DNA of 64,000 nt from Azorinus chamasolen (Eukaryota; Mollusca; Bivalvia; Cardiida; Solecurtidae). Shown here piece by piece: positions 1-64,000 of the stretch. The position numbers were made by a program, and so were the translations under genes. Numbering within the stretch: the stretch's first letter is position 1; every line of letters starts with the position of its first letter. The stretch covers positions 67,949,472-68,013,471 of the forward strand of contig OY755237.1 of assembly GCA_963576725.1 (NCBI GenBank), read 5' to 3'. The notes beneath the pieces were generated by a model. It did no database searches, was not told the DNA's origin, and saw nothing but the letters and a program-made list of their open reading frames with translations.

Positions 1-325
1 TTAAGAATTTTACCAACTTCATTTTGGGTTTAAGTAGATATTTTATGCACAAACTGTTATTTTCTGTTTAAAAAATATAACAGAATGTCTGTAAGGATTC
101 TGCTTCGATAAAAATATTTCACTTATCTTCTCTATATGTAAGTGTAATACCCCTAATAAGTTAAGCCTGATATTAAGTATATGAATCGTTCATAATACAT
201 TCGGCATGTCTTCCGCGTGGATTCCGGAACCCTTCCGCGTCTTCGGGAAGCATTCGGGAAGCCTTCGGGAAGCATTCCGCACCGATTCGGCTTCATTCTG
301 GAACCGCTCGGGATAGGTAGGAGAT
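1..325. repeat. Left copy of a 325-bp direct duplication
   Basis: Positions 1-325 match 3504-3828 base for base as far as I can read, without gaps (offset 3503). The copy starts at the window edge, so it may extend further left. Similarity stops abruptly after GGTAGGAGAT. The second half is rich in short TTCGGGAAGC-type motifs shared with 3693-4150. Confidence 0.9.
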
Positions 326-429
326 GCAATATTTGCATAAGTGTGTTTGTCAAAATACCTAGGGTAGTTAGGGTATGACTGGTAAATCTCTGAAATACAT
401 TCAAAAGTATAGATTTGTCCCCTTTTCAA

Positions 430-597
430 TACAGTAAAACCCCTCTTATCCCGACTTCTAGTAGATAAGAATTTAGATACTTTTTAGCCAGGTGGCTGCT
501 TAATGCAGGGTGAAAGTCATGCCGAAAGCTCCGGGACTGTCTCCAAGACTGATATTTATACTGAATTTAACGTCTGGTTTAGAGGGGGTTTACCGTA
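430..597. mobile_element. Tc1/mariner-like MITE, family D, degenerate
   Basis: Starts TACAGTAAAACCCC and ends GGGGGTTTACCGTA, so TA flanks imperfect inverted ends. The interior holds the family D signature (CAGGTGGCTGCTTAATGCAG, then GTGAAAGTCATG), but the second hairpin arm is eroded. Non-coding. Confidence 0.65.
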
Positions 598-1428
598 CAT
601 GTATTTTTGAAAGTCTATTTCTTTCAAACCAGATCTTAGCAACAATGTCGCACGACCATTGATAAAATACATCAGGAAACATTGTAATGTCGCAATGGAA
701 TCGAATTTCTGCATTTGAATTTTCGTTCTACCCCAGAAATAGTACCATTGATGTTCGATATTTCATAATAGTTCACAAAATGTTGAAAGTGTATCGAAAT
801 ATCATCCATGGCTGTTATAATCGAAAAATTCTTTTCGGTTATGTGTCCATTTCATGTACCTCCAACAATTCTATAATGTTCTGCAAAAATCTAACAATTA
901 TTTTACTTTGGTCTACCTAACCATTACAACGCTGAATTTTTCAAACGGGCTGTTTCAAAATTCAAACAAGTCTGAGCTTATGGTTAATATTTAGGGACTT
1001 TTCCAAACAAAAGTGTAACATGACAAACAATGCAGATCCTGATGAGAGGGCTCCACTATGAGCCTTCTTACCTGGGTCTCCTCTGTTTGCAAAGGACATA
1101 AGTGACTAGGCAAAAAGGGCATTTAACTCAGAATCCGACAACCATACATCGGACTTCTGTAAATACCACAGGAAAGGTATGGGACTTTAAGAATCCGACG
1201 ACCTTATGTCGGACTTCTGTTGTAAAAAGACACCATGCAGTTTGAACAATGGCGTTTGGATTGACAGTTTGTCATTGGTAAAATCTATTCATTTTATGCT
1301 TGGAGATTTCATTTCATGGGTCTGTATAATTTGCATATTTAGTATGTACGTTCACAAGTCGTTGTTGCTTTTCACACCTTTGTAGCGTTTAAATAGAACC
1401 ATGTAACCCTTATATATTGGGACCCAAG
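598..1428. other. Intergenic, no gene seen
   Basis: No credible coding region. It holds a degenerate family A hairpin at about 1023-1094 (GCAGATCCTGATGAGAGGG against a CCTGGGTCTCC arm). It also holds two direct copies (about 1131-1158 and 1190-1220) of a 28-bp sequence beginning AGAATCCGAC, each able to fold on its TCCGAC/GTCGGA ends. Confidence 0.5.
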
Positions 1429-1495
1429 CGGTGGCCGAGGGGAAAGAGCTGCGACTGTGCATCTCTAGTTCCTTGGTTCTAATCCCGTCAAAACC
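1429..1495 (+). mobile_element. tRNA-derived SINE head (fragment)
   Basis: Has pol III promoter-like boxes at tRNA spacing: an A box near TGGCCGAGGGG and a B box near GGTTCTAATCC. No complete cloverleaf is visible, so I read it as a SINE head or decayed tRNA pseudogene. Confidence 0.5.
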
Positions 1496-1689
1496 AAATG
1501 TAAATAGAAAAAATATTCTAATATATTTTTTATTCATGTTCGTTATATTTTTGATATTCTTTTCTCTAAATACATTTTAAAGCAAACTAACTGGAAAACA
1601 GAAGCCTGCCTCTTGAAACTTGCTATGGACTTTTTAAAGCATTATGCTATATTAGCATACAGTCCTGGTGTCAATAGTATGCATTTCGA

Positions 1690-2272
1690 TGAAACAGTAA
1701 TTACATCATCAAAAACAATAGTTTAAAAAAGTACATATAGACACAGAGCGCAAATGGAACGGATCCATGTAAGAAACTTAATTCCTGTTCTATATTTATT
1801 CCAAATTTCAATACCTACTGAATATTCATGAACAAAATAGTTATAATGAAACATGAAAAGTGGAAATTAGTAGCCATTTAAGAAAGTAAAGAAAAAGATC
1901 TTTCAAATTCCATTAGCAAACAGAGCAGACCCTGATCAGACGACTCCTGTAGGAGTCATCTGATCTGGGTCTATTCTGTTTACAAACCCGTGAAAAACAT
2001 TTATATGAAAGAAAGGGTTAAGTGTTCTAGCACCCAGTCTCTCCTCTCTACCAGTTTGTACAGCTGAATAAGTCAGTTTGGAAACAATTAGGTCAGGATA
2101 ACCTGCATAATATTTGAAAACTTAGTTTGTTTCAAAAGGAATTTCTTCAGAGTTCAAGCTGACTATAAAAATCCCTGAGATTTGAACAATTATTACATCA
2201 TCAAAAACAATAGTTTAAAAAGTACATGTATATAGACAGAGTGCAAATGGAACGGATCCATGTAGGAAACTT
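1690..2272. repeat. Direct repeat of about 85 bp flanking a MITE
   Basis: About 85 bp starting ATTACATCATCAAAAACAAT at 1690 recur at about 2190-2272 with a few differences. Both run through GGAACGGATCCATGTA to GAAACTT. The family A MITE at 1778-2021 lies just after the first copy. In the second copy the junction reads GAAACTTGATT, with no insertion. Confidence 0.7.
1778..2021. mobile_element. TTAA-type MITE, family A
   Basis: Bounded by TTAA at 1778-1781 and 2018-2021. A short left arm (CCTGTTCTATATTTATTCC) leads to a near-perfect hairpin at about 1918-1986. Its arms read GCAAACAGAGCAGACCCTGA and TCTGATCTGGGTCTATTCTG around the centre CTCCTGTAGGAG. The right end reads GAAAGAAAGGG. Non-coding; TTAA target sites suggest piggyBac-type mobilisation. 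Confidence 0.8.
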
Positions 2273-2698
2273 GATTTGAAAAGTCTAAGAATGTCTAGAG
2301 CTAGAGCTTTACCTTAGTTGGGCATCAAGTTTTAATGTATTTTGGGCACCTTGAATTCTTGGATTTTCCAGCCACGTGAACGCACGTGTATATAGCCAGG
2401 CATGCTCCTGGAACGTCTATATAGAGGGGCTCTATTGAACTTAGTTGCCTCTAAAGTTTCTGTAATGAGTGTTGCATTTGAGACGAGACAAAACCTTGCC
2501 AAACCCAACTGTTAGTAAAGTAAAAATTAGAATGTTTGCTTCTCTTGGTGTATGTGTGTATATGTATGCAGTTAAATTGGTATATTATAATGTATGTACA
2601 AATATGAGTCAAGCAGGGAAACACCACATACAAAGCAAATAGCCACCCGAACAGCCCCATAAGAAAGCACAGCAAATACAAAGAGACGCACAAATCAA

Positions 2699-2776
2699 AC
2701 ACACGCACACGCACGCGCACGCGCACGCACACGCACACGCACACGCACACGCACACGCACACGCACACGCACACGC

Positions 2777-2811
<35 letters not shown>

Positions 2812-2843
2812 CACACGAACACGAACACGAACACGAACGAACA

Positions 2844-2887
<44 letters not shown>

Positions 2888-2905
2888 CGTACACACACAC
2901 ATACA
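2699..2905. repeat. Compound CA/GCAC/GAACAC microsatellite
   Basis: Successive blocks of GCACAC, GAACAC, GCAC and finally AC repeats. The array is open in several minus-strand frames as Cys-Val and Arg-Val runs, which are not genes. Confidence 0.97.
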
Positions 2906-3503
2906 TCTACATATAAATTCTTCCCTCTCATGTCTTTTATTTCGTTTTCGTCACAAAAAACACCAATTACGAGTTCAGGGATTGATTATATACATGCTAC
3001 TTTAAGCTATTTATAGTAGGTAACAAAACTGAGATGTGTTATATTTTATAGCTATCCATGTTCTATATACATGTATATGCATTTTATCCATAGGTAGTTA
3101 GTAATGGAATGTATTTTGCTAAGAAGCTATTGTTTGGCCGGTAAATAACTTCTAGCTCATGTTAAATAAGATGTTTTGTAAAGTTTCTTGCATATTGTAT
3201 TTTATATCTCGAAATATTTTGGCAATCTGATGACCGTTCTTTTTCAGATATATATGTATGTATATAAGTTTTACTGACATCAGCGTCTTCTGAGACTATT
3301 CAGGCCCCAGTTTCACGAACATTCTTAGTAATAACTTAGCTAAGCCTGTTACTTAGAAATTATGCCAGAGCATAAAGTTTCATAAATTAGTGTTTATTTT
3401 GTAAAAACAAATTGAAAAACGTTTGCTTAATTGTCATTTTAAGAATACATATTGTATTTGATAATAACTGAGGGTGATCTAAATCAAAAACAATATTTGA
3501 GAC

Positions 3504-3828
3504 TTAAGAATTTTACCAACTTCATTTTGGGTTTAAGTAGATATTTTATGCACAAACTGTTATTTTCTGTTTAAAAAATATAACAGAATGTCTGTAAGGA
3601 TTCTGCTTCGATAAAAATATTTCACTTATCTTCTCTATATGTAAGTGTAATACCCCTAATAAGTTAAGCCTGATATTAAGTATATGAATCGTTCATAATA
3701 CATTCGGCATGTCTTCCGCGTGGATTCCGGAACCCTTCCGCGTCTTCGGGAAGCATTCGGGAAGCCTTCGGGAAGCATTCCGCACCGATTCGGCTTCATT
3801 CTGGAACCGCTCGGGATAGGTAGGAGAT
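3504..3828. repeat. Right copy of the 325-bp direct duplication
   Basis: Matches 1-325. Here the motif-rich half continues past the duplication boundary into 3829-4150, so this copy looks like the more complete source. Confidence 0.9.
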
Positions 3829-4150
3829 CCAGAAGCCTTGCAGAATGACCCCGAATCTACCCCGAAGCCACTGCGAAGGGTTCCCGAACGTCCCGAAGGG
3901 TTCCAGAAGGGTCCCAGAAGGTCCCGAAGCCTTTCCGAATAAAAGATTCGGCGTCTAAATTTTAAAACTTATAAAACTTGGATGCCGCACCTTTTTGATC
4001 CCGACTAGTCCCCGAATCACCCACAAGGGTTCCCGAAGGGTTCAGGAATGACGCGGAAGGGTTCCCGAACATCCCGAAGGCATGCCGAATCATCCAGAAT
4101 CTGCGATATCCACATTCGGGAACCCTTCGGGAACCATTCGGAGTCCTAGT
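3693..4150. repeat. Motif-rich inverted repeat element (TTCGGGAA type)
   Basis: Dense copies of TTCGGGAAGC/GGGAACCCTTCGG on the left and the reverse form GGGTTCCCGAA on the right, around an AT-rich centre (about 3940-3985). This resembles a non-autonomous element with end-proximal repeats. I could not fix exact ends or a target duplication. A minus-strand ORF across 3962-4195 follows only the motifs. Confidence 0.6.
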
Positions 4151-4171
4151 GGACGCCTGGTCTAACATATA

Positions 4172-4361
4172 TACAGTAGAACCGGTCTTCAGCAATCATC
4201 AAAAGAGGTCCAATTATAGGTATGCAAGGCAGGTGGTAGCTTAATGCAGGTCAAAAGTAATCCAGAAGGTGCTTATAGGAACTTTTTGCATTAGTTGTGC
4301 TCTGCATTAAGCAATCATATGTTCAATAAATGAATGACCACCTAGGACATGTTCTACTGTA
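4172..4361. mobile_element. Tc1/mariner-like MITE, family D
   Basis: TACAGTAGAACCGG at the left and ACATGTTCTACTGTA at the right give TA-flanked inverted ends. The interior palindrome has CAGGTGGTAGCTTAATGCAG and the reverse CTGCATTAAGCAATCA. Imperfect but complete. Confidence 0.75.
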
Positions 4362-4373
4362 GGTCGTCGAAAT

Positions 4374-4552
4374 TAACCCTTCGCTTGCTATTCACGTCAA
4401 TATACCTACCTGTAAATAGTGAAATAAAGAAAAAATAGAAAAACCTGTAAATAAAGAAAAAATAGGTATTTTCAGGCAGGTGGTTGCTTAATACAAGGAG
4501 CTTTCTACATTATACTATTTTTTTTCTTCCGGTTTAGAGGGGTTTTACTGTA
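4374..4552. mobile_element. Fragments of families J and D
   Basis: 4374-4418 repeats the first 45 bp or so of the family J element at 4787 (CCCTTCGCTTGCTATTCACG). After a short AT-rich join, 4470-4552 is the end of a family D element, finishing GAGGGGTTTTACTGTA. Confidence 0.6.
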
Positions 4553-4786
4553 ATGAATATAGACGGGAGTATATCGTAGGTCCATAGCCAAAACTATCGC
4601 AAATTGGAGCGTACAGCCATTTAAGTTATATTTCGCCCATTTTTCGTAGAAATCTATAAATACCAACAGTTGTAAACCTATTCATATCATTAAATTTATG
4701 CTTCACGCGCATAACAATTTATATATATTCAGCTAAAGATTAACGGTGTCTGAATACTGCTAAATCCTGAGAAAACTGCCGACCTT

Positions 4787-5036
4787 TTAACCCTTCGCTT
4801 GCTATTCACGTCAATATACCTACCTGTAAATAGTGAAGACCCAGATGAGACAGCTCCTGCAGGAGTTGTCTCATCAGGGTCTGCACTATTAACAAGTTGA
4901 CTGTGCAACCAGTGCACTCCACAGCAGTGATTGCACAGCGAGATACTTGTACACAGTGAAGATATGTGTAATTGCACAACAGGGCATGGGTAAAGAAGGA
5001 GAAATGCATTTTAAAATTCAGCAAGAGAAGGGTTAA
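4787..5036. mobile_element. TTAA-type MITE, family J
   Basis: TTAA at 4787-4790 and 5033-5036. Inverted ends CCCTTCGCTTGCT and, read from the right, CCCTTCTCTTGCT. The hairpin at about 4838-4895 has arms AGACCCAGATGAGACAGCTC and GAGTTGTCTCATCAGGGTCT around CTGCAG. Confidence 0.85.
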
Positions 5037-5190
5037 GAGGCGGAAAACTTCGCCGATTACACGGAAATAAACGACTCGTTCGGCCAATCCGCGATTTCTG
5101 AACAACACTACGAATATTAATGAGGTATTCGCAACAATGTCAGTCGAAAGTGTAAAAATGCGAAAAAAGAGAATATCTGCTGAGCAATAC

Positions 5191-5434
5191 TTAACCTTTT
5201 GAATTTTCATGTAAGAAATAACGACATCATGAATATGAATTGTTTTATTTTTTTGTAATGACATATGAACATAGAAATACTTGACCATGACATAAACTAT
5301 AGAATCATGTCTATATTATTTCATAAGCAAACAGAGCATACCCTGATCAGACGGCTCCTATAGGAGTCGTCTGATCTGGGTTCACCCTGTTAGCAAAATG
5401 CGTAGACAAGCGTATTTATGGAGTAAAGGGTTAA
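5191..5434. mobile_element. TTAA-type MITE, family A'
   Basis: TTAA at 5191-5194 and 5431-5434; right end GGAGTAAAGGG. The central hairpin (about 5330-5395) is CCCTGATCAGACGGCTCC / GGAGTCGTCTGATCTGGG. The left arm differs from family A (AAATAACGACATCATGAAT), so this is a sister family sharing the hairpin. Confidence 0.85.
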
Positions 5435-5850
5435 CTACATGTACATCGAGTACATGTAACGACAGAATTCGGTCTATCCGCTAGTTTAAGAGGTAATAAA
5501 CATTTCTTTTTTTTCTAACACAAACGACTCTTTCCTTACCATGCTTTAAGTCTCTAAGTCAGTTTCCAGTCACATAGATTACGATCCTGAAGTTGTTTTG
5601 TTACGCAAAATTGGCGAATATAAAGCAGAAACGCTAACTTCATGTTGCAGATATGGTCGTACGTGTTAACATACGACAGTCGTGACTTCCTGTTTATAAT
5701 TATATTTCGATAATGAAAACCGAAGCAGACGGCATATTTGCAAGCGACATTATTTGACATTAAAATTTCTAAAGCAGTCGCTTAAACATATATCTAAGTC
5801 TGTGAGACTGGTTCTCAGACCGTGCATTATGAATGCGGTTTTTATACATG

Positions 5851-5854
<4 letters not shown>

Positions 5855-5914
<60 letters not shown>
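5855..5914. repeat. (TA)n microsatellite
   Basis: Nearly pure TA repeat, interrupted once by G. Confidence 0.98.
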
Positions 5915-6325
5915 TTCCTCCAATATTGAAGATTATTCATACAGAAACACACAAGCAAACACATTAAACATACTACACACATACACGAAAGTATAGAAAG
6001 TAAACGAGGCACATATACAATCACAATGACAAACAATTGCATACCAATGCAAATGCATCAATAAGTAATACTACTAATAATAATGATTATGATGATAAAA
6101 GCGTTAATTTGAACAAAGTTTCATAATTTACCTTAGTTGCAAAGTGACAGACTGAACAGACCCTGATCAGACGGTTCCTTTAGAAGCCCTCTTACCAGAA
6201 TCTACACCACTTTTATTTACATGCAAGTGTATTTATCACAGGTACAATCTTTATACAGGACGAGTTTACTCGTTGCCAGTGTTTCAATGACTTTGCGCCA
6301 TACTTAACACAATAACAGGCACTTA

Positions 6326-6488
6326 TCAGACAGCAAACCTGGACCACAAGTGTCCAATAAAAATAATGTTTGCCTTGTAAAAGTCTTGTGCATGAATGCC
6401 TAATTCTGTTGACAAATCTATTCCTAATGAGCCAAGCAGAGCACCTAATTTGGCATAGTCGTCTAGCATACTTAATCTAGCAGTAACA
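6326..6488 (-). pseudogene. Probable 3' remnant of the LINE split by Harbinger
   Basis: Reading the minus strand from the Harbinger boundary, an open frame of about 54 residues runs to a stop at 6326, starting VTARLSMLDDY and ending LWSRFAV. At the other Harbinger boundary (19534) the LINE reverse-transcriptase frame breaks off just after its zinc-knuckle-like HCLFEC motif, where such proteins usually have another 50-80 residues. The two pieces would join with a 1-nt frame difference. I infer that this is the missing C-terminus; I do not recognise it on sequence alone. Confidence 0.4.
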
Positions 6489-6523
6489 GGGCTGGAATTC
6501 ACCAACACGCACTTGTACTTGAA
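6489..6523 (+). repeat. Harbinger left terminal inverted repeat
   Basis: 35 bp starting GGGCTGGAATTCACCAAC. Matches the reverse complement of 19499-19533 except at two positions. Its last nine bases, GTACTTGAA, were duplicated by the insertion at 6524. Confidence 0.88.
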
Positions 6524-6885
6524 GGGTGTTGGTGGTTTCGTCAAACTACCGGTTCGTCAAACTGATATTACATAGTAACCGAAAAGTGGTTTCGTCAAAC
6601 TGATAAAATATAGTGGGTACAGTATAAAACGCGGCATAGTTAGGTTTGTATAGTATAAGTGCAGATTCAAAATGAGATACCTCATATCAGGGTCTATACT
6701 GTTTGCATAGGACAAGTTATTGCATTGTGTTTTTTAACTGTGAATTATCCCCTTATGATGATTAAACTATGATGCAACTGTTACATTGTTGTCTCTGTTG
6801 ACTTATTCCTCCCTGAAACTTCAAAACTTCCGAGTTTACAAACAGTGCAGACCATGATCAGAGGGATTTACATTCTTTGACCCCT

Positions 6886-8792
6886 TCCTTGTTCTATACA
6901 TGTATTTAGTCCAAATTTTGATACATACTGATCATTCATAACAAACAAGAGGGCCATGAGGCCCTGAAGCGCTCACCTGAGATAACCCCAGGGGCGGGGC
7001 AATTTTTGACCACAAGAAATCATGTGGACAACCTTGGTAGAGAACCACAAGGCAAAGCAGTATGCCATTAATTAAAGGTCTAAGCCTTATGGTTTCAGAG
7101 GAAAATAATATTTCGTATTTTTCCCATGAAAAATTGATAAGCCCTGAGGCAGGGCCAAGTTTTGCCCAGTGGTCAGGGTCTTAAGTTAAACATTCTTGGC
7201 AGAGGACCACAAGCCACAGCTACATATTTATAGAGGACCATTAGATCATGTTAGTCATACCAAATATCAATGGTCTAGGCATTACAGTTTCAGTAGATTT
7301 TTAAAGATTTTCCAATGAAAGACTGATAAGCCCTTGGGCGGGGCCATTTTTGGCCCGGGGTCATAATTTGAACAATATTTGTAGAGGACCATAAGATCAT
7401 GCTACATACAAAATATCAAAGGTCCAGGCCTTACAGTTTCAGAGAAGAAGATTTTTAAAGAATTTCCAATGAAAAACTGATAAGCGTTTGGGCGGGGCCA
7501 TTTTTGGCCTGGGGATCATAATTTGAACAATATTTGTAGAGGACCATAAGATCATGCTACATACCAAATATCAAAGGTCTAGGCTTTACAGTTTGAGAGA
7601 AGAAGATTTTTAAAGAATTTCCTATGAAAAACTGATAAGCCCTTGGGCGGGCCCATTTTTGGCCCGGGGGTAATAATTTGTTCAATATTTGTAGAGGATC
7701 ATGCTACATATTAAATATCAAAGGCCTAGGCCTTACAGCTACAGAGAAGAAGAGTTTTAAAGATTTTCCTATGAAAAACTGATAAGCGCATGGGCGGGGC
7801 CATTTTTGGCCCGGGGGTCATAATTTTAACAATATTTGTAGAGGACCATAAGATCATACTACATACCAAATATCAAAGGTCTAGGCCTTACAGCTTCAGA
7901 GAAGAAGAGTTTTAAAGATTTTCCTATGAAAAACTGATAAGCCCATGGGCGGGGCCATTTTTGGCCCGGGGGTCATAATTTGAACAATATTTGTAGAGGA
8001 CCATAAGATCATACTACATACCAAATATCAAAGGTCTAGGCCTTACAGTTTCAGTGAAGAAGATTTTTAAAGATTTTCCTATGAAAAACTGATAAGCCCT
8101 TGGGCGGGGCCATTTTTGGCCCAGGGGCCATAATTTGAACAATCTTCGTAGAGGACCATAAGATCATGCTACAAACAAAATATCAAAGGTCTAGGCTTTA
8201 CAGTTTCAGAGAAGAAGATTTTTAAAGATTTTCCTATGAAAATTCCATATTACCATATATGGAAAAAATGACCACGCCCTCTGGCGGCCATGTTTTTTGC
8301 CGGATCAAAATTCTTTTAACAACTTTTGAAGTCTATCAACTGAGAAACATTTTGGTGAAAACTATATTCAAATTGGACAATTCATTCTGGAGAAGAAGAT
8401 TTTTCTAGATATTGTGTACGGTTGCCATGGCAACAAGACCCATGGCCCCACCCACTATCTTTTAACAACTTTTGAAGCACCCACCCACAGTATGTATCTG
8501 ACCAAGTTTGGTTACAATTGGGCTGTTGGTTTCAGAGAAGAAGTCGTTTGAAATTGTTGACGGACAGACAGACGGACAGACGGACGACGGACGCCGGACA
8601 CAGGGGTATCACAATAGCTCACCTTGAGCACTTTGTGCTCTGGTGAGCTAAAAATATTGAAGGTGGAACATTGTTCATACACATCATACACAAGCAAAGA
8701 AACAGATCTATCAAATTTTATTAGCAATTTCTGATCAGGATCGACTCTGTTTGCAAATGCGTGAAAACGCATTTATATGAGGGGAATGTTTA
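6886..8792. mobile_element. TTAA-type MITE, family A, split by the pearl-like element
   Basis: The left half at 6886-6944 (CCTTGTTCTATACATG to CATTCATAACAAA) and the right half at about 8652-8792 (ATTGAAGGTGGAACATTG, the eroded hairpin arm CTGATCAGGATCGACTCTG, then GCGTGAAAACGCATTTATAT) are the two parts of one family A element. They are separated by exactly the pearl-like unit. Confidence 0.7.
6945..8651 (+). mobile_element. Pearl-like element (Helentron-associated, non-autonomous)
   Basis: Starts CAAGAGGGCCATGAGGCCCT and ends with a hairpin AGCTCACC...GGTGAGCT followed by AAAA. The body is about 8 tandem cores; from about 7336 on they recur every ~154 bp (7336, 7490, 7645, 7794, 7948, 8103), each carrying GGGCGGGGCCATTTTTGG. 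A short ACGG/ACAG microsatellite (8557-8590) precedes the terminal hairpin. Tandem cores, ACRG microsatellite and 3' hairpin are the known design of bivalve pearl elements. No ORF and no target duplication, as expected for Helitron relatives. Confidence 0.75.
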
Positions 8793-10598
8793 AATTACTG
8801 CATGTGCCCGATTTATGGTTTAGTTAATGCAAATTACTTCATAGCACGTGTGTCTTTCGGTAGGTGTGATAATCAAATCAAATGTATAACGCGTGTTTGT
8901 TTGATAATCCGATTAGACACGCGACCACTATTTCAGTTGATTCGGTCTAGCAAGTGTCACTAATACTTTAGCACTGTTTGAATTATGGACAAAATTATTA
9001 ATGATAGCTGTATTTGATTGGATTATCACCTTAAATTTGGTGAAAATGGTCATAAATAATTTCAACTCTTATCTGGTTTACATCGTATGCATAGGACAAA
9101 TGTACTCTATTTAGTTACTGGGTATACTAATTGTACGTCACGCATATACGTGTTACTGGGGTTTAAATGGTTAAAATAGCCTTTCCTACAGCTCAGGATT
9201 TAGGCATCATGATCATAATTTCATATAACAACAACAATAATAATATCGTCATCATATTTACCATTTAAGATTTCAATAAAATAAAAGACGGTATAAAATT
9301 TATAAATGAAATAAATGATTGCACTCGCCATTAAAACAAGTACACTAAAATCTATCAAATAAATATTATTATTAATCAATCAATAAATAACATTTGTGAC
9401 ATTTATTATATTACAAACAAATTTGTGCCGCAATTTATACCACTTCCAAATAAATAATGGCTAAATCACCTCACGGTAATAATCAGTATGCATTATTAAC
9501 AGTTTGACGAAACCACTACCACTTAAAATTGTTCATAAAGTCCAGTTTGACGAACCGGTAGTTTGACGAAACCACCATAATCCGTACTTGAAACCCAAGC
9601 ATGTACTTCAAATCCCAAGTCTGTCTTCAAATCTAATTCACCAACTCGTACTTGAAACTCAAGAATGTACTTGAATTTCAAGTAAATAGACCGATTTTTC
9701 CCCAAGTCTACCTCTTAGCAGACTTGAAACATAATTCACGAGATTCAAAATGGCGTCTGTCCATAAACAAATCAAGCTTCATTTGATAGAAAATGCAATT
9801 TACGGGCCTGGGCGGATTATTATTGATAGGACCAACCCACTGGAAATCTTGACGGAAGACGAGGTCTTCCGTCGCTACAGATTTAGACCACAGACTATTT
9901 TGTATGTCGTCGGGTTACTTATAAATGTGTTACAATTTGGAAGCAAGAGGAACTCGCCACTGACACCGCTGCAGCAAGTGCTGGTGTTTCTGAGGTTTCT
10001 GGCTACAGCTTATTATAACAATTAATCCTAATTAATATTTACAATATCATCAGTTCTTACATTCATATTCGTGGAGTAAAGAGTTAAAATACAATTTTTG
10101 ATTTGACAAATAATATTAAGATAACAAAAAGCCTCAATATCATGCTGAAAATCAGACCTAAAGCAGCTTGAATATGGATGAGACTCAAAATTACTAAAGA
10201 AAACACACAAGTCTGAATACAGTTCATTTTGTTTAACTATTTTCTTCATACAGTTGCTTTTTCATATCTTTACAATCAGAGTAGACACAGATCAGATTGT
10301 TCCTATAGGAGCAGCCAAATTAGGGTCAGCTCCTTTTTATTATGAACTTGCAATAAAAATTGTAAAAAAAATTTCACTGTATACATAGAATTTCCCATAG
10401 ACTAACAGGCAGTGTTATACAAACATGAATATTTTGTTACTAAAATATAATGGAAATAATAATATACCAATCATAAGCACCCGCCAAATTTACATGTAAT
10501 TAGTGTTACATATCCCAAGTTCTTTATAGTATAACGTAAAAACTCTAAACCAGAATTCTAGTGTAGAATAATTTTTACACTTCTAGGCAGGTGGCTAC

Positions 10599-11013
10599 TT
10601 AACCTTTTCCCTCATACAAACATGTTTTTACGCATCTGCAAACAGAGTAGACCCAGATCAGACGGCACCTAGAGGAGCCGTCTGATCAGGGTCTGCTCTG
10701 TTTGCTAAAAGAATCTGATAGATCTGTTTCTTTACTTTCTTAACCCTTTCCCTGTTCGGTATTTTGGCCAAATTTCAATACCTGAATATTCATTAACAAA
10801 ACAGTTTTGAAGAAATATGTAGGGTAGATCATTGTAGACATTTTAGAAAGCAATGAAATATATCTATCAAATTCTATTAGCAAACAGAGCAGACCCTGAT
10901 CATACAGCTTCTCTACAATGTTCCACTTATTATATTTCTTTATAACTATTTTCTTAATGATTATTCAGTAGGTATTGAAATTTTGCCTAACTACAGAACA
11001 GGGAAAGGGTTAA
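10599..11013. mobile_element. TTAA MITE (A) inserted in a family D MITE, with a second A nested in it
   Basis: TTAA at 10599-10602 and 11010-11013. Outside lie the two halves of a D element: GGCAGGTGGCTAC on the left and TGCAGTGTGAAAGTCATG on the right. An intact D reads ...GCTTAATGCAG... across this point, so A used the TTAA inside D. A hairpin lies at about 10640-10702 (CCTAGAGGAG centre). A second partial A begins at TTAA 10740 and ends near 10916 inside the right arm. Confidence 0.75.
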
Positions 11014-11765
11014 TGCAGTGTGAAAGTCATGAAAAAAGCTCTTACAAAGGATTTCTTTATTTCGTTCAACCTGGATTAATTTGCCACATGTCCAGTTTAG
11101 GTATTCTGTTTATCAAATATTTAGCACTGATGATCATTCTGTTAATTCATGTGCTGGATAGAACAAGTCAAATTTTAAGACATATATATATATACATATA
11201 GGTCTCTGGTCAGGTTATACCTGGTACTCGCTTTGAAAAATAACTGCTGCTGTTTGAGGAATACCTCAAACACATTCTCATTTTCCAGGCAAATGATTAT
11301 AAATGTGAATAACACACTCATTTTATGTCTTAACTAATTTGTAAATATATATTTCATTGATATCTTTTGCAGATGATATGTGATGCAAACTTTATGGTAA
11401 CAAATTTGGTTGCGAAGTGGCCTGGCAGTACACATGATGCCCGTATCTGGAGGGAGAGTGAACTGTGCAAGGAATTCGAAAATGGTATGTTTTACAAGTA
11501 TTAAAATTATAATCTTTTAACTTTTCAATCCGTTAATTTTTTCTTTATTACAAATTTCACTACCTGCAGACTACTCATTGGAAAAAGATGATTTGAAGGT
11601 GTAGTCATTTCGTAATGTAAAGAAGCAGATCTTACAAACTCCTCTGTTTGCAAAAGCCTGAAACCACGTATACATGACGGAAAGGGTAAAAGTTCTACCC
11701 CAAAAACAGATTGGGGCTAATATGAAACCTGGGCCATCCTTTTATGCCAGGATGTTTAAATGTGA

Positions 11766-12088
11766 TAAATCTTTTTTGATGACTATTAGGTGATGCTTCA
11801 TACCAAATATCAAAGGTCTAGGCCTTACAGTTCAAAAGAAGATTTCTAAATATTTTCCTATGAAAAACTGATAAGCCCCATAGCAGGGCCATTTTTTAAT
11901 CCAGGGTCATAATTTGAACAATCTTTGTAGAGGACCATTAGATAATGCTACATACGAAAAATCAAAGCTCTACACTTTTCGGCTCTATAGAAGAAGTTTT
12001 AAATAAATTAGACGATGCGACTGACGCTGGAGACAGCCCCCTCACAATACCTCACCTGGCGGATTGTGCCAGCTGAGCTAAAAAACAC
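11766..12088 (+). mobile_element. Pearl-like fragment in a transposase intron
   Basis: Carries the core phrases ATATCAAAGGTCTAGGCCTT and CATAATTTGAACAATCTTTG and ends with a terminal-hairpin relative, TACCTCACCTGGCGGAT to CAGCTGAGCTAAAAA. It lies wholly inside the last intron of the Harbinger transposase. An open frame runs from it into the exon, but the 5' part of that frame is repeat sequence. Confidence 0.7.
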
Positions 12089-12639
12089 TATATTTACAGG
12101 TACACACAACGGTTTCATACTTGGTGATTCTGGATACGCCTGTAAGAACTATTTGTTGACACCATTCATCAACCCACAGTCGCCTGAACAAAACAGATAC
12201 AACACCAGTCTATGTAGAACAAGAGTCCTGATAGAACAGACCTTTGGTATAATAAAAAAAAGATTTCCTGTACTTCATTTTGGCATACGTTCCGACCCTA
12301 GCAAGGCTATACAATACATATCATCATGTGTTATTCTTCACAATATTGGAATAACACATGGTGATATTGTTGAACATGACAATGACATTGTTGGCAATAC
12401 TGACCATGTACGTCATGTTGTCAACAATGTCATTGAAACTGGCAACAATATGCGTCTGCATATTGTTGAAACATTTTTTTCTTAATCCTTTGACAAAGCA
12501 ATTGAAAACAATTTGAATATTGAAAAATGACTTGGTTCTTATTGCAATTATGAACGAATAGCCTAGCCTATTGATATGTATAAATTGATTTTTTCCTACA
12601 CAAATATTTACAGAATCAAAATCTAAAAGTTTAAAAATG

Positions 12640-13177
12640 TACAGCAGAAGCTGTCTTAAGCGTCAAACAAATATAGGTTGAATTATGGGTTTGTAAGGCA
12701 TGTTTTAGCTTAATGCAGATCACAAGTAATGCAGAAAACACGTACATGAGCTTACTGCTTTACATTTACTTTGCATTAATCCATTCCTCCATGAATATTC
12801 AAGTAATAATAACATCAGGAATATTACTTATACTAGCTTGTTATAGCAGCACATTGACACAGGAGTTTTTAGCTAGTGCAGTAACTATACAATCAAATAT
12901 ATGTTAATGCATAAGTAAACAGAGCAAACTCTGATCAGACAGCGACTATATCAGCTGTCTCATCTGGGTCTACTCTGTTTTAAAAGGCATTAGCAACCAC
13001 CTGCTATATAGTCAGTAATCGATTATGGCAAAATTACTATCGATAGTAAATCGAAAATACTTTTTCGACCAATCATCGATTATAATCGATTATCGGAACA
13101 GCACATGTTTAAACCTCCAATGTTCATTGTTAGGACATGTTGTTCATGACCGCTTAGGACAGGTTCTACGGTGCATT
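12640..13177. mobile_element. Family D MITE interrupted by a TTAA family A MITE
   Basis: The D ends are GTACAGCAGAAGC near 12640 and GCTTAGGACAGGTTCTAC near 13160. Between the D half ending TTTGCATTAA (about 12779) and the half starting GCAACCACCTGC (about 12990) sits an A' element with ATTCCTCCATGAATATTC and a degenerate hairpin at 12913-12985. Confidence 0.6.
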
Positions 13178-13527
13178 ATGATGACTTTACCACAAAGAAA
13201 AGTCTGTAGAAGATTTTAACTTCATTTCTAGTAATTCTTTTTTCACAGTCAACATTCCTTTTTTTTCATTTAAACAATCAATTTCTAAATCAAGTTTTTT
13301 TGTTTGGTTGCAATTAATTTAATGTTGTCTTTGGATTCAATGAGTTTGGACTGCAACAGCTGCATTTCTAGTTCAGTTTTTTTGTTGTCTAAAATTAATG
13401 TAGACTCGACTAGTTCCTGGTAATTTCTCTTTGTAGCTGAAAAAGAATTAACATTGTGGTTTTGGTAATAAATTGCATGCCTGTGCCACAATACAATAAA
13501 CCCCTGATATTTGTACTGTTATATGTC

Positions 13528-13803
13528 TCGTTTAGCGAAGGCTGTATGGGAGAGCCCAACTGCACACCCGATCTAAGATGCCATTATATAGCACGTCTTA
13601 GGGTTACTCTCACATACAGACATCTGATATCAAAAGATTACACATGGTGCCAATCAGTTTGCTTTCTTCTGACCTTTGGTAATATTATGTCTCATTAAGC
13701 TTAGGCTGTATAGGAGAGCCTAACTGCACACCCGATCTAAGACGCCCTTAATTATTCAGCACGTCTTAGGGTTACTCTCACATACAGATACCTGATACCA
13801 GCA
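13528..13803. repeat. Two direct copies of a ~115-bp sequence
   Basis: 13528-13640 and 13690-13803 both run from GGCTGTATRGGAGAGCC through CTGCACACCCGATCTAAGA to TTAGGGTTACTCTCACATAC. Each has an internal hairpin (TAAGAYGC with GCACGTCTTA). They lie in the intron of the Myb-partner pseudogene. Confidence 0.8.
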
Positions 13804-14270
13804 ACTGATATGATGATAAACACCATGGGTTACGGTATTTCTTTAGCTGTACATGTAATTGTATACCAATGTTGCAGTTCAAGTAATCAACTGATATTAT
13901 AGTCTAGTATGTGATAATTTCTAGTATATGATAATTGAGTATACATATAGTCTCTTATAATTCCATTTAGAATGGTATTATACAACTGAGGTACACTACT
14001 GGTATATCTGTATATGAGACTGGCACATGGCATTTTGGAATTGGCTGAAAATGTACAAATATAGCCATATTTAGATGGAGACAGATCCCCCAGTTGCCAT
14101 CTGATCTGGATCTACTGTTTGCATAGGTGTTAAAAGGCATCCCTATGAGGTTAAAAGTTAAAAGCTAAATTGGTAAGAACTTTAGCAAGAGAACATGCAC
14201 ATCAAAATATACATTACTCTGTTTGCAAGGGCATTGAAAGGTGTAAAATGGTTACTTTTGAATGGATAGA

Positions 14271-14457
14271 TACAGTGAACCCTCGATACAACAGAGGTGT
14301 TTATTTTCAGACATTCTGCTGGTATAACAAGGTGGCCGTTATAACAAGTTTAAATATGAAAGCAACCATATGACCAGTTTTAAACTAGTACCAACAGGTG
14401 AACACTCAATGTATAACGAGGGTGCCAATGTAATGAATGCCGGTATAATAAGGGTTA
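14271..14457. mobile_element. Tc1/mariner-like MITE, variant
   Basis: Starts TACAGTGAACCCTCGATACA. ATAACAAGGTGGCCGTTATA and TATAACGAGGGTGCC near 14412 are reverse-related to the start. Ends are imperfect. Confidence 0.45.
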
Positions 14458-15436
14458 ACTATATGATTTACATTTCTTAGCATCTGGAGATAGGTAATAC
14501 CCTCATCAGACAGCACATACAGGACCTGTCTGGTCTGCATATACAATGTACTGTGTTTTGTTGTAATATGATGTAAATCTTACTAGTATAAGTCAGTAGA
14601 GTAGACTCTGATTAGAAAATCTATGGGAGATGTCTAATTTGATTCTACCCTGTTTGCAAATGATTTAACCGTTTCCCTCATATAAACCTGTTTTCAGACC
14701 TCTGAGCAAATGTGTAAATTATGTGGACTACTATAAAAATACACATAGTATTTATAATTACCTTTTCTTCCTTTAACTGGTGTTGATTCTGCAAAATAAA
14801 TGCAAAATGCATTATGATAATTGGAAATTGCTTTGGGTCTGGAAAATGTTACAAGTTAATTCACTTGCTTTAGGTACAATATGTTTGGGGTAGATTGATT
14901 GTCTAATGTACATCTCAATGAAGCACACTTGGATAATATATATAACAGACAGACAGATAATCTATTAACAGCTGTCAGATGTTATATCCTTTCCATGTTT
15001 CATATTTTCCCTACATTTCATTACATATTGAATAATAATGTACAAAATGATCATAATGAATTATGGAAAATGGAAGGTGGATCTTTTAGCAATTTCAGAA
15101 ATAAAAAAACACATATTTTTCATATTCCATAAGGAAGCAAAGCAGACACTAATCAAATGGATCCTATATGAGCCATCTGATCGGGTCTACTCTGAATGCA
15201 AATGCGTTTATATGAAGGAAAGGGTTAATAAATGGTCTATTTATACTGTTAACCTATTTGAATACTGAAAACGAGGGTTCTGACATCTGCCAACAGTGTA
15301 TACCCAGAACATAAATCTCCTAGAGGAGGTTTGTGCTGTTTGTTGTCCAAAGGCCATTCGCAAATTATACCCTTTCACACTGAATAGAGTATATATTTAG
15401 CCTTTAGCATGCTATGGGAGGATGAGTGAATACATA
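14458..15436. other. Eroded TTAA-type hairpin remnants inside the Harbinger
   Basis: Apart from the 27-bp Myb-partner exon at 14762-14788 I see only decayed family A hairpins (about 14490-14550, 14590-14660, 15140-15230) and a short hairpin at 15296-15345 centred on CTCCTAGAGGAG. Two overlapping plus-strand frames at 14899-15268 have no coding signature. Confidence 0.45.
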
Positions 15437-15439
15437 TGC

Positions 15440-15502
15440 AAACAGTTTGGATCTAGATGAGACACCGAGTAACTCTGCGTCTCATCAGGATCCAAATTAT
15501 TT
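15440..15502. mobile_element. TTAA-type MITE hairpin core, family B
   Basis: Palindrome AACAGTTTGGATCTAGATGA ... TCATCAGGATCCAAATTATT around GAGTAACTC. Outer ends not resolved. Confidence 0.7.
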
Positions 15503-15656
15503 AGTACCCTGAATGCATTTTGGTAGACAAATTGATTATGATTTGAAATTTGAAATTGTAGTAGGTGAAAAATTCTGTAAAAATAATTTGCTCAGCAGGC
15601 TTAAGGTTAAACATTGATTAATGGTATCCAATGACATTTGGGTCATGATATCAGTA

Positions 15657-15901
15657 TTAACCCTTTCCCTCATATACCAGTAAACACATTTTCACACATT
15701 TGAAAAGAGAGTAGACTCAGTTTAGATGGTCCCTACATGAGGCATCTGATCAGGGTCTGCTTTATTTGCTGGTGACAAGATTTAGATATGGTTTAAAGTT
15801 TTTGTCAAAGTAAAAAATCTAATATAATCTAATATAATAATGCTAATAAATAAGCATAATGTGTTTCTTACATAAATACTGAACATCAAGGAAAGGGTTA
15901 A
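15657..15901. mobile_element. TTAA-type MITE, family A
   Basis: TTAA at 15657-15660 and 15898-15901 with ends CCCTTTCCCTCATATA and, from the right, CCCTTTCCTTGATG. Its hairpin (15705-15770) is degenerate. Confidence 0.75.
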
Positions 15902-15980
15902 CATAGCAAATATTGGTTGAAACATTACTGGTAATTGTATGTTGTTTGATATAACTGTCTGATACTGATAGTATCATTAA

Positions 15981-16196
15981 TTAATCCTTTGAATGTGTAA
16001 AATTTGATTCCTGGCATTGTGCAACCAGTGTATATCAAGATCAGAGGGCTCCTAGATCAGCATTCTGGTCAATTTATGCACTCTTTGACATTAAAATGTT
16101 ATCATAAGTATACTATAGCCTGTCATATTTAATAGACTATTTAAATAAGAAAATAAGGACAATTCAATTATGAAATTTCAGCATTCAAAGTGTTAA
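15981..16196. mobile_element. TTAA-type MITE, family K
   Basis: TTAA at both ends; inverted ends TCCTTTGAATGTGTAAA and, from the right, CACTTTGAATGCTGAAA. Internal hairpin AAGATCAGAGGGCTCC / GATCAGCATTCTGGTC. Confidence 0.65.
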
Positions 16197-16399
16197 AAAA
16201 TGTAAATATTAAAATATTTCAAGAAATATGTCTTGTTAATCATTCATTGTCAAATCTGACCTTTAAACAGTTTTAATTTCAAGTACACTTCTTTATTAAA
16301 ATCATAAGTCATTTAACTGGATCATTTATCTGACAAAGCAGATAGATTATCATTTCTTGACGGACATGTGTACAGGTCATTTATCACCCTGTCCCAGAT

Positions 16400-16596
16400 A
16401 TATGCAGCAGAACGCCTCTAATGTGACAACTTAATGAATTAACATGAGTGTCTTTATAAGCAGGTGGTTGCTTAATGCAGGACAAAAGTATAGGAGCTTT
16501 CTGCATTACTTTTGTCCTGCATTAAGCTACATAATGCCTCTGCAACCCTGAATTATACCTCTTTCAGGTGATCACATTAGAGGGGTTTTACTGTGG
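16400..16596. mobile_element. Tc1/mariner-like MITE, family D
   Basis: CAGCAGAACGCCTCTAATGT at the left and CATTAGAGGGGTTTTACTG at the right. The hairpin is CTTAATGCAGGACAAAAGTA / TACTTTTGTCCTGCATTAAG. Confidence 0.75.
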
Positions 16597-18135
16597 ATAA
16601 CGGATATGTCAGACCTTGTATATTGACTGTTTGCAACCATGTCAAACCCTACCCGGCTATGCAGACAGTCTGACAAACAGGAACTGGTGACACAATAATG
16701 GTTAACAAATCTAATGTGATAAGCATTCTGGATCCATATCAGATACCTATTACATATAATAAATCTAATATATTTCTATCCTATTGTAAACAGATTTGAC
16801 CTACATACATGTATAATATATCATACAAGAGATACCTGAACAGAGTCTGCTCTGTTTGCTTATGGTATAATACATATCTGTTTCTATTTAAACACATGTA
16901 TGCAATATTTAATAATTGTAAAAACAAAATTATTTCCAAGCTATGATAAAACTTTACCTCTATGTTCAGACTGAGGTCTGGCTGGTGCTACCAATATGGG
17001 TGGCACAACAGAGGGTCCAGCTGAGGGTCCAACTGATGGCACATGTATGGTATCTAATTATGAAAATAAAACGTGGATAATTTGTGACTCACTGGATCAT
17101 GTAACTCTCAATGAAATGATTGCAAATTACTTTGAAATTTTGAAATTGTTTTGAATTTTTTTGTATGATTTAATACAAGTGTCTATCAAATAAGCAAATA
17201 CAAGATGATTCACATTATTTTGTCTGCAATCAGACTTGCCCCTGAACAGATAGATTTATACCATGCATCTTTATCAAGTAAATTAGATACTATGAGTCTA
17301 TGATAATTCAAGAGTATGGATTACTATTGAAAGTATTGTTTATCATCCCAATTACAATGCCCCTCAAAATAGGGATATAAGTGTGAGAGTTATACACACA
17401 CTAAATGATAAAAATGTTTTCATCTACAGCTATTATAGTTCATTTACCTATTTCTGGCACGGTGTGGTCATTCACATCAGGCACCCCAACTGAATTCACC
17501 TCTGACAAGGCTTCTGAAGGAAAAATGACAACAAATGCATAGCATTAAAGCATTAACAATTTGAAAGATTCAACAGAGAATATATTATCCAAAACAAATT
17601 GAGGTTTTTCATTTCTACAAGAATGATATAAGATAATTTATAAATCATGGCATTTCAAAGTTTAAACCTTTACATAATATAGATGACTTAAATCCTACCC
17701 TCAAATAAACGCATTTTCATACATTATCAAACAGAATAGACCCATGAGCCATATTATATTGTAACTTGCAGATTTAAATAACACATAAGTAATGCCTTCA
17801 CAGTTAACATATAAATTGTGTAATATAAGGGTGTGGTATTTTGATATCATGCAAACAAAATATAACAATTGAGGTATAATAAAACATACTATCTGTGGAC
17901 TTCACAGCACCATCTACCCCTGCCACTGAGTCTCTGTCTTCAATGAAATCCAACATCAGAGGCAGAGAGAGGTTTGGGGGCGCCTCCTCCCGTCTTGGGG
18001 TTTCTCATCGCGTCAAAGCTATTCTTTGCTAAAATATAATCAAAAATCAATACATTTGTAGGTGATACTAGGTGACAAGTATATCAGTATCTTATCATAA
18101 TCCAAGTTGTTGGACAATTCATACCATTGATTATA

Positions 18136-18840
18136 AATTTAAAACAAGAGGGCCAGAATGGCCCTGAAGCGCTCACCAGACAATCAGAGGAGAAGATTTT
18201 CAAAGTTTTCACTATATGTTTCTATAGAGAACTAGCCGGCCCTGAGGCGGGCCAATTTTGCCCCAGGGAAATAATTTAGAAAAACTTGTAGGGGACCTGA
18301 ACACGATGCTATGAGCCAAATATGAGAGCTGAAATTAACCTTCCAGTTTCAGAGATGAAGTTTTTTAAAGTTTTCTCAATACGTTTATATTGAAAACTGT
18401 CTACTACCCCTGTGGTAGGGCCAATTTTGACCCCAGGGTCATAATTTATAAAAAATTTGTAGATGACCTGAACATGATGCTCTGTGCAAAATATGAAAGC
18501 TGAGAGCCTTCCAGTTTCAGAGAAGAAGATTTTCAAAGATTTCACTATTTGTTTCTATTGAAAACTGCCCACCCCTGGGGTGGGGCCAATTTTGACCCTG
18601 GGGCCATACTTTATATAATTTTTGTAAAAGACCTGAACATGATGTTATGTGCCAAATATGAAAGCTGAGAACCATCCAGTTTCAGAGGAAAAGATTTTCA
18701 AGGATTTCACTATTTGTTTCTATTGAAAACTGGCCACCCCTGGGGCGGGGCAAATTTTGACCCCAGGGCCATAATTTATATAACTTTTGTAGAGGACCTG
18801 AACATAATGCTCTGTGCCAAATATGAAAGCTGAGAATTAC
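18136..18840 (+). mobile_element. Pearl-like element, 5' part with four cores
   Basis: Starts AACAAGAGGGCCAGAATGGC. Four core units of about 160-170 bp each contain a GGGCCAATTTTGACCCC-like phrase (near 18257, 18419, 18586, 18759). The microsatellite and 3' hairpin are missing. It lies between the Myb-partner exons and the right Harbinger end, where the Myb/SANT exon would be expected. Confidence 0.7.
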
Positions 18841-18979
18841 TTTTATTACATCTTCTGTACAATTAGTGAAATTTCCAACAAAAAAAATCTTTATTAATGA
18901 AATATTCATTTATTCTGTGGAAGCTTTAGCTCTTGTTTGTTTGAAATACTATAAAAAAATAAAAATAATAATTATGCAT

Positions 18980-19358
18980 GAATCCGGGTCAAGTCGGCCT
19001 CGGGTCAACTCAGCCTGGGTCAACTCGGCCGGGTCAACTCGGTCTGTTTTGGGGTGGGTTAACTCGGCCCGTCTTGGTTGGGTCTTATCGGGCCTTCACA
19101 GACTGTATGATAAATTAATTACAAAAACCTATAAAATTTCACTTGTCTATTATGTCTTTCGGACAACACGGACAATACAGACGTTTAACTTTGCCACCCC
19201 TGTTGATAAGTCACCCCTGTTCATTAGTATCTGTAATATCGGGTATCTCTAGGAAACAAAATATTAATGTAATTCAAAATAAATAATATACAAAGTGTAA
19301 CCGAACAATGTAATTATGAAATAATATTTGCGGGCTGACTTGACCCGAGGCCGAGGAC
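18980..19358. mobile_element. 379-bp inverted-repeat element with 9-bp target duplication
   Basis: Flanked by ATTATGCAT at 18971-18979 and 19359-19367. The left side holds several copies of GGGTCAACTCGGCC and its variants (18986-19075). The right end, read inward, is CTCGGCCTCGGGTCAAGTCAG, matching GTCGGCCTCGGGTCAACTCAG on the left. Same design as 6524-9583 and 47537-48328. Non-coding. Confidence 0.75.
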
Positions 19359-19498
19359 ATTATGCATACAACATGACATTAAATTATATGTTGCAAATCG
19401 CATTACTTTAATACAGTATTATAGACGATTTAAACACATTTCAAATATAGATATTTTTCTTGAAAAGACACATTTGAAGAACATACTTGGTCTTAGGA

Positions 19499-19533
19499 TT
19501 CAAGTCCAAGTACGTGTTGGTGAATTCCAGCCC
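19499..19533 (-). repeat. Harbinger right terminal inverted repeat
   Basis: Its reverse complement begins GGGCTGGAATTCACCAAC and matches the left end at 33 of 35 positions. By chance it is open in the frame of the LINE pseudogene, so the LINE frame reads through it to a stop at 19441. Confidence 0.88.
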
Positions 19534-22500
19534 AGAACTACCAAAACGAACCTCGATATCGGCAACATGTTTTCGTCGATTTTGATCAAAATAATCGCAT
19601 TCAAACAGACAGTGATTTACATCATAGTTAAACATGAGGCCACATTTTGAACAAAGTGATTCACGCCTGTATGAACACATTCTAGATATCATGTTTATAA
19701 CACTTCATGCGCGGTTGTTGTCTACATAGCTGCCATATACTACTATCTGTAAAAGTCGGATGGATCCAGAAAAATTGAATGTATTCCTCTGCAGAGGTTC
19801 GATCATACCAAGATCTCTCTTCAAATTCACTTATGCTTTTAACCACAGCGTTTTTCCACGCATGCTTAGAGAGAAAGTCTCCTGTATCAACATAGGTGTA
19901 CAAAATATTCAACAAATCATACTTCCTGAGTACTGATACAATATCACTAAAGTATCCTGGTTGTACATGATTACACAAACAACTCGCATACATACGAGCC
20001 AAGAATATATCCTTGACACGTGACTTGACCGGTAGTCTAGAGAGTTGTCCAAACAGTGTAAGTTTCATTTTGTCAATCTGTGACTGAATTGAGTAAAACT
20101 TTAACAAACTCAATGCAATGTCAGTACGTGTTCTCTTACTGACACCCTGAATATACTTTATACAAAATCGATGGCTTCTTTCCAGAAATAAAATATCAGA
20201 ATCAGTAAGGTTATACCACATTTCACACCCATATAAACCTTTCGGTAAAATGACAGATCTATAGATTTTTCTACATGTAAATGGATGGATCCCTTCATCA
20301 AAACCAATACCATATGGATCTAAACTTAAAAACGTTCCCTTGATTTTGGCATTTGATTCTCTAATATTTTCCGATAAACTGAGGTACTTGTTAAATGTAA
20401 TACCTAAATGTGTATAATTCTCAGAATCGTTTACAATATCATTACCCAAAAACCATTTTCTTCTTGAACTCTTAAAAGCACCTTTTGATTCATTACAGAC
20501 AATAACAGCTGACTTAAGTGGGTTGTATTGATATCTCCATTTGCAAGCATACTTATAACATTGCTCCATCATTCTGTCTAAACCAGATTTAGTCAGTGCT
20601 ACTAGAACCATGTCATCCGCTGATGCAATAGCCGGGACAGGAATCTGGTTGACTGCAAAACACGTATAATTTTCTTCGAGTTCAAGAAGAAGACCGTTTA
20701 TGAAACATAAGTATAGGAATGGAGAGGTAACCCCACCCTGTCTAGTACCAACATTTATGCAGAATAACTCAGACTTAAAGCCATTGTACAATAAACAGCT
20801 TTCTAAATCTTCATATAAGCTTACTATCGCTCTCCATGAAAGTACGTTCAAACCAATGTAATGAAACTTATAAAACAGTCCATTATACCACACCTTATCA
20901 AAGGCAGTTTTAACATCTAGAAAACAAACGAACATCTTCGAGTTTAACTGTCGCGCATAGTATGCACATTCACGGAGAAGGAAAGATGACATCGTACAAT
21001 TTATACTTTTCTGAAACCCACCTTGCAATGGGCTCACGCTAACATATATTTCAGATTTGATCCGACTTAACAGTACTCTTTCGTAGAGTTTCAAAATTGA
21101 CGAGCACAAGGTGATAGCTCTGTAACTAGCCGGGTCATCTTTCCTTTTCCTACCACCCTTATATAGGGTAATGATAGTCCCACGTTTCATACTAGCAGGA
21201 ATATAAGACAATCTTAACATCATGTTATATAGGTCTCCTAGTAAGCTAAGTAGGCATTCACCGCCATGCAAAATATGTTCGTTATAAATTGAATCAGGAC
21301 CACAAGCTTTACCTTATTTCAAAAACTTAAGTTCAGCAACAATATCATCTACAGATATAGGAACAAACGTGACGTCATCAGTCACCCGTTTTTTCAAATC
21401 GTGAACAACAACATCAACCTGATCTCGGAAATTAGAGTCATAAAACGGCATATCAGTGACTGAGAACAGTTCCCTGAAATATTGCCCCCAGTGATAAACA
21501 ATATATTTCGGGTCTCGATATGTAACCCCTTTGAAGTTAATCTCTGGGTTCTTGCTTCCATGCGCTTTCTGTTTGCGCTGGTTAAATTTCTTCCAAAAAT
21601 AAACAGAATCAATATCAGCAGCAGAATCAAGCTCTTCATTCAGTCGTTTAAGATAATTTTCGGAACATATCCGGTGATATTTACGAAATTTGCGCTTACA
21701 ACTTTTATATTCTCTATAGTATTTATTATCCTTCATTCTAGGTCTACCTTGTTCAATCCAAGCATTACGAGCAATACGCATCTCATAGTGCAAACATTTT
21801 ATATCTTCGTCCCAAAACGGTTTAAGAAATGATCTAAAGTTCGCTTTTCTAAATGAAACGTCCGCAGCAGAATTGATAGCACAGCAAATATCGGAGTAGA
21901 TCTTATCAACTAGTTCTCTGGGGTTTCCACTGCTAGAAACCACATGACTGTCTATATATGAACGCTTCTCAGACAAAACATCCTGGTAATTGCTAAGTTC
22001 ATTTTCTGCTACACATTTTCATTTTATCGGCTTAGAACTAAGACTGTTACTGACAGAATCGAAATAGGGAGGCACAGTAAATGTACATTGAACTGGCCTA
22101 TGATTCGACACATTCAGAGCAGCATCATCTAGTATCTCACATGACTGAACTAAGTCTAACATCTCTAATGGACATAATACATGGTCGATAAGAGACTCGT
22201 TACCTCCATCATAGGACACGAAAGTCGAATAAGCACCTTTACATAGCGATAGTGTATTCAATGCTATCAAGTTATTACGTGTCAGCAAGTTAGTTAATAA
22301 CGTGATTCTGCTATAATATGTTTGACGAAGTTAGACCCTTGTAGGTGAGCATTGAAATCATCTAGAACTATAACTTTACCTCTTTCACTTAGACTATATA
22401 CAATATCATTTATCTTATCAATATACTCCCTGTAACAAACAATGCCATTATTAATGCTAGAAAAATACACCTGTATGAAAAACATAAAGCTATTCCTATG

Positions 22501-22625
22501 CAATTGCATTTGCACTCCTACTAAACGGTCATCTTCAAGTGATAGTGGTACAATAAGTCCTGAGTACATCAATGCCACGCCCCCTTTACCGTACCGCCTA
22601 TCTGTTACGTATAAGATAACACTTT
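19534..22625 (-). pseudogene. APE-type non-LTR retrotransposon (LINE) ORF2, decayed and 5' truncated
   Basis: In order on the minus strand: an endonuclease region (22625-22019) with GKGGVALMYSG, VIVLDDFNAH and LIDHVL...NHRPV; a linker; then reverse transcriptase (21976-19682) with FLDVKTAFDKVW (motif A), GTRQGGVTSPFLY (motif B) and ASADDMVLVA (the ADD motif C); and a C-terminal Cys/His knuckle SLCSKCG...HCLFEC. Endonuclease residues have drifted: GDFN reads DDFN, and SDH reads SNH. The frame is broken by TGA at 22019-22021, TAA at 21314-21316 and frameshifts near 22290 and 19687. The 5' end is cut near 22625 and the 3' end by the Harbinger boundary at 19534. It is inactive. Confidence 0.9.
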
Positions 22626-23215
22626 TTTAAAAACTAACCGGGACAGTGTTACATAGTTAAGTGGATAGTTTTGCATGTCTGGATTTATTTCAACCTTCAA
22701 GTAAGACTTCACTATAATTCATTCATTTTCAGTGGTTTGGTTTTAATCATTTCTGGGCCCAATGTTTGACTCGCATTAAGCGAGAATTCGCTTTAACAAA
22801 GTTCGCTTCATAATGATTAATTTTCAAATCTACATGTACCCTATATTATCCTGTCACGTGCCCATTTTCCTGACGTATAACAAGGTGACAGATAAACTTT
22901 TTGTTATTATGTCAGTTGGTCACATGACCTGTAGCCGGAACTACTTTTTTCACCGAGGCGCTTATTTCGTGAATACACAAATTACGTCTACCGAGTACTG
23001 AATAAAAAAAGTTTAACAAGGCGATTTTGTTGATTTCAATCGATTCCCATTAAACCAAATAATTATTTCATGTCATTTCCCCTAACTTGTATTATTAGAT
23101 CTAGTTGTTTGTCGCGAAATTACTGTGTTTAGATAAGACCACATCAAGAATCATCAAACGTCTATCGTGTATTCTATAGTCCGTTCTATTTTTATTCTAT
23201 CGGCGTCTGTCAAAA
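22626..23215. other. Upstream region of the Crypton gene
   Basis: Between the truncated LINE and the Crypton start. A short inverted repeat lies near 22772-22815 (CGCATTAAGCGAGAATTCGC, then TTCGCTTCATAATG). No clear promoter motif and no ORF with coding character. Confidence 0.4.
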
Positions 23216-25433
23216 ATGTCAATTGCTTACGGATCGTTCGATATGCGATTAGAGGATTTTTTGCCTCAAGATGAGCCTGTGCAACCAGATGAAAGCAAAA
23301 ACCAGCCATCCAAAGAAGTAGATTTAATAGAAGTAAGCAGAGAACAGTTTAACACTGAATTTGGAATTGATATAAACAGTCTATTTTCACCAATGGAGGA
23401 AGAGTCCCCCAGCCCATCTGAAACAAGGAACCAAGAATTCTTGGAAATTTCGCCAGAGGACGTAAGAAAATTGATTGAAAATGAAGAAAATACAAACACA
23501 TTAAAGAAAACTCTTTATGACTGTTCTAAATTTGAACGCTTTCTTGCACAGAAAGGGGAAAACCAGCCCATGGCCAAGATTGAGCCTGAGGCTTTAGATG
23601 AATATTTAGCCAATTTTATCCTATCCATCAAAAAATCAGACGGTGAAGATTATGAACCGACTAGCATCAGAAACATAATCAGCAGTATAGACAGAAAACT
23701 AAAGAGACAAAAGTACCCGCATAGAATAATTGGGGAACAGTCCAGTGTCTTTCAATTAAGCAGAGATGCATTAAAGGCTAAGCAAAAATCATTAAAAAGA
23801 CTAGGAAAAGGCAATAAACCTAAGAAATCAAGCCCAATAACTGATGAAGAAATCAACATGCTATATGAAAAAGACATTTTAGGGAGAAACAATTCTAAAG
23901 CACTTCTAAACACAATCTGGATGAACAACTGTATCCAATTTGGTCTGAGAGGAACAAAAGAAAACTACAACCTCAGGTAAATTTGTATGATTTTTTTCAA
24001 TTGATCAAACAGATATTTAGATATTTCATTAAACACTTTTGGCAATTTAAATGGTGATTTTTTTTATTATTTAAATATAGGATCTGTTATTTATAAGGCG
24101 ATGTTTGAGACAAGCTGATCTGAACCGAGTCTATAATTGAAATTTTATTAAGCAAGCCTTGGTATTTGATTTTATAGAAAAAATTCAAATCTACAATAAA
24201 TTTAGGAACAACATTAACATGCATTTTTACTCCTGCTGAGACTCGAACTCAGAACCCCTTCTAAGCCAAAACAAAATGTGCAGTGAGCCCGAAGGTGTTT
24301 TACCAGTTAAACTACAGGAGCGTACTACATGAACATTTGTGTTGTCCATAAATTTTCTGTAGATTTTTCAATGATTTAATTTGTGATTATTGAAAAAAAG
24401 TCCCACTTTAGAATACAATTCTTTTAATTTAAAAAATACAATTTATTTCAAAAGAAAGCACAACGAAATGCCAAAATTGGTGCTGGATGTTGGAATTTCT
24501 TGGTTTCTCATACTTTAATTATTCCAAAAATGTCATTTATAATTTCAAAAAATCTAACATTTCACAAATGTGAATAAGTTTGTTATTATAAGACATATAA
24601 GTGCAAGAAAAAACCTCATTGATTACAAATTGCCCTGTTCATATCAAATAAAAATATCATTATGATCAGATTTAAAAGTTTATTCATATCTTAGCAGATT
24701 GTAGCTTGCTTAAAACTAGCTGATATCAAAGCCCTAAGAAATATTCTGCTTTAAATGGACACCTGTCTTCAATACTAAGTTTTACATGCAAATGAGCTGC
24801 AGGTAAGATTTTTTTTGTTCAATTTACAAAAATCCTTAATTCACCATCAAACCCATTTTTCTTACTTTTAGATGGGGAGACATTACATTAAAGAAATCTT
24901 CTGATGGCCTGGAGTACCTCGAATTAACAGAACGTCAGACAAAGACCAGGACTGGCGCAAATGTTACAGATGTACGGGAGATCACTCCTAAGATATTCGC
25001 CACCCCTGCTGACCCAGATAGATGTCCAGTCGAGACATACAAACTTTATATGGCAAAGAGACCTCAGGATTTTTGCGAATCCAATCACCCTTTCTATATA
25101 TCTCCGCGCACTTCTTCACAAAGAAATTCTAATGAACTTTGGTTCATGAAATCTGTGGTTGGGGAGAGGAAAATTGGGGAATTGCTAAAAAAAATGGCTG
25201 TGGATGGTGGTTTGGATGCCTCAAAACGTCTCACAAACCATTCCACTAGGAAACATTTGGTACAAAAATTAAGAGACGCAGGAATAGCGCCAACAGACAT
25301 AATGCAGATCAGTGGTCACAAAAACATCCAATCTGTGATGAACTATTCTGCTATGTCTGAGCAAAAACATAAGGAGTGCTCAACAATTCTGTCCAGCAGA
25401 TCCAAACCACCATCTAGTCACCTGTTTAGGTGA
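23216..25433 (+). CDS. Crypton-type tyrosine recombinase (two exons)
   Basis: Exon 1 is 23216-23976 (donor CAG|GTAAAT); exon 2 is 24872-25433 (acceptor ACTTTTAG). Joining gives Arg254 across the junction and a 440-residue frame. An acidic N-terminal 80 residues precede a helical core-binding domain (about residues 95-170, from TLYDCSKFERFLAQ) and a catalytic domain with the full tyrosine-recombinase set: Arg245 (QFGLRGT), His377 and Arg380 (NHSTRKHL), His403 (ISGHKN) and Tyr412 (VMNYSAM). Cryptons are DNA transposons that move by this chemistry, and relatives have been domesticated as host genes. The frame stops at 25431-25433, but a typical Crypton tail continues in the next frame (see 25434-25713). 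The start ATG follows a long stretch without coding signal. Nothing else in the window encodes a recombinase. Confidence 0.88.
24229..24321 (-). tRNA. tRNA-like sequence in the Crypton intron (pseudogene or SINE head)
   Basis: The minus strand folds as an acceptor stem GCTCCTG/CAGGAGT, a D arm GTTT/AAAC, a possible anticodon stem CCTTC/GAAGG and a perfect T arm CTGAG TTCGAGT CTCAG. The anticodon region is 29 nt and has no U at the expected loop position, so I cannot assign an anticodon. It is either an intron-bearing or decayed tRNA, or a tRNA-derived SINE head. Confidence 0.4.
24322..24871. other. Remainder of the Crypton intron
   Basis: AT-rich intron sequence ending in the polypyrimidine stretch and acceptor at 24860-24871. 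No gene, hairpin or repeat seen. Confidence 0.5.
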
Positions 25434-25713
25434 AAATGAATCCACAATCACAGAAATCATTGACCCATTACTTTCAGATGGCCAAAAGGACACAAATGTA
25501 AAAAAATCTGCCACTGGATCTAGCAATATTCGCCCTCAAGAGAACTTGTGTATTAACTTACCCCACCCAGTCTCTCAACAGCCTAGAGCAGGTAGTGTCG
25601 AGAATCCACCGTTGTTTAACCAAGAAACCCTCAGAATGAATACAATGTTAAGTTCTGTCTTTTCAGGAGCGGTTTTAAATATCCAAAACTGTAACATCAA
25701 CTTCTATAAGTAG
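25434..25713 (+). pseudogene. Frameshifted C-terminal tail of the Crypton protein
   Basis: One frame off from exon 2, an open frame overlaps the end of the Crypton ORF and runs to TAG at 25711-25713. It starts GENESTITEIID and ends VFSGAVLNIQNCNINFY. A hydrophobic GA-x(2)-NI-x(2)-CNINF ending like this is common in Crypton-type proteins. I infer that a single-base indel between about 25380 and 25434 separated it from the catalytic domain. Confidence 0.65.
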
Positions 25714-26069
25714 GGTTTAGCCGGAAAATTGTACTATTGAAATTTCACGAGGAGGAAGAAGAAACGTTCGCACATGAAAATGCACTCTATGTAAATTAAA
25801 ACGAAATTGTTGACTTTGTGGACTGCATTACAAACCAGATTTTTTATACAAATCAAGAGCATTTTTTAAATATAGATCCAATTCTAGTAAACAAATGGCA
25901 TCTAAATTAAATTTATGCCGATGTATTTGTGGGTTTATTTTTTATCGCCGATTTACGCACCTTACGCGATTTCTTAACGGTCCGGATGTTTTGCGGTATA
26001 TTTTGCGGTGCATTTTGTGGTACATTCGGTACAAATGATTATATTTTGCTGTCGTGACAAGGATAAATA
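25714..26069. other. Downstream of the Crypton
   Basis: AT-rich, no gene or repeat recognised. Confidence 0.4.
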
Positions 26070-26210
26070 GAATATTTGGTTCCTAGCTTTGAATGAGAAA
26101 TGTTATCTGGCTCGGCTTCTGAATATATCAGGTTCGCCTTCGGCTCACCTGATATATTCATCCGCCTTGCCAGATAACATTTCTCATTCAAAGCTAGGAA
26201 CCAAATATTC
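26070..26210. repeat. Long palindrome (141 bp)
   Basis: GAATATTTGGTTCCTAGCTT at the left is mirrored by AAGCTAGGAACCAAATATTC at the right. The pairing continues through ATGTTATCTGGC and ATATATCAGGT to a small loop, TTCGCCTTCGGCTC. Likely a hairpin MITE; terminal duplication not resolved. Confidence 0.85.
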
Positions 26211-26591
26211 TCTATATAAGCGTTTGACCGTGGAATTGATTTTGGGTGATTAAACGTACAGGCTGAGAAAAAATGGAAGAAATAACACCGATATACAAAT
26301 AATGTGTATCAAGATATACTGTTTGCGTCATTTACTGTAAAAGTCATATAATGTGGCCACCTAAGTGACCGATGGTTTTGGCATATTACCTATGCAAACA
26401 TTTTAGAACTTGATGAGATGCCAAGTAACTCCACGTCTCATGAAGATCTGAACTACAGTTACTATTATTATGGTCGTTTCTTAACAAAAGAGGAAAATGC
26501 TATCAGTGAAAATTACAGCAGATGACAGATCTCCAATAGTTTATGTAAATATCGTCCGGTTTCGCTGTCTGAAAATAAACACCGAACTATT

Positions 26592-26842
26592 TTAACCCTT
26601 TCGGCGCCAAATTTCTATTAATTTTGTAGTCTGCAATCCAAATTTTGTTAAATCATTCGGTACAATAAGGAAATGAGATAAATAAATGCAAATTTCAAAG
26701 AAATAAAGCACATATATAGAAATAGAGAATGAGAAAAAAGTGAAGTCCCTGATCAGACACCGCCTTGAAAAGGCGGCGTCTGATCTGAGACTGCACTATT
26801 TGTCGTGGTGCATTTATGCGACATCGGCGGTGAAAGGATTAA
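26592..26842. mobile_element. TTAA-type MITE, family F
   Basis: TTAA at 26592-26595 and 26839-26842; ends CCCTTTCGGCGCC and, from the right, TCCTTTCACCGCC. The hairpin at about 26751-26785 is GATCAGACACCGCCTT / AAGGCGGCGTCTGATC. A second copy is at 44705. Confidence 0.85.
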
Positions 26843-27214
26843 CGAATTTAGCCCGCCGCAAATCTATACATAGTAATTTACAATTTCTGCCAATTTCTAA
26901 ACTGGCTACAATGTCCTACCCGCCATATTTCATTATAACTATTGTTTTTACTAATATTCAGTAGGTATTGATATTTAGAGTAAATATAGAACAGAAGGAT
27001 TAATTAATAAGGTGTCGGCAGTGTAAACACAGACTAGAGGACTCATATTTAAACCACCGTCCAGGGTCTACCTTGTTCGTCGACACGAACTTTTTACCGA
27101 AAGTCACGTCGGAAAAATAAATATCGCAGAAATAGCCTTCAAAATGATATGCATAAGGAGTCATACACTATCAAAGCACATAGATGTATTTGAACGGGTT
27201 CTCTGAGTAAAACA

Positions 27215-27392
27215 GGGTCCATGCTTATAAAGCTTTTAGTTGAGTCTGAGTTTCGTTCTCAAGCTTTTGATTGGTCAGATTTGAGTTCTCAAGCTTTTGA
27301 TTGGTCAGATTTGTGCCCTTGGCTCAAATCTGACCAATCAAAAACTTGAGAACGAACTCAGACTCAACTAAACGTTTTATAAGCATGGACCC
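27215..27392. mobile_element. Hairpin element, family G
   Basis: 178-bp palindrome starting GGGTCCATGCTTATAAAGC and ending TTTTATAAGCATGGACCC. Arms contain TTGAGTCTGAGTTTCG and the phrase TTTTGATTGGTCAGATTTG, which is duplicated in the left arm. A second copy at 55593 lies inside a family A' element. Confidence 0.85.
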
Positions 27393-28720
27393 GGGTAAAT
27401 ATGAGCTAATAAATACAGTGTTTGTGGCGGAGAGAGACATGATGCAATAATGCTGTCTAGTTGTGCATGTATAGATAACACTCTGAACAAAAATAAAAAG
27501 TAATGATATTTTACTTCATGTATTGACACATACAGTAAATAATCGCATATTCGAACTATCAAAAACGTATTCTGACTTAGTATCGTTCATCGGTCTTTAA
27601 GGGAAGTGATAGCTGAATGCAGACATGGAGAAAGTCATTACGGTAAGCTCTACCGGGAACTTTTTGCATGACTTCACCATGCATTAAGCAGCCATTTAAC
27701 TCACTTTTTCTTTAAACCTTGCCTAGTTCAGTATTCATTTAAGAAATTATACAGCATGAATATTTATTGGGCGATTTTTATAATGTAAAAAATTCGAAGG
27801 AATTCTTTGCTGTGACAAAACAATAGAATCATCAATACGACGCCATAAGCAAACAGAGTAGACCTTGACCAAGCGTCAGCGTGAATCAAATTGAAATCGA
27901 AAATAGACTATGTATAAACAACTGACCATTCTTGACATAGTTTACTGCATATCTAGAGACAGTGTTTGGACTAAATATAAATGGGTTAAAATAGTTTAGC
28001 CCAAATCTATTCCAGGAAGGGGTCAGGGAAGGTTGAAAAAAAATGACTGTTTCCATATTGAACAACGAAAGTTTAAAATTGACTGGGCTCACACCATATA
28101 CCTTTGCATAATTCAGAACGGTAGTAGGGAGATAACTCTCATTCTATCTAAGAATCTAGTGTTACAGGATTGGTTCCCTTGAAGATCGTAAAAGAAATGT
28201 CATATGCTGTATCGATTTCGTCAATGCCAAAATTTGACCGAAAGCCAAATATATACATGAACTTTTAATACAAAATGTGATATTAAAATTAAAAAAAAAA
28301 TCCCAAACACTTTAAATGCTGGTGGATATTATTTAATTTTATTTTTTAAAAAAATATATAAATTTAACTTTAACCTTATAAATAAAATTAAAATTAATAA
28401 ATGTCCGTATAGTATTGAAAAAGCTATAAACAACAAACAGGTTAGGACTCACTCAACCGTCATAAGTTCTGGTAAGATGTAACTATGTCATTTCGTCAAC
28501 ATTAACGTGGGAAGGCAAAGTCAAGTGGCCTCCAACGCGTAATATTAGTATAATAAAACTATTCGATAAGAGTCAAACTTTCAATCAGACATATTTTCTC
28601 GAGAATTTGGGAACCGAATCTCCCCTCTTCACTAGTTTGAAAAGATGAATAATTCATTTGACATTGGCTGTAATAATTGGTCAACATAGACCTAAAAGTG
28701 AGAATAAAACAGGATTACAT
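27393..28720. other. Intergenic, eroded fragments only
   Basis: A decayed family D element lies at about 27595-27705 and a family A fragment at about 27845. AT-rich sequence follows. No gene seen. Confidence 0.45.
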
Positions 28721-28733
28721 TTACTTCAACTAG
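28700..28733 (+). other. Possible 5' non-coding exon end with strong splice donor
   Basis: TTCAACTAG|GTAAGT at 28725-28739 is a consensus donor upstream of the RING gene. The preceding sequence has stops in all frames, so it would be 5' UTR. The exon start is unknown. Confidence 0.35.
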
Positions 28734-28972
28734 GTAAGTTTTCAGCTATTGTCTTAATATATTGTTGGAATGATAGTATTACATAACACTGTTTCAATGT
28801 AATATGCATAAGAAACAGTACAATCATGTTTTAAAATGAAAACGAAACAACCTTTACTAATTCATTTCAACGTAGATTGAAATGTGTTGAACCATACGTT
28901 CTACCATTTGCTGTTCTTTTTTGTCATGGTGCTGTTCTAGCGGCGGTGTTGTTTGCATGTGGTGTTTCCTGC

Positions 28973-31106
28973 ATGACTCATACAGGTACTTTTACTCTTT
29001 GATTTGTTATTATAGCAGGTGTGATGATCGATGTAGTGTACATAGTCGCCGGTGCTATCAGCTTGGGCTACATGCAATATCATTTGAGTTTGAGCTTTCA
29101 ATATGGTGGAGAGAGACTTGTTGGGCCTGATAGTCAAGAACTGGTAATGTTTGCTTGCATTCATGATCGGAATGACGAAATGGCATTGACATTATTGGGC
29201 GAGCTTGAAGAAGATTTGGGCATTCGTATGTTTTTTATAAATAACATGTGGAATCCGACCCTTTTCGACAATCTGAGCATTATGACCTGGAGCAGAATGC
29301 TTCAGGAAGAGGGGAATCGAGCTGAGGTCTACCAAGCAAGAAAGCGAAAAAAGCCCAGTGGCATCATTAGAGGTACACATTACTTATAGGATATACTTTC
29401 TATAACTTTATAAATGTATTGGAGATATTGCGAAACCTTTTTACCTATCTATCTGTTATATCGGATTTGTGAAATATGTTGTAAAGGTGCACGATTGTTT
29501 ATTTCCGGAACGCCCAATTTAATCTGATGTAAATATTTTAACCGCTTACCTGATAGAGCTACATTTTAACGTCTTGGTAAATACTGAAGTCCCAGACAAA
29601 TAGTTCCTGTAGAATTTGATATATATTACATATGCAGTTATATTATTAGATTCTATATTTGTTGTTTATAGTTTATTATGACAATTTAGCAAATAAATAT
29701 TCGTGATGTAATTAGTTTTTACATGAAGAAAAGGTATATTTTATCATTAACCCTGCCTTATAAATATTATGAAAAGTTCCTGTTGAAAAGCAGCAACTGT
29801 GTTTTACAGCTGCAGTACACAAAACGTGCATTGGGGAAAGATTAATAGCTGCATGCTCCAAATGGTTTGAAATCCACTTCAATTCTTCTTTGCCCAACAC
29901 AGCTAAAGACAAACTGAATGCGTCTTTCAACTATTTGGCGTTTCAAGGTGACATACGTAATGACACGTGTGATGTCTACCCTGTCACGAGTGTTGGGTTT
30001 GAAGACGATCTGTACATGGACGGTAATAATATGAATAATGTACACGAACCAACATCAGTGACCGAATCATCTGCTTCACCTGCTGTAACATCCGAACTAT
30101 CTGCAAGTGGATCAGAGGAGCATAATTTCCAAAGGAGGACAGAGGAAGAAATCGATGCGACTGACAGTGCACGTGGGCGGGCAGATCAACACCCAGTCGA
30201 GAGACTCACTCTTACATCGACAAACCCGTTAAGTATGTATGTAAATATATAAATCATCGTTAAGACTAATAGTGCTATTAAGTTTTAAATTCTCCTCAGT
30301 ACCTAAGTATCTGGTGTAGCTTACTTAAATATGCATTTCGTTTTGTAAATAATCTTATAACCAAATATTTAGATGTTAATATAGCTCAGGTATTTGCCTA
30401 CCCAAATAACATGATGTTTGCCTTTAAAGATGAAGAAACATACACGGATGGAATAGCTATACAGGACAGGCGCGAATCACTGCCTTTGGCCGTTGGTCTG
30501 AACGTCGAATCGTCCGATTCACATGACCCAGCATTCGAACAACATATACGAGGAACAGAGGGACACAATTGGCTAGGGAGGTCAGAAACAGAAAGCTATA
30601 CTGCTGACGGTGCACATGGAGGAACAGATCAACATCCTAACGGAAAAGCAACTCTTGCTTCATCAAACGCGCTCGGTAGGTATAGTTCATGAGTAACGCT
30701 ATCTTGGTCTACTCTATTTGCATTTATGCGCAGAAACCACGTCTAGATACCTTCTTTTAACCCATCCTGTTTTGTTTTCAGCGAACAGGTGAGACCCTGA
30801 TGAGATGGTTGAATCGCAAAAGCGGAATTATGATTAAGGCAAGCGATGACGGCCTGTAACACAGTATTGTATTTCGTAAACACCTTTCTTTTTTTTCCAG
30901 ATGAATCTACTCTAGACCTATTAAGGATCGAAAATCAACGATTGAAACAAATTGGTATGTGTACAGTGTGCAAACATGAAGCAGTGAGCGTTGTGTTCAT
31001 ACCTTGTGGCCATTTTGTTACATGTTGTAAGTGTGCCGCAGTGCTGAAAAGCTGTTTCATTTGCAGAAAAGCAATTGTCAGAAGAGTACTTGTGAATCGA
31101 CATTAA
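28973..31106 (+). CDS. IAP-type RING protein with hydrophobic N-terminus and a duplicated exon
   Basis: Exons (28941-)28985, 29016-29372, 29810-30232, 30373-30675 and 30901-31106 join in phase (all phase 1) to a 433-residue frame from ATG 28973. Residues about 8-28 (VVYIVAGAISLGYM) are a possible membrane segment. Residues 37-190 form a domain I do not recognise (FACIHDRNDEMALTLLGELE; later AAVHKTCIGERL). Exons 4 and 3 are related: both hold a YP...DG start, then ESS, EHN or GHN, DQHP and N-x-L near the end. The last exon is a RING of the IAP class: C386-x2-C389, C401-x-H403, C407-x2-C410, C417-x2-C420, preceded by ENQRLKQIG. This class acts as an E3 ubiquitin ligase, and bivalves have many such genes. 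The start is uncertain: an earlier out-of-frame ATG lies in the same exon at 28956. Confidence 0.75.
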
Positions 31107-31332
31107 TGTATCGTGAATCTTTTCTGCAACGACCATTCAGACAGACCCATATTTCAGTGATTAATACATGTTATACTTATGGTGTATATATAACTGTTAA
31201 TTGTAATGGCATAAAGATCAAAAGTCACGGGTGTTTGTGTGGCCCTTCTTTGACCGTGACCTCGCGTATGAGTTATAAAGGAAATGTGTTTCGGCATGTA
31301 CAAGTTTATTTTCGAAATCCGAAGCCATGACT

Positions 31333-31392
31333 CACAAACTTAAGGTTTTTGGCCTGGGGTCGAAAGACCCCAAGGCCATTGAGTTTGTAATA
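31333..31392. repeat. Hairpin just after the RING gene
   Basis: TCACAAACTTAAGG pairs with the reverse phrase ending GAGTTTGTAA; the inner stem TTGGCCTGGGGTC / GACCCCAAGGCC closes on a GAAA loop. It could lie in the 3' UTR or be a small MITE core. Confidence 0.6.
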
Positions 31393-32366
31393 TGACTGCC
31401 CACCCTTACAATGCACACAGCAATGCCGCAACAATTCTGTTTATACTTTTCTTTCCGATCCAAATCAGTGGTAGTTTTTTACAACATTCATTCAAACGCT
31501 TAATACGCAGTGGAATTGGATTATTGTTTTAAGAATTTGGCTTTTCGGTAAGGATTTATCAAGCAAAATCAAGCAGACTAAGGCGTCCACATACAGGAAT
31601 CGTCTCGTGAAAAAAGCCCGAACTACACAGTATTCTTCTTCTTCCGGTTAACTCAACAAGTAATCCCTTGTATACGCAGAAAAACAGCTAGTTTTCAAGT
31701 TAGATCTCGGAAAGAGTGTTGTGCAAATGAACAGATGAGTTTATTCAGATTCTCTTAAAAGTTCGTGCAAGTTAAATTGAGGTAAAATATTGTCCGAAAT
31801 TAATGAACGGTTGGGAAACGGCGTAGTGATTTCTTACTAAACGACCGAACGGTTCGCTGAAACACAGTTATAGGCGGAAGTTCACGAGTGTGTTAGCGCT
31901 CTTGTCAGAAACTACATGTCCCAGAGCTTAGATATATGGTGTATAGATTTACTTAGCATAACTTTTTGAGTTTTATAAGTATCATAGTTCTGGGGTTAAA
32001 ATTGACCCTGCCCTGTGTGTATATTCTTCTTTACTTCAGAAACTACATTCTAAAGGTTTCTCTTAATATCACTCTTAGCTGAGACCAGTCACTGGGAGTT
32101 CTTATGTAATCACCCTTAGCTTGATCAGTAGAGTAGAAATTGTGTTCAGACAAATAACACACACTCATTTAAGATTGAGAAAACTGTGGATAATTCTCAA
32201 AATGCAGAATACTCTTAAAGCTTTTTTCATACCTGTGCCCTGCATTAAGCTACCAGCTATCAATATAGAGCATATCTGTTGTGAATTTCAGCTTAACTCT
32301 TTGCATGCTGGGTAATTTTGTGATCTGCTAAATTGTTGTCTGCAGCATATTCACAAGTTATCCTAA
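31393..32366. other. Intergenic, no gene seen
   Basis: No coding signature. A degenerate D fragment (TGCATTAAGCTACCAGCT) lies near 32242, and a TTAA element may begin near 32291 (TTAACTCTTTGCATGCTG). Confidence 0.4.
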
Positions 32367-32786
32367 CTACACACTTTCTTTCTGAGTTTTTCAGAAGTTC
32401 AGTCTCATTGACAAACAGTTTGGATATCAGATCAGGCACCACATTATGTTGGCCCTGATCTGGATCCAAACTGTTTGCATAGGTCATTAGTGGTGGGAGA
32501 ATCCCACTACACACTTTCTTTCTAAGTTTGTCAGAAGTTCAGACTTATCTACAAACAATTTGGATATCAGATCAGGCACCACATTTTGTTGGCCCTGATC
32601 TGGATCCAAACAGTTTGCATAGGTCATTAATGTTGGGAGAATCCCACTACACACTTTCTCTCTAAGTTTTTCAGAAGTTTAGTCTCATTTACAAACAATT
32701 TGGATATTAGACCAGGCCCCACATTATGTGGGGCCTGAACTGGATCCAAACTGTTTGCATAGGTCATTAGTGGTGGGAGAATCCGC
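32367..32786. repeat. Three tandem 140-bp units, each with a family B-like hairpin
   Basis: Units start CTACACACTTTC at 32367, 32507 and 32647. Each contains CAATTTGGATATCAGATCAG or a close variant, and its partner CTGATCTGGATCCAAACTG around a CCACATTATGTGG-like centre. The hairpin and its flank were amplified together. Confidence 0.88.
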
Positions 32787-32845
32787 TTCTAGCATCCATA
32801 GAATACAAGTTCCAGTGGTCTAATGCTCTATCCATTCTTTCACTT

Positions 32846-33028
32846 CATTCTTTTAGCATCATGTTCAGGTCCTCTACAAAAGTTATATAAATTGTGTCCC
32901 TTGGGTCAAAATTGGCACCACCCCTAGGGTGTTAAGTTTTCAAAAGAAAAATATAGTGAAAACTTTGAAAATCTTCCCCTCCGATTGTCTGGTGAGCGAT
33001 GTCAGGGCCATTCTGGCCCTCTTGTTTA
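32846..33028 (-). mobile_element. Pearl-like fragment, 5' end
   Basis: The minus strand begins AAACAAGAGGGCCAGAATGG, then CGCTCACCAGACAATCGGAG, one core (TGCCAATTTTGACCC) and GTAGAGGACCTGAACATGAT. This matches the start of the copy at 18136. Confidence 0.75.
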
Positions 33029-33362
33029 AATGTTAATATAAAAGGTATTTTTACTTTATTGTTATACTTGTTTGCTATTGAAATGTGTGTACACTGCTCT
33101 GTTGCATGTAAGAAGACTAGGCACATATTTCGGTCGTCCTTCTGCATAAAGTTAGTACTAGTTGGACAGAATAACATTTTCTCCACTTTAAACAGATATG
33201 CTTATGTGCTGCCACAAGGTGGAGCCAATGTGTTATGTTATTCTCAAGTTAAAAGAACTCATTTAACTCTGATACTTCTAATAGACAGTCTCAGTTTAGA
33301 ATCAAGTCTAGTCCGTTTCTTCTTATTAAGTGATGATTTCAGCAATAAATTAACAAAATGAC
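33029..33362. other. Intergenic, no gene seen
   Basis: A plus-strand frame at 32999-33361 begins in the pearl fragment and has no recognisable domain. Not called as a gene. Confidence 0.45.
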
Positions 33363-33847
33363 AAACCGTGAAGACCCAGACCAGAGAGCTCTAGAGGAAC
33401 AGGAGCCCTCTGAACTGGGTTTGCACTGTTTGCATATTAAATGAGTGTACACGACAGGTAAAACTACTCCACTGATAGTCTTCAGAATACGTTATAAGTG
33501 CTGGGATGGGGTGTATGGAGTTGCAAAACCGTGCATACCCAGACCAGAGGGCTCCTGGAGGAGTAGGAGCGCTCTGATCTGGGTCTGCACTGTTTATTGA
33601 TTGAGTGTAAATGACAGGTAAAATACTCCACTGATAGTCTTCAGAATTAGTTATAAGTGCTGGGATGGGGTGTATGGAGTTGCAAAACCATGCAGACCCA
33701 GACCAGAGGGCTCCTGGAGGAATAAGGAGCCCTATGATCTGGGTCTACACTGTTTGCATATTGAATGAGTGTAAACGACAGGTAAAAATACTCCACTAAT
33801 AGTCTTCAGAATAAGTGCTGGGATGGGGTGTATGAAGTTGGAAAATA
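33363..33847. repeat. Three tandem ~160-bp units, each with a family A-like hairpin
   Basis: Units begin AAACCGTG or AAACCATG at 33363, 33526 and 33685. Each has ACCCAGACCAGAGGGCTCC and its mirror (GGAGCGCTCTGATCTGGGT in the middle unit), then GACAGGTAAAACTACTCCAC and GTGCTGGGATGGGGTGTATG. Confidence 0.88.
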
Positions 33848-34445
33848 GCAATCACTAACATAATATTATGAAGACTATTTTAGCTGTTGTCAACTATTCA
33901 CTGAAAAAAACAACATGTAGTTAAAGTTTATATTTAAAAAAGATAGTATTCATGAATTTTTGTCATTCACGTTTTATTTCCTTGTTTATAACCTTGCATG
34001 GATCGTTGACAACAACTTAAATAGGCTTCATATGTTATTTTAGGATTTCATTCATTGTTAACACAATCTACCCTAGTAAATAGCTTTACTTGGCATTAAC
34101 TAATAGTGTATCTGTGATAAGTACACCTGTCCTATGCAAATAGTATAAAGCCTGTCAACTGGTCATGTATTTATTATATGCCTTTATATACCACAGTAAC
34201 AAATAAATAGTTGTTTAAATCATTTCCTATCCAGAAATATTTGAGGCAGAACAAGAACTCTTTCATGCCCTCAGATATAACGCTGTGCTTATACATAACA
34301 TCACTCTTATTGAAAACGAGGTCTAGTATTTGGCTGATCAGATGAGACTCGGAAAGCTTGATATCACATAAAGGCATATAATATATACCCTTATCATTAT
34401 ATATTTCTATAAGAAGTGCTTGTGTAGTTTGTTAGATTTAAAAGG

Positions 34446-35060
34446 GGTGGTATGCAAAGATGGCAAGATTCTAAAACCGAATTTCACTTTTTTCAACCTT
34501 GTTGCATCGGATATTTTATGCCTTAGTCTGAAAAAAGTGAAAGTGGCAGGTTTTGAATATGTCATTCTTGATAAAAACCATTGAGAAGTCAATAACACAT
34601 TTGAAATATGTCTATTGTCTTTCTCAGCTTATTTTTGTGAGTTTTCTAACATGTTTTCTCTTGTTTGTACAGTTTCACCCTTGTTGCTCATGCTCAGTCT
34701 TTCTCAGTTTTGTTTTTTCTTTGTGTGTGAAATCCAAATTCCTCCTCATCTTTGTTAGATTCAAAGAGGTGGTATGCAATGATGGCAATATTCAAATCCG
34801 AATTTCTTCATTTTCAACCTTGTTGCACTGGATATTTTATGCCTCTGTCTGAAAGTGGTAGGTTTTGAATATGTCATTCTTGATTTAAACCATTGAGAAG
34901 TCAATTACACATTTGATATATGTCTATTGCCTTTCTCAGTTTTAGTTTTGTCACTTTTATAACATGTTTACTCTTGTTTGTACAGTTTGACCCCTGTTGC
35001 TCATGCTCAGTCTTTCTCAGTATTGTTTTCTGTTTTTGTATAAAATCCAAATTACACCCC
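34446..35060. repeat. Tandem duplication of a ~320-bp unit
   Basis: Copy 1 34446-34767 and copy 2 34768-about 35060 both start GGTGGTATGCAA and share CAACCTTGTTGCA, TTTTGAATATGTCATTCTTG and TTGCTCATGCTCAGTCTTTC in order. Small hydrophobic ORFs on both strands are in different frames in the two copies, so they are not conserved genes. Confidence 0.85.
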
Positions 35061-36992
35061 ATCTTATGAACGTGTCTTTTGTGCACAACTTCACCTTTGT
35101 TACCCACAGTCACATTTTACCTTTTACTCATTCAATAAAATATGTCAATCTGTTGATTTATGGAAAGTCCATGGTTCTACCAAATTGCTAAATCGTACTT
35201 AACACAGTATCTAAGTGCATCTTTTGTCTTGTACTTGTAATTTGCTTGATGTCAAAAATCATCTACATACTGTTACTATCAATATTATATAGTGACAAAT
35301 CTAAAGTTGATTTAACTGCTAGGTATTTCTTTACTCAACATGATTTAGATTTTGGTAAGACATGTCTATAGCTTGAATGACAAATAAATAGTATTTAATT
35401 GAGTAGCTCAATTACATACATTTTCTTTTTTTGTGTTTTCGTCTTGCTCGATCATACTAATGAAAGTGCCTTACAAACACAATATCATTTATTATGATTT
35501 TCATGTTAAAGATGTATGCTTTGTGATGCTGTGATAATATTTATATTGTGCCTTTCTTTCACCGGATATAATGACAGTTGTCACTAGTTGATAACTGTTT
35601 CAAAAATTTACCATTACCTTGTAAGGTCATTTCTTAAGCGGGCTGGCTATGTTGCTAAATGAGTAAATCCTTAACCCAATAACCTGTTTCTAGTTATGAA
35701 GACAGGTGTCCACTTTCAGCAGATTGAAAGTTCAGTAGAATGCGCCTAAAGGTGCTTTCTGCTTTATTTTCAGCCTACTTTAAGCTATCAACTGCTAGGA
35801 TATAGAATATATTTCTTATGGTATATGATCATGACTGTGAACCATTGAACTATGGAGGAAAATTTAATGTTCTTATATAAGAGAAAGACATCCCTTCAGT
35901 CTTCATGAATTATCAGCTAATTGTGCCTATTCATTTATGTATGCCATGGAACTTTTCTCTTCAGTACATGAGATAAAAAGGATGACATATCCATTGGTTT
36001 AGGCAAATTTCCGTTTGTTCTACTGTCTCTATCACAAACACAAACTTACATTGATAATTAATCATTTCGTGTTCAAGGCAGGTGGCATAAAATCAAATTG
36101 AGATCAAAACAGATAGCTCCTTCAGTAGCTTTCTGTCTTGCTTTTCTATTGTTATATGCTGTCGCCTGTCTTACAATCAATTAGCCTTTATTCTGTGATA
36201 GTCAGAAGGTTTTACTGAACAAACATGGACCGACCTGTAATATGCAGCTTTGTGCCAGTATTGTCTATTAAATGCAATTTCTTTTATTCTTCCCTAATGT
36301 TGATATTGAAACTGTTGCTCTGTAGTGTAAAAACTACGTATGTGTCTGTATGTGTCTTTCAGGATGTTATTCCAATAAAAGCAACACATCTGAGAAAGAA
36401 ATGTAGGAACATGTGTTTCTGAAGTTTGCAGATTCACTAATTGTTACTTTCCTTCTTGATTCTCTTTCTTTCATTTGAATGCATTTACTTTCTTTTAACC
36501 ATTTTCCACAAATTTTACCTATGTACATGATATGCGTTATACAAATACAAGTAAAAAGGTCCAAGACTGTAGTGCAGAATCCATCGTTTTTTAGGCTTCA
36601 ATTGTCCCCAAAAGCTATATCTCTCCCTCTTGGACCTCTTTTTATTTTGTAACTTTCGATTTAACTGTTACTTTCTTCAAATGATGCCATTCAAAATAAA
36701 TATACAAATCTTTATTTTGCTATCATGTTGTCTTTTGTACCTACACTAGTCAGCTTTAAGATCCCCAGGCCTTCAGCGCTTTCAGCGCTTTGATTACCTA
36801 TATGACTCGAGAAAGCGTTGACCGATGATACAAGTGCGCATGTCCACGATCAGAAACATTATATACATGCAATATAACTTGCCAGTTTCATAAGAATTAT
36901 TTTGAAACATGTGGTATTTTCTGCCAGTAGTACTTATCACATTAGAGGGGTTTTGCTCTATACACTAATATAATAACTATGCATTTCAAGTA
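35061..36992. other. Intergenic, nothing recognised
   Basis: AT-rich with only short ORFs. A short direct repeat of CTTTCAGCG lies at 36775-36791, and weak D-like fragments (CAGGTGGCATAAAATC) near 36080. No gene supported. Confidence 0.45.
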
Positions 36993-37195
36993 CAGTAGAA
37001 TATGTCTGAAGCGCCCATTAAAAAAGAGGTTTAATTATGGGTATGTAAGGCAGACGGTAGCTTAATGCATGATAAAAGTAATACAGAAAGGTCATATAGC
37101 AGCTTTCTGCATTACCTTTGACCTGCATTAAACAACTACATGCTTTTTAAGACACATATGTTCAAAAAAACAAATGGCCGCTTAAGTACATGTAG
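36993..37195. mobile_element. Tc1/mariner-like MITE, family D
   Basis: Starts TACAGTAGAATATGTCTGA. Hairpin arms are GGTAGCTTAATGCATGATAA and the reverse GACCTGCATTAAACAACTAC. The right end is eroded after GGCCGCTTAAGTACATG. Confidence 0.6.
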
Positions 37196-38089
37196 ATGTC
37201 CCTAATCATGTTACGACATGCAATATTAGAATACAATAGTATAATAACTAGGTATTTAAAACATGCAGACTGTTAATGTCTTGAATCCAGGTAACCCATA
37301 AATCTGTGTGATTGGTGTTGTCACTGTCATTGTTTCACACTGTGTTACCTCTGTAAGTCACTTATATTGATTTTAGTACATCAGAGTTATGGCTCCTTAT
37401 TTTCCAAATTATTCACTTTTTCTGTCTGTCTGGAGGCGAATCTCTCTCAGAAACGGTTTGGAATGTTTGTTTGTAACGTAGTGAAAATGTTTAGAACTAA
37501 AAGGAAATATCGCACTGCCACTCATATTGAAGTTGAGTTATGTTCCTTTATGAAATGCTCAACCTTTTTGCCCGTCTTAGTCATATCTCAGTAACTGTTT
37601 GGAGATTATCAAATCAAGTTTTTGTAAATTTTTAGTACCTTAAATAAATTCCGTCATTTGATTATTACTCAAATGTAGTTTTGAACATAGTGTTATTGCA
37701 CTTTGTTTGCAAAACAACTTTTTGTCTCCGGTCAATAATTCTGGCCTGAATACTGAGGCCAGCTCTTTTTTGGCGGTGGCTACCAATTCAGAGAAGTTAT
37801 ATCTAGCAATATGTAGAACTAATCTTATTTTGATACATGTATATAAGGTTGCATATGTATGGGTATATGTGAAATTCTTTCGATGATTTTTTATCATTTG
37901 GGTTCTTTGAGTGGAACGTATGAAGCAATAAGGCCAAACACTCAAAGTAAATGTTTCGTTTAAATGTTACATGGTATAATTTCCATAAAAAGATAATTAT
38001 TGGTAGTAAACATTGTGATTATATAATTGCTACATGTATGATTCTATCATTTATCGTCTGGAACAATAGTTTACAATTTTATACGATGT
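37196..38089. other. Intergenic, possible old repeat
   Basis: 37340-37660 contains phrases such as AGTTATGGCTCCTTA and TCAGAAACGGTTTGG, similar in style to the dispersed repeat at 42996. Otherwise no feature. Confidence 0.35.
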
Positions 38090-38308
38090 AAAACTGTGCT
38101 GGGTGGTGGATCTTGGTGGTTTGGATAACCCAATCTCTTTGAAACCACCCGAATTGCGGCTCTGGACAGCAATGTGTGTCGCATTCAGTGCCAGTTGATG
38201 TCTAAAACGCATTTCTTTGACATATTTTACTAGGACATTACTAGGCCAATTAAGGAAATGTAGCTAATAATTATCAATCATGATGACTGCTGTCTTGGCC
38301 ACAGAGTG

Positions 38309-38347
<39 letters not shown>

Positions 38348-38460
38348 GCATTGTGCTGAGTGGTGGATATAGATGGTAGGGTTAACCCAATCCCTTTGAA
38401 ACCACCCGGATTGCGGCTCGGGACAACATTGTGTGTCTCATTCAGTGTCAGTTGATCTAG
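38090..38460. repeat. Direct repeat pair around a (GT)n tract
   Basis: 38097-38203 and 38353-38456 share GTGCTGRGTGGTGGAT, ACCCAATCYCTTTGAAACCA, CGGCTC and CATTCAGTG-CAGTTGAT. Between them is (GT)n at 38310-38346. Confidence 0.8.
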
Positions 38461-39015
38461 TTTCAGTTTAGTTTCAGTTTACGATACTCCTTTGCCAATT
38501 TTGCATACTGGGTGTATATATTGGTGGTTTGTTTGTAATTTTTGTAATGCATTGTATAGTTTATATGCATTAGCTACACAATTGACCTATTCCGTAAACC
38601 CATCGTCCTACATATGTAGGGCAACATCTTATGTATAGTGTTGTATGCCATACATAAACCCAATCCTGGCTCTAGGTCGAAACTGTATGGCGTACTGACA
38701 CTGTACGTTATATAATGTTGCATTTGGGTTTTGGTGACATCAGTGGATGGACACAATATAGTCACATGTAGTATGCGTCTATTTCCCCTGGTATACGGAC
38801 ATACAAACGTACAGGAAAGGATAATTCTGTTTTATATATCATTCCTAAATTAAATCTATTTTTAATATTTTTATCGATATCTCTATCTTTAATTCCATTT
38901 GTCTTAAATATTCTATACGCATTGTATGTATTCAATTTTGTACATGCAATTCAATCATGTGAAGCGCTTTTGAACGCAAATATCCTGTGTGAAAAGAGCG
39001 CTCTATAAATGTGGT

Positions 39016-39017
<2 letters not shown>

Positions 39018-39046
<29 letters not shown>

Positions 39047-39050
39047 TGAA

Positions 39051-39088
<38 letters not shown>

Positions 39089-39098
39089 TAATAATAAA
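39018..39098. repeat. (AAT)n microsatellite
   Basis: About 26 units of AAT with two point changes. Confidence 0.97.
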
Positions 39099-39104
39099 CT
39101 ACTT

Positions 39105-39318
39105 TAACCTTTGCTTTGCGGGCCAAGAGTCACAAATGGCATTTGCATACAGTATATACCAATATTAGAGGACTCCTAGAAGATCCCTATTATTAGGGTC
39201 TCACTGTTTTTCATGTAACACTTTTCTGCTGAAAAAAACCCCCTAAATATTACCGTTAGCTTGACCTGTTCGAATGTTGGAATAGTCCATTTGAAAAGTA
39301 AACCGCAGCAAGGGTTAA
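39105..39318. mobile_element. TTAA-type MITE, family L
   Basis: Right end CCGCAGCAAGGG followed by TTAA (39315-39318); left end near AACCTTTGCTTTGCGGG. A degenerate hairpin is centred on CTCCTAGAAG (about 39150-39205). The element at 48770-48945 is related. Confidence 0.6.
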
Positions 39319-40756
39319 TATATACATGTTTCTGATTTAAACCCATGTAAAATGCATGGCTACGTTTGCGTCTGACTTTAATTCAACCTGTCTGACACGC
39401 ATGTTTCTTCGAACTTAAATCAGATTTAATCTAGCAGATAATTTATTCCGCAACTGAATATTGGCTTTGTACGCTTGGGAATATTGTCTCTGTACTATAG
39501 GTGGTAATTTGTATATAAGTTATTACTGTTCATACTTTTCTTGTTTTTAACACTTCGCCTGTTTCAGCGTAACTTTCTTGCAATAAACATATGTTGAACA
39601 GACCAGGTTGAACGTTTATGCGTGTCTGATCTAGATCCACACTGGTTGCCACGAATATTATATTACTTCAAAATATGAGGATACAGAAAACAGCATTATT
39701 TTTTCTGATGTTGTAGATTACAACAGAAAAAACAGGAATTACCTGGCATAGCATACCAAGAGTTAACTATAACACATTAAATTGTTGTCCATTATTCATC
39801 TGGATATCTGTATTATCGGAAATAATAGATCATGCCATTTCTTTATTCTGAATTCAGAATATCTTTTCCAGAAAAAATGACATACTGTACAGATGCAGAT
39901 CAGAGAGTTACATCTGCACTTCTCTTATCTGAGTCTCCGCTTAATGGAACTATTGAGAATATACCATTTCAATTTAAAATGAAATCAGATATTAAGCTAA
40001 ACCTTCGTAATGTGTTATTATGATTTGTTTGGAATGTTTTTGTCTTGTGAGGATCCTAGGAAAGATAAATTTATAGATTAATTGAGTTACTCTCAGGCCT
40101 TGCATTCATTCATTCATTCATTCCATTCGTCTTTCATAAAGATAAACAGTTTGGATCCAAAATAGGTGATGAATAACTTAATGTCTAATCAGGTTAAATT
40201 GGTTTACACTTAAACTGCATTTTTCAAAATTTAAAGCAGAGAACATTTAATTTTAACTAATAGATCTACTGAGCTAAATGACGTCACAAACATGTGGCTA
40301 TACATCTACATGAATCAGGGTCAAATGGTATTTAGCCTATGCATTTCATTTTTTCGTGCAACACTTAAGATATCTTTATTAACTCTTTGGATGCTAATTG
40401 CAAATCTAAACTATGTTAACAGATTGGATCCAGATTAGACGCAAAGTTGCTCGGAGTTTTATCAGGGCCTGAATGCGTATCCTTGAAAATTGATTTGTTG
40501 TGATGTGCATATAGATCTATGTTTTGCTGTATTGTATTTGTATGACATGGTTCTGTTTGAGGGCCTCAATGTAGATTGGGCATTATGATTTATTGAGCTA
40601 CCCTCATTAAATAAAGTATTTCATTCATTCATTTATTTATTTAGTGAGTTGTAACACTGATTCATGGTTAGAACATAATTACTGTTTTGTAATTTCTCAT
40701 TCGAAGCATATGTAAAAAATGAAAAAGTAGAGTAGATCTAGCAATTTTCCGCATAT

Positions 40757-40759
<3 letters not shown>
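39319..40759. other. Intergenic, no gene seen
   Basis: Holds eroded B/A-type hairpins (about 39595-39650, 39880-39945, 40425-40475) and short (ATTC)n tracts near 40104 and 40622. No coding signature. Confidence 0.4.

Positions 40760-40850
<91 letters not shown>
40760..40850. repeat. (TA)n microsatellite
   Basis: About 45 uninterrupted TA units. Confidence 0.98.
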
Positions 40851-40852
<2 letters not shown>

Positions 40853-41181
40853 TAAAAAGAAAGTCCAGAGCAAGAAAATTATATTGAAAAGATAAACTGA
40901 CACCACTTGTGAAGATTTACATTATATATATATATATATAAATAATGACGACCTTGTGCAATGGGTGAATATATGATTGCTTGTGAGAACAGTTTTGATC
41001 CAGATCAGACACCGAGTTACTCGATGTTTCATATGTATCCAATCTGTTTGATACACGACCTATGTTTTAGAGGATATTGAAAGAAAGCCCATTCTGGAAC
41101 TAAAGCAGACGACAATAATTGCAGACGAAATTTATTTTTCGATGTTATGAGGTTTTACTGCACTCCTCTGTTTATGTGAAA

Positions 41182-41389
41182 TACAGTAAAACTTCGATTA
41201 TTCGAACACTAAAATACGTATTATTATCGATCTTTAAGACAGGTGGCAGCTTAATTCATGGTGAAAGTCATGCAGAAAGCTCCTCTAGGAGCTTTCTGCA
41301 TGACTTTCACCATGCATTAAGCAGCCACCTGCCTAAAAGGGTCTAAATTCTTCTATACCGAAAATTCGAATAATCGAGGTTTTACTGTA
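41182..41389. mobile_element. Tc1/mariner-like MITE, family D, near-perfect hairpin
   Basis: TACAGTAAAACTTCGATTAT to ATAATCGAGGTTTTACTGTA, TA at both ends. The central palindrome (about 41242-41333) pairs GGTGAAAGTCATGCAGAAAG with CTTTCTGCATGACTTTCACC around GCTCCTCTAGGAGC. Confidence 0.9.
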
Positions 41390-41619
41390 CATACATGTAC
41401 CATGATATAAATCATTTGGTTTTTTTTATCTTGTGTGACGTCAATATTCTTTTCGGTCAGTTACAGTTAACTTTTCTAATAGCCTTTTAGAACGTAAAAT
41501 ACCCGGATTGCTTTTTCTAGAAAAAAAGTTTGAACGAGATTTTTTATTTGTTTATGCAGGACACATAACATTTTGTTTTTATTATGATAGGGATTTAGGG
41601 AATACATGTACAACAGAAT

Positions 41620-41820
41620 CACGCTAAAGCGACTGCTTCATCAATTTATTTATATAGGAGTCTTTTAAAGCAGGTGGTCGCTTAATGCCGGGCAAAATTA
41701 ATGCAAAAAGCTCCCGTGTGAGTTTTTTTTCCTAACTTTCATCCTTCATTAAGCTACCGCCTGTCTGAGAAATCAAGAAATAGACATTGCTTGTATGGGC
41801 GCTTTAGATAGGTTCTACTG
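41620..41820. mobile_element. Tc1/mariner-like MITE, family D, degenerate
   Basis: CAGGTGGTCGCTTAATGCCG and the reverse TTCATTAAGCTACCGCCTG, ending GATAGGTTCTACTGTG. Confidence 0.6.
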
Positions 41821-42155
41821 TGTATTTTCCGTGGTTGAGAGGACTTATGAATTGTTGTTCAACTTCTCAGCTGAATGTAGACGACAAAACACGCCAGAAA
41901 TTAAACATTCATAATTATTAGCGAGACACAACGTGTTTTGTTATACAACTGTTTTTCATAGACTGGTATTACCACGTTTTACATGTTATGAAGTCATTTT
42001 ATAATGTTATACGGTCGTCCTTAATCACTATCTACATTTTTAAAACGTTTTACATACAGTTCATCATCTCTACAGCGACCATTTGATTAAATAATATAAG
42101 ATGTTTTTTATCCTTTGAGAGACGAACTTTTAAAGTGGAATGGTACATAATTATA

Positions 42156-42363
42156 TACAGTAAAACTTCTCTATAACGGCCACTGAATTACATCAAGTAT
42201 TTTGTGTTAAAGGCAGATGGCTGCTTAAAGCAAGGTGAATGTAAAACAGAACGCTCCTATAGGAGCGTTCTGTTTTACGTTCACCTTGCTTTAAGCAACC
42301 ACCTACCCTAAATACCAACTAATTAACACAATTTAGTGGCCGTTATAGAGAGGTTTTACTGTA
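42156..42363. mobile_element. Tc1/mariner-like MITE, family C, near-perfect palindrome
   Basis: TA at 42156-42157 and 42362-42363; ends CAGTAAAACTTCTCTATAAC and GTTATAGAGAGGTTTTACTG. The core pairs GCTGCTTAAAGCAAGGTGAA with its mirror around GCTCCTATAGGAGC. 208 bp including TA. Sister copies at 47285, 54050, 57172 and 60420. Confidence 0.92.
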
Positions 42364-42426
42364 ACACTAAAGTCCATTCATGTTGAAAAGTTTTGGGAGG
42401 ATATTAAATGACTCCTCATTCATTTC

Positions 42427-42428
<2 letters not shown>

Positions 42429-42477
<49 letters not shown>

Positions 42478-42540
42478 CATTCATTCATTCATTCATTCAT
42501 TCATTCATTCATTCATTCATTCATTCATTCATTCATTCAT
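42429..42540. repeat. (GATT)n followed by (ATTC)n
   Basis: About 12 units of ATTG/GATT switch at 42477 to about 16 units of ATTC. The two halves differ by strand of a related motif. Confidence 0.97.
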
Positions 42541-42605
42541 CTAAGAGTACTTGGATAATGGTCTACATTGTTAACATTTTCCTTCATAAATCTGCGTTTC
42601 TGTGC

Positions 42606-42680
42606 CTTTGCAAACAGAGTAGAGTCAGATCAGACAGCTCCTACATAAGCCGTCTGATCAGGGTCCGCTCTGTTTGCTTA
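42606..42680. mobile_element. TTAA-type MITE hairpin core, family A
   Basis: GCAAACAGAGTAGAGTCAGA ... GATCAGGGTCCGCTCTGTTT around CTCCTACATAAG. Outer ends unclear; the right arm continues to about 42760. Confidence 0.7.
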
Positions 42681-42995
42681 TGGAATAATTTAGATATACT
42701 GAACAAATTTTCTAATTGGTCATCCGTTTATCTTAATATTTTTAAAACTAATTAATATTGTTTTCTTAAACTCTTCTTCCTTGTATGCATATTACAGTTG
42801 CATACAAGCGTCTGGTTTTCATATTTTGGTCAAAATACAACATGACCAATTAGAAATTTTGCTCAGTTATACATTTCTACAGATTCTGCCAGGGCCAAAT
42901 GACAGCGCGGACAGCGCGCTCCACATTTTTACTGTTGGATAGTGTAGTGGAAGCCATAACTATTTGTGTCATTAATAATATATTTTAAGTCGAAA

Positions 42996-43293
42996 AGGGG
43001 ACCTAACTATGGCAAAATTAATTTAAGGGTCACCGGCTCTTGTAAAATCGGTTCCCCTTGTAATAGTAAACATGCATACCAAATTTTAATCAAATATCTT
43101 AAACGTTTCTGAGACATGAATCTTAACATAAAACTTAACCAACAATGAAAATTCTAATTCGAAAAAGAGGCATAACTTTTAATGTTACCTACCCTTGTGA
43201 ATGTTCCCCTTGTGATAGTAAACATGCATACCAAATTTGAACCAAATATCTTGACAGTTTCTGAGACATGGACCGTAACATAAAACTTATAAA
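42996..43293. repeat. Two diverged copies of a ~140-bp dispersed repeat
   Basis: 42996-43141 and 43161-43293 share GTTCCCCTTGTRATAGTAAA, CATGCATACCAAATTT, CAAATATCTT and TTTCTGAGACATG. No coding frame conserved. Confidence 0.75.
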
Positions 43294-43904
43294 ACCTGTA
43301 TAGTTTGCTTAAGCATATGACAGTTTAGAATACCAAGTTTCTCTCGCCCTTGTATTCTGTCTGAATCCCTTTGTCACTATACCAATAATTAAACTAAATT
43401 AAACAAATAAGTACAGTTAAAAAGCAGCAGACGAAAGTGTGGGCAGACACCAATTTCTATAGCAAGGTAAGGGATAAAAAGGCGCCAAATTAGATCATTT
43501 TCGCCGTAGGCGAATTAAATGGCGTCTTGATAACGTTTGATCGCCAAAAGGGTTAAACAAATCAGAGACAATACAAAATGGAGCAGATCAGCGTTTGTGT
43601 TGACAGCGATAAAGGACCGGGAGTCACGTTCGGTAAAATGAAATACTAGATTAACAATATGATATCGATGTATTGTCACGCGTTGAAGAAGATGCAGGAC
43701 CGAAATGACCACAAACAGGATACCGCGTACTTTTTAAAGACGCCATTTTCATCAGTCGTCTGTCGTAGCCAATTAATCATTTTTAAAAGTGCAGTTCACG
43801 GGTGTGCTAGTATATTTGCAACAAAAGTAGACACTTATCAGTGGGCTCCTAGACGAGCTCTCTGATCAAGGTCTATATTGTTCTCCTTCAGCAATGTTAA
43901 CCCT

Positions 43905-44136
43905 TTCCTCTAGCAATGTTAACCCTTTCCTTCAGGAATATTCATTTAAGAAACAATTACTTCATGAATATTGATTAGATGAATTGTTATACTGGTATAT
44001 GAACACGAACGTTTGGGCCATGACAGAGACTATAGAATTATGTCTATATCATATCAGACGCAAGCAGCGCGGATCTGATCAGACGGCTCCTGGTCTGGGT
44101 CTATTCTGTTTGTAAAGGCGTAGAAATGCGTATTAA
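43905..44136. mobile_element. TTAA-type MITE, family A', truncated hairpin
   Basis: Left CCCTTTCCTTCAGGAATATT, right GTAGAAATGCGTATTAA. The second hairpin arm is shortened (GATCAGACGGCTCCTGGTCT). Confidence 0.6.
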
Positions 44137-44361
44137 CCCATTACCTCATAGGCTATTTTTAGATCCAACCGATTTGAATAAATCTACCGAAAAGGAGTAT
44201 TAACTAGAGAAAAGGAAAATTTTAGAATTTTGTAGTCTGAAACCATTGTGATAAATAGAGCATTTGCTCCTATAGGAGCAAATGCTCTATTTATCACAAT
44301 GGTTTCACAAAGTGATTTTTACAGAGTCGTCAAAAGTCGTCACTATGAGGGAATTGGTTAA
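44133..44361. mobile_element. TTAA-type MITE, family E
   Basis: TTAA at 44133-44136 and 44358-44361. The palindrome pairs GAAACCATTGTGATAAATAG and AGCATTTGCTCC with their exact mirrors (about 44249-44309). The left TTAA is shared with the end of the preceding A' element. Confidence 0.9.
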
Positions 44362-44704
44362 TGGAGTAGCCCTTCCATACGCTATCGTTAGACATTGATG
44401 GGTAATTCCTCTTGTCGCAGTGTCGTAAAACACAACTCACTCACTCACTCATTCCTCCTTTTAACTTCAGCATTTAATAGAACATGTATTAACTACAGTA
44501 TGTAACCATTTCCCTGATGAATATTCGTGTAAGAAGAAGCGAAAACAATATTTTTATGGGTTATTAATAAGCTGATTTTTCATAATGACATTCTGACGAA
44601 TTGGAGTTTAGACAATAACAGAAGCTGAAGTATCGTATATACGCATGTATATTACATGTAGTTTATATGCAAACAGGACATTCATACACGGATCTGACTA
44701 CTGC

Positions 44705-44949
44705 TTAACCCTTTCGGCGCAAACTTTCTAATTGTCGTCTGCAATCCAAGTTTGTTAAATCATTCAGTAAAATAAGGAAATGAGATAAATAAATGCAAAT
44801 TTTAAGGAATAAAGCACATATATAGAAATAGAGATTGAGACAAATAGTGAAGTCCCTGATCAGACGCCACCTTGAAAAGGCGGCGTCTGATCTGGGACTG
44901 CACTATTTGTCGGGGTGCATTTATGCGACTGCGGCGGCGACAGGGTTAA
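44705..44949. mobile_element. TTAA-type MITE, family F
   Basis: TTAA at both ends; CCCTTTCGGCGC start. The hairpin at about 44855-44890 is GATCAGACGCCACCTT / AAGGCGGCGTCTGATC. Second copy of the 26592 family. Confidence 0.85.
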
Positions 44950-45292
44950 TGTGTCGTCTGATCTGGGTCTAATCTGTTTGCAAAGGGGTCATCAGGCATC
45001 TGTATCAGGTAAAAAAAAGGGGGGGGGGTAACAATGATCATGGAATTACAGCATACCCAAATCAGATTGTATATTTGTTCCTTTAGTTGTTGCTTTTTTG
45101 TTAAAAAGTGGGGTTTTATTGGATTTCTTTTAAATACATAATGAGAATGTCAATCAGTGTTTATTCTGATGAGATGCCGAGTTACTCAACGACTCATCTG
45201 GTTCTTAACTGTTTGCAAAAGTTGTCACGTTATATGTAGCCTAATTATCATAAAGAGGTTATACTCGTACATTACGTGATTAGAATACACGG

Positions 45293-45512
45293 TACAATGA
45301 AATCTCGTTAATCTGGACTTCGCTATTCCATAAATTTAGTAAATAAAAATTGATAACGATTTAGACATGTGCTTAATGCAGAGTGAAAGTCATGCAGAAA
45401 GCTCCTACAGGAGCTTTCTGCATGACTTTCACACTGCATTAAGCTCTCACCTGGCTTTAAGAACGATAATGATACGTATTTAAGTGTTCGGCTTAGCGAG
45501 GTGTTACTACAA
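45293..45512. mobile_element. Tc1/mariner-like MITE, family D variant
   Basis: Core GTGAAAGTCATGCAGAAAGC / GCTTTCTGCATGACTTTCAC around TCCTACAGGA. Outer arms (CTCGTTAATCTGGACTTCGC ... GGCTTAGCGAGGTGTTAC) are more diverged. Confidence 0.75.
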
Positions 45513-45718
45513 TAGCTTATTTGACATGCATTTTTACGATTAGCCCTGGGTCATCATAGAGAATGCTTAGGCTGGGGATATTATTTGCAGCTTAAGTCAC
45601 AAGGATAGACTGTATTCATGCATGTAACTACCTCGAAGGACAGATGACGGAAAAGTGATCCTAGATGACTTACTTTAGACAGCTCTAACAACTTTATTCC
45701 ACCGGAGATTTACGCTTA

Positions 45719-46029
45719 ACCCTTTACTCCATGAATATTAATGTAAGAAATAATGTGTGTATGAATATTATTCAGCTTATGTTTTGTAAGGACATGTTAA
45801 CAAAATGAATTGTTTTCACAACAGGAAACAGTAGAAACAGGTATATTATATAATCAATAAGGGAGCATTAACTATAGAAAAGGAGGATTTTAGAATTGTG
45901 TAAGTTTTGAAACCATTGTGATAAGTAGAGTATTTGGTCCTATGGAGCAAATGCTCCATTTATCACACTGGTTTCAATATGTGACTTTTATAGAGGCGTC
46001 AAAATGCCCCAATAGGAGGGAATGTGTTA
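45719..46029. mobile_element. Chimeric A'/E MITE
   Basis: The left end is family A' (CCCTTTACTCCATGAATATT); the rest is family E (GGGAGCATTAACTATAG, then hairpin GAAACCATTGTGATAAG). It ends GGGAATGTG followed by TTAA. Confidence 0.6.
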
Positions 46030-46148
46030 AACTCGTAAACATATTCTCAGACAAAAAATGACATATATCGTCATAGCAACAATTTAAATCACTGACGTCA
46101 TAAGGTGAAACCTGTCTGGTAACATTTACCATAGTAGTAATTAGTCAT

Positions 46149-46320
46149 TTAACTCCTTAGCTACCGAATTTGGTCGTCTGCAAACTTTGTCGTCTGCTGC
46201 AATTTTCATTTTGTTTTATTCTCATGATTTTTGTTCAAAAACAGTCACAGTTACAAACTGTTTGGGCCCTGATGAGACGCCGAGTTACTCTGCGTCTCAT
46301 CTGAATCCAAACTGAATGTA
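46149..46320. mobile_element. TTAA-type MITE, family B
   Basis: TTAACTCCTTAGCTACCG at the left, the repeated GTCGTCTGC phrase of B, and hairpin GATGAGACGCCGAGTTACTC / GCGTCTCATC. The right end is eroded. Confidence 0.65.
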
Positions 46321-46475
46321 CATGTATTGTAATAAGTAATCACAGATACGAAACTGGCCGCGAGATTATACAAACTGTACTTACAAAGTGTTTTCTGTAG
46401 ATGTTTTGCTAATTAGCGTTTTCTCCAATTTCTGTATAAAACATTTTTTCATCAAATGTACGACCTTGTTGGGAA

Positions 46476-46651
46476 TACAGTAGAACCTCACTAATACGAC
46501 CACATAAAAGAGGTATAATTCTGGGTGCTAGATGCAGGTGGTAGCTTAATGCAGGACAAAAGTAAATTTTGTCCTGCATTAAGCAACAACCTGCTTATAA
46601 AGACACCCATGTCGATTCATTAAGTGGTCGCATTAGAGGGGTTCTACTGTA
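46476..46651. mobile_element. Tc1/mariner-like MITE, family D, short
   Basis: TACAGTAGAACCTCACTAAT to CGCATTAGAGGGGTTCTACTG plus A. The hairpin GCTTAATGCAGGACAAAAGT / TTTTGTCCTGCATTAAGC lacks the usual centre. Confidence 0.85.
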
Positions 46652-46659
46652 CATGCCTT

Positions 46660-46907
46660 TATAAATATTTGCCCTTGTTGCATATTCATGTAAGAAATAA
46701 TAACACCATGACTATTAGTTTATTTTTTTATATTGGCACATGGACATGGGAAGTTTTGGCCATAGAAGAAATTGTAGAATCATATCTATATTATTTCATA
46801 AGCAAACGGAGCAGACCCTGTTCAGACGGCTACTACAGGAGCCGTCTGATCTGGGTCTACTTTGTTGGAAATTGCGTAAAAAGGCGTATTTATTAAAGTA
46901 AAGGGTT
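46660..46907. mobile_element. TTAA-type MITE, family A'
   Basis: Left arm TATTCATGTAAGAAATAATA, hairpin ACCCTGTTCAGACGGCTACT / AGGAGCCGTCTGATCTGGGT, right end GTAAAGGG followed by TTAA. Confidence 0.7.
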
Positions 46908-46935
46908 AACCCAGGTTTTACATCTAATCTAAAAT

Positions 46936-47015
46936 TGGAATACGTGAGCCTCTGCTACGACTCAAACTCACGACCTCCTGATTGACGCTTTACCGTTAAT
47001 GAAGTGAGGCCCGCA
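46936..47015 (-). mobile_element. tRNA-derived SINE fragment
   Basis: Minus strand: GGTAAAGCGTCAATCAGGAG, then a B-box-like GTGAGTTTGAGTCG. No full cloverleaf. Confidence 0.4.
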
Positions 47016-47051
47016 TTTCGGGCACATTCGCCTCCTCCGTGTACAAGCTTA

Positions 47052-47240
47052 AATAGGGCCTACAGTAAACCTCTCTCAAGCGAACGTAAAAAGAGATTTA
47101 ATTCTGGTAGCTTAATGTAGGACGAAAGTTATGCAGAAAGCTCTTGTATGCACTTTCTGCATTACTTTCGGTATGCATTAATCAACCAATTATTTTTTAA
47201 AGCCATCTGTGTTTATTTATAAGGTGGTCGCTTTAGAGGG
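47052..47240. mobile_element. Tc1/mariner-like MITE, family D
   Basis: CTACAGTAAACCTCTCTCAAG, arms GGTAGCTTAATGTAGGACG and the mirror ending GTATGCATTAATCAACC, then GGTCGCTTTAGAGGGAC. Confidence 0.65.
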
Positions 47241-47284
47241 ACTTTGTGTGCAGTTACATAAAGTATGCCAAGAATGTATTAGTA

Positions 47285-47492
47285 TACAGTAAAACCTCTC
47301 TATAACGGCCACTAAATTATGTTAATTAATTGCTATTTTGGGCAGGTGGCTGCATAAAGCAAGGTGGAAGTAAAACATAACGCTCCTATAGGAGCGTTCT
47401 GTTTCACTTTCACCTTGCTTTAAGCAGTCACCTGCATTTAACACAAAATATTTTATGTAAATTAGTGGCCGTTATAGAGAGGTTTTACTGTA
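47285..47492. mobile_element. Tc1/mariner-like MITE, family C
   Basis: TA-flanked CAGTAAAACCTCTCTATAAC ... GTTATAGAGAGGTTTTACTG; core centre GCTCCTATAGGAGC. Confidence 0.9.
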
Positions 47493-47536
47493 TTAGTGTA
47501 TTTGTTGACGAATTATAAAATATCGTGTGTCATATT

Positions 47537-48328
47537 GGTTTATTCCCATTTCGTCTACTTCCCATTTCGTCTACTGTAATTCATTCCCATTTCGTCTACT
47601 CTAAAATTTTACCCTGTTCCCATTTCGTCTACTGTTATAATTAAGTTATATTTACTCAGTTATTTTATTAATATCATACAAAATTTAGACATTTTAGGAC
47701 TTTTTAATGTGTTGTCATCAATTTTTATATGAAAAAAAGTACATTTAAGATGCTTTTTGGGCAGCAGACTTAATCCACAGTAGTATTTTTGACACTTTCC
47801 ATTGTTAGGGAGGCAAATACATAATCATGTTTTCTTAAGAATTACCATGACTTATATCAGTTGGGCCATTGCATAATCATGTTTTCACAGTTTTCTTAAG
47901 CATTACCATGACTTACATGAGTTTGGTTTGGACCCAGATCAAAAGTCTAGATGATGATCATTTTTCTTTGATTGGCTGAAGTGGTTTCTTGTTGGGTTTT
48001 TTAAATTGCATTTTTGCTTGCATAAAATTTCTAAGTTAATCTTTAAAACTCCTACAGAAAACTGTTTTGGGTTTTGATCCAGATCATTAGTTTGGGTCAA
48101 GATAAACAAAAAAAAATAACTTGATATTAAAAAGTCCTAAAATGCATGAATTTTGCATGATGTGAAGATGGTATAATATTGATCAAAGACATAAAAATAT
48201 AAGCAGTAGACATGAAAAATATAAGCAGTAGACGAAATGGGAAAGGATGTAAAATTAGGAGTAGACGAAATGGGAACAAATGCCAAAATAGTAGACGAAA
48301 TGGTAAGTAGACGAAATGGGAAGTTACC
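47537..48328. mobile_element. 792-bp inverted-repeat element with 8-bp target duplication and motif-repeat ends
   Basis: Flanked by GTCATATT at 47529-47536 and 48329-48336. Ends read GGTTTATTCCCATTTCG and, from the right, GGTAACTTCCCATTTCG. CCCATTTCGTCTAC occurs at 47545, 47561, 47586 and 47619; its reverse complement occurs at 48228, 48261, 48291 (one change) and 48307. Inverted similarity continues inward to ACATTTTAGGACTTTTTAAT near 47688-47708, giving arms of roughly 170-200 bp. The interior is AT-rich without a transposase. 8-bp duplications with long inverted arms fit Mutator-like or hAT elements. Confidence 0.9.
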
Positions 48329-48389
48329 GTCATATTTTTACAGACTATTACACAAACGGGTATACACCTAGACAGATGGTAAAACCAGT

Positions 48390-48755
48390 GTTGGAGCAGG
48401 TGACTGCTTAGCACCTTTCCCTGCTCTTTCCCTGTTTCCAAATTTCAGTACCTACTGAATATTCATGCAAAAATTAGTTGCAACAATATATGGAAGGTGG
48501 CACTCTGTAGCCATTTGAGAAGTTAAGAAACAGATCTTTCAAATTTCATTAGCAAACAGAGCAGACTCTGGCTAGAAACTGATCTGGTTCTGCTCTGTTT
48601 ACAAATGCGTGAAAATACGTTTATATGAAGGAAAATGTTAAAGCAATGTGAATGTCCTTCAAAAAGCTCATCTGGGAGCTTTCTGCCTGACTTTCACCCT
48701 GCACCAACCTGCCACCTGTCTTAAGCATTGACATTAATACTTACTGTGCGGGACA
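48390..48755. mobile_element. Family D MITE interrupted by a family A MITE
   Basis: The D halves are GCAGGTGACTGCTTA at 48396 and AAGCAATGTGAATGTCC at 48640, ending CCACCTGTCTTAAG. Between them is an A element (TTTCCCTGTTTCCAAATTTC, a shortened hairpin near 48548-48602, end AGGAAAATG plus TTAA). Same target position as at 10599. Confidence 0.65.
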
Positions 48756-48769
48756 CCAGTCACTAATAC

Positions 48770-48945
48770 CCTTTGTAAGCAGTGTAGATCCGGAAGGGAG
48801 GGCTCATTGAGGAGCCTTCTCATCAGGGTCTGCACTGTTTGTCATGTTACACCTTTCTTCAGAAAAATCCCTATATATTCCCCATAAGTTCGCCCTGTCT
48901 CAATTTTGGAATAGTCCATTTGAAAATTCAGCGTTGTAAGGGTTA
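48770..48945. mobile_element. TTAA-type MITE, family L
   Basis: Hairpin GTAGATCCGGAAGGGAGGGC / GCCTTCTCATCAGGGTCTGC; right end GCGTTGTAAGGG plus TTAA, as at 39105. Confidence 0.6.
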
Positions 48946-49089
48946 ATACTTATTTGACGTTCGATTTAGAGAGCTTGAACTGTACTTAGATCGATAAATT
49001 TGAAATACAATAGAACCTGTCCTAGTCATTTGTTTTAAGAATGATAGTAAAGTAATGCTCAGCGAAAGTAATGCAGAAAGCTCCCAGAG

Positions 49090-49170
49090 CGCGATGGTCG
49101 TAATTATCCCAGTGGTACAGCGTGCGCTTCATATTCAGGGGGTCATGAGTTTGAACCGCAGCGTAAGCCC
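49090..49170 (+). mobile_element. tRNA-derived SINE fragment
   Basis: GCGCGATGGTCGTAATTATC, then CAGTGGTACAGCGTGCGC and a B-box-like ATGAGTTTGAACC. Probably a SINE head. Confidence 0.4.
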
Positions 49171-49544
49171 ACATATCCCCCATATTGTATTCATGTATTA
49201 TTTACCTGTCATAACCCTTTCCTTCAGATAAACACATTTGCATGCATTCGCAAACAGAGTATACCTAGGCAGTGTAGGAGACATCTGATATGGGTCTGTT
49301 TTATTCTCTTATTTTAGTTATTTACTATCTGGAAGTTTACGTTAATTCATGACGTGCACTGTATAGAGTGATTTTACTGTAATTGAGGGGGAAATGGAGT
49401 ATGGGGTTGAAATGATTTGATTGGTCGGGTAATTCGAAACAAACAATGTTTTTACATCTAAGCACGTGTGCATGTTGCATACTCAAATAATAAATAATAT
49501 TTGTTTTTGTTTTGACGGTTATACATCCTGTTTCACACAACAGT

Positions 49545-49735
49545 TAAACCTCTCTGAACCGATGTTTTAGCAAAGAAAACATGAGACATCGCTATGCAGG
49601 TGGCTGCTTAATGCAGGGTGAAAGTCATGCAGAAAGCTTCTCTATGATCGCCTTGCATTGACCTGCCACCTGTTTAATAGACTGACTTTCATAACTCTTT
49701 AGAGTGTTCGGTTTGGAGATGTTTTACTGTCAATG
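49545..49735. mobile_element. Tc1/mariner-like MITE, family D, degenerate
   Basis: CAGTTAAACCTCTCTGAACC ... TTCGGTTTGGAGATGTTTTA; inner GCAGGTGGCTGCTTAATGC. Confidence 0.65.
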
Positions 49736-49762
49736 CGCACAAGAGCTACCGTTTCATTAAGC

Positions 49763-49955
49763 TTAACCCTTATCACATAATGTCTGCTCAACTTTTGAAT
49801 CTGTTGCTATTTGGATTCGATCAAGATTTGAGAAGCTATTGGCAAAGATACTGGCAGTTTGGATCCTGATGAGACGTCGGGTTACTCGGCGTCTTATCTG
49901 GGGTGTAGCTGATATCAAATTCGAGTCATGTCGTAGACAGCGGAATAAGGGTTAA
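49763..49955. mobile_element. TTAA-type MITE, family B variant
   Basis: TTAA at 49763-49766 and 49952-49955; hairpin ATCCTGATGAGACGTCGGGT with an eroded second arm. Confidence 0.65.
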
Positions 49956-50025
49956 TCTTAACGAGCATCTCATGACTAGAGATTGGACCGTTTGCTCGCT
50001 AACCGTGGCTTGGCTAACATTTGCA

Positions 50026-50093
50026 AACAATTTGGATCCAGATGAGACGCCGAGTAACTCGGCGTCTCATCAGGATCCAAACTGTTTGACACC
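50026..50093. mobile_element. TTAA-type MITE hairpin core, family B
   Basis: CAATTTGGATCCAGATGAGA and its mirror around GCCGAGTAACTCGGC; near-perfect. Confidence 0.8.
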
Positions 50094-50404
50094 CAGTCAA
50101 TAGTTTCTCAGATACTTGTTAGTCTCGAAAGTAATCATATTTGCAGCAGGTCCAAATTTCAGCAGACATTATATTTTACAGCAGGGTAAGATTTAATACG
50201 AGTTTATTATCGATAACGTCTAGCTTTACATCCGTGTTCAGTGACTGAGTTTATCCTCAAACTATTGTTGTTCGTTTAAAACAATTTCATGAATATTAAT
50301 GCACGAAAGTATGAATGTAGGAATATTAATTAGCTGAATTTTCATAACAGTATCGTGAACAAATGTTGTATTCGCCTAGGCAGAATATGTAGAATCTATT
50401 TTGT

Positions 50405-51055
50405 TTTCTTAACCCTTTCCCTGTTCTATGTTTATTCCAAATTTCAATACCTATTGAATATTCATGGACAAAATAGTAATAATGAATTATGAAGGTGGTG
50501 CATTGTAGCCATGTTGGAAAGTAAATAAACAGACCTTTCAAATTACATTTGAATGCCAACTACATTGGTTTATGATGAATAAAATATGTGTATTAGTATA
50601 TCCAAATTTACCTTCATGTCGGAAACCTATCAAATATATGCTCCAAAAACATATTTTGCATCATTAAGGAATTAGAAAAAGGGAACGGTATGTGCTATAG
50701 GTATTACATTATCCTTAGCTAATGAATATGTATTAACTGTCACTAAGCAAACAGGGTAAAGCCAGATCATACAGCTTTAAATTTGATTTGAGTCTACCCT
50801 GTTTGAAATAAACATAATGAATCTCCTCCTTGTGAACTACAATGTTTACTTTTATAAGGTGCATGCTAATTACATTACTTAATGAATCTTTATAAACTGT
50901 CATTGAGCAAACAGAGTAGACCCAGATCATACAGCTGTAGTTTTGATTTGCGTCTACCATGTCTACCTCGATACTTATTCAATATTCATGGACAAAATAG
51001 TTATAAATGAAATTTGGAATTTGGAATGAAATTTGGAAGTTGGAATAGTGTAGCC
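50405..51055. mobile_element. Cluster of eroded family A MITEs
   Basis: A family A left end (CCCTTTCCCTGTTCTATG) starts at about 50413. Two related units around 50740-50810 and 50890-50960 both carry AAACTGTCAYTRAGCAAACA and a shortened hairpin. Another left-arm copy lies at 50980-51055. Probably overlapping insertions and a local duplication of about 145 bp. Confidence 0.5.
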
Positions 51056-51090
51056 ATTTTTTAAACTAAAGAAACTATGAAATTCAATTA

Positions 51091-51161
51091 GCAAACATAG
51101 TAGATCCTGATCAGACGGCTCCTATATGAGCCGTCTGATCTGGGTCTACTCTGTTTGCAGA
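51091..51161. mobile_element. TTAA-type MITE hairpin core, family A
   Basis: GATCCTGATCAGACGGCTCC / GAGCCGTCTGATCTGGGTCT. The flanks carry the family left arm from about 50985 and the right arm GCGTGAAAACACATTTATAC. Confidence 0.8.
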
Positions 51162-51594
51162 TGCGTGAAAACACATTTATACAAAGGAAAGGGTATCAGC
51201 AACGTCTCGTCTAGATCTAGGCTGTTTGGTATTCAGGTAAATTCAAATGAATTGTAAGAAACGCGTACTTTGATCATGGAAGCAGACGACACTTGTTAAA
51301 TGGAAGCAGACGACACAAATGAAACAGACGACAGTTGTGTCAAGAACGCAGACAACAATTGTTTCACACGAGAGTTACTTGGTGTTCTGTTTGTTCAATA
51401 ATCCAAAGTCATGGGTTCAGTTAATTGTACTTGTACTCAACATCTTACATTATCATGACGTGTGTCAGTTTGACATCAGACATCTCAACACTTACCAGGA
51501 TGTAACAAACATAACGTCTGCTCAAAATTGGATCTCGTAAAATTATTACAACTTCCGACTCGAGCGAGCTTTTGAGAAACTATTGAAGGGGTGT

Positions 51595-51662
51595 CAAACA
51601 GTTTGGATGCCGTTGAGACGCCGAGTTACTCGGCGTCTCATCTGGATCCAAGTTGTTTGTAA
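51595..51662. mobile_element. TTAA-type MITE hairpin core, family B
   Basis: CAAACAGTTTGGATGCCG ... CATCTGGATCCAAGTTGTTTG around GCCGAGTTACTCGGC. Confidence 0.8.
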
Positions 51663-51738
51663 ATGTGTGTCAGATTAGCGACATAAAGGTTAAACAATGA
51701 ACTATGTCAAGGTGAAGTCTGACCTGTTCAATTAACAA

Positions 51739-51988
51739 TTAACCCTTTCCCTCATATAGACGTGTTTTCACGCATTTGCAAACAGAGAAGACCCAGATCA
51801 GACGGCTCCTATAGGAGCCGTCTAATCAGGGTCTGCTCTGTTTGCTAACGGAATTTAATAGATCGGTTTCTTTAGTTTCCAAAATGGCAACAATGCTGCA
51901 TCTTCCATATTTCGTTATAACTATTTTGTCTATGAATATGCAGTAGGTATTAAAATTTGGCCGAAATACAGAACAGGGAAAGGGTTAA
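51739..51988. mobile_element. TTAA-type MITE, family A, complete
   Basis: TTAA at 51739-51742 and 51985-51988; ends CCCTTTCCCTCATA and, from the right, CCCTTTCCCTGTTC. The hairpin (51776-51846) pairs CCCAGATCAGACGGCTCC with GGAGCCGTCTAATCAGGG around TATA. Confidence 0.92.
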
Positions 51989-52077
51989 CAAATATGCAAT
52001 TATCATTGAAGGTCGTCACCTAACGCTGGTCCTGCTAATAGTGACCTTACAGTTATTTGCAAATAGTATGGATCAGT

Positions 52078-52147
52078 CATTTGCAAACAGTCTGGATCCA
52101 GATGAGACGCCGAGTTACTCGGCGTCTCATCTGGACCCAAACTGTTG
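52078..52147. mobile_element. TTAA-type MITE hairpin core, family B
   Basis: TTGCAAACAGTCTGGATCC ... GGACCCAAACTGTTGG around GCCGAGTTACTCGGC. Confidence 0.8.
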
Positions 52148-52432
52148 GACACTCGGTTAGCAGTGTGTCAAATCTTGAACGGATCAGAAGTTAGAATAGT
52201 TGATGTGCAGTCCTAAAGAACACATAAAATTTCAGACATTTTCAAATAACTGAACTAGTTTTTGCAGACGCATACTCGTAAAGGTATCTATGCTATCTCT
52301 GACATAGTTTTCATTAAGAAAATCGAACAAATATTAATAACTGTAACGTTACAATCCCGTCCGGCGAACATATTTGTGAAGCGTGAAACCCGCTGTTTAA
52401 CTTTTACCCAGCTGTGGAAATAAATTTCTGCT

Positions 52433-52650
52433 CAATCCATTACTCCATGAATATTTATACAAGGAATAATGAGTTCATGAATATTAATTAAGTCAATATT
52501 TATAACTGCACATGAACACAGGAATATTTGACAATGGCAGAAATTGTTAACTCAGACATAAACAGAGCAGACCCTGATCAGCCGTGTGGTATGCGTCTAC
52601 TCTGTTTGCAAATATGTAGAAAGGCGTATTTATTGAGTAAAGCGTTAATT
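52433..52650. mobile_element. TTAA-type MITE, family A', hairpin shortened
   Basis: ATTACTCCATGAATATTTAT at the left and GTATTTATTGAGTAAAGCG plus TTAA at the right. Most of the hairpin is lost (ACCCTGATCAGCCGTGTG). Confidence 0.6.
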
Positions 52651-52867
52651 TTGGATCTGGTTTCGATCAAGCTTTTCAGATTTTATTGACCAGGTGTCAA
52701 AAAGGTTGGATCCTGATGAGACACAGAGATGACTGGCGCCTCGTCTGGATCCAAACTCTTTTCAAATGCGAGTAAAGTGACGGACAGAGGGACAAAAGTT
52801 AACTTCCATTTTTTATCCACGGTACATGCATTCAAGCACATGCTTGACAGATACTACTCATTTGCAA

Positions 52868-53075
52868 ATGCAACGACAGTAAGTAGAACCTTTCTTAAGC
52901 GGTCATTCATTTATTGAACATAGGATTGTTTAATAAAAAGTGGTTGCTTTATGTAGGGCGAAAGTGAGGCAGACAGCTTTCTGCATTATTTTTGACCTAC
53001 ATTACCATCTGCCTTACAGACCCATAATCAGGCCCCTTTTTGGCGACCGCTTAAAAGACAGGTTCTACTGCAGAT
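52868..53075. mobile_element. Tc1/mariner-like MITE, family D
   Basis: AGTAGAACCTTTCTTAAGCG ... CGCTTAAAAGACAGGTTCTAC; inner arms shortened. Confidence 0.65.
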
Positions 53076-53277
53076 CCAGATCTGACAGCTTCAGCTTCTA
53101 TAGGAGTTTGCTAATGGAATAATGTAGACCTGGTGCGACTGTTTCTACCATCGCCAAACATTTCTGTGATCATAACGCTATTTACCAATTTATCTAATTA
53201 ATATTCACATTGAACCTACCATTTTCTACATTAACCTCAAGCCTGCTTTCGGTAGATCCATAATTACATTTATATTC

Positions 53278-53512
53278 TGTTAGGATCCAGATCAGACGCA
53301 AAGCCACTCGGTGTCTCATCAGGATCCAAACTGTTTGGAGTAAATCTACCGAAAAGGCGTATTAACTAGGGAAAATGAAAAATTAGAATTTTGTACTTTG
53401 AAACCATTGTGATAAATACAGCATTTGCTCCTATAGGAGGAAATGCTCTATTTATCACAATGGTTTCACAAAGTGAATTTTACAGAGTCGTCAATATAAG
53501 GGAATGGGTTAA
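53278..53512. mobile_element. B hairpin fused to a family E MITE
   Basis: A B hairpin (53283-53338) abuts family E sequence from 53341 (GTAAATCTACCGAAAAGG). The E palindrome CATTTGCTCCTATAGGAGGAA follows, with right end GGGAATGGG plus TTAA at 53509-53512. The E left end is missing. Confidence 0.7.
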
Positions 53513-54049
53513 AACGGATTTTTTAAAAAGAGAAGAGAAAGTATTGATTCTTATATTTGAATGTCCACTTTAGAAAGGTTTTACTGTGTATAAAAGTATG
53601 GTCATAGTTATTGAATATTTGGGGAAAATGCAGTCCATTTCTGAACGAATGCAGCATTGCGGTCATTGGTATTACTAGTACTTACGACAAAAGTGAAGAG
53701 CAACCCGAATCAACGGGTCGAAAGGACATGCACTGTAAAATTAGGTTGTCTATCTTTATGTGTGTCTTTTAGGCATTCTTGTTGTATGTCAGGCTACATA
53801 TTTGCGTGTCGGGCTAATTATATCTCTCTTTCGGGACAAATGAAATGACTGGTGAACAATTATTTCAGCTTTTGCGTGAACACGAACGTACGTAGACACA
53901 ACATCATACCATTCATAGTTAAAAAGTCAATGGGCCAAGGCTGCAACACCGGGACGATTGTCGAAAGGAGCACCCTTGATATCTTGTCAGATCAGCCTTA
54001 ACCAAGAAAATGTTTGGTTTGATCAGGGACTGTTGGACAGTGATCGAAA

Positions 54050-54259
54050 TACAGTAAAACCTCTCTACAACGGTCACTAAATTACATCAAGTTTTTTTGT
54101 GTTAAAGGCAGGTGGATGTTTAAAGCAAGGTGAAAGTAAAACAGAACGCCCCTGTAGGAGCGTCCTGTTTTACTTTCACCTTGCTTTAAGCAGCCACCTG
54201 CCCTAATATACCAACTAATTAACACAATTTAGTGGTCGTTATAGAGAGGTTTTACTGTA
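54050..54259. mobile_element. Tc1/mariner-like MITE, family C
   Basis: TA-flanked CAGTAAAACCTCTCTACAAC ... GTTATAGAGAGGTTTTACTG; core centre GCCCCTGTAGGAGC. Confidence 0.9.
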
Positions 54260-54689
54260 TGTAGTAAATCAAGTTTTCCTAGCTAAAATCCGTGTAGACC
54301 TAGATCAGAGTGTCTATGCTGTTTCTCAATACAGTGCCCTCTCCCTACTATGGAGTAAATGTTCAATGTTGATTTCCACATCAAAACATAAAGTACGAAC
54401 AGAGTGATCAAACAGGTTGGATCCTGATGAGACGCCGAGTTGCTAGATGTCTCACCGGTCTCCAAACTGTAAGCCTTTAACACCTTTTCAGACCAAATAC
54501 ACACATATCAGACGTCTCCTATATGAGCTATCTGGTCAGGGTCTGGTCTGTTTGCTTAAGGAACGATATAGGTAAGATTCTAAAGTTTCTGTCAATATTC
54601 ATATACAAAAAAATAATTAGATTGTTAATAGTAATTACATGGGTTTTTTTCAAAATGGCATATGAACATAGGACATTTTTACCAGATCT

Positions 54690-54900
54690 ATAGTACAAGA
54701 AGGTATCTCTAATTCAACCACTAATAAGAAGTATAATTATTTCTGGTTTAAAACTGACAATTTTTTAATGCATGGCAAACTTTATGCAGAAAGCTTCTGC
54801 AGGAGCTGTCTGCATTATTTTTGCCCTTCAATAAGGAACCACCCAGTCCTTTGCTAATAAAGCATGTGGTAACATTAGCGAGACTTTATTGTATCCTATA
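54690..54900. mobile_element. Tc1/mariner-like MITE, family D, degenerate
   Basis: TACAAGAAGGTATCTCTAAT ... ACATTAGCGAGACTTTATTG; centre AGCTTCTGCAGGAGCT. Confidence 0.6.
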
Positions 54901-55052
54901 AGCAGACAGAGCAGACCCTGATCAGACGGCTTGTACAAGAATTGCCTCATCTGGGTCTACTCTGTTTGCAAAGGCCGCAAAATACTTCTCTATAAAGTAA
55001 TGGCTTAAAGCGGTAGTAATGCGTTCGACAGCGAAGTGTTATGCGTTATCTT

Positions 55053-55278
55053 TTAACCCATTCCCTCATATGCTATTTTAGATACAACCTCTTTGAATTA
55101 ATCTACCGAAAGGGAGCATTAACTAGAGAAAAGAAATTTTTTAGAAGTTATAGTTTGAAACCATTGTGATAAATAGAGCATTTGCTCCTATAGGAGCAAA
55201 TGCTCTATTTATCACAATGGTTTCACAAAGTGACTTTTACAGAGTCGTCAAAAGTCGTCAATATAAAGGAATGGGTTA
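55053..55278. mobile_element. TTAA-type MITE, family E
   Basis: TTAA at 55053-55056 and a mutated TTAG at 55275-55278. The palindrome around CTCCTATAGGAG is perfect over about 61 bp. Confidence 0.88.
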
Positions 55279-55419
55279 GACTTTCCAGTTGGCATTCCAC
55301 ATGGTGTTTGAATTCCCATTGAAAGAATGCTGTTATGACTGCTAGCATAGGTGACATTAAAATATAATGACGTAGCATGTACTTTCTCCGTTCGTCTGTG
55401 CATTAAGGTTTAATACTTT

Positions 55420-55830
55420 GAAGGTTAAATATCTAAATATTTACCACATGAATGTTCAAGTAGGAAAACAATTCTTAACTGATTATGAAGACATGATTGT
55501 ATGGCCGTGGCAGAAACTATAGGCCTATTCATGGTTTCATTTACAAACAGAATAGACCCTTATAAGACGTCTCCCTCAGGAGTCTCTGATCTGGGTACAT
55601 GCTCATAAAGCTTTTTAGTTGAGTCTGAGTTCGTTCTCAATCTTTTGATTGGTCAGATTTGCGTTCTCAAGCTTTTGATTGGTCAGATTTGAGCCAAAGG
55701 CTCAAATCTGACCAATCAGAAACTTGAGAACGAACTCAGACTCAACTAAAAGTTTTATAAGCATGGACCCTGGATTCATTGTGTTTGCAAAGGCGTCTAA
55801 AGGTGTCTCTATCGGGGAAACTGGGCTAAC
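55420..55830. mobile_element. Family A' MITE interrupted by hairpin element G
   Basis: The A' left part (ACCACATGAATGTTCAAGTA) runs to GTCTCTGATCTGGG. Element G occupies 55593-55770, and the A' right arm resumes TGGATTCATTGTGTTTGC. Intact A' reads CTGGGTCTACTCTGTTTGC across the junction. Confidence 0.75.
55593..55770. mobile_element. Hairpin element, family G
   Basis: Second copy of the 27215 palindrome: GGGTACATGCTCATAAAGC to TTTTATAAGCATGGACCC, including the duplicated TTTTGATTGGTCAGATTTG phrase in the left arm. Confidence 0.85.
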
Positions 55831-56394
55831 CCTTTCCGTCATATAAATGAGTTTTATATATAGCTGTCCTATAGGAACCGCCTGATCAGGGTCTGTTCTG
55901 TTTGCCTTTGATCTGATTCTACAGCTTTTGTCAAATTAAAAACAATTCCCTGAAAAGTTTATAAAATTATGACAAAAATCAGCTGATTGATATTCATGAT
56001 GTCATTACGTCTTACATGAATATTGAACAGGACATTTGTTGAGCAGTGGTGCACGCTACGCTCAGCGGCAGTGATGGGATGAAGACAATTACTGTCTGGG
56101 TAGTATTTCCATACCCGCGGTTATTCTCGTAGGGGAAAGTAACACCGGTATATCAAGGCATTGTGTTCATTTGCAATTACGAAAATTAATCTAATAACAT
56201 GTAATATTAATGATATCGTTATTTTTACACGAATATTCACCAGGTAAAGGTTTATACCTTTCAATACGGGACAAGAGTGTATCTGTCAGTTGGAAACAGT
56301 GTTGACCAAGAAAACGAGAAAAGAGGGATACATTTTAACGATCATTTTATTGACGGAAGATATCTTTTAAATTTGAGTCTTTACAGGGTAACGA

Positions 56395-57085
56395 TATTCA
56401 GCACCAAAGGTCTTAATATTTAACCATCTCTTGGTAACGATGTTCAGTATCAAATGTCTTATGCATGTATATGTCTTGATATTTAACCCATTCCCTCATA
56501 TTGACGACTTTTGACGACTCTGTAAAAGTTACTTTGTGAAACCATTGTGATAAATAGAGCATTTGCTCCTATAGGAGCAAATGCTCTATTTATCACAAAG
56601 GTTTCAAACTACAAATTTCTAAAAGTTTCCTTTTCTCTAGTTAATGCTCCTTTTCAGTAGATTTATTCAAAGAGATTGTATCTTAAAATAGCCTATGAGG
56701 TAATGGGTTAACCCTCACATGGTAACGATACTCAGTATCAGAAGGTCTTATGTATGTCTTGGTATTGAACCATCTCTTGGTAACGATATTCAGTATCAGT
56801 ATGTCTTGATATTTAACCCTCTTATGGTAACGGCTAGTATCAAAGGTCTTATATATGTTTTGATATTTAACCCTCTTATGGTAACGGCTAGTATCAAAGG
56901 TTTTATATATGTCTTGATATTTAACCCTCTTATGGTAACGGCTTGTATCAAAGGTCTTGTATATGTCTTGATATTTAACCCTCTTATGGTAACGGCTTGT
57001 ATCAAAGGTCTTGTATACGTCTTGATATTTAACCCTCCTATGGTAACGGCTTGTATCAAAGGTCTTGTATATGTCTTGATATTTA
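56395..57085. repeat. 54-bp tandem repeat array interrupted by a MITE
   Basis: Regular 54-bp units from 56808 to 57085 (GATATTTAACCCTCTTATGG plus GTAACGGCTAGTATCAAAGG), with diverged units back to about 56395. ORFs on both strands simply translate the 18-codon repeat and are not genes. Confidence 0.9.
56483..56711. mobile_element. TTAA-type MITE, family E, with visible empty site
   Basis: Inserted in the 54-bp array: GATAT-TTAA before and TTAA-CCCTCACATGG after, where uninterrupted units read GATATTTAACCCTCTTATGG. The element is 221 bp (56487-56707) with ends CCCATTCCCTCATA and, from the right, CCCATTACCTCATA. The central hairpin is nearly perfect. Confidence 0.95.
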
Positions 57086-57171
57086 AGCATTTACTCCACA
57101 AATACGCGATTCTAGGCATTTGCAAACGGAGCTTATCAGGATCCGCTCTGTTTGCTTATGGTATACGTATA

Positions 57172-57380
57172 TACAGTAAAACCTCTCTATAATGGCCACT
57201 AAATTATGTTAATTAGTTGGTATTTAGGGCAGGTGGGTGCTTAAAGCAAGGTGAAAGTAAAACAGAATGCTCCTATAGGAGCGTTCTGTTTTACTTTCAC
57301 CTTGCCTTAAGCAGCCACCTGCCTCTAACACAAACTACTTGATGTAATTTAGTGACCGTTATAGAGAGGTTTGATTCTAT
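57172..57380. mobile_element. Tc1/mariner-like MITE, family C
   Basis: TACAGTAAAACCTCTCTATAA at the left. The right end is mutated (GAGAGGTTTGATTCTA). Core centre GCTCCTATAGGAGC. Confidence 0.88.
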
Positions 57381-57586
57381 GGTTTCTGCCATGGCGAACA
57401 TTTCCTATGTCCATGTGCTGCTATAACAATTAATCTAATTAATATTGATCATGCCATTACTGCTTACAAACATATCCACAGAGTAAAAGGTTAACCCTCT
57501 CAGTGAGTGCTGTCAGGGATTGGCCCAGCTCAGAAGCGCCACGGAGGCGTCAACTGATCAAGGTTTGCACAGTTGATCATATTATT

Positions 57587-57835
57587 TTAACCCTTTCCCT
57601 CATACAAACGTGTTTTCATGCATCTGCAAACAGAGTAGACCCAGATCAGACGGCTCCTAGAGGAGCCGTCTGATCAGAGTCTACTCTGTTTGCTATGGAA
57701 TTTGATAGATCTGTGTCTTTACTTTCTAAAATGCCTACAGTGCTCCGCCTTCCATATTTCATTATACCCTTTTTGGCCATGAATATTCAGTAGGTATTCA
57801 AATTTGAAATAAACACCGAATAGGGAAAGGGTTAA
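57587..57835. mobile_element. TTAA-type MITE, family A, complete
   Basis: TTAA at 57587-57590 and 57832-57835; the hairpin (57626-57695) pairs CCCAGATCAGACGGCTCC with GGAGCCGTCTGATCAGAG around TAGA. Confidence 0.92.
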
Positions 57836-58052
57836 ATAAAATGAGAAATATCTGTTATCGTTTTGTTGAAATGATAAAGGCTGTTTCAGTTACAGCGTTT
57901 AATGATTTTTGACGATGTGCAATGCGCGGTGTATCTCTACTGCTGCCAGTAATAATGGAATACATGTAATGGTAACATTGTACTATATGGAATGTCTCGG
58001 GTTTATACTAGAGCACACCGACAGTCTACTGAAAATGATGATGCAATAGTTA

Positions 58053-58255
58053 TTGACTCTTTCGCTGCCAATGTCGCATCTGTGATTACCTATGCAAACA
58101 GTTTGGATCCAGATGAGACACCGAGTAACTCGGCGTCTCATCAGGATCCAAACTGTTTGTTACTGTGGCAATGTTTTTAGAGAAAATTAAACAAACGAAA
58201 ATTGTAACAGACGACACATTTTGCAGACGACAATATTTGGCAGTGAAAGAGTTAA
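58053..58255. mobile_element. TTAA-type MITE, family B
   Basis: CTCTTTCGCTGCCAATGTCG at the left and TTTGGCAGTGAAAGAG plus TTAA at the right; hairpin AACAGTTTGGATCCAGATGA / TCATCAGGATCCAAACTGTT. Confidence 0.82.
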
Positions 58256-58439
58256 AATGTTAAAATGGTGAAAAGCACTGTAAATATGATACATTCTAGA
58301 TGAAATATAATGTGGAAAACGTAGACTGACATTTTTCAGACGAGACAGACTTCGTCTGAAGGACAACAAATATGAAACGATGCTCATGATGAAACGATAC
58401 ACATGTACACATTCGACATTTAACATTCTTTGTACAACA

Positions 58440-58690
58440 TTTTTTTCTCTTTACCTTATGAATATTTATGTCAGAAATAGGCCTAATAACATCACGAATA
58501 CTTACTTGCAGAATGTTGTATGAACAAAAGAAATATTGGCCATTTCCGAAACTGTAGAATCTGACTATCATTCCATAAGCAAACATAACATACTGACAGA
58601 TCAGACGGCTCATACAGGAGTCGTCTGATCTGGACATACTCTGTTTGCATATGCGCGAACATGTGTCTATAGAAGGTAATATGTTTAATG
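58440..58690. mobile_element. TTAA-type MITE, family A'
   Basis: CTTTACCTTATGAATATTTA at the left; hairpin CTGACAGATCAGACGGCTCA / GAGTCGTCTGATCTGGACAT at about 58580-58645. Confidence 0.65.
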
Positions 58691-58795
58691 GGCTCTACAA
58701 TTTCCGGGAAGTAAACTAGTTTCTGAAAACCCTTTAGCGATGTCTCTCTCAGTATTTTAATCATTTCCACATGTTACTTGTATCCCTATTTCGGC

Positions 58796-59063
58796 GGACG
58801 TGGTCGAGTGGTTAACGCGCACGACTACACTACCAGAATACCAGGGGTCTTGGGTTCGATTATCAACCGGACAAAACCCTTCGGATGAAACTTTATAAAT
58901 CGAGATCCGATGTAGTGGGCATCTAAAAGAACCAGAGAAACACTATCGATTATACGAGTAGGGCACCCGCCCGATTTTCTCTATATCCGATCCCCTCTCT
59001 CTAGGGCGTCTTGACAGTAGCGAACATTAATCAACCAACACAACCAAAAGCACAACCAGCCAA
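58796..59063 (+). mobile_element. tRNA-derived SINE with target-site duplication
   Basis: Flanked by CCTATTTCGGC at 58785-58795 and 59064-59074. Head: GGACGTGGTCGAGTGGTTAA (A box) and TTGGGTTCGATTATC (B box). The body contains CATCTAAAAGAACCAGAG and GAGTAGGGCACCCGCCCG, with an A/C-rich tail. No ORF; it would be mobilised by a LINE. Confidence 0.82.
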
Positions 59064-59164
59064 CCTATTTCGGCTAACTGTTAAAGTCCAGACGAGAGGC
59101 CAAGAGACTCGACGTCTCATTAGGATCTAGGCTGTTTGACACTCGAACAACAGTTACTTATAAT

Positions 59165-59411
59165 AACCATTTCCCTGTTCTATATATAGTTCAAATTTCA
59201 ATACCTATTGAATATTGATTGACAAAATAGTTAAAAACGAAAAATAGAAGTTGCAAAATTGTAACCATTTTAGAAAGTATAAAACAGATCTTTCAAATTC
59301 CACTCGCAAACAGAGTCGACCCTGATCAGACGGCTCCTATAGGAGCCGTCTGATCTGGGTCTGCTCCGTTTGCAAATGCGTGAAAAACGTTTATATGAAG
59401 GAAATGGTTGA
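59165..59411. mobile_element. TTAA-type MITE, family A
   Basis: CCATTTCCCTGTTCTATATA at the left; the hairpin (59306-59375) is GACCCTGATCAGACGGCTCC / GGAGCCGTCTGATCTGGGTC around TATA. TTAA is mutated at both ends. Confidence 0.82.
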
Positions 59412-59570
59412 AACTTTAAATAAATCGGATGTTGTCAAAATTGAACAGGTTCAAATTTAAGCATATCAAAAGGCGTCACTATGAGGGAAAGGTATAATCC
59501 GCTTTTACAAAATATGCCAGTTCAAACATGATTATCTCCTATTCGATCAACTTTTGAGAAATCATTGACC

Positions 59571-60360
59571 AAATTACTCGGCGTCTCATCTGATGAGTTA
59601 CTCGGCGCCTTATCTCTAGAGTTACCCGGTGTCTCATCTGTTGATTTAATCGGCGTCTCTGTTGTTGAGTTATTTGGCGTCTCATCTAATGAGTTAATCG
59701 GCGCCTCATCTCTAGAGTTACCCGGTGTCTCATCTGTTGATTTACTCGTCGTCTCATCTGTTGAGTTACTTGGCGTCTCATCTAATGAGTTAATCGTCGC
59801 CTCATCTCTTGAGTTACCCGGTGTCTCATCTGTTGATTTACTCGGCGTCTCATCTGTTGAGTTATTTGGCGTCTCATCTAATGAGTTAATCGGCGCATCA
59901 TCTCTTGAGTTACCTGGTGTCTCATCTGTTGATTTACTCGGCGTCTCATCTGTTGAGTTACTTGGCGTCTCATCTAATGAGTTAATCGGCGTCTCATCTG
60001 GTGAGTTACTCGGTGCCTCATCTGGTGAGTTACTCGGCGCCTCATCTGGTGAGTTACTCGGCGCCTCATCTGGTGAGTTACTCGGCGCCTCATCTGTTGA
60101 GTTACCCGGCGTCTCATCTGTTGAGTTACCCGGCGTCTCATCCGGTGAGTTACTCGGCCTCTCATCTGGTGAGTTACTCGGCGTCTCTTCTGGTGAGTTA
60201 CTCGGCGTCTCATCCGGTGAGTTACTCGGCGTCTCATATGGTTAGTTACTCGGCGTCTCATATGTTGAGTTACCCGGCGTCTCTTCTGGTGAGTTACTCG
60301 GCGTCTCATATGGTGAGTTACCCGGCGTCTCATCTGGTGAGTTACTCGGCGTCTCATCTG
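59571..60360. repeat. 24-bp minisatellite grown from a family B hairpin arm
   Basis: About 33 units of GAGTTACTCGGCGTCTCATC plus four variable bases. The left part shows a 96-bp higher-order period (four unit types repeated four times); the right part is single-unit. The unit is the centre and right arm of the B hairpin, and the array exits into GGATCCAAGGTACTTGCAAA, the B right flank. Being a multiple of 3, it is open in several frames on both strands. I see no reason to call a protein. Confidence 0.92.
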
Positions 60361-60419
60361 GATCCAAGGTACTTGCAAATGACAGTCAAGTAGCAGACAA
60401 CGGGACACGGTTTTAGAGG

Positions 60420-60629
60420 TATAGTAAAACCTCTCTATAACGGCCACTAAATTACATCAACTATTTCGTGTTAAAGGCAGGTTGCTGCTTAAAGCAAGGT
60501 GAAAGTAAAAGAAAAATGCTCCTACAGGAGCGTTCTGTTTTACTTTCACCTTGCTTTAAGCAGCCACCTGCCCTAAATACCAACCAATTAACACAATTTA
60601 GTGGTCGTTATAGAGAGGTTTTTACTGTA
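60420..60629. mobile_element. Tc1/mariner-like MITE, family C
   Basis: TATAGTAAAACCTCTCTATAA ... GAGAGGTTTTTACTGTA; core centre GCTCCTACAGGAGC. Confidence 0.88.
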
Positions 60630-61261
60630 TTGCAAAATAAAACATGAACCATATGATAAATCTGTCTGGGTTTAACAAAATTAATTTTTAGCATGCTGCG
60701 AGAAAATATAGCTTGGGTTCAGAAACGACGCCTAAAAACTAGACGTCTTATCGGGGTCTTAACGCTTTGACACCCTGACATTGATTTTGGTAATCTTGAA
60801 GTGAGTGAAACAACCAATCTGAATAATTAAAACATTACTGCAGACATATTTGTTCAGAACGCTTATATGACAGTTCCGTGTCCTTGAAAAGTACTTTGAA
60901 ACACGTCAGCATTATTGTCTGTTTAGAGACTATTTTCGGAGCTTGCCGAAGTAAACCGAATAGTTACGACTGCTTTATTTTTTCGCTACCATTTATTGTC
61001 GTCTTAAAATCTGTCGTTCGCTGTTATTTTCATTGTTAAGTTCTCTTTCCTTTTCTTAAACACAAAACACCCAGGGTAATAAACAGTTTGGATTCCGATA
61101 AGACGCCAAGTTGCTGACTGTAATCATAGATCTGGCAATGAAAGGGTTAAACTCTGCCATACGAATATCCTTCAAAATTGATTGTGAATTGCTTTCAGGA
61201 GCGTAGCTGAATCAAAATGTAACGTATGCACCGTGGACCTGAGGGTCCGGAGGCATGTTCC
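60630..61261. other. Intergenic with eroded B-type hairpins
   Basis: B-like remnants at about 60700-60780 and 61075-61150. No gene. Confidence 0.4.
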
Positions 61262-61408
61262 CACGGGAAAATTTAGAATTGTGTATGTTTGAAATCAGTG
61301 ATAAATAGAGAATTTGCTCCTATAGAAACAAATGCTCTATTTATCACAATGTTTCAAAAGTTACTTAAAGAGACGTCAAAAGGCGTCAATATGAGGGAAT
61401 GAGTTAAA
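61262..61408. mobile_element. TTAA-type MITE, family E, 5' truncated
   Basis: Starts inside the element (AATTTAGAATTGTGTATG). A degenerate hairpin follows; right end GAGGGAATGAG plus TTAA. Confidence 0.65.
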
Positions 61409-61637
61409 GCTTACATTATAAGACATTTATGAAGGTATACTCTCTTAGCCTTCGATTTTTGTTCCATTCTGACCATAACAGTTTCACCTTTCAGTTTGAT
61501 ATTAGGCACATGCGTAGACCACGGTGCGTATAGCTAGCTACAACGCTGGTTTGCATGTGAACTGGTTCGGAGATATTTGCGTATACAAGTCAAGTTGCAT
61601 CTGTTGTATTATTTGCCTACTATCAAACGATGACAGC

Positions 61638-61866
61638 TTAACCCTTTCCCTCATATTGACAATTTTTGACGATTCTGTAAAAGTCACTTTGTGAAACCAT
61701 TGTGATATATAGAGCATTTGCTCCTATAGGAGCAAATGCTCTATTTATCACAATGGTTTCAAACTACAAAATCCTAAAATTGTCCTCTTCTCTAATTAAT
61801 GCTCCTTTTCGGTAGATTAATTCAAAGAGGTTGTATCTAAAAATAGCCTATGAGGTAATGGGTTAA
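61638..61866. mobile_element. TTAA-type MITE, family E
   Basis: TTAA at both ends, perfect hairpin around CTCCTATAGGAG. Its right TTAA is also the left TTAA of the A' element that follows. Confidence 0.9.
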
Positions 61867-61901
61867 CCCTTTATATACCCCAGCAATATTAATGCAAGTA
61901 T

Positions 61902-62116
61902 TTAACCCTTTCGCTGCCAATGCCGGATCTGTGATAACCTATGCAAACAGTTTGGATCCAGATGAGACGCCGAGTAACTCGGCGTCTCATCAGGATCCAA
62001 ACTGTTTGTTACTGTTACTATGTGTTTGAAACAAAAATGAAGAAAATCAAAAAAATGAAAATTTGTAGCAGACGACAAAGTTAGCAGACGACAGAGTTTG
62101 GCAGCGAAAGGGTTAA
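61902..62116. mobile_element. TTAA-type MITE, family B, complete
   Basis: TTAA at 61902-61905 and 62113-62116; ends CCCTTTCGCTGCCAA and, from the right, CCCTTTCGCTGCCAA (identical). The hairpin pairs AACAGTTTGGATCCAGATGA with its mirror around GCCGAGTAACTCGGC. Confidence 0.93.
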
Positions 62117-62212
62117 AATGACATTATGAATCTTAATTGTTATAATAGCAGATGGGAATGTTTGGTCTTGGCAGAAACTGTAGAAGCAGATCTATATTAT
62201 ATCCTAAACAAC

Positions 62213-62515
62213 TGCAGGTGGTGGTAGTCTAGTGGTAACGCGCTTGACTATCAGTCCGTAGGTCCGGGGTTCAAATCCCGGTCCCTCCCGGAAATTTCAG
62301 AGACGCTTTTTCGTGTCTCCCACCCGCACATTCTCTCCACCCAGGGGTTAAAATGGGTACCTGTTAGGGTCACTCGCCGGTACTGCGGCTGCATGATTGC
62401 GCCATATGTTAGCAGTGCTCAATATTGTAGGCCAATGACTCAATGACAAGGGGAATAAATGTACAGTCGGCTGAGCGGTCATACGGACTGAAAGTAGACT
62501 ATAACTAGGTATTTT
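62213..62515 (+). mobile_element. tRNA-derived SINE
   Basis: Head GGTGGTAGTCTAGTGGTAAC (A box) and CCGGGGTTCAAATCCCGGTC (T arm and B box) look tRNA-like. The body has CCACCCAGGGGTTAAAATGG and a T-rich 3' end at about 62510. Inserted in the A' MITE between ATATCCTAAAC and AAACAAACAGAGCAGACC. Confidence 0.7.
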
Positions 62516-62659
62516 TTTTAAACAAACAGAGCAGACCATAATCAGAAGGCTCCTATAGGAGCCGTCTGATCTGGGTCTACTCTGTTTGCAATGACGTAGA
62601 CAGGCGTATTTATGGAGTAAATGGTTAAACTATATACAACAATGTTCAGTAGTTTGTTA

Positions 62660-62938
62660 TTCCTTTAAGCCTTTAGAGAAACCATTGAGCGAGAGGCATA
62701 ATGTTTGGATCCTGATGAGACGCCCAGTTACTCGGCGCCTCATCTGGATTCCAGTTTTTGCACATGTGTGAGATAGGTCGCGATTAGCAAGCAAAGGTTT
62801 GAATCTTACGACGTCACGAACGACGGAACGCGACTCATAACACGGCCTGCTGAAAAGGGTGAATCATTTTCAAACAGTTGGGATCCTGATGAGACGCCGA
62901 GTAACTCGGCGTCTCATCAGGATCCAAACTGTTTGACA
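62660..62938. mobile_element. Two adjacent family B hairpins
   Basis: A first, slightly eroded hairpin lies at 62700-62760 (GTTTGGATCCTGATGAGACG). A second, near-perfect one at 62873-62938 pairs CAAACAGTTGGGATCCTG with CAGGATCCAAACTGTTTG around GCCGAGTAACTCGGC. Confidence 0.78.
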
Positions 62939-63084
62939 TACCAATTGTGTCTTTAGAAGAAACTTTAGGAAAATAATGCAGAAGACAATGAAAAGTACAT
63001 CTACTGAATATGACTCATAACAACAACAGCTATGATTACACCTTGTTTCAGAAGGTAACTCCTAAGCCATGAGTTGTTAGAGAC

Positions 63085-63525
63085 ACGTTTGCATACAGAG
63101 TGGATCCAGATCAGACAGCTCATGTAGGATCACTCGATTAGGGTCTGCTCTGTTTGCTTATGAAGCAATATACATGTAGATGTGATTCTACGTTTTCTAA
63201 AACTTTCCGTTTTCATTTTGTCATTATAATGTTCAAGATATTTATTATTCATACCGTTATTATATCTTGCATGTATATTCATCAATCAAAGAGTTTAAAT
63301 CAACACATTAATATTGATTCGTTTGAAACGAACAGCCTTGAACATTTAATATATCAGTTTGCTTAGTCCCTATATACCTGGGTGAATAAGCACTAACTGC
63401 ATTATAGTTATAAGGCATCCTTTATCTGAGAGAGACGAACCTTTCACGCAGTTACACACGTTGTATAGCTCCAGATCAGTCGATTTCTCTAGGAACCGTC
63501 TGATCAGGGTCTGCTCTGTTAACCC
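63085..63525. mobile_element. Family A hairpin remnants
   Basis: One hairpin at 63095-63162 (GAGTGGATCCAGATCAGACA / GGGTCTGCTCTGTTTGC). A second at 63465-63520 (CTCCAGATCAGTCGATTTC / GGAACCGTCTGATCAGGGTC). Confidence 0.6.
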
Positions 63526-63531
63526 GTGGAA

Positions 63532-63727
63532 GTACAGTAGAGCCCCTCTAATGCGACCACTTAATGAATAAACATGGCTGTCTTTATAAGCAGCTGGTTG
63601 CTTAATGCAGTATAAAAGTAATGCATAGCTTTTTGCATTACTTTTGTCCTGCATTAAGCTACCACCTACATCTAGCACCCAGAATAATACCTCTTTTAGG
63701 TGGTCGCATTAGCGGGGTTTAACTGTA
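63532..63727. mobile_element. Tc1/mariner-like MITE, family D
   Basis: TACAGTAGAGCCCCTCTAAT to ATTAGCGGGGTTTAACTGTA, TA at both ends. Arms CTTAATGCAGTATAAAAGTA and TACTTTTGTCCTGCATTAAG. Confidence 0.85.
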
Positions 63728-64000
63728 AATCAATATTCTGATTCTATAATTTAATTTCTTATCAAAGGCTTAACATAACGTGTTCATATACTATTATAAA
63801 ATTCTGCTAATGAATATTTATGATGACTGTATGTCTTCAATGAATATTCATGATATAAAGAGTTAACTATATTAATCAACAACTCTCTTAAAATTGAATA
63901 TCATATCGTGAAAGGACCATGTGTCAGCCCATAAAGAAAGTGTATGTTAGTTTAATCTGTATTCTGCTGAGATTTGGCATACACACCAATGAGCCGGAAA
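63728..64000. other. Window end, no gene seen
   Basis: AT-rich with an A'-like arm fragment near 63850-63870 (AATATTCATGATATAAAGAG plus TTAA). Confidence 0.4.

What the first reader, a model, noticed from the sequence alone, without database searches (positions are those of the whole stretch)
28973..31106. RING gene with a duplicated exon and an unrecognised central domain
Exons 29810-30232 (second half) and 30373-30675 are diverged copies sharing YP...DG, ESS, HN, DQHP and N-x-L landmarks. They are followed by an IAP-type RING but no BIR repeat. The N-terminal part (about 190 residues) has a possible membrane segment and a domain faintly like a TIR fold (IHDRND near the start, LEEDLG, then a later hydrophobic strand), but I cannot assign it. 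This could be an undescribed signalling E3 ligase architecture.
Basis: partly seen in the sequence, partly recalled or inferred. Interest (0 to 1): 0.75.

Follow-up and report, generated by a model that had tools for sequence, protein, structure and literature searches.

The report
BIR-less RING gene with orphan domain
A clam-like genome carries a four-exon gene that joins the ubiquitin-ligase (RING) end of an apoptosis-inhibitor gene to a front part that matches no protein family searched here; it is probably a young, lineage-specific product of exon shuffling whose function is unproven.

Summary
The gene structure is largely as described: four exons joined by phase-1 introns (29019-29372, 29810-30232, 30373-30675, 30901-31106), a real internal duplication (0 of 2000 shuffles as good), an IAP-type RING (Pfam E=9e-11) and no BIR nearby (nearest listed BIR 2.9 Mb away). 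The RING exon is a standard IAP-type terminal exon of this genome: best-scoring acceptor in phase 1 in 16 of 16 other parsed loci. The N-terminal ~175 residues match no Pfam, PDB or PHROG entry. The TIR idea fails with a profile that includes 20 TIRs from the same genome; STING fails too. The membrane segment and the 28973 start are not supported. The only relative found is one 94%-identical segmental duplicate on the same chromosome, with indels breaking frame in three exons. Nonsynonymous and noncoding divergence between the copies are alike, and the tail aromatic residue kept by the 16 other RINGs is missing. Best reading: a lineage-specific, BIR-less chimeric RING gene made by exon shuffling; E3 activity is plausible but unproven, and decay is a serious rival.

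The parts
28649..28733 (+). possible 5' non-coding exon end (donor AACTAG|GTAAGT after 28733)
   Evidence: best donor in 27.4-29.1 kb by an approximate PWM (7.2 bits); no ATG in its open frame. Left limit is only the start of that open frame. Inferred.
29019..29372 (+). exon 1; ATG 29024; N-terminal half of the unassigned domain
   Evidence: acceptor at the 99.2 percentile of window AGs, donor only at the 87th percentile; open frame 29003-29389; second copy 84% identical at protein level
29810..30232 (+). exon 2; first half = rest of the unassigned domain, second half = linker unit 1
   Evidence: phase-1 junctions; only two copies in the genome besides weak hits to exon 3
30001..30231 (+). linker unit 1 (duplicated segment)
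   Evidence: 36.6% protein identity over 82 columns with 30429-30674
30373..30675 (+). exon 3 = linker unit 2
   Evidence: duplicate of the end of exon 2; its acceptor is weak (52.8 percentile)
30901..31106 (+). exon 4: helix plus IAP-type RING and stop
   Evidence: Pfam PF13920 9.1e-11; phase-1 acceptor scoring 12.3 bits; same exon design in 16 of 16 other parsed loci
26250..31350 (.). part of the segmental duplication shared with C3:14755037-14777532
   Evidence: blastn pieces of 90-97% identity (that call lacked the DNA matching 29745-30808, which L013 covers)

Best explanation
A lineage-specific chimeric gene assembled by phase-1 exon shuffling. Its last exon is the standard IAP-type RING exon of this genome; upstream sit a duplicated, polar, probably disordered linker exon and a two-exon domain of unassigned fold. 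The protein (426 residues from ATG 29024) would be cytosolic: the N-terminal domain would bind a partner and the RING would recruit an E2 to ubiquitinate that partner or the protein itself. Shown: exon structure, duplication, RING identity, exon phase, one other copy. Inferred: transcription, ligase activity, partner binding, cytosolic location. Because the aromatic tail residue of IAP-type RINGs is missing, I expect weak or dimer-partner-dependent activity.
For: All junctions are phase 1 and in frame. RING matches Pfam and cIAP RINGs with the zinc ligands present. Own-genome search with the exon-4 protein: 70 of 100 scored candidates pass E<=0.001; after the two copies of this gene the ten best are 44-50% identical. 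Best-scoring acceptor is phase 1 just before the ..EN..L helix in 11 other loci and 5 more, 16 of 16 parsed; 11 of these 16 have a same-strand BIR match within 20 kb upstream, so they are IAP genes. Exons 1 and 2 occur only here and in one duplicate. PMC7831173 (section 8 and passages read) reports a single terminal RING exon and frequent domain shuffling in hard-clam IAPs.
Against: No RNA evidence. The exon-1 donor (87th percentile) and exon-3 acceptor (53rd percentile) are weak. Between the copies pN 0.033, pS 0.015, noncoding 0.034: no clear purifying selection. The other copy has frame-breaking indels in exons 1, 3 and 4. The Y/F tail residue kept in 16 of 16 other parsed RINGs is lost.
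Confidence: 0.5

Rival explanations
1. A decaying or already non-functional gene: the locus was copied, both copies drift almost neutrally, one is frame-broken and the window copy is intact only because it is young.
For: 32 nonsynonymous against 4 synonymous changes with pN equal to the noncoding rate; three exon indels in the other copy and 18 kb of extra DNA in its 5' region; a high-copy repeat begins about 31345, 239 bases after the stop of the window copy, with no AATAAA or ATTAAA between; RING tail changed.
Against: The window copy keeps 426 codons over four exons open; no nonsense substitution in either copy at compared codons, only indels; exons 2-4 together diverge less (18 of 925) than noncoding DNA (39 of 1155), P=0.058, though not less than introns 1-2 (P=0.58); the internal duplication is older (about 37% protein identity) and both halves stayed open; in the second copy a later in-frame ATG still leads into the rest of exon 1.
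Confidence: 0.32
2. A divergent TIR domain fused to a RING.
For: Single-sequence AlphaFold2 of exon 1 gives strand 41-46, helix 51-65, strand 68-72 in its best-scored stretch (56-66 per block of ten); by-eye motifs; the first small TIR profile gave the exon-1 core 97 of 3000 shuffles as good.
Against: No Pfam TIR match in the protein; the genome-wide TIR list (140 matches, 150 of 221 candidates scored) does not hold this locus. With 20 clam TIRs added the profile scores -0.9 bits (503 of 3000 shuffles as good) and 0.6 for the core (361 of 3000), while the 29 true TIRs, each held out, score 14-193. hhalign probability 0.02 percent. Against MyD88 147-430 of 1000 shuffles score as well, by method.
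Confidence: 0.07
3. A STING-like ligand-binding domain fused to a RING.
For: My own by-eye landmarks only.
Against: Pairwise scores at or below shuffled means against three STINGs; STING profile 770 of 3000 shuffles as good.
Confidence: 0.02
4. The RING exon belongs to a different transcript from exons 1-3.
For: Intron 3 has a GC content of 0.40, above introns 1-2, and no RNA is at hand.
Against: All three junctions are in frame in phase 1; the exon-4 acceptor is the strongest of the gene (12.3 bits); both genomic copies keep the same order and near-equal spacing; apart from mobile-element frames, the 20 other window frames scanned with Pfam give no domain above its cut-off and no BIR lies near.
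Confidence: 0.07

Closest known systems
Bivalve IAP (BIRC) genes, last exon
   Same: IAP-type RING in a single terminal exon with a phase-1 acceptor and the ..EN..L helix in front
   Different: no BIR within 2.9 Mb in the listed matches; tail aromatic residue missing; N-terminal exons unrelated to any searched family. 4 of the 16 compared loci (L005, L008, L026, L042) also show no BIR nearby in that capped list, so BIR-less IAP-type RINGs may not be unique.
cIAP1/cIAP2/XIAP RING (PDB 3eb5, 6hpr, 4ic3) and MYLIP RING
   Same: RING sequence, E 3e-11 to 6e-8
   Different: nothing before the RING region gives a significant match (N-terminal 183 residues none at E<=10); MYLIP's FERM domain (recalled) is absent
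Lineage-specific TRADD-N/DED immune fusions of marine invertebrates (PMC8195603, sections 10 and 11 read)
   Same: same kind of story: lineage-specific domain fusions in immune genes, bivalves among the expanded groups; TRIM ubiquitin-ligase fusions are mentioned for one clade without naming bivalves
   Different: no TRADD-N or death-fold domain found by Pfam here; those families are large, this one has two copies

Membership tests
IAP (BIRC) family | at least one BIR domain | tested here: not met
   Pfam scan of the spliced protein and of nine upstream + strand ORFs; genome-wide BIR search, nearest match 2.9 Mb away, 150 of 253 candidates scored; single-exon pattern scan
IAP (BIRC) family | C-terminal IAP-type RING | tested here: met
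IAP (BIRC) family | RING in one terminal exon after a phase-1 intron (this genome) | tested here: met
   16 of 16 other parsed loci and both copies of this gene, by best-scoring acceptor
IAP-type active RING E3 | aromatic residue in the C-terminal tail (its role in activity is recalled) | tested here: not met
   present in 16 of 16 others, absent in both copies
IAP-type active RING E3 | ubiquitin ligase activity | not testable with these tools
   needs an assay
TIR-domain proteins | sequence match to a TIR profile | tested here: not met
TIR-domain proteins | TIR fold | tested here: inconclusive
   single-sequence models of separate exons, pLDDT 46.9 and 51.6; no Foldseek match at E<=0.001
STING | ligand-binding domain profile | tested here: not met
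STING | four N-terminal membrane helices (recalled) | tested here: not met
   no stretch in the N-terminal part is among the six most hydrophobic; one strong stretch lies in an upstream ORF that ends at a stop codon before exon 1

The most novel reading that the evidence does not exclude
An undescribed animal protein domain, confined to a narrow clam lineage and changing fastest of the gene's exons (exon 1: 17 nonsynonymous against 2 synonymous changes, 0.064 per site against 0.034 in noncoding DNA, P=0.034), serves as the recognition part of an immune RING ligase with a two-unit linker.
Probability: 0.1. Interest if true: 0.6.

Novelty: new variant of a known kind. Interest (0 to 1): 0.33.

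Why it matters
It is a concrete case of an IAP-type RING exon acting as a shufflable ending: a phase-1 terminal exon attached to sequence that is not BIR. If expressed, it shows how bivalves can make new ubiquitin ligases (or decoys that pair with IAPs) outside the counted IAP repertoire, which in PMC7831173 was selected by BIR domains (passages) and would miss genes like this.

Tried and rejected
TIR: rejected at sequence level. My first small TIR profile (9 sequences) gave a mild hint (97 of 3000) that vanished when 20 clam TIRs were added. STING: I first saw several colinear landmarks by eye; pairwise and profile tests gave no support. A search of the genome with the Pfam STING model found nothing, but its controls found nothing either, so it is uninformative. 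Caspase-like resemblance: considered by eye only, not tested. Positive selection: exon 1 looked almost purely nonsynonymous, but N against S is not significant (all exons P=0.15, exon 1 P=0.39); only exon 1 N against noncoding reaches P=0.034 (0.009 against introns 1+2), uncorrected for several comparisons. Mobile element: the sharp edges of the 2.45-kb match suggested one, but 28600-28906 matches 18 kb upstream of the second copy and the match resumes at 37350, so the edges are insertions into a larger segmental duplication. Upstream ORF 28835-29002 (hydrophobic) as a coding exon: its in-frame stop, lack of a usable ATG and the 33-nt intron argue against it. Relatives elsewhere: none at E<=10 in the protein database (the absence of even RING matches suggests that it holds few animal proteins), none in viral contigs (16, 17) or prokaryote genomes. 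Fold searches of low-confidence models gave nothing usable. PHROGs gave nothing; NCBIfam, PADLOC and one upstream ORF in Pfam gave only weak matches that I take as chance. A tblastn with three human BIRs found nothing in the window or around the second copy, but had no positive control; one search replaces it. A genome search with exon 3 did not complete.

Full report
What is there. On the + strand four exons, 29019-29372, 29810-30232, 30373-30675 and 30901-31106, join in frame; the three introns are all phase 1 (for the junctions; the start 29019 is my choice of acceptor). Exons 1-3 have GC 0.44-0.46 and introns 1-2 0.26-0.28; exon 4 (0.38) and intron 3 (0.40) do not follow that contrast. The open frames alone are not proof: a third-order Markov model expects 2.6 frames of 128 codons or more and 0.4 of 159 or more per 64 kb. 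In-frame junctions, the RING, the internal repeat and a second genomic copy carry the case.

The 5' end. An approximate splice-site score puts the best donor of 27.4-29.1 kb at 28733 and the best acceptor at 29019 (99.2 percentile), a 285-nt intron that places ATG 29024 five bases into exon 1. The splice sites are uneven: exon-4 acceptor 12.3 bits, but the exon-1 donor is only at the 87th and the exon-3 acceptor at the 53rd percentile. An upstream ORF (28835-29002) has a hydrophobic stretch (2.36), but it ends at a stop and has no ATG before that stretch. In the N-terminal part of the predicted protein no 19-residue stretch is among the six most hydrophobic, all of which lie in the RING exon, so I do not predict a membrane anchor.

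The duplication. The second half of exon 2 and exon 3 align over 82 columns at 36.6% identity; local score 105 against 29.5 +- 5.4 for 2000 shuffles, none as good; at DNA level 60 against 18.9 +- 2.4, none of 2000. A genome search with exon 2 finds exon 3 in both gene copies at E 0.0014 and 0.010. The three introns show no similarity to each other beyond shuffles. The linker units are rich in polar residues (0.76-0.80), and exon 2 beyond its first 60 residues is modelled almost without structure.

The RING. Pfam zf-C3HC4_3 at 41.8 bits over a cut-off of 27; PDB phmmer gives cIAP2, cIAP1, XIAP, MIB1, BIRC7 and MYLIP RINGs. In the same genome all 150 scored candidates of 392 match the RING family, and a search with the exon-4 protein gives 70 matches among 100 scored, the ten best after the two copies of this gene being 44-50% identical. 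I then read the exon boundary in those loci. One search read L001-L008 on both strands, ORFs under 130 residues only: five loci, five phase 1. One search read L001-L008 and L014-L043 on the + strand only, required a strict zinc pattern near the match, and dropped repeats: 13 rows, 13 phase 1, two of them this gene. Together 16 of 16 other loci, by best-scoring acceptor; the other loci among those 38 gave no row. Of the 16, 11 have a same-strand BIR match within 20 kb upstream (L003, L004, L017, L018, L020, L024, L028, L033, L034, L036, L043), one at 53 kb (L006), and four (L005, L008, L026, L042) none in the list, which scored 150 of 253 candidates; I made this comparison by hand from the coordinates. 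So exon 4 is a standard IAP RING exon, and BIR-less ones may not be unique. All 16 keep a Tyr or Phe in the C-terminal tail; both copies of this gene lack it. That this residue supports IAP RING activity is recalled, not tested. The Pro of the last CPxC is also absent, but only 10 of the 16 have it.

No BIR. None of the 150 BIR places lies in the window or at the second copy; the nearest on C3 are at 70.93 Mb (2.9 Mb from the window) and 16.25 Mb (1.5 Mb from the second copy).

The N-terminal domain. The first 183 residues find nothing in the PDB at E<=10, and Pfam finds nothing but the RING in the spliced protein (one weak second RING model included) and nothing in exons 1-2. PHROGs gives nothing; NCBIfam gives only weak matches to the RING exon and PADLOC one at E 0.041 to exon 1, which I take as chance. 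Protein searches gave none of 6473 and none of 142 candidates at E<=10; since not even RING relatives appeared, that database seems to hold few animal proteins and the negative is weak. Viral contigs and prokaryote genomes gave none. AlphaFold2 on the separate exons without relatives gave pLDDT 46.9 and 51.6: a strand-helix-strand core in exon 1 and two helices and two strands in exon 2. These models are too weak to name a fold, and Foldseek found nothing at E<=0.001.

TIR and STING tests. A 9-member TIR profile scored the N-terminal part at -0.3 bits (273 of 3000 shuffles as good) and the exon-1 core at 1.6 bits (97 of 3000); a STING profile gave 770 of 3000. The Pfam TIR model finds 140 places in this genome (150 of 221 candidates scored), and this locus is not among them. 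I took 20 of those 140 places, joined them with the 9 references and repeated the test: -0.9 bits (503 of 3000) and 0.6 bits (361 of 3000), while every one of the 29 members, held out in turn, scored 14 to 193. Membership in TIR is therefore not met at sequence level; a TIR-like fold without sequence trace cannot be excluded.

Copies and evolution. Exon 1 has one other true match in the genome, at C3:14775182-14775515 (84% identical, broken by a frameshift; a further hit at E 1.65 has three stops). Exon 2 likewise has one. The match to 28905-31350 is 94% identical; the second copy lacks 17 bases in exon 1, has 7 extra bases at the start of exon 3 and lacks 4 bases near the end of the RING exon, although a later in-frame ATG still leads into the rest of its exon 1. 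The match extends to 26250-40767 in pieces, with 18 kb extra in the second copy's 5' region and about 6 kb extra in the window from 31350. Between the copies there are 32 nonsynonymous and 4 synonymous changes (0.033 and 0.015 per site) against 39 of 1155 (0.034) in noncoding DNA; N against S P=0.15. Exon 1 is the fastest (0.064), P=0.034 against noncoding DNA and 0.39 for N against S. Exons 2-4 are slower (18 of 925) than noncoding DNA, P=0.058, but not than introns 1-2, P=0.58. I read this as neutral-like overall with at most a hint of constraint; since one copy is broken, it does not show what happens to the window copy.

How it would work. If translated, the RING recruits an E2 and the N-terminal domain selects a partner, the linker giving reach. 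The step from RING to activity is inference from the family, weakened by the missing tail residue. A variant is a protein that pairs with IAP RINGs and modulates them. The rival that the locus is decaying has nearly as much support.

Literature. PMC7831173 (passages and section 8) describes terminal RING exons, domain shuffling and a BIR-based count of IAPs in the hard clam; PMC8917759 (passages) describes new IAP architectures in oysters; PMC8195603 (passages and sections 10-11) describes lineage-specific TRADD-N fusions; PMC8905726 and PMC9980059 (passages) gave nothing on this architecture. Searches listed no paper whose title or shown start of abstract names this domain order; the library is open-access only, so this is no claim that none exists.

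Verdict. Interest is moderate to low until RNA and relatives are seen.

Noticed in passing
own genome, for example C14:57095335-57232386, C19:23133963-23270839, C1:98786606-98923269, C13:41185006-41324786: Sets of BIR matches with identical scores (two kinds about 6.5 kb apart) recur about 130-138 kb apart at eight places on seven chromosomes, with a RING of identical score (49.0 bits) between them; a ninth RING place (C3:95588538) shows one set. This looks like a very large repeated or mobile element, possibly viral, that carries IAP genes between direct repeats. Read from the two lists by hand; not examined.
   Followed up: no
window 31345-31600 and onwards (insertion to about 37350): A high-copy repeat begins about 31345 next to a strong hairpin (within 31334-31389); 37 of 40 scored places match 31345-31600 at 98-100% identity (1913 candidates in the first look), so it looks like a young element; its end and type were not determined.
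   Followed up: partly
C3:14757087-14775066: About 18 kb of extra DNA in the second copy's 5' region, splitting the segmental duplication at the position matching window 28906.
   Followed up: partly
own genome, RING list: Many RING places share equal or nearly equal scores and open-frame lengths (20 with 189 aa, 10 with 198 aa), which suggests RING-bearing mobile elements or recent retrocopies.
   Followed up: no
own genome, TIR list: At least 140 TIR places, many in open frames of 640-900 codons, so large single-exon TIR genes are abundant here.
   Followed up: no
window 19682-22626 (-): LINE-like remnant: reverse transcriptase (Pfam RVT_1 3.8e-24) and a weak endonuclease match in separate frames.
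   Followed up: no
window 23180-25430 (+): DUF3504 / phage-integrase-like tyrosine recombinase gene in at least two open frames (DUF3504 1.7e-14).
   Followed up: no
window 12012-12485 (+): DDE_Tnp_4 transposase fragment (1e-15).
   Followed up: no
window 32366-32785: Three head-to-tail copies of a 140-nt unit, 91-92% alike, inside the inserted stretch.
   Followed up: no
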